Source: a virus. Taken from it: 27,971 nt of DNA. The stretch covers positions 1-27,971 of the IMG/VR virus record IMGVR_UViG_3300037849_000254, one strand, 5' to 3'. Below the pieces are notes generated by a model. That model was given only the letters and a program-made list of their open reading frames with translations. It did not search any database and was not told where the DNA came from. Of the stretch, positions 1 through 27,971 are shown piece after piece (within the stretch, counting starts at the first letter, position 1; every line of letters starts with the position of its first letter). A program made the translations under genes and the position numbers.

Positions 1-2
1 CT

Positions 3-602
3 CAAATTGACAACCTCATCGCGTATGTGAACCATGGGCGCAGATCGGTGCAGGGCAAGGACTTATGGCCCGGCCAGCCCACAGGATTAGAGGTCTTCGC
101 CGATACCGCCATGATCTCTGCCAACATGCTGACAAACGGCATGGTGGGGTATCTCTGCAGCCGGAATCAGCCCTGGTTCACATTCGAGCTTCCGGGCAAG
201 CTGAACTTTCCCCGCACCAGCAAGATGCGGGCATGGACAGGGAAGAGGACCGATTCCTATCCCGAGGTTCAAAAGTGGCTGCAAAACTCCGCGGACGTGT
301 GTTACTCGGCATTCAACCGTTCGAACTTCTACGATGTGTCGACGGAGTTTATCCGGGACTGCATCAGCGCGGGAACCTCCCACCTGTTGATTGAGGACGA
401 CATTGTGCAGGCCCGCACGGTCTGCACGGTGCCCCATTTCCGGGAGTGCTACATTGCCGAGAACCAGTTCGGCCAGGTCGACACCAACTACCGCGTCTAC
501 AAGATGACCCTTCGCCAGTTCGTGCAGAAATTCGGCATGGACGCGATGGAGCGCGCAGACAACAATTTCAAGCAGGACTACGAGAGCAACATGTATACCT
601 AG
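3..602 (+). CDS. Portal (head-tail connector) protein, N-terminal part, 5'-partial and ended by in-frame TAG
   Basis: The frame is open to the left edge, so the true start lies outside the window; the GTG at 27 is internal. The protein would form the ring at the capsid vertex through which DNA is packaged and to which the tail attaches. It resembles the podoviral head-to-tail connecting family (T7 gp8 type): an early GTGLEVFAD-like segment, here QPTGLEVFADTAMISANML, then a stretch ending HLLIEDD and a VPHFRECYIAENQFG segment. A TAG at 600-602 interrupts it, but the same frame continues without another stop to 1712, and the residues right after the TAG (REVLHAVYPRADYD) are what this family shows at that place. 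I therefore read this piece and 603-1712 as one gene of about 569 codons within the window. Whether it is a mutation, an assembly error or programmed read-through cannot be told from the sequence. Confidence 0.8.
   Translation, partial: QIDNLIAYVNHGRRSVQGKDLWPGQPTGLEVFADTAMISANMLTNGMVGYLCSRNQPWFTFELPGKLNFPRTSKMRAWTGKRTDSYPEVQKWLQNSADVCYSAFNRSNFYDVSTEFIRDCISAGTSHLLIEDDIVQARTVCTVPHFRECYIAENQFGQVDTNYRVYKMTLRQFVQKFGMDAMERADNNFKQDYESNMYT
600..602 (+). other. In-frame amber codon inside the portal gene
   Basis: The codon context is ACC TAG CGC. Reading TAG as any amino acid joins the two halves of the portal protein without a frame change. A single C-to-T change from CAG (Gln) would create it. TAG also ends three other genes here (at 5301, 9765 and 19776), and no other long gene contains an internal TAG, so a general amber-to-sense code is unlikely. 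Confidence 0.85.
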
Positions 603-1712
603 CGCGAAGTCCTTCACGCGGTCTATCCGCGCGCGGATTACGACCCCGGCCGCATTGACGCCAGGGGAAAGAGGTGGGCGTCGGACTGGGTGTACCGCAA
701 GGGCGGAAAGATCCTCGGGAAATCATCGGCGCCGGGCGACAACGATATCACGATGCTGTCGGAATCCGGCTACGATTCGATGCCGATTCTGAGCTGGCGC
801 TGGCGCAAGAATGACGACGAAGGATGCTACGGCCGCGGGCCCGCCCACGACGCCTGGGTTTCAATCGCCCTCGATAATCAGATGGGCCGCACCAACTTGA
901 TTACGGGCCAGAAGGCCGCCGAGCCGCCCCTTGTGGCCGATTCTGCTTTGCGCAACAAGATCATGCGTGGACCGAACGCCATCACGTTCATCGACAACGT
1001 GCGTGGACCCATATCGAATTACGCCCCTGTCCCTTTGAACGGGACCGGGGTCCAGCAATTGCCGTTCAGTCTTGAGTATCAGGACCGTGTGGCGCAGACG
1101 GTGCGGGATCACTTCCACACCGACGTGTTCATGCTGCTCTCGCAGATCGGCCAGCAAAAAGGCATGGGGCGTCCTGTCACCGAACAGATCTTCGAAATGC
1201 AGAACGAGAAGGCGGCAATTCTCGGGACCATCATCGGGAACCTGCAGTCGGAGGGGTTCAATCCCCTAATCTCAAGGTTTTTCGACATTGAGGCGCGGGC
1301 GGGGAGAATTCCCGAGCCGCCGCAGATTCTGCTCGATTCCGAGCACGGCGCCGTCGAGATTCAGTATCTCGGCATGTTGGCCCAGGCCCAGACCCGCTTG
1401 ACCAAGATGCGGTCAATTCAATCAGGTGTTGCGGGCCTGATGCAGATTACGCAGTTCGATCCGCTGGCCATGCACGCCATCGATACCGACCAGGCCGTGC
1501 GGGAGTTCTGGGATGCGGCCGGGGCGCCAGTATCGTGCCTCCGGCCGGAGAAGGATATCGCGGCCATTCGTAAACAGGCCATGGAGATGCAGCAGAAGCA
1601 GCAGCAGATCGAGAACGCGCCAAAGCTCGCCAAGGCGGCGGCCCTGGCCGGCAAGGGAGCGGAGCAGGATAGCCCACTGAAGGCCTTAATGAGCGGCGGT
1701 GAGGCGCAATGA
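603..1712 (+). CDS. Portal (head-tail connector) protein, C-terminal part
   Basis: This is the in-frame continuation of the portal protein after the TAG at 600-602. Family-like segments are WRWRKNDDEGCYGRGPAHDA (close to the W..r....YGRGP signature of podoviral connectors) and a long helical clip/stem region with GRPVTEQIFEMQNEKAAILG. The C-terminus is Gln/Ala-rich (MEMQQKQQQIENAPKLAKAA), as is usual for the tail of these proteins. After the TAG the first possible initiation codon is the GTG at 690, which has no Shine-Dalgarno sequence in front and falls inside conserved sequence, so separate translation of this half looks unlikely. The stop TGA (1710-1712) overlaps the ATG of the next gene (1709), giving an ATGA overlap that suggests translational coupling. 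Confidence 0.82.
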   Translation, partial: REVLHAVYPRADYDPGRIDARGKRWASDWVYRKGGKILGKSSAPGDNDITMLSESGYDSMPILSWRWRKNDDEGCYGRGPAHDAWVSIALDNQMGRTNLITGQKAAEPPLVADSALRNKIMRGPNAITFIDNVRGPISNYAPVPLNGTGVQQLPFSLEYQDRVAQTVRDHFHTDVFMLLSQIGQQKGMGRPVTEQIFEMQNEKAAILGTIIGNLQSEGFNPLISRFFDIEARAGRIPEPPQILLDSEHGAVEIQYLGMLAQAQTRLTKMRSIQSGVAGLMQITQFDPLAMHAIDTDQAVREFWDAAGAPVSCLRPEKDIAAIRKQAMEMQQKQQQIENAPKLAKAAALAGKGAEQDSPLKALMSGGEAQ

Positions 1713-1960
1713 TTACTCTCGGGCTCAACTCTCCCCTGGAGCTGGAACGCCGTAATCGGGAGATGGAGCAACTCTACCGCAATGTTTTTGGATCGGCGGA
1801 AGGTCGCAGGGTGTTGGGAGACATTCTTGCGTTTTGTCATTTTGGCAGGCTCTTGAGCAACGAAGTTGAGCAGCATGAGTACAATGTGGGTGTTGCGATT
1901 GCGCGCATGAGTGGTATTATGGGCGAAATCGACGCTTTAATGAAAATTGGGGAGGATTGA
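1709..1960 (+). CDS. Bbp19-like small phage protein
   Basis: An 83-residue protein starting in an ATGA overlap with the portal stop. The core YRNVFGSAEGRRVLGDIL, followed by FGRLLSNEVEQHEYNVG and a C-terminal helix, fits the small Bbp19-type proteins found between portal and scaffold genes in BPP-1-like podoviruses. Its molecular role is not established; its position suggests a part in head assembly or the connector. It is helical and charged, with no signal peptide or membrane segment. The assignment rests on recall of the aGR.VL.D pattern and on gene order, so the family name is likely but not certain. Confidence 0.65.
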   Translation: MITLGLNSPLELERRNREMEQLYRNVFGSAEGRRVLGDILAFCHFGRLLSNEVEQHEYNVGVAIARMSGIMGEIDALMKIGED

Positions 1961-1961
1961 C

Positions 1962-2375
1962 ATGGCTGTTCCAACAGCACCGGATTGGGATAATGTTCGA
2001 CTGGGCGGACCGGATGGCATCCGCTATCCCCTTGAAATCGGCAAAGGCGCGTTCATTGTCGGCAAAGAAGTAGACCTCAACCTGACCGGCGCTGTCAGCC
2101 CCATCCTGTTGAATTCTCAGCAGCTCGGGAGTTACTTTACACTGGCCAGCGCGGCCGGGGCCGTGACCATCTCCTTCCCTTATGGGTCCGGCAGTAAGCA
2201 ATTCCTCGTAGCCAATCATTCCGGCCAGACCATCACGTTCAACATCGCGGCGGGTCCGGGTGGGTCTCCGGCGGCCAGCACTGGCGTGGCGGTAACGACA
2301 GCGTTTCGGCAATTGCTCTGCATCGATGTTCAGCTGGGCGATGTTCGTCCCGCAGCAGCGGCGATCGCCTACTAA
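1962..2375 (+). CDS. Unknown beta-rich phage protein (137 aa)
   Basis: The start is the ATG at 1962 (MAVPTAPDWDNVRLGGPDG), with a strong GGAGGA at 1951-1956 and 6 bases of spacing; it begins two bases after the previous stop. I do not recognise the family. The sequence alternates short hydrophobic strands with Gly, Ser and Thr turns (SPILLNSQQLGSYFTL, AVTISFPYGSGSKQFLVAN, TITFNIAAGPGGSP), which suggests a compact beta-sandwich. Its place between the Bbp19-like gene and the scaffold gene suggests a minor head or decoration protein. No cysteine pairs, signal peptide or membrane segment apart from one Cys near the end (LLCIDVQ). Confidence 0.7.
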   Translation: MAVPTAPDWDNVRLGGPDGIRYPLEIGKGAFIVGKEVDLNLTGAVSPILLNSQQLGSYFTLASAAGAVTISFPYGSGSKQFLVANHSGQTITFNIAAGPGGSPAASTGVAVTTAFRQLLCIDVQLGDVRPAAAAIAY

Positions 2376-2385
2376 GGAGCGGTAA

Positions 2386-3102
2386 GTGGCAGAAGAAACA
2401 CAGCAACCGAGTGCGGACTCCCTTGGATGGAGAGCCGGATTACCAGACGACCTCAAACAGGACGAGGCATTCGTACCGTTCAAAACCGTGGGAGACTTTG
2501 CAAAAGCCCACAAGGAGACGGCGGCGAAGGTCAAGGACTACGAGGGGAAGCTGGCCAATTCGATTCCCAAACTTGGCGAGAACGCGACTGCGGAAGAGCG
2601 CGAGCGGTTTTACACCCAACTTGGGCGGCCCGAGAAGGCCGAAGGTTATGAATTTGTTGGCGAGGACAAAGCAGCCCCGGAGTGGACCAAGGCTTACAAG
2701 GACGCGATGCATAAGATGGGCGTCCCTAAAGCTATGGCCAGGCAGCTTTCCGAGTTCAACAACAACATGATCAATCAGATGGTCGAGCAGCACAACGCCA
2801 AGATTCTCGAAGAGAACACCAAGGCCGTAGCGACCCTCAAAGCCGAGCTGGGCGACAAATACGATGCGAGCGTTCAGCTCGTGTCACGGCTATGGAAGCA
2901 ATGGGGAAAGACAGAAGTCGAATTCGATAAGGCATTTGCAACTGAAACATCGGCCAATCGAGTTACGATGATGCGATTCCTGTTGAACGTGGCCCAAAAA
3001 ACCGGAGAGGACTCTTCGCTGAAGGGATCTGGAATTAGGCAAGAGGGCGCGAAGCCCGGATACGACATGTCTAAGTTCAACCTTCCCCCTGCGCGGGTGT
3101 AA
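2386..3102 (+). CDS. Capsid scaffolding protein
   Basis: Starts at GTG 2386 with GGAG at 2376-2379 and 6 bases of spacing; 238 residues. It is highly charged and mostly helical, without cysteine, as expected for a scaffold that guides capsid assembly and then leaves the head. Typical features are the N-terminal WRAGLPDDLKQDEAFVPFKT and TVGDFAKAHKET segment (the GLP.dl......f..f.t..dla.ay pattern of podoviral scaffolds), a Lys/Glu-rich middle (GENATAEERERFYTQLGRPE) and a short basic or hydrophobic C-terminus ending LPPARV. It sits directly before the major capsid gene, which is the usual position. No protease domain is seen. Confidence 0.8.
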   Translation: MAEETQQPSADSLGWRAGLPDDLKQDEAFVPFKTVGDFAKAHKETAAKVKDYEGKLANSIPKLGENATAEERERFYTQLGRPEKAEGYEFVGEDKAAPEWTKAYKDAMHKMGVPKAMARQLSEFNNNMINQMVEQHNAKILEENTKAVATLKAELGDKYDASVQLVSRLWKQWGKTEVEFDKAFATETSANRVTMMRFLLNVAQKTGEDSSLKGSGIRQEGAKPGYDMSKFNLPPARV

Positions 3103-3122
3103 CTCCATAGGAGACTCACGCT

Positions 3123-4184
3123 ATGGCCGACGTATCTCAACTCGGTTACACGACATTTGGGGATGTAATCAACAACTACTCATCCGCCGATGCTCGCGCG
3201 ATGTTTGTGCAGCCTGCAAAAATTCTGCGGCGCAAGTGCCCGCTGTTGGAGTTTCTTCCGATGGTGGCATCCAACAACGTCATCTCGAATGTGGCCACCC
3301 GCACGGACTACATTCCCACCCCGGCCACTCGCCGGTTCAACGAGTACGCGGCCGTCACGTCGGCCAAGAACACCCAGATCAACGACCCAATTGCCATGTT
3401 CGTCGACTGGGCGGTTCAGGACAAGGAACTGGTAAAGATCCAGAACAGCCCCGAGGAATACATCTCGGACCAGATCGACAATCACGTTGAGGGCTTCGCG
3501 CAGAAACTTGAGTCCGAGGTCATCTACGGCAACATGGTCTCTGATCCGGGCAGCTTCAATGGCCTGGCGACGCGGCTCCACAACACGGCCAACTATCCCA
3601 ACGGCGACACCACTTGGGTGCCAAACGTGTGGGATGGCGGATACGAGTCGGGAAACGGAACCAGCATCTGGATCTTCGAGTTCGGCAAGAACAAGGTGCA
3701 GGCCATCTATCCTGTGAACTCTCCGGCCGGCCTCCAGATCGAAACCCTTGGGGAGCAGACCTGGACCATGCCCACCGCAGTCAACGGGCTTCTGGCGAGC
3801 GCCAGGGCGATTCAGGCGTACGTAACCTACCTGCAATGGAAGATCGGACTTCAGATCGTCGATGAGCGGTGCGTGCAGCGCATTGCCAACATCAACCCGA
3901 CTCCTCTTGCGGCTGGCGGATTCGACGAGAACATTCTCATCCAGGCACTCGGTTACCTGCCCGACCAGGGCGCGGCGCCGGGAACCGTCATTGTGGTGAA
4001 CCGCACCATCATGAATGAGATGAACATCCGCGCCGTCTCGCAGAAGACCAATGGTTACTACACTCAAAACATGGAGTCCGGGGATATCTGGGGATCGCGT
4101 CGCGTGACTCGCTTCCAGGGTATTCCGGTCGTCATGTGCGAGAAGATCCTCAACACCGAACCCACCGTAACAGCGACCACATAA
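3123..4184 (+). CDS. Major capsid protein (HK97-like fold expected)
   Basis: Starts at ATG 3123 after AGGAG at about 3107-3111; 353 residues. It would be the main shell subunit of the icosahedral head. Sequence signs are the N-terminal MADVSQLGYTTFGDVINNYS, the ILRRKCPLLEFLPMVASNN segment near residues 36-54, a long acidic helix (SDQIDNHVEGFAQKLESEVI) typical of the HK97 spine helix, a GSFNGLATRL segment, and a C-terminal SRRVTRFQGIPVVMCEKILN that matches the common end of podoviral capsid proteins (gp7 or Bbp17 type). It follows the scaffold and precedes the cement gene, as in BPP-1-like heads. There is no sign of a fused protease or scaffold. Confidence 0.88.
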   Translation: MADVSQLGYTTFGDVINNYSSADARAMFVQPAKILRRKCPLLEFLPMVASNNVISNVATRTDYIPTPATRRFNEYAAVTSAKNTQINDPIAMFVDWAVQDKELVKIQNSPEEYISDQIDNHVEGFAQKLESEVIYGNMVSDPGSFNGLATRLHNTANYPNGDTTWVPNVWDGGYESGNGTSIWIFEFGKNKVQAIYPVNSPAGLQIETLGEQTWTMPTAVNGLLASARAIQAYVTYLQWKIGLQIVDERCVQRIANINPTPLAAGGFDENILIQALGYLPDQGAAPGTVIVVNRTIMNEMNIRAVSQKTNGYYTQNMESGDIWGSRRVTRFQGIPVVMCEKILNTEPTVTATT

Positions 4185-4194
4185 GGAGGACTAG

Positions 4195-4944
4195 ATGCCG
4201 ATTTCCGATGCAGTCTTGACGCTTCATGGGTCGGGGACATCTACTTCCAGTCCCCTTACCTCAACAGTTAACGCGGCTTCGTCCTGCGCCATTTCCGGCA
4301 CGACGCTGACCATTACCACCATGACCACCGGCCAGGTTGCAGTAGGTATGCAGGTGCTCGGACCGGGAGTTACGGCCAACACCTTCATCACCGCCCTCGG
4401 ATCTGGCGCTGGGCTAACCGGGACCTACACCGTCTCACAATCGCAGACGGTCGCGGGAGCCACGGCCTTGACCTTTGCGCCGAACACCGCTGGCGATGCC
4501 TACTGTGCCGCGGGCAGCCAGTATTCCAACCTCGAGATTGACTTTGGCGCGCCATCGAGCGGAGGCAGTTTCCCTTGGGTTCCTGCCTTCCCATCGCTGA
4601 CCGAAAAGGGCTACACCTTCCCGAACGTACCTGTCGGCCAGGGTGGGGTGCAATTCGGTATGCATATCGTGGTTACGGCGCCAACCAACCTGTTGACCTC
4701 GGTCAACTTCGAGGTTTGCACTTCCTCCACAGCCAGCGCCCTGGTCGGAAGTTCTCCGAATCCGATCGCGGCCCGCAGCCTCACGCTGGCGCAGTTGCAG
4801 GTGGCAGGGGCGCACTACTTCATTCCCGTGAGCGGCTTCGCGGTTCTGGAATTTCTCCGGGTGTATATGGCCCTGACCGGAACCGATCCGACCATTGGAA
4901 CACTGTGGATCTACTGGGGTCCGTCCTCGGGCGGCGAACAGTAA
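4195..4944 (+). CDS. Capsid cement/decoration protein, Bbp16-like, with an inserted beta-module
   Basis: Starts at ATG 4195 with AAGGAGGA just upstream; 249 residues. The C-terminal two thirds (NLEIDFGAPSSGG, SVNFEVCTSSTASALVGSSP, LTLAQLQVAGAHYFIPVSG, FLRVYMALTGTDP) look like Bbp16-type jelly-roll cement proteins, which bind the outer capsid surface and stabilise it. Residues about 28-93 hold an additional module, SCAISGTTLTITTM to GTYTVSQSQTVAG, which belongs to a widespread phage surface repeat and occurs again in diverged form in the tail nozzle protein of this window. The module breaks the N-terminal strand region and probably protrudes from the shell. The gene is the last before a strong terminator. 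Confidence 0.68.
   Translation: MPISDAVLTLHGSGTSTSSPLTSTVNAASSCAISGTTLTITTMTTGQVAVGMQVLGPGVTANTFITALGSGAGLTGTYTVSQSQTVAGATALTFAPNTAGDAYCAAGSQYSNLEIDFGAPSSGGSFPWVPAFPSLTEKGYTFPNVPVGQGGVQFGMHIVVTAPTNLLTSVNFEVCTSSTASALVGSSPNPIAARSLTLAQLQVAGAHYFIPVSGFAVLEFLRVYMALTGTDPTIGTLWIYWGPSSGGEQ
4276..4474 (+). repeat. Beta-module copy 1 in the cement protein
   Basis: Encodes the pattern IxGTTLTITxM..G..xVGMQVLGPGVTANTFI...G...GTYTVSQSQT. A diverged second copy with the same spacing is at about 6286-6470 in the tail nozzle gene. It is a repeat at protein level, not at DNA level. Confidence 0.7.
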
Positions 4945-4970
4945 CTTAGCGGGTGAATACTTTGTGGTCC

Positions 4971-5005
4971 GGGAGGCGGGGCGTTGCCTCGTCTCCCATT
5001 TTTTT
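4971..5005 (+). terminator. Strong intrinsic terminator after the head operon
   Basis: Left arm GGGAGGCGGGGC (4971-4982), loop GTT, right arm GCCTCGTCTCCC (4986-4997). This makes a 12-pair stem with two G-U pairs, followed by A and seven T (4999-5005). It lies 26 bases after the cement stop codon. Confidence 0.88.
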
Positions 5006-5052
5006 GAGGAATTACGTACTTAACTCCCGAATGGGAGAGAAAAGAGGAAAAG

Positions 5053-5301
5053 ATGCATTATCGCAACGGGCGTGAAGCAAAGAACGGCGACAAGATTGTG
5101 AGTCTCGGATACGGCGGGGGCACGATTGAGGCTTTCGGCGTACTGCACAGCGCAGTGCCGGGAAATGACTACTGCAACGGGGCGATTGCCCCGGTCCAGC
5201 CAACAAACGCGGGCGCGTGCCTTTGCGATTGCCTGCACGTTGACGATCTGGCTGCAATTCTTGCGGAAAAGGGTTTGGATAAGCGACCTGAAGGCAAGTA
5301 G
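5053..5301 (+). CDS. Small unknown phage protein in its own transcription cassette (82 aa)
   Basis: Starts at ATG 5053 after a purine-rich AAAAGAGGAAAAG Shine-Dalgarno stretch and ends with TAG. The N-terminus MHYRNGREAKNGDKIVSLGY and GGGTIEAFGVLHSAVPG suggest a small SH3-like or barrel fold of the kind seen in short phage proteins that begin with an .NG.EAk.GD pattern. Two close cysteines (ACLCDCLHVDD) near residues 56-60 could bind metal or form a disulfide; this is inference. I do not recognise a function. The gene is set between two intrinsic terminators (4971-5005 and 5301-5329), so it is probably transcribed separately from, or only by read-through with, the head and tail genes. Confidence 0.7.
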   Translation: MHYRNGREAKNGDKIVSLGYGGGTIEAFGVLHSAVPGNDYCNGAIAPVQPTNAGACLCDCLHVDDLAAILAEKGLDKRPEGK

Positions 5302-5329
5302 GGACTCAAGTATATAAGTCCCCTTTTTT
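5301..5329 (+). terminator. Intrinsic terminator after the small gene
   Basis: Stem GGGACT (5301-5306) and AGTCCC (5317-5322) with a 10-base AT-rich loop, then C and six T (5324-5329). The left arm begins in the last base of the TAG stop. It is weaker than the first terminator because the stem is only six pairs, so some read-through into the tail genes is expected. Confidence 0.65.
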
Positions 5330-5341
5330 GGAGGCTCATGA

Positions 5342-6094
5342 ATGGCGCTCAATTATTCGGCAGTTGGCATCGCAAACATGAGTCTTCAGCGCATCGGAGC
5401 GCGCGGGACCATCGCGTCGCTCACTGAGAACTCGCCGAACGCCATCAAGGTCAACACGGTCTGGAGCATGATACTGGCCGAGGTATTGTCGGAACGCGAT
5501 TGGAAATTTGCCAAGACCCGCATCCAGTTAGAGCAGAACGCCAACATGCCCGTGGGCGGGTACAAGTTCGCATACTCGCTGCCGGCCGATTTCCTGCGCC
5601 TGGTCAAGCCGCGCGAGAAGCCTGAAGAGCGCCGCATCGCCACCTGGTATTCAGGCTGGGGCGGATACGAGGGCGGATGGGGTAATCGCAACCGCGATTA
5701 TCCGGTGTGGCCGCGCGAGGTCGATCCTTACATCACCGAGACGGTGGCTGATACGTCGACGCCTCCCAACTATTCGAACAACCTGCTGACCAACTACCCC
5801 TACTGCAACACTTATCCGAGCCCCTGCCCCATCACGATCAATTACATCCGGCTCATCACAGATCTGACGCAGCTGCTGCCCGGCTTCGTGAACGCGCTGG
5901 CGTTCCGGCTTGCGGCTGAGGTCGCAGTCGCCATCACGGAAAGTCCCAAGAAAGCGGAGGACATGATGGGGATGTACATGGCGGCACTCAACGGCGCGCA
6001 GGCCCAGACGGAGTGCGATGATTACCTGAAAAATGAGGCGGGCGGAGATGAATGGGTCACGGCGGGCCGGTACTGGGGGCGGGGGTATCGGTGA
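5342..6094 (+). CDS. Tail tubular protein A-like head-tail adaptor (T7 gp11 type)
   Basis: Starts at ATG 5342 with GGAGG at 5330-5334 and 7 bases of spacing; 250 residues. This adaptor ring joins portal and tail nozzle. Family-like segments are IANMSLQRIGARGTIASLTE with following SPNAIKVNT at the N-terminus, the VLSERDWKFAKTRIQLEQ segment (vL....W.FA..r..L), GGYKFAYSLPADFLRLVKP (gy..aY.LPaD.lR) and, near residues 180-205, LLPGFVNALAFRLAAEVAVA, which is the LP..f..ALa..LA..la signature. A Trp/Tyr/Gly-rich stretch (YSGWGGYEGGWGNRNRDYP) lies in the middle and is longer than I would expect. Its stop overlaps the GTG start of the nozzle gene (GTGA), which suggests coupled translation. Confidence 0.85.
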   Translation: MALNYSAVGIANMSLQRIGARGTIASLTENSPNAIKVNTVWSMILAEVLSERDWKFAKTRIQLEQNANMPVGGYKFAYSLPADFLRLVKPREKPEERRIATWYSGWGGYEGGWGNRNRDYPVWPREVDPYITETVADTSTPPNYSNNLLTNYPYCNTYPSPCPITINYIRLITDLTQLLPGFVNALAFRLAAEVAVAITESPKKAEDMMGMYMAALNGAQAQTECDDYLKNEAGGDEWVTAGRYWGRGYR

Positions 6095-9000
6095 GTCCAC
6101 GCGCGAATGTCCTAATCAATAACTTCAACACGGGCGAAGTTTCTGGACTGATCGAATCTAGGAGCGACCTAGCCAAGTTTGGTGCGGCCTGCAAAACCCT
6201 CGAGAATGCGGTGCCACTGGTGGAAGGCGGAGCCAAGAAGATGCCGGGCACTTACTGCGCGGGCGCGACTGCGCTGGGCGGGGCCGTCTTCACCGGATCA
6301 ATTGCCGGATCGACTCTCACTGTCACATCGGTAAGCGTCGGCGTCATTCAGGTCAATGCGTCGCTCTATGGCGTCGGTGTGCTTCCCGGTGCATACATCT
6401 TTGCGCAGTTGACCGGACCCACTGGCGGAGTGGGAACCTACACCGTCACGCCCACCTCGGGAATGACTCTGAGTGAAATCATGCAGACTGGCTCGAGCGG
6501 CAAGAGTCGTCTGGTGCCCTTCCAGTTCTCGACCACCCAGGGCGCAATTTTGGAGCTATCTGCGGGCCTGATTCGAGTGTGGGAGGGAGCTACCCAAGGA
6601 AGTTGGTCGCTGGGCATTGCGTTGCAGGTTCCCAATGAGGCTGGATATCTTCCCGCAACAGCCTACGTTGCCAACAACGTCGTTCTCATCGGCCCGACTT
6701 TTGCCATGGGGTTTTACTCCGGTCGGCCCCCATTCGAGTTTCCCGATCGGACCAAGGGGGCGCTCTACATCTCTGCGCCCTACGGAACCACAAACGCCAA
6801 CACCGTTCCGATCACGATCTCGGTGAACTCGGCAGACTCTCTAGCGGTGACCATCACGGGCGTTTCGCCGAATCAGGGACTCAATATAGCGCTCTCAAAT
6901 GCCACAGCGGCTCACAATGCCGCCAGCGCGATCCAGACCGCCATTCAAGCCCTCGGCGCGCTGAACACCACTTTCAATAATCTGGTACAGCTCGGCCAGT
7001 GGACAGTGACGCCGGACCCGATCTATTACGCAACGCCGTGGATTGTAGCGATCTCCGGCGGAGAGTCTGTGCTGGGCAACTGGATCAATTTAAGTCTGGC
7101 GGCGCAGTGCGTGGCCTCCAACCAGAACGATCAATTCCCGTTGATCTTCGGCCCCGCTCAGCCTGACTGGAATTCAACTTATTGGGAACTATTCAATGAA
7201 GCCAATGAACCCCCGATAGAACTGGCCACCCCGTATCTGGAAAGCGATCTGTTCAATCTGGATTGCAGCACTCAGTCCGCGGACGTGCTCTGGATCTTAC
7301 ATCCCAACTACCCGCCGGCGGTGGTCGAGCGGCTCAGCGCCAACTCGTGGCAGTATTCGCTTTCGCTGCCAGGCCAGGAACCCAACGAGCCGGCCTATCG
7401 GGGGACGGCTGCTGTTGTCAAGACCGGATACAGCGCCCTTGGGCAGAACATCTCGCTCATTTCGCAAGCGACTGACTGCCTGGTAGTTTTGTCTTCAAGC
7501 AGCCCCACGGCGCCATTCAGTAATGGCGATCGGATCTACATCAATACATGCGCTGGCATGGTGGAGTTGAACGAGGGCGAATTCATTGTTTCCAGCATCA
7601 CTTATGGTTCGGTCACGGTCACGGTGATTGACGCCGCCGGCACCGTCACCACCATCACGGCGACGGCGTGGAGTTTCCTCATTCTTGATCCCGAGACTTT
7701 GGCGGCGCTCAACTCCTCGAGTTATCTCCAGTATCAGGGCGGCGGGTTTGCTGTTGAAGTGATTGCGCTGTTCAACTCCGTGGGAAACTATCCAGCGTGC
7801 GGAACGCTCTTTCAGGAGCGGTTTTGCGTGGGCGGCACAGACAACAATCCCACCCAGATCAACGGCTCGGTCGAGGATGACTATCCAAACTTCATCTGTG
7901 ATCCAAACGAGGACGATTACGCCATCCAGTTCACGCTGGTGTCGAATCAGGTCAACCAACTGCTCAACATGCTGGGGACGCCGAACGGCCTGCTGATCGG
8001 AACCTCGGGGGGCGTTTGGATCATGTCCGGTGCGAACGGGTCATCGATCAGCCAGACAGCCGTCGACGCTTCCGTGCAGAGTACGCTGGGCGTCAGCAAC
8101 CTGCAGCCGCAGCTTGTGAACGGCTCGGGAGTGTTCGTTTCCCGCTCCGCCCGCATTGTGACATTTCTGGTCTACGATTTCGTCTCCAATCAGTGGAACA
8201 ACACGGATCTGACGCGCCTGAACCGCAACATCACCATTGGAACCTCGGCGGCGACTTCAGGTATCGCGCAGACGGCCTTCCAGATCGAGCCTTACCCCAT
8301 CTTCTGGGCGGTGCGGAACGATGGGCAACTGATCGGCCTTGTGTTCAACACACAGGATCAGGTCTACGCATGGTTCCGCGTGAATCTGACGCCTGGCATC
8401 GTGGAATCGGTAGCGGTGATCAGCGGCCAGGGACAAGAGGATCAGGTAGTGGTGGTGGTGAACCGCACCATCAACGGCGTGACGCAGCGGTACGTGGAAT
8501 ACTTCATGCCGCAGGAGTTGTTTCATCAACTCTCGAACGCATTCTTCGTCAATTCCGGGCTGCAGTTTCAGGGCGTTGGACCGTTCGCCATTACCGGCAT
8601 CACCCAAGCTAATCCAGCCGTCGTCACGGCGCCGGGCCACACACTTCAGAACGGGGATTTTGTAGCAATCTCCGGCGTGCTGGGCATGACACAGGCCAAC
8701 ACCAATCCGCTTTTATGTTGGCCAGTGACCGGAGTGACCAGCAACACGTTCCAGCTTCAGGGGGTTGACTCGACCGGATGGGGCGCATACATGTCTGGCG
8801 GAACGTGCCAGCAGGTGACGAATCAGGTCTCGGGGATGAGCTATCTGCTAGGGCAGAATGTCGTGGCAGTTGGGGACGGGCAGACGATCTTCCAGGGAAC
8901 TGTCGCCGCCGACACGGTCAACTTCGGCTCGTATGCCAACAATATCGCCATCGGGCTGCCGTACCAGACCACGATCCAGCCGATGAATCCCATCATTGGG

Positions 9001-9288
9001 GACCAGCACCAGACCTCGAAGGGGAAAAAGCAGAAGTTCACCCGCGTCACGCTGTCGCTCTACGAGGCAGTGGGGGGACTTTATGGAACCGACTCGGCGC
9101 ATCTTTACGATATGAACTACGGGGCGAGTTCGGAGGGCAATCCGACCGCGTTGTTTACCGGCAACATCACACGCGACCTCGACGGAGAATGGGGCGACGA
9201 GGACTGTATACTCGTGGTGCATAACCAACCCTATCCCTTCACCTTGCGCGGGGTCGTGCCGCGTCTTTCCGTAGCCGAGGAGGGCTGA
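6091..9288 (+). CDS. Tail nozzle protein (T7 gp12/tail tubular B type), enlarged by surface modules
   Basis: I choose GTG 6091, which overlaps the previous TGA and follows a G-rich Shine-Dalgarno-like stretch; the ATG at 6052 would run inside the adaptor gene. The product has 1065 residues. Its N-terminus is diagnostic: LINNFNTGEVSGLIESRSDL then FGAACKTLENAVPLVEGGAK and KMPGTYC, as in podoviral nozzle proteins (NF.gGe.s.rl..r.Dl.ky..g...leN..p...Gg...rpGt). The C-terminus (KKQKFTRVTLSLYEAVGG, HNQPYPFTLRGVVPRLSV) also fits. T7 gp12 is shorter (794 aa); the excess includes a beta-module at residues about 66-127 and two FCCH-like modules at about 454-526 and 832-905. These probably point outward and may touch the cell surface. 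About 12 cysteines are present, more than in the internal proteins. Confidence 0.83.
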   Translation: MSPRANVLINNFNTGEVSGLIESRSDLAKFGAACKTLENAVPLVEGGAKKMPGTYCAGATALGGAVFTGSIAGSTLTVTSVSVGVIQVNASLYGVGVLPGAYIFAQLTGPTGGVGTYTVTPTSGMTLSEIMQTGSSGKSRLVPFQFSTTQGAILELSAGLIRVWEGATQGSWSLGIALQVPNEAGYLPATAYVANNVVLIGPTFAMGFYSGRPPFEFPDRTKGALYISAPYGTTNANTVPITISVNSADSLAVTITGVSPNQGLNIALSNATAAHNAASAIQTAIQALGALNTTFNNLVQLGQWTVTPDPIYYATPWIVAISGGESVLGNWINLSLAAQCVASNQNDQFPLIFGPAQPDWNSTYWELFNEANEPPIELATPYLESDLFNLDCSTQSADVLWILHPNYPPAVVERLSANSWQYSLSLPGQEPNEPAYRGTAAVVKTGYSALGQNISLISQATDCLVVLSSSSPTAPFSNGDRIYINTCAGMVELNEGEFIVSSITYGSVTVTVIDAAGTVTTITATAWSFLILDPETLAALNSSSYLQYQGGGFAVEVIALFNSVGNYPACGTLFQERFCVGGTDNNPTQINGSVEDDYPNFICDPNEDDYAIQFTLVSNQVNQLLNMLGTPNGLLIGTSGGVWIMSGANGSSISQTAVDASVQSTLGVSNLQPQLVNGSGVFVSRSARIVTFLVYDFVSNQWNNTDLTRLNRNITIGTSAATSGIAQTAFQIEPYPIFWAVRNDGQLIGLVFNTQDQVYAWFRVNLTPGIVESVAVISGQGQEDQVVVVVNRTINGVTQRYVEYFMPQELFHQLSNAFFVNSGLQFQGVGPFAITGITQANPAVVTAPGHTLQNGDFVAISGVLGMTQANTNPLLCWPVTGVTSNTFQLQGVDSTGWGAYMSGGTCQQVTNQVSGMSYLLGQNVVAVGDGQTIFQGTVAADTVNFGSYANNIAIGLPYQTTIQPMNPIIGDQHQTSKGKKQKFTRVTLSLYEAVGGLYGTDSAHLYDMNYGASSEGNPTALFTGNITRDLDGEWGDEDCILVVHNQPYPFTLRGVVPRLSVAEEG
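6286..6470 (+). repeat. Beta-module copy 2 in the nozzle protein
   Basis: Encodes GSIAGSTLTVTSVSVGVIQV, then GVLPGAYIFAQLTGPTGGVG and TYTVTPTSGMT. Spacing and key residues (LTVT, G, GV.PG, GTYTV) match the module in the cement protein at 4276-4474, although the DNA has diverged. Confidence 0.65.
7450..7670 (+). repeat. FCCH-like beta-module 1 in the nozzle protein
   Basis: Encodes an I..IS.A.....V.....APFSNGDRIYI...AGMVELN...F.V pattern. This is the common phage module that databases often match to the FCCH domain of ubiquitin-activating E1 enzymes (nGd.v.isg..GM.eLN). It occurs again at 8584-8805. Repeat at protein level only. Confidence 0.55.
8584..8805 (+). repeat. FCCH-like beta-module 2 in the nozzle protein
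   Basis: Encodes AITGITQANPAVVTAPGHTL, NGDFVAISGVLGMTQANTNP, then FQLQGVDSTGWGAYMSGGT. This is a close fit to the phage module I.gIt.A.PaVVT...H.l.nGD.v.isGv.GM...N...f.v..v....F.L.gvDSTg...Y.sGGt. Confidence 0.75.
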
Positions 9289-9291
9289 CAC

Positions 9292-9765
9292 ATGGGCAGT
9301 CTTTCCGGGTTGCAGCAAATCGGCTTAGGTTTCGCAGGCATGGGTGCGGTTAACTCCGCCGTGTCCGGCTTTGGCCAGTACGAGTCCGGTCAGCAGACGA
9401 AGCAGGCCTACGACTACGACGCGGCGGTCACGCTTCAGGAGATGCAGCAGAAGGAGCAGACCTCAGAGGCCAAGTACGACAACCTCGTCGGCCGCCAGGC
9501 GACCGCATACGCCGCGGCGGGCGTGGACATTGCCTCCGGGTCGCCGCTCCTAGTCATGGCCCACACAGCTGCGCAGAAAGGCAGCGAAGAGGCAAGCGAG
9601 AATGAGTCCGGCACTGAGCAAGCCGCACTGCAGCGATACTACGGTCGGGTGGCGGCTTTCAATGGGACCATCGGCGGAATCGGCACTTTCATTTCCGGGC
9701 TGGCCAAGGCTGGAGGAACTGCGGCCAGTAACATCCCCACACCTTCCCTGACGTTTGGAGTGTAG
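9292..9765 (+). CDS. Internal virion protein, T7 gp14-like
   Basis: Starts at ATG 9292, three bases after the nozzle stop, with AGGAGG upstream; 157 residues. The pattern fits gp14-type core or ejection proteins: a Gly/Ala-rich weakly hydrophobic N-terminal helix (LGFAGMGAVNSAVSGFGQYE), a long polar helix (YDYDAAVTLQEMQQKEQTSE), then the signature RQATAYAAAGVDIASGSPLL, and a second Gly-rich helix near the end. In T7 such proteins leave the head first and help to form the channel in the envelope. It has no cysteine. It ends with TAG, and the next gene starts with ATG directly after it and in the same frame. Confidence 0.75.
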   Translation: MGSLSGLQQIGLGFAGMGAVNSAVSGFGQYESGQQTKQAYDYDAAVTLQEMQQKEQTSEAKYDNLVGRQATAYAAAGVDIASGSPLLVMAHTAAQKGSEEASENESGTEQAALQRYYGRVAAFNGTIGGIGTFISGLAKAGGTAASNIPTPSLTFGV

Positions 9766-11508
9766 ATGTCCCCGTCTATTCCTACCGTCGTCGCTCCCAC
9801 CCTCACCCCGCCGCCGGAGATGAACCCCCGCATCGCTGGCAGCGTCGGCAACGCCATCTCGGGCGCGGCCGATCAGTTGGCCAGCGTCTCCGACTACGGC
9901 GCGCAGGTTGCTGAACGGATCAAGAAGGCGCAGGACGAAGGCATATTGCTCGGCGCCGAGAACTCAATCGCGGCCGATATGGAACAGGCGCACGCTGGCC
10001 TCGCTAACTGGACCGACTACACGCACGCAGACCAGATGAAACAAGATACGGCGGACAGGATCAGGGACAAATACAGCCAGCAATACGGCAACCGCCCCGA
10101 CCTCTGGCGCTACATCGAACCGTATCTTGGCAAGGAGCTGAATTCCTACAACGGCGTTGTCGATACCAAGGCCGCGCAGCTCACGGTCGAGTACAACAAA
10201 GGCGCGCTGCTCAACTCTCAACTACGCACGGAGAACGAGGCGGCGACAGAGCCTACACTCCCCGGCAAGGAGCAAATTTGGGGAATGCAGGACGACAAAA
10301 TAGACATGATGGTCAAGAACGGGACCATCAGGGCGGACGAGGGGGAAATCCAGAAGAAACTCCTGCGCTCCCGAACCATCTCCGCGGAAGTCGAGCGCGC
10401 GGCCAATCCCCTGAATGCCCCGTCGATCATGGACGACGAGCTGAAGCGGCTCAATGAATACGAGGGAAAAGGGTACGTTGATCCTAAGGAACTCGGGGCC
10501 ATGCGGGATCATCTGGCGACGGCGTACGAGCGGGCTGTCACAAAGCTGGATCGGGTGGACGTGTCTAAAGAAGGAGACGGCATCATTGCGGGGCTGATGA
10601 AAGACCCGACCGTGAAAGATCCAGAGACGGGCAAGACGGACTACCTGAAGGCTGCGCAGAAGGCGGATGAGAATCCCGACATTGGGACCAAGACCAAGAA
10701 GTACATCCGCGAAGAGTTAGAGCAGCGCGACACAGTTCAGAAGCACATTACAAACGAGAGCAATCAAAAGATTCTCGATGAGCTTGCACCACGTCTCTAC
10801 GACACCAAGAATCCGCTCACCTCGGCGGAAGTGAAAAAGCGTGCACTCTTGGCACCGAGCGAGCAGGGCTACATCCCACGCGAGGTTGAGTCGCACTTAC
10901 TGACCAGCCTGGGGCAGATGGAGCGCGAGAACCGTTCGCTGAACATCCAGGCTCGGCAGGAGGCCCGGCAGGAAGCCGAAGATAAGAGTAAAAATATGGC
11001 CTACGACCTCCTGATGAACTCGGGTTCGCTAATCGATCGCTCCGATCTCATCCCCTACATGCTTAAAGGTCTGAGCAAGGGTGATGCCCTGACGGTGTGG
11101 GAGAACAAGCAACTTGCCAAGGATGATGGCTGGCGGTCGGCGGTGGCGCTCATCAACGCATCCCCGCTCTACGACCACAACACCGACGAAGGCAGAACCA
11201 AACTTGCTACCGACACGCTCAACTTTGCCCATACGGTTCAAAACAAGAAGCTGACCGGCGGCCAAATCGTTACCGAGTTGAATAATGAACTGCACCCAAA
11301 GGAGGAGGCGCAGAGACAGCAACAGGTCAAACTCAGTCTGGATAACGTCCACTACTCGTGGTGGGATCTTCTCAGTGGCGGATCCAGCGAAGGCGCGAAG
11401 ATCGACTTTGTTCCTGACTCACAGGCACCTGCCCGGCCTAAGGGCGTCCCCGATGCTGCGCAGTGGAATAAGGAGGCGAAGCAATGGCAACTTCCGCCTC
11501 AGCAATAA
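9766..11508 (+). CDS. Internal virion protein, gp15-like position (580 aa)
   Basis: Starts at ATG 9766 immediately after the previous TAG, with GGAG five bases upstream. The protein is almost entirely helical, charged and free of cysteine, with long Lys/Glu/Gln helices (for example residues 40-90 and 380-420, ENRSLNIQARQEARQEAEDK). Position between gp14-like and gp16-like genes and overall composition suggest the middle component of the DNA-ejection complex, which in T7 (gp15) builds a tube across the periplasm. I see no catalytic motif. Sequence similarity to T7 gp15 itself is not evident to me, so the function is inferred from gene order and composition. The last 25 bases overlap the next gene. 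Confidence 0.65.
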   Translation: MSPSIPTVVAPTLTPPPEMNPRIAGSVGNAISGAADQLASVSDYGAQVAERIKKAQDEGILLGAENSIAADMEQAHAGLANWTDYTHADQMKQDTADRIRDKYSQQYGNRPDLWRYIEPYLGKELNSYNGVVDTKAAQLTVEYNKGALLNSQLRTENEAATEPTLPGKEQIWGMQDDKIDMMVKNGTIRADEGEIQKKLLRSRTISAEVERAANPLNAPSIMDDELKRLNEYEGKGYVDPKELGAMRDHLATAYERAVTKLDRVDVSKEGDGIIAGLMKDPTVKDPETGKTDYLKAAQKADENPDIGTKTKKYIREELEQRDTVQKHITNESNQKILDELAPRLYDTKNPLTSAEVKKRALLAPSEQGYIPREVESHLLTSLGQMERENRSLNIQARQEARQEAEDKSKNMAYDLLMNSGSLIDRSDLIPYMLKGLSKGDALTVWENKQLAKDDGWRSAVALINASPLYDHNTDEGRTKLATDTLNFAHTVQNKKLTGGQIVTELNNELHPKEEAQRQQQVKLSLDNVHYSWWDLLSGGSSEGAKIDFVPDSQAPARPKGVPDAAQWNKEAKQWQLPPQQ

Positions 11509-14500
11509 CTTCATGGGATGCCAGCGGCAAGCCGATCCAATCGGCCAATCCGGCGCCTGTTACGGCTTGGGATGTGCAGGGGCAACCTGTCCGCAATGAA
11601 GTGCCGACGCTGAACAAGGACGAGGCGCAACGGGCAAGCGACGCCCTGATTTACTCGAACCTTACCAACCAGCCACCGAGCTTCACCTACGAGAATCGGG
11701 ACTTGCTGAACAAGGACTTTGGAGAGCGCCTGGGTGCGTATGCGGAGGCGGGCTGGAAGGGATTGACGCAAGATTCGATCATCGGCGAATACCTGCGCGG
11801 CCAGATATCAGGGCCACTGGGGGACGAGGACGAAGTAAGCAAATTCATCGAAGGCTTTGGCCAGATGATCGGCGACTTGCCTGAGTATCTGATCGGCGGC
11901 GGACTAGGCCTTCTCGCCGGCGGAGCTGCGTGTTCCGTCGAGCTACCGGTTGTGGGCACCATCGGGCTCGGGGCTGTGGGCGCGGGGGCGGGAGGATTTG
12001 CGCTGACCGGCGGCTTGCGCCAATGGCTGATCGACAAATACAAGGGTAACGACATCTCAGCATGGGATGAAGTGATGGACGTGCTGAAGGCGACCGGCAA
12101 GAACGCCCTTACCGGCGTCGCGTTCGGGGTCGCTGGAGAAGCTGCGCCGCTGGCCGGCGGGGTTGTCGGCAAGTATTTAGGCCCGCGCGCCTACAAGGTT
12201 GCCGCTGAACTTGCGGCCATGACGACGGTCGGGAGTCTGGTCGAAGGCCAGGTCCCAAGCGCAGGGGACTTCGCCCGCAACGCCGCTCTCGTCGCGCTGA
12301 TGCACGTCACCATCGGTAACCTGCCGTTTGCGAAGAAAGCCGCGCCGGAGTTGCGAGAGAAGGCGATGGACCTCTACGCGCGTGAAGGCGTTCACCCTTC
12401 GGATGTGTCGTCAGAGGCGAGCAAGAGGACCGTGGATGCGCGCCCTACCGATAACCCGATGGAAATCCTGAACAAGATCGATAACGAACTTGCCGGGATC
12501 GCGGGAAAGACGCCGGAAGCCATTGCGGAGTCTGTCCCAAAAGCCGAGACCCCGGCACCGCAAGGGGAATCTCAGACCAGCATCAAGAATGAAACCACCG
12601 AAGCCGAGCGCGCCGAGCGCGGGCTGCCTGAAGTCGAAGTGGAGGCTCGGCAGGTTCCAGCATTCGAAGCGGGGAAGAAGGCTGTCGATGAGGGCCGGAT
12701 CGATCCGCGCGCTCTGGCAAAAGAGCTTGCAAACGATCCCCGCCCCCACACCGATGAAGAGGCTGCGGCGCTACTCTACGATCGAATGCGTCTGCAGAAC
12801 GAGCACGCGGTGGCGATGAACACCATAGAGGCCGCGCGGGCCGCGGGAGATGAAGCGGCGGAGGTTCGAGGCAAGGAGCACCTCAGGCGCGTAGAAGACG
12901 CCATCAACAACAACGACGAAGCAGCTCGGCGTTCCGGTACGGAGACAGGCCGGGCTCTCAACGCGCGCCGGATGATGATCAAGCAGGACTACTCGCTGGC
13001 AAATGTGCTGCAGCGAGCCCGCGCAGCGAGTCCCAACGGGGAGGTGACGCCAGAAGTGCGGAACACGCTTGAAGCCCTCACCAAGCAACTGGATGAGGCC
13101 AACAAGCGGCTGGACGATTATGAGGAGTCGAAGAAACAGACTGCGGCAGAGCAGACGGTTGAGAAGATCAAGCGCCAGGCCCGAGCAAGCACCCGGACCG
13201 CGACCAAAGTAGACCTGAAAACTGAGTACGATTCGCTCCTCAAGGACTTGAACGCCGAGCTACTTGGGAACCTGAGCGCCAATCCCATGCTCAACCCGAA
13301 GCTGTACGAGCTGTTCGGGAAACTGGCCGTCAACCGTATTCACTCCGGCCTGTTGACCATCGAGCAGATAGTGGACGACCTGCATCAGCAGTTACAGGAG
13401 CGCGGCATCTCGAAGCGCGAGATTAGAGATTACATTTCGCAGTACGGTAAGAAGATCGAACTGAGCAAGGATCAGGTCAAAGTCCAGTTGCGCGAGGCGC
13501 GAGCGCAGGGGCGGTTGCTGTCGGCTTTAGAGGATGCGGAGGCCGGAGAGCGACCAGAGAAGAGCGGTCTGCAGCGCGGGCCGGAGTCACAGCGAGTCAA
13601 GGAGCTGCGTCAACAGGTAAGCGATGCCATGCGGGCTGCTGGGCTAAAGGAAACCCCCGAGCAAACTCCAGAATCGCGTCTGAACGCTTACAAGAAGACG
13701 CTCGAAACCAAGATAAAGACTCTCCAAAAGCAACTCGACACCGGAGACTATACCCAGCCAACTCGCAGGCAGACTGTTCTAGACGCGCAGGCTGAAGGTT
13801 TGAAGGCGCAGGCGGAAAAGCTCAAGAGCCAGGTAGACGACGCGATCTACAAGCAGAAACTTGAGGCCCGCACCCCGCTCGAAAAGGGCGCGGCCGTATT
13901 CCAGAAGTGGCGCCGGGCGGTTCTGCTGTCCAGCGTCAATACATTGGGGAAGCTGACTACCGCTGCCATGCTGCGGTTCGGGACCACGCCTATTGAGGAG
14001 CTTGTAGGCGGGGTCCTGTCGCACATTCCCGGCGTGTCTGATATCGCTGAGAAAGCTCCGCGTGAGGGCGGAGGCCTCAACATCTCAGCGGAAGCCAAGG
14101 CGTTCGGCCAGTTCTTTGAGAAGGCAACGCGCGACGACATCGTAGAAGCGCTCAGGACGGGCAAAACCTCACTTGATTATCTCTACGGGAAAAAGAGCAC
14201 ACTTCCCCCTGAGGCACTGGATTTTTTCGGCCATCTCCACGGTGCTCTCAAGGTGTTGCCTAAGCGGGCTGAGTTCTTCCGCTCGCTCGAAAAGCGGGCG
14301 CAGTGGGCGCTCGACAATCACCTGGACATCAACGACCCCAAGGTGCAGGCGACTATGGCGGCGGATGCGTATATCGACGCGAACCGCGCCATCTTCATGC
14401 AGGAGAACTTCATCAATACGGGCTTCAGGATGCTGATGAACTACTTCCATTCGCAGGGGTTGAGCGGCAAGGCTGCGGAATTCATGATTCAGACCGTGCT

Positions 14501-15221
14501 ACCGATCGTGAAGGTGCCAACAAACATCGTCGCGGAGACCGGCACGTTTACGTTCGGCACGGTGACAGGCAGCATTGACGCGCTGCGCGTGCTGGTCAAG
14601 ACAGATGGACTCAAGAATCTGACCGGCCATGAGGCTGACAACATTATGCGGTCGCTCAAAAAGGGAAGCATCGGGCTTGCTGTGCTGGCCATGGGCTACT
14701 ATGCAGGAACATCGTCGGGATTCATTCAGTCGACTGGGTTCTATCAGCCCGGAGACGAGAAGAAAGAGAAGAAGCCGGAGACGCTGACCATCGGCGGTGT
14801 GGATCTCCCGCCTTGGCTGCAGCACACTCCAGTGGGCTTGGTCTTCGAGATGGGGGCGACCATGCGTCGAGTAAACGACGCATACACCATGAAGGGCAAG
14901 AGTGGCGGGTTCGTTGGCGGGGCAACTTCGGCTGGGCTGGGTGCGGCGAAAAAGATTCCTTTTCTTGAGCAGTCGACGCGGCTGGCGGAAGCCACACGCA
15001 CGTCGGATTCTGCGGGCTTGTTTCTTGATGATCTGATTCAGAGCCTCATCATTCCGCCCGACGTGCGCAAGCTGGCGGAGATGACGGACGATGGGACGAA
15101 GCGCAAGCCGACTGATCTTAAGGAAACGATTGAGAATGCTGTACCGGGCTTGCGTGAGAATGTACCGGTGGGCGGACAGAAGCGCGAGAAGAAGTTCTCA
15201 ATCAGAGGAGCAGCCCGCTAA
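11484..15221 (+). CDS. Large internal virion/DNA-ejection protein, gp16-like (1245 aa)
   Basis: Starts at ATG 11484 after AAGGAGG, overlapping the previous gene by 25 bases. The length is close to T7 gp16 (1318 aa). Residues about 125-190 form a Gly/Ala-rich hydrophobic region (IGGGLGLLAGGAACSVELPV, GLGAVGAGAGGFALTGGL), with another at about 212-235, suited to membrane insertion. Residues about 420-780 are polar helices and likely coiled coil. Near residues 965-1020, FRMLMNYFHSQGLSG and TVLPIVKVPTNIVAETG resemble the l..ivPFv.TP.Ni segment of large polyvalent/ejection proteins, followed by a hydrophobic helix at about 1058-1075 (IGLAVLAMGYYAGTSSGF). I do not see the lytic-transglycosylase active site that T7 gp16 carries at its N-terminus. 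It has a single cysteine (AACSVE). Confidence 0.75.
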   Translation: MATSASAITSWDASGKPIQSANPAPVTAWDVQGQPVRNEVPTLNKDEAQRASDALIYSNLTNQPPSFTYENRDLLNKDFGERLGAYAEAGWKGLTQDSIIGEYLRGQISGPLGDEDEVSKFIEGFGQMIGDLPEYLIGGGLGLLAGGAACSVELPVVGTIGLGAVGAGAGGFALTGGLRQWLIDKYKGNDISAWDEVMDVLKATGKNALTGVAFGVAGEAAPLAGGVVGKYLGPRAYKVAAELAAMTTVGSLVEGQVPSAGDFARNAALVALMHVTIGNLPFAKKAAPELREKAMDLYAREGVHPSDVSSEASKRTVDARPTDNPMEILNKIDNELAGIAGKTPEAIAESVPKAETPAPQGESQTSIKNETTEAERAERGLPEVEVEARQVPAFEAGKKAVDEGRIDPRALAKELANDPRPHTDEEAAALLYDRMRLQNEHAVAMNTIEAARAAGDEAAEVRGKEHLRRVEDAINNNDEAARRSGTETGRALNARRMMIKQDYSLANVLQRARAASPNGEVTPEVRNTLEALTKQLDEANKRLDDYEESKKQTAAEQTVEKIKRQARASTRTATKVDLKTEYDSLLKDLNAELLGNLSANPMLNPKLYELFGKLAVNRIHSGLLTIEQIVDDLHQQLQERGISKREIRDYISQYGKKIELSKDQVKVQLREARAQGRLLSALEDAEAGERPEKSGLQRGPESQRVKELRQQVSDAMRAAGLKETPEQTPESRLNAYKKTLETKIKTLQKQLDTGDYTQPTRRQTVLDAQAEGLKAQAEKLKSQVDDAIYKQKLEARTPLEKGAAVFQKWRRAVLLSSVNTLGKLTTAAMLRFGTTPIEELVGGVLSHIPGVSDIAEKAPREGGGLNISAEAKAFGQFFEKATRDDIVEALRTGKTSLDYLYGKKSTLPPEALDFFGHLHGALKVLPKRAEFFRSLEKRAQWALDNHLDINDPKVQATMAADAYIDANRAIFMQENFINTGFRMLMNYFHSQGLSGKAAEFMIQTVLPIVKVPTNIVAETGTFTFGTVTGSIDALRVLVKTDGLKNLTGHEADNIMRSLKKGSIGLAVLAMGYYAGTSSGFIQSTGFYQPGDEKKEKKPETLTIGGVDLPPWLQHTPVGLVFEMGATMRRVNDAYTMKGKSGGFVGGATSAGLGAAKKIPFLEQSTRLAEATRTSDSAGLFLDDLIQSLIIPPDVRKLAEMTDDGTKRKPTDLKETIENAVPGLRENVPVGGQKREKKFSIRGAAR

Positions 15222-15325
15222 TGTGCATCAGGCGACGGAAGATCGACAATCTATGGCCGCTATGGGAATTAGGTCTACTTGATGACGCTTGGCCCCCTGA
15301 AGAGGTCGGGCACTGCAATGACTGA
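15221..15325 (+). CDS. Possible 34-aa mini-gene coupling the ejection protein to the ATP-grasp gene
   Basis: The ATG shares its A with the TAA of the preceding gene (TAATG), and the TGA at 15323-15325 lies just inside the next gene, which starts at 15318. GAGGAG at 15205-15210 lies 10 bases upstream. The product begins MCIRRRKIDNLWPLWELG and ends EEVGHCND: basic first, acidic later, with two Trp and two Cys. This fills an otherwise empty 96-base gap exactly and with overlaps at both ends, which is what tightly packed phage operons do. The peptide has no known function to me. It could instead be a chance reading frame. Confidence 0.45.
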   Translation: MCIRRRKIDNLWPLWELGLLDDAWPPEEVGHCND

Positions 15326-16574
15326 GTTTAAGACCAAAAGCGTGGCAATCGTCGACAACGGCATGTTTGCGGAACTCGCGCGCACGTTGTCCGCCTCCTT
15401 CGGCGAAGTCTTCTACACGTCCCCGTGGGTCGCAGACTATCCATCCTCCTACAACACCGAGCAAGGAGAGGGGTTCGCGGACTTTGAGCGCGTGCCGGAT
15501 ATCTGGGGCATCGTCGACGATGTGGACCTGTTTGTCTTCACGGATCTCCATCAAGGGCCGCTGCAGGAATACCTGGCCGAGAAGGGTAAGCGTGTCTGGG
15601 GTTCCCGCACCGGTGAACAGATCGAAGAGGATCGCGTTGACGCCAAAGCCCATTTTGAAACGCTCGGCATCCCGCAGGCGCCGTACGAAGTCGTCAAGGG
15701 CATGGACGCGCTGCGGCGCTACATCAAGAGCCGCGGAAACGATAAACTCTGGATCAAGATCAGCCTGACGCGCAACGATACCGAGACATTCTGCGTTGAG
15801 GGATACGAGCAGGCCAAGAATCGGCTGGACGACTTTCAGGCCAAGTTTGGGCCTATGTCGGAGTACCGGGAGTTTGTGGTCGAGGATCACCTGCCCGACA
15901 CGCTGGACCTCGCCATCGATACCTACTCGATCGACGGCCAGTATCCCTCGCGTGCGCTTCTGGGGACAGAACAGAAGGACGAGGGTTATATCTGTGCCGT
16001 CAAGGACTGGAAGCAGTTGCCACCCAACCTTGTCGACATCTACACCAAGCTCGCGCCCACGCTCGAGCAGTACCAATATCGGCAATTCCTCTCGCTCGAG
16101 TCGCGCGTGGCTGAAAAGAAGATCTGGCTGGGCGATCCGTGCTGTCGTGCCGGCTCCCCGCCGTTCGAACTTGAATTAAACATGCTCAAGAACCTGCCGG
16201 AGATCCTGTGGGAGGGCGCGGACGGGAAACTGATTGAGCCGGATTACGCCGGTAAATACGGATTTGAGATACTGGTGCAAAGCCCATGGGTCAATGAGCA
16301 TCCCTTGCTGGTCGAATTCCCCGAGAAGTACCGTGACTCGATCAAGTTCCGGCGGGCGACGCAGTATCCAGACGGGCTCTGGATCATGCCCCAGAAAGAC
16401 TCGCCGGTGTTCGCTGCGATAGTTACCTTCGGGGATTCCCCGGATGCCTGCTTTGCGGAGGCGGAGGAGATTGCGAAGGAGATCCACGGTTTCAAAGTGG
16501 ACGCCTTTGTCGGCAGCATGGAAGGCTTAAAGAAAAACCTCAAGGAATTTAGCAAATGGGGGATACGATTCTAA
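15318..16574 (+). CDS. ATP-grasp-like ligase (PurD-related architecture)
   Basis: I choose ATG 15318 ([15 protein letters not shown]) because AAGAGG lies about 12 bases upstream; the ATG at 15282 has no such site. The product has 418 residues. It begins with a small alpha/beta domain (residues 1-95, containing [20 protein letters not shown]) followed by a [20 protein letters not shown] helix and [11 protein letters not shown], matching the pre-ATP-grasp to ATP-grasp junction of PurD-type enzymes. KLWIKIS would hold the nucleotide-binding lysine strand and [20 protein letters not shown] the domain's acidic strand. The metal-binding end (PurD: N.R.GDPE) appears as [17 protein letters not shown], so substrate and metal binding may differ. 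It would join a carboxylate to an amine using ATP; the substrate is unknown. It is unusual between ejection and fibre genes. Confidence 0.6.
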
Positions 16575-16584
16575 TGGAGAGCCT

Positions 16585-19500
16585 ATGAAACGCTGGATTC
16601 TCTTGATGCCGTTGGTTTTGCTACTGAATGCGATGGCTCACGCCCAGGTCACGGGGACGGCCTCGACGGCGACGTTCAACTGCACTGCATCGACCGGGCC
16701 GTTCCCTTTCAGGTTCCCGGCGCACGATGCGGCCGCTCTTCAGGTGATCGAGATCGCTCCCGGTTCGCTTCCGGGCGTGATGACCATCGTTACCGGATGG
16801 ACCGCGACGCCGGTGAACAACTCGTTTGCCAATGGCGGAAGCATTACCCTTGTGACCCCGTGCCCGTCGGGATACACGCTCACGATCGCGCGCGTGACAG
16901 AACAGACGCAACTCACTCAGTACACGCCCAACATGCCGGCGCTGTACGCTAATTTCCAGAACAATATCGATCAGCTGACGACGAATACGCAGGATGCCTC
17001 GCGCGCGCTGCAGGTGCAGGTGGGGCAGCTCTCTGGGGGCGGTTCCGCGAGCGTGACGCAGACTCCACTCGGCCAATTCCTCAATCTCACATTCCCATCG
17101 GCGGGGTTGCCTGGCACGAACCCCACGTTTAACGGCATCCTCTCCGGCCCGAAGATCTCCCTCTCCGGCGACGGCCTCGTGACCACGGGCAACCTCTTCA
17201 ACACCGTCACGGCCTTTCCCAGTATCTACAACGCCCCGCACACGCTGAATCTCTACTCCGACTTCATTACCGGCAGCCAAGATAACTACATCCTGGAGGG
17301 CACGCAGATCACCGAAAACGACCTGACGGATGGCTGGACGCCGGGCACCATTTTTAATCAAATAGTCGCAATGCACATGAACAGCAGCGGCGACACGATC
17401 GCGCGTCTTGTCGAGGTGCTGTGCAAGGGCAGTAGTTCGGTCCAGAACGAAGGCTGCAAGGACAGCCACATTGTCACGACCGAGTTTCCGACCATCTTCC
17501 AGGGCACGCTTAACTCGATCCCGCTGTGCGCAGGAGGGAACTGCACCTTCAGCATGACGCAGACGCAGGGCTATAGCTCGACCGTCAACGGAGTCACGTA
17601 TCTGGGGCCCGGCGCGAAAATGCACCTTATCGATCTCACGAATGCAATCACGGCCGGCTACATCACGGGATACTCCGGCTTCGGCTATTCCAACTTCACC
17701 GCCTCCGGGACGGCATTCTCGACGCCCAACGGCACCAGCGCCATAACGACCTCGACAACCAGCATCGGCAGCACCACCGCGGCGACCGTGAATGGCACCA
17801 TTACTCTCACCAGCCCATCGGGATTTGCGGTGTCGGGAACCAATCTCATCTGCCTCTTTGATCCCACCACCGCCGATTACGTCTGGACGTGCGCCCACAT
17901 CACGAACCTGACCGGCAGCGTGGCGACGATTGATTACATCCCGGAGGGGTACCTGTTCCCGGCAGGGAGCACGGTTTCGCAGGGCGGATTGGCCGGCTGG
18001 GGATTCAGTCTCGACTGGGATTCGCACTGCGCGGCGGTGTCGCTCGGTTGCCCCGGCGGTCCGAACGGCTATCCGCTTCCGCCTGACAACGCATACAACG
18101 GCATCGTCCGCATGGACTATCCAGTGGTCGGCAACACCTCAGCGACCAGCATTGAAGTCTACGGCTTTGAGGGATCGCAGACGCCTTCGAGCGGCGGGAC
18201 ATCGACCACTGGCGTCTATCATTTGTTCCCCCAGGTCATCGTCTACGACCCCTATAACTACACGACCAAGAAGCTCGACGCGAGCGCAGTTCAGACCAGC
18301 CCGATCAACCAGGGCATGACGTTCTCCGCGAGCGACGTGATTGAGCAGCCGAACTACTTCTCATTGCGGGCGACTGCGCAGACGATCTACGCATGGAAGG
18401 CGCAGGGATCGCCGAACGCGCTCCCGACTGGGATTAGCCTTACTCTTGGCGGCAATTACCGCGATGGCTCGCAAGCAATGCCGATCTACAATTTCAACAA
18501 TCCCTGCCTCTATGCCGGAATTCCTTCCGGCGTGCAGCCCCTCATGCCGTGGCCCAACAATTCTGCGGGCGCATCGGTGGGATGCTCCGGAAGCGCGGGG
18601 GTCTACGGCACTGGACAGGGCCAATACGGCGCGCCGCAGGGGGTGCGATTCGGCGGGGCTGTTTCGAGCGGCGTCACGCTGGGCCTCCCGGTCCTCTCGG
18701 TCGGCTACAACGGCATCGGCAAAGCGGCGCTGTTTGTGGGCGCTGATCTCACGACCGCGATGGCGAATCAGTGGGCCACTGCTTCCCCGGTGCTGGGACA
18801 CGTCAACAACCTGGGCGGCGCAACTCCTGGAGAGGATTTCGTCAACTATTACCCGGCTCAGGACTTGTGGGATGTGACCGCTGGGTCCACCGATCCCTAC
18901 GGAACCGGCGCGACTCACTACTATTTCAGCCCCACGGCGCTGACGGTGCCGAATTTGGTCATCTCTGGAACCTGCACCGGATGCGGCGCGAGCCCGTTCA
19001 ATTACCTTGTGAATCAGAGCTCGACCCTGCAGCCGATTCAGATCAGCACCGTGGCGTCGGGGTCTGATTATCTGTGGGTCAATTCTTTCGGCGGGAGTGC
19101 AGGCTGGACTTTCCAGAACAACACCGCAGCCAACACTTGGACCTCTTCGCTTTTCAACATGGACGCTTCCTATGACGCCATATTCAGTGGGTGCGCTCCC
19201 GGCCAGACAAGCGTGCCCGCGTCGGGCCCTTGCCGGGTCCTGTTCGGCATCCTGGGCAACGGCACTAATTACACCAACAATCGCGGCTATTATCTGAGTG
19301 TTCCGGTTGAGCCAGTTGGCAATCCTACGGTCACGCTGCCGCTTGCGACAGCGAATGCCTATATCTTTGCACTGCCCACCGGCGCGTCGGCCAATGCGAT
19401 TCCGACCGCAGGCACGGCTGGCTTCGGCGGCACATCGTCCTGCTCCGACAACGGCACGATCTTCGCCTGCAGTGAGCCCGTGCAAGCGCCGTCCTTTGTT

Positions 19501-19776
19501 GCCACCGGCGGCACGCCCACAACGGTAAATTGCTCCACATCGGGCACGGCAATCTTCCTGCAATCCCTGACCGGAACCAATGACAAGAAGGTGGTGGTCA
19601 CGTTTGCGGCGTGTCTGGGGACGGCCTCCTACACGTTCCCAACCGCGTTCACGGTGCAGCCGTCTGTATTCGCCAGCAACGATGTGGCGGCAACGCTGGT
19701 AACTTCGCGGTCCACCACGGCCATCACGGTCACCGGGACGACTTCGACGGGAACACTATTTTTGGAAGGGTATTAG
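16585..19776 (+). CDS. Tail fibre with T7 gp17-like N-terminal domain behind a signal peptide (1063 aa)
   Basis: Starts at ATG 16585 with GGAGAG upstream, 10 bases after the ATP-grasp stop. Residues 1-20 form a Sec-type signal peptide (Lys-Arg, then a Leu-rich core, then AMAHA before Q21). Residues about 27-145 resemble the virion-binding head of T7-type fibres: [40 protein letters not shown] and [20 protein letters not shown], matching the f.FpF.f....l.V...GG.v.l..p...G..ltI.R.t...Q...y....f.a...e...D pattern. The rest is beta-rich, Gly/Ser/Thr/Asn-rich and not recognised. The C-terminus ends with a strand-rich knob ([18 protein letters not shown]). About 20 cysteines are present. A signal peptide in front of a virion-attached fibre domain is unexpected. 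The stop is TAG. Confidence 0.78.
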
Positions 19777-19779
19777 CCC

Positions 19780-22383
19780 ATGAAAAGATTCTTGCTCTTC
19801 TTGCTGTTCGCCTCTCCGCTCGCTGCCCAGATCAGCAATCCGGGCGTGACGTATGTCGGTTCTGCCCCATCAGGCGCGTGCTCACAGGCTCCTCCGGTGC
19901 AGGTGCTCAACTCATCGGGCGCGATTTACACGTGCGACAACGGGACGTGGGCGGTGCAGGGAGGCGGTGGAGGCTCGGGCACGGTAACCAGCGTTGCACT
20001 TACCGGCAGCGCGAACCTCTTTTCTTCGACGCCGGGGACCGCAGTCACGACAGCAGGAAACCTGAATCTCGACTCGCAACTCCTCGCGCAAGCAGCGAAC
20101 TGCATCCTCGCTGGCCCAGCTTCAGGGAGCGCCGCAGCACCAACTTGCCGCGCTTTGGTTTCCGGCGACATCCCAAACAACGCAGCGAACACAACCGGGA
20201 CAGCGGGGAACGTGACTGCAACCAGCAACTCTACCCTGACCACGCTCTCCGCATTATCGCTTCCTTATTCGCAGGTGACTGGAGGCCCGAGTGGAACGGT
20301 GACATCGTTCTCGGCAGGTAACCTATCGCCACTGTTCACTTCTTCGGTAGCGACTTCGACCACGACCCCCGCTCTCACGTTCGCGCTTTCAAACGCTGCG
20401 CAAAACTCCGTCTTAGCGGGTCCGGCCACTGGAGGGGCGGGAGCGCCAAGCTACCAGACCGCTCCAACAATTAGCGCGGCAAATATGACGAATTTTCCGG
20501 CGTCTGCCGCATATACTCCGCTAACATACCTCGCTTATGGCGATTCAATCACCATCGCCACAAACGGCGCGGTTACTTATCCCAACAACTCATATGTAGC
20601 TCGTATCGCAGCTCAACTCGGCATCCCTGGCGGATCAGTCACAAATCAGGCGGTGAGCGGCGCAATGGCTGGCGACGTTATGAGTCTTCAGGTTCTTCCC
20701 AACGACGCTCCAGCGGAAACGGCACAGCAACCCTTGCGGACTCTGCTCATCAGCACAAACGAGGCTAGCATCAAAGGTGCTGGTGCTTACGAAGCGACGT
20801 TCAACACTATCGATCAGGCTATCTTAGCTTGGGAGTCGATTGCCGCTCCATATAAGGTGATGGGCTCGACGGTGGTTGGTTCAACCACGGGGACCTGCGC
20901 GCAGGACAATACTTATGCGAATGCCCTAGGCGTGCTCTGTACATCGAATGCGGCTACCGCGCCGTTTAGTATCACTACTACGGGCGGACCAATTTACATC
21001 TGGTATCGCTGCATCGACAGTGACGCGGGGACGTGGACTTACGCCATCGACGGCGGATCAACGGTTGCCGTGACTACCGCTCTCACCACGGCGATTGCGA
21101 CAACCAATGGCACCACAGCTTCTGTGTGTTTGATCCGGGTGCCTGCGAGCGCCGCTGCCCACACGCTCTCTTTTGTAAAAACAAGCACGGGCGGAAACAT
21201 GGGGATCATTGGGGTCGGGACCGTCTCAAATTCTCTTGTTAATTCTCAGCCCTACATCATTGCCGGAGACACGCCTTCAGAATTGAATGGTGCTGCTGCG
21301 TCTGCGGTCGCGGCATATCGTGCGGACATCGTTGCGAACGTTGCCCTGCTTGCGGGGGATGGATTAAATATCCAATTAAAATACATCAGCAAGTATCTGA
21401 TCGCCACGACCGCCGCATCCGATATGTTCAATACTCTTCACCCTAACGATCAAGGCCACGGTGAAATGGCGGCTGCGTTTCTAGGGGGCTCCGGCTTGTT
21501 TCCGGCAACATCTGGGGCTAGTCCCTATTACAATGCGCAGAACGCTTCTTATGTTCCGGGCGCGGGGAATCAGGTAGTCAGTATCGCCGCTACCAGCGGG
21601 ACCGTCACGCTAAATGTTCAAGCATCGGGTACTGTTTACTGGATTGTCAACAGAAGTAGTTCCACGAATCTTACGCTGGCTGCGGGTTCGGGAGTTACCA
21701 TAAACGGTGCTGCTACCATACCGCCGCTCGGGGTGGCAGTTGCTATCTCTACAGGCTCCTCTTGGGCGATTGGTCCAGCTTCCAATGCAATCACTACCTT
21801 ATATCAAGGGCCAAGCGCCGGATATACCATTGCGCCGGGAAATCAAGTTACGGCGATGAACTGTATCGCTAACTGCACACTGGCTATTGGCACCGGAACA
21901 TACGGGCAAGTTGAGTATGTTGCGAACAGGAGTGCCACTTATACAGTAACCGTCTCGGGGACGATAAGCTCCGGTCCCACCAGCATTCCTCCATTGGGCG
22001 GTGCGATCTATGTTAGTTCTAATTCTGCTTGGTGGGGCGTAGCTGTTGGTGCGCAGAATGGAATCTACACTCCCAACGGAACGCCGACTTACACAGCGGG
22101 AACCAACGTCACATCCGTGGGGTGCGCCTCTGGTTATACCTGCACGAACACTCGCGGCGAACTCACCATCGTCGGCGGAACAGCCACGACAGGAACGATT
22201 GCCACCCTCAACTTCTCAGCCACGCTAACCGCCGCGCCGGGCCTGTGCATAGTGACTCAAGCGGGCGGTGCAAGCCTGTTCGGCATCGGCCACGGCACGC
22301 CCGCCACGACGGGATTCACCATCACCGCCGGAGTCAGCGTCGCCACATCGACCGTCACTGTGGACTACTCATGCCAGCCCTAA
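19780..22383 (+). CDS. Tail fibre/spike with SGNH (GDSL) hydrolase domain and signal peptide (867 aa)
   Basis: Starts at ATG 19780 with GGAAGG upstream. Residues 1-16 are a short signal peptide (MKRFLLFLLFASPLAA) before Q17. Residues about 67-240 carry two fibre-type repeats (LLAQAANCILAGPASGSAAA; ALSNAAQNSVLAGPATGGAG). An SGNH hydrolase domain follows: YGDSIT with the expected catalytic Ser at about 254-258, SGAMAGDV at about 294-301, LISTNEAS with the oxyanion Asn at about 322-329, and FNTLHPNDQGH at about 551-561 with the catalytic His. The usual Asp three residues before that His is Asn here. A beta-rich insert (ATAPFSITTTGGPIYIWYRC, then TWTYAIDGGSTVAVTT) lies between the blocks. The C-terminal part has a duplicated beta-unit and a terminal knob with Cys pairs. 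The likely role is deacetylation of surface polysaccharide. Confidence 0.75.
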   Translation: MKRFLLFLLFASPLAAQISNPGVTYVGSAPSGACSQAPPVQVLNSSGAIYTCDNGTWAVQGGGGGSGTVTSVALTGSANLFSSTPGTAVTTAGNLNLDSQLLAQAANCILAGPASGSAAAPTCRALVSGDIPNNAANTTGTAGNVTATSNSTLTTLSALSLPYSQVTGGPSGTVTSFSAGNLSPLFTSSVATSTTTPALTFALSNAAQNSVLAGPATGGAGAPSYQTAPTISAANMTNFPASAAYTPLTYLAYGDSITIATNGAVTYPNNSYVARIAAQLGIPGGSVTNQAVSGAMAGDVMSLQVLPNDAPAETAQQPLRTLLISTNEASIKGAGAYEATFNTIDQAILAWESIAAPYKVMGSTVVGSTTGTCAQDNTYANALGVLCTSNAATAPFSITTTGGPIYIWYRCIDSDAGTWTYAIDGGSTVAVTTALTTAIATTNGTTASVCLIRVPASAAAHTLSFVKTSTGGNMGIIGVGTVSNSLVNSQPYIIAGDTPSELNGAAASAVAAYRADIVANVALLAGDGLNIQLKYISKYLIATTAASDMFNTLHPNDQGHGEMAAAFLGGSGLFPATSGASPYYNAQNASYVPGAGNQVVSIAATSGTVTLNVQASGTVYWIVNRSSSTNLTLAAGSGVTINGAATIPPLGVAVAISTGSSWAIGPASNAITTLYQGPSAGYTIAPGNQVTAMNCIANCTLAIGTGTYGQVEYVANRSATYTVTVSGTISSGPTSIPPLGGAIYVSSNSAWWGVAVGAQNGIYTPNGTPTYTAGTNVTSVGCASGYTCTNTRGELTIVGGTATTGTIATLNFSATLTAAPGLCIVTQAGGASLFGIGHGTPATTGFTITAGVSVATSTVTVDYSCQP
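19978..20498 (+). repeat. Two fibre-type repeats in the SGNH protein
   Basis: Both units begin GTVTS and run through an LL or LF strand and A..N.(I/V)LAGPA.G.....P to a short linker ending in P.N or MTNF. The first unit is at about 19978-20182 and the second at about 20293-20498. This pattern is common in fibres and supports a virion-associated role. Confidence 0.65.
21555..22044 (+). repeat. Duplicated beta-unit in the C-terminal part of the SGNH protein
   Basis: Two units share GNQV, a strand ending in (Y/V).(V/A)NRS, then T.S/AG, an IPPLG(V/G)A strand and a S..W.(I/V) end. Unit one spans about 21555-21775 and unit two about 21830-22044. The DNA has diverged, so the duplication is old. Confidence 0.6.
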
Positions 22384-25300
22384 AATGGCTCGCCCTCATC
22401 CTGCTCGCTCTGCCTCTTGCCGCGCAGGAGCCGACCATCACGCTCAATGGCACCGCGTACACCATGCAGCCGCACCCGCGCGTGTTCCTCAATGCGGCAC
22501 TGAATGCGCGAGTGGCTTATTCTGGCGGACTGGCACCGAAGGCGGTCTCAAGCAATCCGGCGTGGGTAGCCATGACGACGCGAGCCGGGACAGCTTGCTC
22601 CATCTATCCCGATCCCTCGACCACGCACAACGACGATTCAAATTATGTGGACGGAACCATTGCCGAGATGTACGCGCAGTGGTGGTATTCGGATAACAGC
22701 CAGACCGCGTGCTTGGCGAAGGCGCTCTACCTCGTCAACAACATGCAGCAGTATGTGCCGTTTGTCTGCAACGAAGGCGTCATGGACTGCATCCACGGCG
22801 GCAACGGCTACTGGGTGGGAAGCTACGGCCCAGCGTACTATATGCCCAACTGGGTCTTCGCATACGAGCTGGTGCGGGGCCAGATGACGACGCTTCAGCA
22901 GCAGACGTTTGCCGACAAGTGGCTGAACGATAAAGCGGCATGGGGAGGAATCAATGGCTCGCCAAGCACCGGCTGCACGAATCCCACTCTGGTTGGAACA
23001 ACATCTGTCTCGATTAACTCATCAGGAGTTGTTACAGCTAGTGCGCCATATTTTGGTTCAGGGCAAACACTTCAAGTTGGAGACTGGATCGCCTCCAGCT
23101 CTAACGACTTCACCGCCGTCATCGCCTCCGTCTCGTCCTCCACGGTCGCCACGATAGAGCAGGATCAGTGGAGCAATTTCTCCGGCTACAGTGGCACGCT
23201 CTATAGTCGCCGCGGCGGGTGGTCGGCGGGTGATTGCGGATGGTTCTGGGTGGCAAAGCACGACTGGTACGCGCCCGCGTCGATCATCGGATCTTCTGTC
23301 TATCCATCAGGCGCAGGCAACGGCGGCGTGAACGGGACCGGCAGCTTCAACCTGGTGCTCGCCCAGACCTATGGACCCATGGCTGCGCTGCTGTCGCTGG
23401 CTGACGATGATGTGAATTTCTCCAGCCGCACCTCGGTCGAGATCACGGCCCTCTATAACTACTGGCACACCACGACTTGGACCGGCCTGAACGAGTTCAA
23501 CTACACCGGGTTCACGCCGACAGGATCGGTTTACGGGATCACGCGCGCCTGGGCGATGTGGCCCCTGACGGCGTTCAGTGTGGTCAATTCGGTCGTGAGT
23601 CCGCCTCCGCTGCTGAACGGCCTGTGGGCGAAGAACATGACGCACCACACGTATCTGGCGACCTTCCCGTCATGCCCCGCGCAGGAGTGGGAGTTCGGGC
23701 AGAGCTTCTCGCTGAATTCGAGCTACAACAGCTATCTGCCGAATGCGATCTATATCCCGTCCCTGATTACGATGTTTCAGGGAACGAATGAAGGCCAGTA
23801 TCTGAACTGGTGGTCACAAAATCTCTGGCAGACTTGCCCGAATGGGGGTTATTCTGGCAACACACCGGGTACAAACCTGATGTGGAATTCATCGACCTTG
23901 GGGAGCAATCAGTATGGCGGGACAAGTCAAGCGTGGGCGTATCTTTATATGGACTCGGCTTACGCGACTAACTCTGCACTTCCTACTGGGAGTGTCGATA
24001 ACTGTAGCGATGCTGGGTGTTCTGGGGCTGTTGCCACATCTGTTGCGCTTCCTATGGCAGGTCTTATTTCTCGTACCGGCTATAGTTCTATTACCGACAC
24101 CCTCACAGAATTCCTAGCGATCTCCGCCCCGTTCAACGACCACACCACGCCCTATAACGGGATCGGGCAGCCGGGCGATATCCGCATCTGGAAGGGTGCG
24201 GCGCTGCTGGGCGATGATTACACGACATGGAACAATGGCGGCATCAGCGCCAGCGATATCTCGATCGGGTCAGACTCCTATTTCCCGTCAGCGCCTGTCT
24301 ACACGGTACTGATGCCCGCCGGAGCCAATGACCCAAGTAACCGGTACACGTATGCCTTGGTGGACATGACCCAAAGTTACTCGTCTTCGGCGCATGTGAC
24401 GGGGGCGGAGCGATATTTTGTCCACTTCAAGAAGCCTGGCACGCAAGACTTCGTCGTGGTCTATGATTACGTCAAGACATCGACTGCCGAGCAGGTCATT
24501 CAGTATTCGCACTATCCTCAACCGACGCATACCACGCTGACCTGCCCTACCGTTGCTGAATCCTTCCCCGGAACAGGACACTCAGATGCCACACAGCTCC
24601 TCACCGCATTCCTCCAGCCAGCAGGAAGCAACACCACTTACTGCTACAGCAACAACACGAACGGTACTTACGCTGGAGGGAACGGAAATACATTTCGAGT
24701 CTCTAATTGCGGGAGTGTCACCGGAAGTTCTTGCGCAGCAACTAGCACTTACGAGTCTGCGACAGTGCACATGCCGGTTGCAGGTAGCGGCAACTCAATG
24801 CCGAGCACTGAAACTCTCGCAACTATTGACGGAAATCACCGAGGAATTGAAATCGATGGAAGCTCTTCTAAAGTTGCTGTTTTCCCCATCGGCATCAGCG
24901 AGCCCTGCTTCACCAGCGCCACCTACACCACCGCCGTGCCCTCAACAGCCCAGCAGCTTGTCGCCGGACTCTGCACCGGAAGTTATAATGTCACGGTGGG
25001 AGGAAGCCCGGTTGTCTCTGGGGTTGCAGTATCAGCAGGGAACAACAGCCTCTACTTCGAATACGGGTCAGGCGCAGTTGCGGTCTCGCTCGCGTCAGCA
25101 ACCCTAACCCTTCCCTCCCCCAGCTGCCCCGCCGGAACGCAATACGTCGCATATGGAGGCTGCACTCTGGCAGCTTCCGGCGGCACCCCGCCTTACACCT
25201 ACGCATGGGTCAATCCCACCACCAGCTACGCATCCATCCCTGAGGGCCTGAGCGTCAACGCATCGACGGGGGCAATCTCGGGCACGGTCTACGGGCAGGG

Positions 25301-27197
25301 CGGCTACGTCACGCAATTCAAGGCGACGGACGCGGCGTCGAACACCGCTACCACGACCGTGACATTTGCCATCGCAGGCAACAATACGCTGGGGGGCTGT
25401 ACCCTGTTCCCGGCAACCTCCGCCTTCCACATCAACGTGTCGGGGTTGTCGGTCGATACCAGCCCAGCGGCCGCGATTCAATCCGGCTACCTCTCGTCGA
25501 CCATCAAGCCTCTGTTTGGGGCCGCGCCGCAGTCGAGCAATTTCCCGAATGGGATCCCGTTCCTGGTCGTGCCCTACAACCAGACTGACGTGAGCGTGAC
25601 CACGACCGTTTACCAGTCCTACTTCACTTCCGCGCCCTTCCCGCCTTACGCCCCGATCGAGTCAACCTCGAATGCGGCTGGCACGAGCGACAACGACAAC
25701 CACACGCTGATTGTGCAGACGACCGGGAGCGGTAGCCCGTACTGCCAGCTCTGGGAGATGTGGCAGGGGCTGCCGCCGTACACCAACGGGCTCAGCGGCA
25801 ATGCCTGGAAGGATTCGAGCAACGCCTACTGGGACAACCTGGGGTCGACAGGGTCTGGCGCCTACGGGATGCTTCCGCAGGGGAACGGCTCAACGGATGC
25901 CGCCGGCCTGCCCGTCACGCCCCTGCTGGTGAACGCGGACGAGGTGATTGGCACCGGAACCCCATCTGCCCCTACCGGAGCCGTCCAGCACCCAATACGC
26001 TTCACCGTGAGCACAACGCTGGGGGCTTACGTCTGGCCGGCAACGGCGAAGGCTGGGAGCGGGACATGCACAGGTGGGTATTCGGACGGCAATCATCAAC
26101 TCATGCAGGCCAATCCGCCGGCAAGCTGCACCACCACCATGCCCATGGGGGAGATTTACCGGCTCAAGTCGTCGGTGACCAGCCCTTCATGCGCGAGTTC
26201 GAGTCCGCAGTCGGCCATCATCATCACCGGCCTCAGGAACTACGGCATCATCCTGGCGGACAATGGCGAGACGGGCGGAATCATCGGGACACCCGACTCG
26301 CGCTGGAACGATGCGGATCTGGCCTGCCTCAGCAACCTGACACTGACGGACTTTGAGCCGGTAAATGTCGGGAGTCTGATCGCCAACCTGCCCAGCGGGT
26401 GCCCTGGGACCAACAACGCCTGCGAGCCGCTGGCCAGCTACGAAACCACCGCGGGCGCGACTTACGCCATCACGGTAGCCTACGCGGGCGCTGGATCGGG
26501 CACGACCAGCGGGACCAACGTGCCCGGCTCGGGGCTGGCTCCTGGCACATCCTGGACTGCTACCGGGACGCCAGCCACGGGCTCAAATTGCGTGTCGATG
26601 ACAGACACCTTGGGCGGAACGCCTTCAGGTTGCTCGGATTCCGGGAGGATGCCGAGCTCGAATGGGGTGGTCACGACCACCTTTGCGCTCAACTCCTACA
26701 CCGTCAGCACATCCACAACCGGGACAGGGGCCATCTCAGGGTGCGCGGGGAGCCAACTTTACGGCGCGTCCTGGACCTGCAATGAAACCCCTGGAGCGGG
26801 CTACTCGTTCTCCTCGTGGGGCGGAACATGCGGGTGCACCGGAAGCGCGACCTCCTGCACCAAGACTCAGGGTGCCGCAAACTGCACCGTAACAGCGACT
26901 TTCGCCGCGACCACGTATACACTGAGCACATCGATTACGGGCTCGGGAACGCTGACGGGGACGAACTGCCCGGCATCTGGCCTGACGGTGGGTACGGGCT
27001 GGAGCTGCACGGCAAGCCCAAGTGCTGGCTACACGCTGTCATCGCTGAGCGACACTTGCGGGGGAACGGTGGTGGTACCGGTGGACTCAGGAACGATGCC
27101 AGCCAGCAACTGCGCCGTGAGCGTGATCTTTGCCGCAACCACGTCCGGGCGCGGGGTGCTGAGCAATGGAACGCTGAATTCTGGAACGTTGCCTTGA
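22371..27197 (+). CDS. 1608-aa mosaic exported/tail protein: polysaccharide-lyase-like, Ig-like, secreted-protein domain, InlB-like repeats
   Basis: I choose ATG 22371, which overlaps the previous gene by 13 bases and gives a signal peptide (MPALKWLALILLALPLAA, then Q19). Residues 30-200 (PHPRVFL; GGNGYWVGSYGPAYYMPNWV) and about 660-840 (VTGAERYFVHFKKPGTQDFV; NHRGIEIDGSSSKVAVFP) resemble heparinase II/III- or alginate-lyase-like proteins, an alpha-toroid followed by a beta-sandwich. Catalytic residues cannot be assigned. A small beta-module (about 198-275) interrupts the first part. Residues about 910-1001 look like a putative Ig domain (GGTPPYTYAW, GLSVNASTGAISGT). Residues about 1003-1343 match a secreted-protein domain by IPFLVVP, AAGLPVTPLLVNADEV, RFTVSTTLGAYVWPATA and GIILADNG, PDSRWND. 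Two or three InlB-like repeats end it. About 38 cysteines are present. Likely depolymerase or exported host-modifying protein. Confidence 0.65.
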   Translation: MPALKWLALILLALPLAAQEPTITLNGTAYTMQPHPRVFLNAALNARVAYSGGLAPKAVSSNPAWVAMTTRAGTACSIYPDPSTTHNDDSNYVDGTIAEMYAQWWYSDNSQTACLAKALYLVNNMQQYVPFVCNEGVMDCIHGGNGYWVGSYGPAYYMPNWVFAYELVRGQMTTLQQQTFADKWLNDKAAWGGINGSPSTGCTNPTLVGTTSVSINSSGVVTASAPYFGSGQTLQVGDWIASSSNDFTAVIASVSSSTVATIEQDQWSNFSGYSGTLYSRRGGWSAGDCGWFWVAKHDWYAPASIIGSSVYPSGAGNGGVNGTGSFNLVLAQTYGPMAALLSLADDDVNFSSRTSVEITALYNYWHTTTWTGLNEFNYTGFTPTGSVYGITRAWAMWPLTAFSVVNSVVSPPPLLNGLWAKNMTHHTYLATFPSCPAQEWEFGQSFSLNSSYNSYLPNAIYIPSLITMFQGTNEGQYLNWWSQNLWQTCPNGGYSGNTPGTNLMWNSSTLGSNQYGGTSQAWAYLYMDSAYATNSALPTGSVDNCSDAGCSGAVATSVALPMAGLISRTGYSSITDTLTEFLAISAPFNDHTTPYNGIGQPGDIRIWKGAALLGDDYTTWNNGGISASDISIGSDSYFPSAPVYTVLMPAGANDPSNRYTYALVDMTQSYSSSAHVTGAERYFVHFKKPGTQDFVVVYDYVKTSTAEQVIQYSHYPQPTHTTLTCPTVAESFPGTGHSDATQLLTAFLQPAGSNTTYCYSNNTNGTYAGGNGNTFRVSNCGSVTGSSCAATSTYESATVHMPVAGSGNSMPSTETLATIDGNHRGIEIDGSSSKVAVFPIGISEPCFTSATYTTAVPSTAQQLVAGLCTGSYNVTVGGSPVVSGVAVSAGNNSLYFEYGSGAVAVSLASATLTLPSPSCPAGTQYVAYGGCTLAASGGTPPYTYAWVNPTTSYASIPEGLSVNASTGAISGTVYGQGGYVTQFKATDAASNTATTTVTFAIAGNNTLGGCTLFPATSAFHINVSGLSVDTSPAAAIQSGYLSSTIKPLFGAAPQSSNFPNGIPFLVVPYNQTDVSVTTTVYQSYFTSAPFPPYAPIESTSNAAGTSDNDNHTLIVQTTGSGSPYCQLWEMWQGLPPYTNGLSGNAWKDSSNAYWDNLGSTGSGAYGMLPQGNGSTDAAGLPVTPLLVNADEVIGTGTPSAPTGAVQHPIRFTVSTTLGAYVWPATAKAGSGTCTGGYSDGNHQLMQANPPASCTTTMPMGEIYRLKSSVTSPSCASSSPQSAIIITGLRNYGIILADNGETGGIIGTPDSRWNDADLACLSNLTLTDFEPVNVGSLIANLPSGCPGTNNACEPLASYETTAGATYAITVAYAGAGSGTTSGTNVPGSGLAPGTSWTATGTPATGSNCVSMTDTLGGTPSGCSDSGRMPSSNGVVTTTFALNSYTVSTSTTGTGAISGCAGSQLYGASWTCNETPGAGYSFSSWGGTCGCTGSATSCTKTQGAANCTVTATFAATTYTLSTSITGSGTLTGTNCPASGLTVGTGWSCTASPSAGYTLSSLSDTCGGTVVVPVDSGTMPASNCAVSVIFAATTSGRGVLSNGTLNSGTLP
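26697..27143 (+). repeat. Tandem InlB-like beta-repeats at the C-terminus
   Basis: Repeat A (26697-26915) starts YTVSTSTTGTGAISG and repeat B (26916-27143) starts YTLSTSITGSGTLTG. Both continue with a W.C strand, a P.AGY.(F/L)SS segment, CG and a closing (T/S)(A/V).FAATT. A more diverged unit may precede them at about 26460-26696 (YAITVAYAGAGSGTTSG). Such repeats are typical of surface proteins of bacteria. Confidence 0.75.
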
Positions 27198-27222
27198 GGG
27201 CGCATCTAACGAGGGGAGAGCG

Positions 27223-27462
27223 ATGACCTGGAAACGCGGTAGTCAATCTGTCGAGGTTGAGCTCTCCAGACTCCAGGAAAAGGCTGAAAGCTGGTCAGAG
27301 GACCTGGATGGGGAGGCCGGATTGATACGACTATTTAGAGAAGAGCGCGCCGAGCGCAAGGGAACCATGAAGATCTTCCAGGGGCTGGCGTGGGTCTTTG
27401 CCGCATTGATCGGAGCCCAGGCATTCCTGGACGTCGCCAAAGGTTTGCATTGGATTCCGTAA
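27223..27462 (+). CDS. Small one-helix membrane protein, probable holin (79 aa)
   Basis: Starts at ATG 27223 with GAGGGGAGAG upstream. Residues 1-50 are charged and helical (VEVELSRLQEKAESW, IRLFREERAERKGTMK), and residues about 51-71 form one membrane segment (IFQGLAWVFAALIGAQAFLD). This layout, a cytoplasmic helix then one C-terminal membrane helix, is like XhlA-type haemolysin/holin proteins, and T7 also places its holin (gp17.5) right after the tail fibre. Holin is therefore the best call, but the family match is by layout only. No endolysin or spanin gene is visible nearby. Confidence 0.55.
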   Translation: MTWKRGSQSVEVELSRLQEKAESWSEDLDGEAGLIRLFREERAERKGTMKIFQGLAWVFAALIGAQAFLDVAKGLHWIP

Positions 27463-27562
27463 ACACGAACGGAGCGCCGCTAAAAGGGGTCGAACTGAGC
27501 GTTTCGTTCTCTTCCGCTTTCGTAATATGGTGAGCCGGAGCGTAGAGCAAACTGCTTCGTCC

Positions 27563-27934
27563 TTACCGCACGTACACCAGCTTTGGATTTTGATCAGTCA
27601 TTACTGACTTTGGCGGTTTTCCTTCGCTCACCAGAATTCGGAATTTGAAATCAACAGCGTCGAAGAGATCCATAAGCTCCCGCTCTTTCGCGTAGACCCT
27701 ATGGGACACAGCCTCGTCCTCGTTTGGAACTAAAATCCAGACGTAGACCCTCCCGGCGTCCTGTTGAACAAAGATCGCTTCAATCTCTTGAACTGCCTTG
27801 CCAATTTCCAAGGAAATCCCATATTCCAAGTCAAGCTGCTCAACGGGGCGCACCGGTTTTGAGATTTGGGTCGAGGAGTATTGTGGCGGCTGCTGTTGCC
27901 AAAAAGGATTGGCAGGTAGAATCGCGCTAGACAT
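27563..27934 (-). CDS. Unknown small alpha/beta protein on the opposite strand (123 aa)
   Basis: I choose the ATG at 27934 (reading leftwards), which has GGAAGGAG 7 bases upstream; the frame is open further to 27970. The N-terminal 35 residues are Pro/Gln-rich and probably disordered (ANPFWQQQPPQYSSTQ). The core has the order helix, strand, strand, helix, strand: EIEAIFVQQDAG, RVYVWILVPNEDEAVSHRVY, AKERELMDLFDAVDFKFRIL. The W.lv...d...r.rvY..E..l...F....fdf.Il pattern occurs in small proteins of unknown role in many bacterial genomes, so this may be a host gene or a phage accessory gene. It converges on the holin gene, and base composition appears less GC-rich than in the tail genes. Confidence 0.7.
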   Translation of the reverse strand: MSSAILPANPFWQQQPPQYSSTQISKPVRPVEQLDLEYGISLEIGKAVQEIEAIFVQQDAGRVYVWILVPNEDEAVSHRVYAKERELMDLFDAVDFKFRILVSEGKPPKSVMTDQNPKLVYVR

Positions 27935-27971
27935 TTGGTTACTCCTTCCGCTTGAGTCTGTCAGGCACATC

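Follow-up and report, generated by a model that had tools for sequence, protein, structure and literature searches.

A 27,971-base virus contig, hereafter the window (the whole stretch of DNA that was analyzed), carries among its virion genes an apparently PurD-derived gene for a predicted ATP-grasp protein, and in related phages this gene goes together with a short motif near the C-terminus of a neighboring virion protein. We favor the reading that the product is an active amide or peptide ligase that acts on this tail, or is recruited by it, sometimes with an amine made by the phage, and we give this reading slightly less than an even chance. A sequence-only reading of the same DNA had raised the tagging of virion proteins as an idea, which the pairing of motif and gene now appears to support circumstantially. 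Ejection proteins travel out of the virion through the cell envelope and do their work in the new host, and we know of no enzyme dedicated to modifying them. A literature search that covered mainly papers outside subscription found none that describes this family or the modification of ejection proteins by an ATP-grasp enzyme.

Results

The gene occupies positions 15318 to 16574 of the + strand, with an ATG start codon at 15318, a stop codon at 16572-16574 and a product of 418 aa; the mechanically called reading frame opens earlier, at TTG 15279. Scans of IMG/VR returned 77 related loci, all viral, at 25-84% identity. The nearest relative, L002, is 84% identical over 418 aa, and the two genes differ at 54, 30 and 227 sites at codon positions 1, 2 and 3, as expected under purifying selection. 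This pattern, together with relatives down to 25% identity in the 77 viral loci, confirms that 15318-16574 is a real gene. Searches with tblastn found no relative in named phages (one match at E 0.1) or in plasmids (one match at E 4). Two conserved-peptide scans of 84,980 species genomes gave 81 and 6 stretches, none of them a relative, and since they used short peptide patterns, remote cellular relatives could be missed. Within the searches made, uncultivated viruses are the only known source of the family.

By itself, the window protein falls below every family threshold that we applied, with a best Pfam score of 11.9 bits (PF01071; cut-off 27), a best NCBIfam score of 16.6 bits (purD, TIGR00877; cut-off 288) and no match in PHROGs. 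Scanning 48 members singly against Pfam and PHROGs gave only scattered matches with E > 0.005. The profile search against PurD that had been suggested for this protein succeeds at the level of the family, as a profile from an alignment of 48 chosen members matches solved PurD structures (2yw2, E 4.2e-9), though the purD cut-off is not reached by the single sequence. With the same alignment, AlphaFold2 returned a model with a pLDDT of 94.3 and a pTM of 0.91, compared with 79.1 and 0.81 when 13 close members only were supplied. The top Foldseek match for the model is PurD (2yw2, E 4.6e-20). In VIA-align, PurD chains take the first 13 places (Z 32.2 to 27.3), the best being 3lp8 at Z 32.2 and 3.1 Å over 374 residues; the next family is PurT, at Z 25.3, and the remaining families score no higher. 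Matches in BFVD were remote ATP-grasp proteins only (best E 1.5e-10, TM 0.47 by query). The window protein is thus predicted to have a full ATP-grasp fold with a preceding pre-ATP-grasp domain, in agreement with the sequence-only reading, which had named both parts.

Conservation was read from an alignment of 73 sequences, 65 of them distinct, from which identical copies and L074, whose frame is broken by stops, were left out; L003, L005, L012 and L016 also lay outside it. Residues invariant in 65/65 sequences are Q83, G90, K91, R92, V93, G95, S96, R97, E103, R106, K147, R152, E156, D201, E218, K220, E261, D273, R277, P281, N292, G300 and G303, while D13 and P358, covered by 64 sequences, do not vary among these either. 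These positions, more than 20 in number, are for the most part polar and located in active-site motifs, and they are held while identity drops to 25%. The family signature GKRVWGSR (residues 90-97; 15585-15608, + strand) varies only at W94, which is kept in 58/65. At 15633-15635 (+), the invariant R106 replaces the lysine of the PurD motif LEGSK, which we take to bind an ATP phosphate. The invariant ATP-grasp lysine is K147 (WIKIS; 15756-15758, +), and after it the alignment places S-x-T-R152-x-D-T-E156 where PurD has its glycine-rich loop. An extra invariant acid, E261 (16098-16100, +), is a probable metal ligand, a role that we presume from ATP-grasp enzymes in general.

The sequence-only reading had singled out residues 272-282 as an altered metal-binding end. 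We aligned this region with a bacterial-type PurD, that of L088, as reference and with two intermediate phage proteins. At D273-P281 (DPCCRAGSP; 16134-16160, +) the family reads D-x-[C/A]-x-R-x-G-S-P where PurD reads E-x-N-x-R-x-G-D-P, so that D273 stands for the metal Glu, C/A275 for the Asn and S280 for the Asp, with R277 retained. The alteration is therefore real; it is also conservative, in that D273 and R277 are invariant and E261 adds a further acid. Given the invariance of R106, K147, E261, D273 and R277, we interpret the altered end as a fixed substitution and not as decay. Nor have homologues lost the nucleotide-binding residues, as the nucleotide- and metal-site positions are invariant across the 65 distinct sequences. 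By analogy with characterized ATP-grasp enzymes, we infer a role of these residues in binding ATP or metal, and by its motifs the enzyme looks catalytically intact. Catalysis could be weak or altered, given that the PurD Asn and the glycine-rich loop are lost.

Two PurD motifs are missing. The N-terminal G-x-G-G-R-E loop (G-S-G-G-R-E-type) gives way to D-N-G-x-F/Y, and R-F-G-D-P-E, which we take to be the PurD signature, gives way to R-x-G-S-P-x. With these motifs gone and the purD score far below its cut-off, the window protein is, as judged from its sequence, not PurD, and the suggestion of a nucleotide-metabolism enzyme is not favored by either score or motifs. Descent from the PurD lineage, with changed substrates, is the best explanation for the family.

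The window gene follows a run of virion genes. Upstream lie a head-tail connector gene (690-1712; phrog_332), a major head protein (3123-4184; phrog_212), a tail protein (5342-6094; phrog_394), a second tail protein (6052-9288, +; phrog_376, E 1.2e-136) whose cluster, c1, occurs in 31 loci, and a 580-aa protein (9766-11508, +) of cluster c2, which accompanies the ATP-grasp gene in related phages (25 loci). Directly upstream is a gene for a large virion or ejection-type protein of 1245 aa in the gp16 position (11484-15221, +; cluster c6). Because its product has no match in Pfam and no useful one in PHROGs, the label "gp16-like" reflects position and size; the C-terminal parts of this protein and of its counterpart in L013 have no match in named phages. 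Directly downstream is a tail-fibre-like gene (16585-19776, +) with a signal-peptide-like N-terminus, and the family profile of the domain after the signal-like stretch matches solved tail-spike N-termini (E 1.4e-5). The placement between ejection and fibre genes proposed from the sequence alone thus stands as to position and to the fibre-like gene, and its ejection side is a matter of position and size.

The fibre region has features of its own. The genes at 16585-19776 and 19780-22383, and likewise those downstream in L002-L028, have N-termini resembling Sec signal peptides. By a pattern devised for this analysis, such N-termini occur in 80/103 downstream and 2/135 upstream genes of the window clade (28 loci, some of them near-copies), and in 27/315 downstream and 12/301 upstream genes of the other loci. 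Exported tail fibres would be very unusual. The gene at 19780-22383 also has a weak GDSL-lipase match, below cut-off, and the very long product of 22368-27197, a putative fibre or adhesin, contains divergent InlB B-repeats (PF18998).

In assignable contexts the ATP-grasp gene sits among late virion genes, and the late position proposed for the window holds in most relatives. Of the 69 loci with at least 2 kb of upstream DNA, 55 have on the same strand a gene of 580 aa or more whose end lies no further than 1.3 kb upstream of the ATP-grasp gene, compared with 34/147 when the same measure was applied to other 300-560-aa genes in these loci. The large upstream genes include gp16-type proteins (clusters c4, c6 and c12), a protein that is portal-like by eye and matches no PHROG (c14), an internal virion protein with an endolysin domain (L065) and a MuF-like protein (L032). 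L072/L073, L058 and others deviate from this arrangement. Two neighbors were recorded in passing: the upstream gene at L077:2099-5602 encodes a terminase large subunit with an intein carrying a LAGLIDADG domain, and L072:7054-8154, near the ligase gene on a 167-kb viral contig, encodes a TnpB/Cas12f1-like protein.

The large upstream gene often has a recurrent ending, [K/R]-[F/Y]-[S/T]-[I/L]. In the window this motif tied to the ATP-grasp gene is carried by the C-terminal tail GGQKREKKFSIRGAAR of the 11484-15221 product (15171-15218, +), and the ending reads KREKKFSIRGAAR; elsewhere we find RKTKRFSILK (L010), NRFTILK (L035), RRKRYSAFSE (L052) and RRFSILK (L033). Among 583 non-redundant genes of 150 aa or more, a strict form, [KR].?[FY][ST][ILAVS] within the last 16 residues, is present in 26, where 2.6 are expected from the internal rate. 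In 19 of these cases the carrier is the large gene that precedes the ATP-grasp gene by one to three genes, and the other seven, for example c316 of L032, do not fit the tail idea. The carriers include proteins with no detectable mutual similarity (gp16-type c4/c6/c12, c14, portal-MuF c96, c105, c119 and c321); c4 and c6 have a common N-terminal part, and their last 600 residues are not in common. The C-termini of clusters c1, c2, c3 and c10 have no such tail.

For a control, we retrieved 41 loci with the C-terminal part of c4; 22 of these have the ATP-grasp gene, 15 lack it in at least 2.4 kb read downstream, and 4 were assigned to neither class. The motif was widened to [K/R]-[F/Y]-[S/T/H]-[I/L] in the last 20 residues. 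It occurs in 14/22 gp16-type homologues with the gene and in 0/15 without (Fisher 7e-5, in a test that, like those that follow, ignores phylogeny). Removing near-copies left 12/18 against 0/14 (Fisher 1.1e-4), and the strict motif, read by eye, gave 11/22 against 0/15. Since the motif was defined after the first set had been seen, the fairest count comes from contigs not used in defining it, where it is 3/5 against 0/15 (Fisher 0.009). The motif is absent beside the gene in 8/22 gp16-type proteins. It is also missing from the c6 homologues of L055, L056, L057, L062 and L067, and where the ATP-grasp gene lies by terminase (L029, L030, L031 and L077).

In a tree of 35 gp16-type proteins, L127/L128, which have both gene and tail, branch well apart from the other carriers, and their nearest neighbors have neither; L110, again with both, groups weakly with L108/L122, which have neither. 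Shine-Dalgarno coding was considered as a cause of the basic tail and rejected, as the tail in the window stops roughly 100 bases short of the start codon and the tagged gene in L033 is three genes away.

Two small genes are candidate partners in some relatives. The first, c5, encodes a SpeD-like protein of about 120 aa and is found in 20/78 sequences, always adjacent to the ATP-grasp gene. Its best E-value against PF02675 (AdoMet_dc) is 1.4e-5, and of five proteins scanned, with 25.9, 23.6, 17.8 and 16.2 bits and no match, one passes the cut-off of 25 bits. A c5 profile reached SpeD in the PDB only at E 0.7; the best PDB matches, to viral nucleoproteins (E 0.005), were taken as chance. The catalytic residues of Thermotoga maritima SpeD include the pyruvoyl residue S63, H68 and C83, as given in passages of PMC10407285. 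All 15 aligned c5 proteins keep Ser and Cys at the S63/C83 spacing (+0/+20), and all 15 have Asp at the place of His68. We regard the SpeD-like assignment of c5 as moderate. On a tree of 62 family members this label requires at least four changes, so partner genes appear to come and go.

The second gene, c7, encodes an HxxxE protein of about 124 aa and lies adjacent to the ATP-grasp gene or one gene off in 22/78 sequences. A D, the HxxxE, an H and an E are invariant, and it has no Pfam match above cut-off, no PHROG below E 0.01 and no PDB match. The window has neither c5 nor c7. A search of 50 records (the window and 49 of the 77 loci, a set that leaves out most known carriers) found no c5 in the window and 46 of the 49 others, and c7 in 6 records. 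Stretches with c7 and no ATP-grasp gene in the available DNA are L083:3134-3517, just before a 612-aa gene that is terminase-like by eye, and L085:4992-5381. One locus found through c7, L084, has in a row a gp16-type gene, a second PurD-like ATP-grasp (GARS_A, E 1.7e-11), c7 and a clear SpeD (E 3.2e-12); the diverged ATP-grasp, c7 and SpeD, directly after the gp16-type gene, span 3466-5808. Among the neighbors given to Pfam or PHROGs, which were some of the total, no amidoligase or glutamine amidotransferase was recognized.

Discussion

By analogy with other ATP-grasp ligases, the enzyme would spend ATP on activating a carboxylate to an acyl-phosphate, which it would then join to an amine. Its association with the tail suggests that it may modify the tail, or dock there to modify a virion protein. 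The late virion position and the absence of the motif where the ligase gene is absent make the tail the most likely target. In some relatives the adjoining SpeD-like gene may make the amine that is attached; in phages without it, such as that of the window, an amine or amino acid of the host would be used. This supply of the attached group is the weakest step of the proposal. We also consider, with more doubt, a wider system confined to phages, in which the ligase, in some cases with a SpeD-like decarboxylase and the HxxxE protein as a helper metalloprotein, puts an amine or amino acid onto a dedicated C-terminal tail that each phage has on a single virion protein. Unrelated ejection, portal and MuF-type proteins would have received this tail by grafting, with selection acting on the modification and not on its carrier. 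If the link holds, the family would pass from unannotated sequence, with no Pfam match above cut-off and no PHROG, to a modification system whose enzyme and peptide tail are both defined and which mass spectrometry could test.

The alternatives follow in falling order of probability. The foremost, which we judge unlikely though worth weighing, is an auxiliary ligase that links an amine, for example a polyamine, with an amino acid or another small carboxylate and so serves to package DNA or take over the host, its location among virion genes only setting late expression. This would suit the small-molecule substrates of the relatives PurD, PurT and PurK and the SpeD-like gene adjacent in 20/78 sequences, since phage SpeD homologues are described in parts of PMC10407285 and PMC9992855 as ornithine or arginine decarboxylases. 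However, it leaves the association of tail motif and gene unexplained, and no other polyamine gene was recognized among the partly annotated neighbors. Less probable again is that the motif acts independently of the enzyme as a signal in virion assembly, processing or ejection, and that motif and gene merely occupy the same type of module. A basic motif near the C-terminus does resemble a docking or processing signal, and the 8/22 gp16-type proteins that lack it beside the ligase gene fit such independence. What argues against this reading is that the motif recurs in proteins without detectable mutual similarity and is absent from all 15 gp16 homologues of phages without the gene.

That the protein is a catalytically dead ATP-grasp fold, serving as a scaffold or minor virion protein, strikes us as quite improbable: the altered metal-binding end, the missing glycine-rich loop and the location among structural genes would all be compatible with it, but not the invariance of more than 20 mostly polar active-site residues at identities down to 25%. 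A phage GAR synthetase boosting purine synthesis is scarcely credible, as PurD is the closest fold and family but the score of 16.6 bits against 288 and the loss of the N-terminal loop, the glycine-rich loop and the RFGDPE-type motif all speak against it.

Comparison with known systems

One parallel to the ligase reading is in phages of the LUZ24/phiEco32 group, where an ATP-grasp gene lies beside amidoligase and amidotransferase genes according to portions of PMC3890496 and PMC6209634; in UFV-P2, the amidoligase, glutamine amidotransferase and ATP-grasp of this cassette are ORFs 23, 25 and 28 (PMC3890496, in part). Such cassettes likewise pair ATP-grasp with amide chemistry in a phage operon. 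As described there, however, their ATP-grasp is a protein of 291 aa encoded among early genes on the strand opposite the virion genes, and its partner genes were not recognized among the partly scanned neighbors of the window-family gene. Other phage ATP-grasp enzymes are described, in passages of PMC4431377 and PMC7824862, as R2K or RNA ligases. R2K shares with our reading a predicted protein modification by ATP-grasp chemistry, but by its description there it forms a divergent clade whose catalytic residues are its own; the window family groups with PurD by profile and fold. The SpeD homologues noted above resemble c5 in Ser/Cys spacing and differ from it at His68, which is Asp in c5; the term "ATP-grasp" does not occur in the main text of either paper that describes them.

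The analysis also found the PurD-like ATP-grasps of L084 and of MW202796.1 (L087), a circular phage sequence recovered from a spring metagenome in which the unannotated gene at 8001-9335 ends a run of ejection-type genes. Both belong to the same fold family and directly follow ejection-type genes, as in the window; L084 has in addition the HxxxE protein and SpeD, and its GARS_A domain is recognizable. They differ from the window family in being only about 20-25% identical to it, in an E-F-T-x-R-P-G metal end and in having no tail motif upstream, the gp16 of L084 included. PurD itself (3lp8, 2yw2, 2xcl; TIGR00877) agrees with the window protein across residues 5-409 in fold and in the order of domains, and shares the ATP-grasp lysine and acid-x-x-x-Arg-x-Gly-x-Pro at the metal end, with a matching E-x-K in the family where PurD has D-x-K. 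Identity to PurD is about 15%; the family has replaced the substrate-site N-terminal loop, the glycine-rich loop and RFGDPE, and unlike PurD it is, within the searches made, a virus-only family that sits in a late virion operon.

Follow-up and report, generated by a model that had tools for sequence, protein, structure and literature searches.

Cysteine-rich tail fibre genes with predicted Sec-type leaders in a group of uncultivated soil phages, and a proposed periplasmic route to the virion

The window, by which we mean the whole 27,971-nucleotide stretch of DNA that was analyzed, is an IMG/VR record fragment of an uncultivated phage (IMGVR_UViG_3300037849_000254). It carries a head-tail block of the T7 type, composed of a portal, a scaffold- or protease-like gene, a major head protein, the tail proteins phrog_394 and phrog_376, and an internal virion protein. 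Downstream of this block lie a gene at 15318-16574 and then three genes, here termed fib1, fib2, and fib3. The features considered below are:

3123..4184, + strand: major head protein (phrog_212), which defines the phage group
15318..16574, + strand: conserved gene that relatives carry directly upstream of the leader-bearing module; resembles an ATP-grasp enzyme, by eye only
16585..19776, + strand: fib1, tail fibre of 1063 aa with a Sec-type leader, a T7-gp17-like anchor domain, and 20 Cys forming 10 adjacent pairs
16585..16644, + strand: fib1 leader of 20 aa, predicted cut AHA/Q, conserved in 20 homologues
16645..17046, + strand: tail-anchor domain of fib1, in which Cys33 (16681-16683) and Cys93 (16861-16863) are invariant
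19450..19773, + strand: tip domain of fib1, which contains Cys983 and Cys1010; its homologue at the tip of the leaderless fibre L091 is free of Cys
19780..22383, + strand: fib2, second leader-bearing fibre gene, 867 aa, with 14 Cys forming 7 adjacent pairs
19780..19827, + strand: fib2 leader of 16 aa, predicted cut LAA/Q, from the rule-based leader test
22371..27197, + strand: fib3, third leader-bearing gene, 1608 aa, with 38 Cys and C-terminal Flg_new_2 (divergent InlB B-repeat) units
22371..22424, + strand: fib3 leader of 18 aa, predicted cut LAA/Q, from the rule-based leader test
27223..27462, + strand: small protein with a hydrophobic stretch at its C-terminus, holin- or spanin-like by eye only

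The gene at 15318-16574 is kept at 50-84% identity in relatives (L004 and G001-G007); searches of Pfam and PHROG gave no match. The small protein at 27223-27462, for which family searches returned no confident match, sits where relatives carry lysis genes. Residues 252-336 of fib2 are GDSL hydrolase-like, by a Pfam match under the curated cut-off, and the body of fib3 beyond its C-terminal repeats had no match in Pfam, PDB, phage, or viral-contig searches. The portal gene of the window is split into two ORFs, 3-602 and 690-1712, which align with neighbouring stretches of phrog_332 (positions 56-211 and 249-547), and the break in frame between them may be a sequencing error or real. Elsewhere in the group, the L033 record (G010:C1:1132-2187) has one in-frame TAA within the frame of its major head protein.

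An earlier, sequence-only reading of this DNA had described three ORFs with Sec-type leaders. That description stands: each ORF lies where it had been placed, and each protein has a basic start, a hydrophobic core, and Ala just before the predicted cut, with Q as the next residue (for fib3, MPALKWLALILLALPLAA/Q). Using a leader test based on a hand-made rule for the n-, h-, and c-regions and on heuristic gene calls, all three of fib1, fib2, and fib3 passed (3/3), and none of the 14 other phage genes of the window did. When the rule was applied to six-frame ORFs of the window, 2/111 passed, namely fib1 and fib2; fib3 is missing from this count because its longest ORF is called from a start further upstream, and we read fib3 from its own ATG. 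Sequences resembling ribosome sites precede fib1 (GGAGAG) and fib2 (GGAAGGG). As fib3 is preceded by a weak site only and its start overlaps the fib2 stop, it is probably translationally coupled to fib2. Permutation of the N-terminal residues proved a weak test of the signals and was set aside, as 10-33% of shuffled leaders still pass; the rule is thus driven by hydrophobic composition and not by residue order, and the case for export rests on conservation among homologues and on the cysteine evidence.

Searching for close relatives by the fib1 N-terminus on its own gave no match, and alignment queries recovered about 20 homologues, yielding a set of 20 distinct leader-bearing forms of the fib1 anchor domain with the window counted. 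The leader was present in all 20, answering the earlier call to examine its conservation in related contigs, and spans 18-22 aa before the T7-gp17-like anchor domain. Judged by rule only, these N-termini have the features expected for Sec and signal peptidase I, including a basic n-region, a hydrophobic core, and small residues at -3 and -1; Ala occupies -1 in 19/20, a small residue occupies -3 in most, and A-x-A is common. In 18/20 of the fibres, T-[V/I] follows directly after the predicted cut, the exceptions being Q-V in the window and A-V in L016, and most leaderless fibres start M-T-[V/I/L]. Met is usually removed from proteins with Met-Thr starts, so that signal cleavage on one side and Met removal on the other would leave leader-bearing and leaderless fibres with the same N-terminus. 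This match between predicted N-termini favours real cleavage and a preserved tail-binding role.

Ordinary phage fibre profiles begin at the end of the leader, with position 3 of phrog_30017 aligning with fib1 residue 22. Among the 12 homologues scanned, anchor-domain profile phrog_1640 was found in all 12 and phrog_5510 in 11, and Pfam PF03906 gave weak matches in 2/12. An AlphaFold model of the anchor domain (mean pLDDT 71, with the beta part at about 90) had podovirus tail-fibre or tail-complex chains as all of its top 18 PDB matches, including Carin1, LME-1, Kp7, and T7 gp17. Both profile and fold confirm the T7-gp17-like domain that had been proposed to follow the fib1 signal. Fibre bodies are swapped among the 20 homologues, but all keep the tail-anchor domain, whose Cys33 and Cys93 are present in 20/20 leader forms versus 0/9 leaderless forms.

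Leaders are concentrated in the fibre modules of related phages. In eight related records, with fibre-module genes counted from at least 150 aa and the other genes taken from that strand, 22/23 fibre-module genes versus 5/121 other genes carry a leader once starts are corrected. Naive start calls gave 18/23 versus 5/121 (Fisher p 2.6e-14, a value that overstates independence because the homologues share ancestry). Three of the five naive misses, G000 22371, G006 24146, and G003 18500, were wrong starts and all have leaders. The leader-like start of G002 30083 (MRRLFLVLILILWPSTKEAQ) failed the rule and was counted as a leader by eye; the G007 fibre is the sole clearly leaderless gene among the 23. 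The L104 record carries two different leader-bearing fibres (6796-8922 and 11593-17352), both with the gp17-like anchor domain. A second leader-bearing family of approximately 175 aa with two invariant Cys also occurs within fibre modules (alignment A4; members L065:16044-16574, L040:5664-6185, L016:5010-5522, L029:730-1284, and L104:10178-10705). Its invariant residues are C25 and C52, and one of five models, of low confidence (mean pLDDT 63.6), has strands at 24-34 and 43-53; an antiparallel hairpin of these strands would place C25 opposite C52. The L029 member has an insertion that brings its own extra Cys pair. Its members may act on the fibres as periplasmic adaptors or chaperones.

The cysteines of the mature proteins offer a test of export that is independent of the leader. 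Median Cys content was 1.85% in leader-bearing gp17-like fibres versus 0.39% in their leaderless homologues, and stood at 0.58% in the cytoplasmic virion proteins of the leader-fibre phages. The large internal core-like protein (window 11484-15221 and relatives) has 0 or 1 Cys in 982-1459 aa in the seven records with the gene called. An even number of Cys was found in 30/38 leader genes (one-sided p 0.0002), and the share of spacing that falls inside Cys pairs was 0.26, with 0.55 expected. Adjacent pairing was detected in fib1 (10 pairs, p 0.0005), fib2 (7 pairs, p 0.002), and fib3 (38 Cys, p 0.0145); the combined p of 3e-30 is not to be taken literally, as the sequences are related. Control genes of the same phages showed no pairing, with even Cys numbers in 33/62 and a pair spacing of 0.63 versus 0.60 expected. 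As the leaderless fibres of phiV10 and BUCT554 carry 13 Cys, Cys content alone is not diagnostic. The pattern in the leader fibres resembles that of disulfide-bonded proteins and suggests that their mature forms would suit an oxidising compartment.

Leaderless relatives serve as natural experiments, and in three matched cases leader and Cys are absent together. The head protein of G007/L041 is 52% identical to that of the window (other relatives, 51-64%), and its fibre anchor is 66-68% identical to the closest leader homologues. This fibre is leaderless, has a strong ribosome site and both anchor Cys replaced, and lacks Cys throughout its 358 aa. That the L041 start reflects a shifted frame or a missed leader was ruled out by the strong ribosome site, the lack of a leader in the three upstream frames, and the disappearance of the Cys. 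The core-gene tree places G007 as sister to the leader-bearing G006 (100/100) and nests it among leader-bearing phages, making loss of the leader the simplest account of these sequences; the anchor tree alone leaves the placement of G007 unresolved. The second case involves L091 and L096, which have in common another N-terminal domain at 49% identity: L096 combines a leader with 8 Cys, while L091 has no leader and 0 Cys in 948 aa. In the third, the tip domains of fib1 and L091 are 42% identical and the C983/C1010 pair is missing from L091. Signal-free homologues with the same fibre domain had been named beforehand as grounds for rejecting export. Such homologues do exist, but as the close leaderless relative has also lost every Cys, the joint loss counts in favour of export and not against it.

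Leader-bearing, Cys-rich fibre runs are also found in L099, L100, and L102, records without a match to the head protein of the window, of which L100 and L102 carry the contractile-tail baseplate genes phrog_6 and phrog_120. In Tunturi_1 (PP887698), an isolated podovirus of the acidobacterium Tunturiibacter psychrotolerans X5P2, five leader-bearing fibre-region genes are clustered upstream of the endolysin, the four long ones having 10-32 Cys, and the other structural genes examined fail the leader test. Tunturi_2 (PP885685), another isolate from Tunturiibacter, has the same gene order. No leaders were found among the structural genes examined of Tunturi_3, which shares a host strain with Tunturi_1, or of Tunturi_4, ruling out leader fibres as a feature of all Acidobacteriota phages. 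The text of the Tunturi phage paper does not mention the leaders. Tunturi_1 has no head-protein match to the relatives of the window and hence belongs to a different podovirus lineage. One of its fibres is 30% identical to a G006 leader fibre and its endolysin is homologous to that of the relatives, and these two likenesses are the sole basis on which we infer Acidobacteriota hosts for the group of the window.

Taken together, the leaders and the paired cysteines make Sec export of these fibres very likely, and the anchor domain makes their attachment to the virion likely. We propose, as probable overall, a route in which export and cleavage of the fibres are followed by disulfide stapling in the periplasm and by joining to the tail at or after lysis, with cleavage, disulfide formation, and late attachment as inferred steps. 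Under this proposal, genuine tail fibre or tailspike proteins would be taken up by the host Sec pathway and lose a leader of about 16-22 aa to signal peptidase. They would then fold in the periplasm, where their many closely spaced Cys pairs would be oxidised to disulfides, as heads and tails are assembled in the cytoplasm. At lysis the fibres would meet the tails and the T7-gp17-like domain of fib1 would dock, and fib2 and fib3, in which no virion anchor was recognised, may attach to fib1 or the tail or serve as associated enzymes. The earlier suggestion of export signals, including one on a virion-binding protein, is strengthened by these results, and of the explanations then offered the best supported is that the fibres would attach after lysis or outside the membrane. 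Somewhat more tentatively, though still on the favourable side of even, we extend the proposal to a set of tailed phages, both podoviruses and contractile-tailed ones, that probably infect Acidobacteriota and whose whole adsorption apparatus would be periplasmic and disulfide-stapled and whose virions would be finished at or after lysis.

The main competing account accepts export but places the proteins off the virion, as enzymes or receptor-binding decoys that are produced and secreted ahead of lysis and that degrade host surface polymers for progeny escape or block superinfection, the anchor domain being a leftover or a trimerisation aid. Leaders and paired Cys would suit any secreted protein, fib2 has its GDSL hydrolase-like stretch, and some modules have four or more leader genes, beyond the needs of an adsorption apparatus. 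We nevertheless regard this account as unlikely, if the most serious of the alternatives: the anchor domain is conserved in 20 homologues despite swapped bodies, the predicted cut restores an ordinary fibre N-terminus, and no substitute leaderless fibre gene was seen, by heuristic gene calls, in near-complete relatives.

Retention of the leader, as a hydrophobic anchor or SAR-like segment tethering the fibres to the membrane or within the particle, appears improbable. It draws on the strong hydrophobic core of all the leaders and on the signal-anchor-release segments used by phage endolysins (PMC6116005). However, SAR segments are defined by the lack of a conserved cleavage site, and these leaders have Ala at -1 in 19/20 and a small -3 residue in most; the predicted cut falls at the point that corresponds to the start of leaderless fibres, and without it some 20 surplus residues would stay at the tail-binding end. 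The hydrophobic-anchor option raised in the earlier reading is disfavoured on the same grounds, the -1 Ala and the normal fibre N-terminus left by the cut. Least probable is that the leaders arise by chance, as hydrophobic N-termini without meaning, or from misplaced start calls, with translation beginning downstream of them. There is an internal Met at fib1 residue 17 and a nearby Met in some homologues, and 10-33% of composition-matched shuffles of the leaders satisfy the rule, but the internal Met is not conserved, ribosome-site-like sequence precedes the leader start in most homologues, the bias towards fibre-module genes (22/23 versus 5/121) is steep, and the Cys pairing is independent evidence.

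The proposed export and late docking differ from known systems in several respects. The textbook view of tailed phages places their entire assembly in the cytoplasm. Filamentous phages of the M13 type have coat proteins that are synthesized with signal peptides and assemble outside the cytoplasm, but these phages are non-lytic filaments extruded at the membrane, whereas here a lytic tailed phage would have cytoplasmic heads and tails. In the open-licence papers searched, we found no report of Sec-exported, late-docking tail fibres in tailed phages. Lys44 of fOg44 and other endolysins are phage late proteins sent via the host Sec pathway with cleavage of the signal peptide (PMC6116005), but they are lysis enzymes and not virion parts, while the cargo here would be the adsorption apparatus. 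In T4, particles that are complete except for their fibres can still acquire them (PMC3004832). The closest known relatives are the T7 gp17-like fibres (phrog_1640, phrog_5510, PF03906; 7BOZ, Carin1 8CK1, phiV10), which share the N-terminal tail-anchor domain by profile and fold, the place after tail and internal virion genes, and swapped C-terminal bodies. Known members begin directly at the anchor domain, whereas in the fib1 family a Sec-type leader of 18-22 aa comes first, the anchor has an invariant Cys pair, and the body is Cys-rich and pair-spaced.

Annotation pipelines that read a signal peptide as the sign of a host gene would misjudge the leader-fibre genes. As Tunturi_1, with leader fibres, and Tunturi_3, with none, share a host strain, a controlled test of the proposed route is possible. 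If correct, this route would add a second compartment to tailed-phage assembly and would explain how phages afford stable, Cys-rich extracellular fibres; the infected cell would then hold free fibres outside its cytoplasm, which could bind neighbouring cells or block superinfection.
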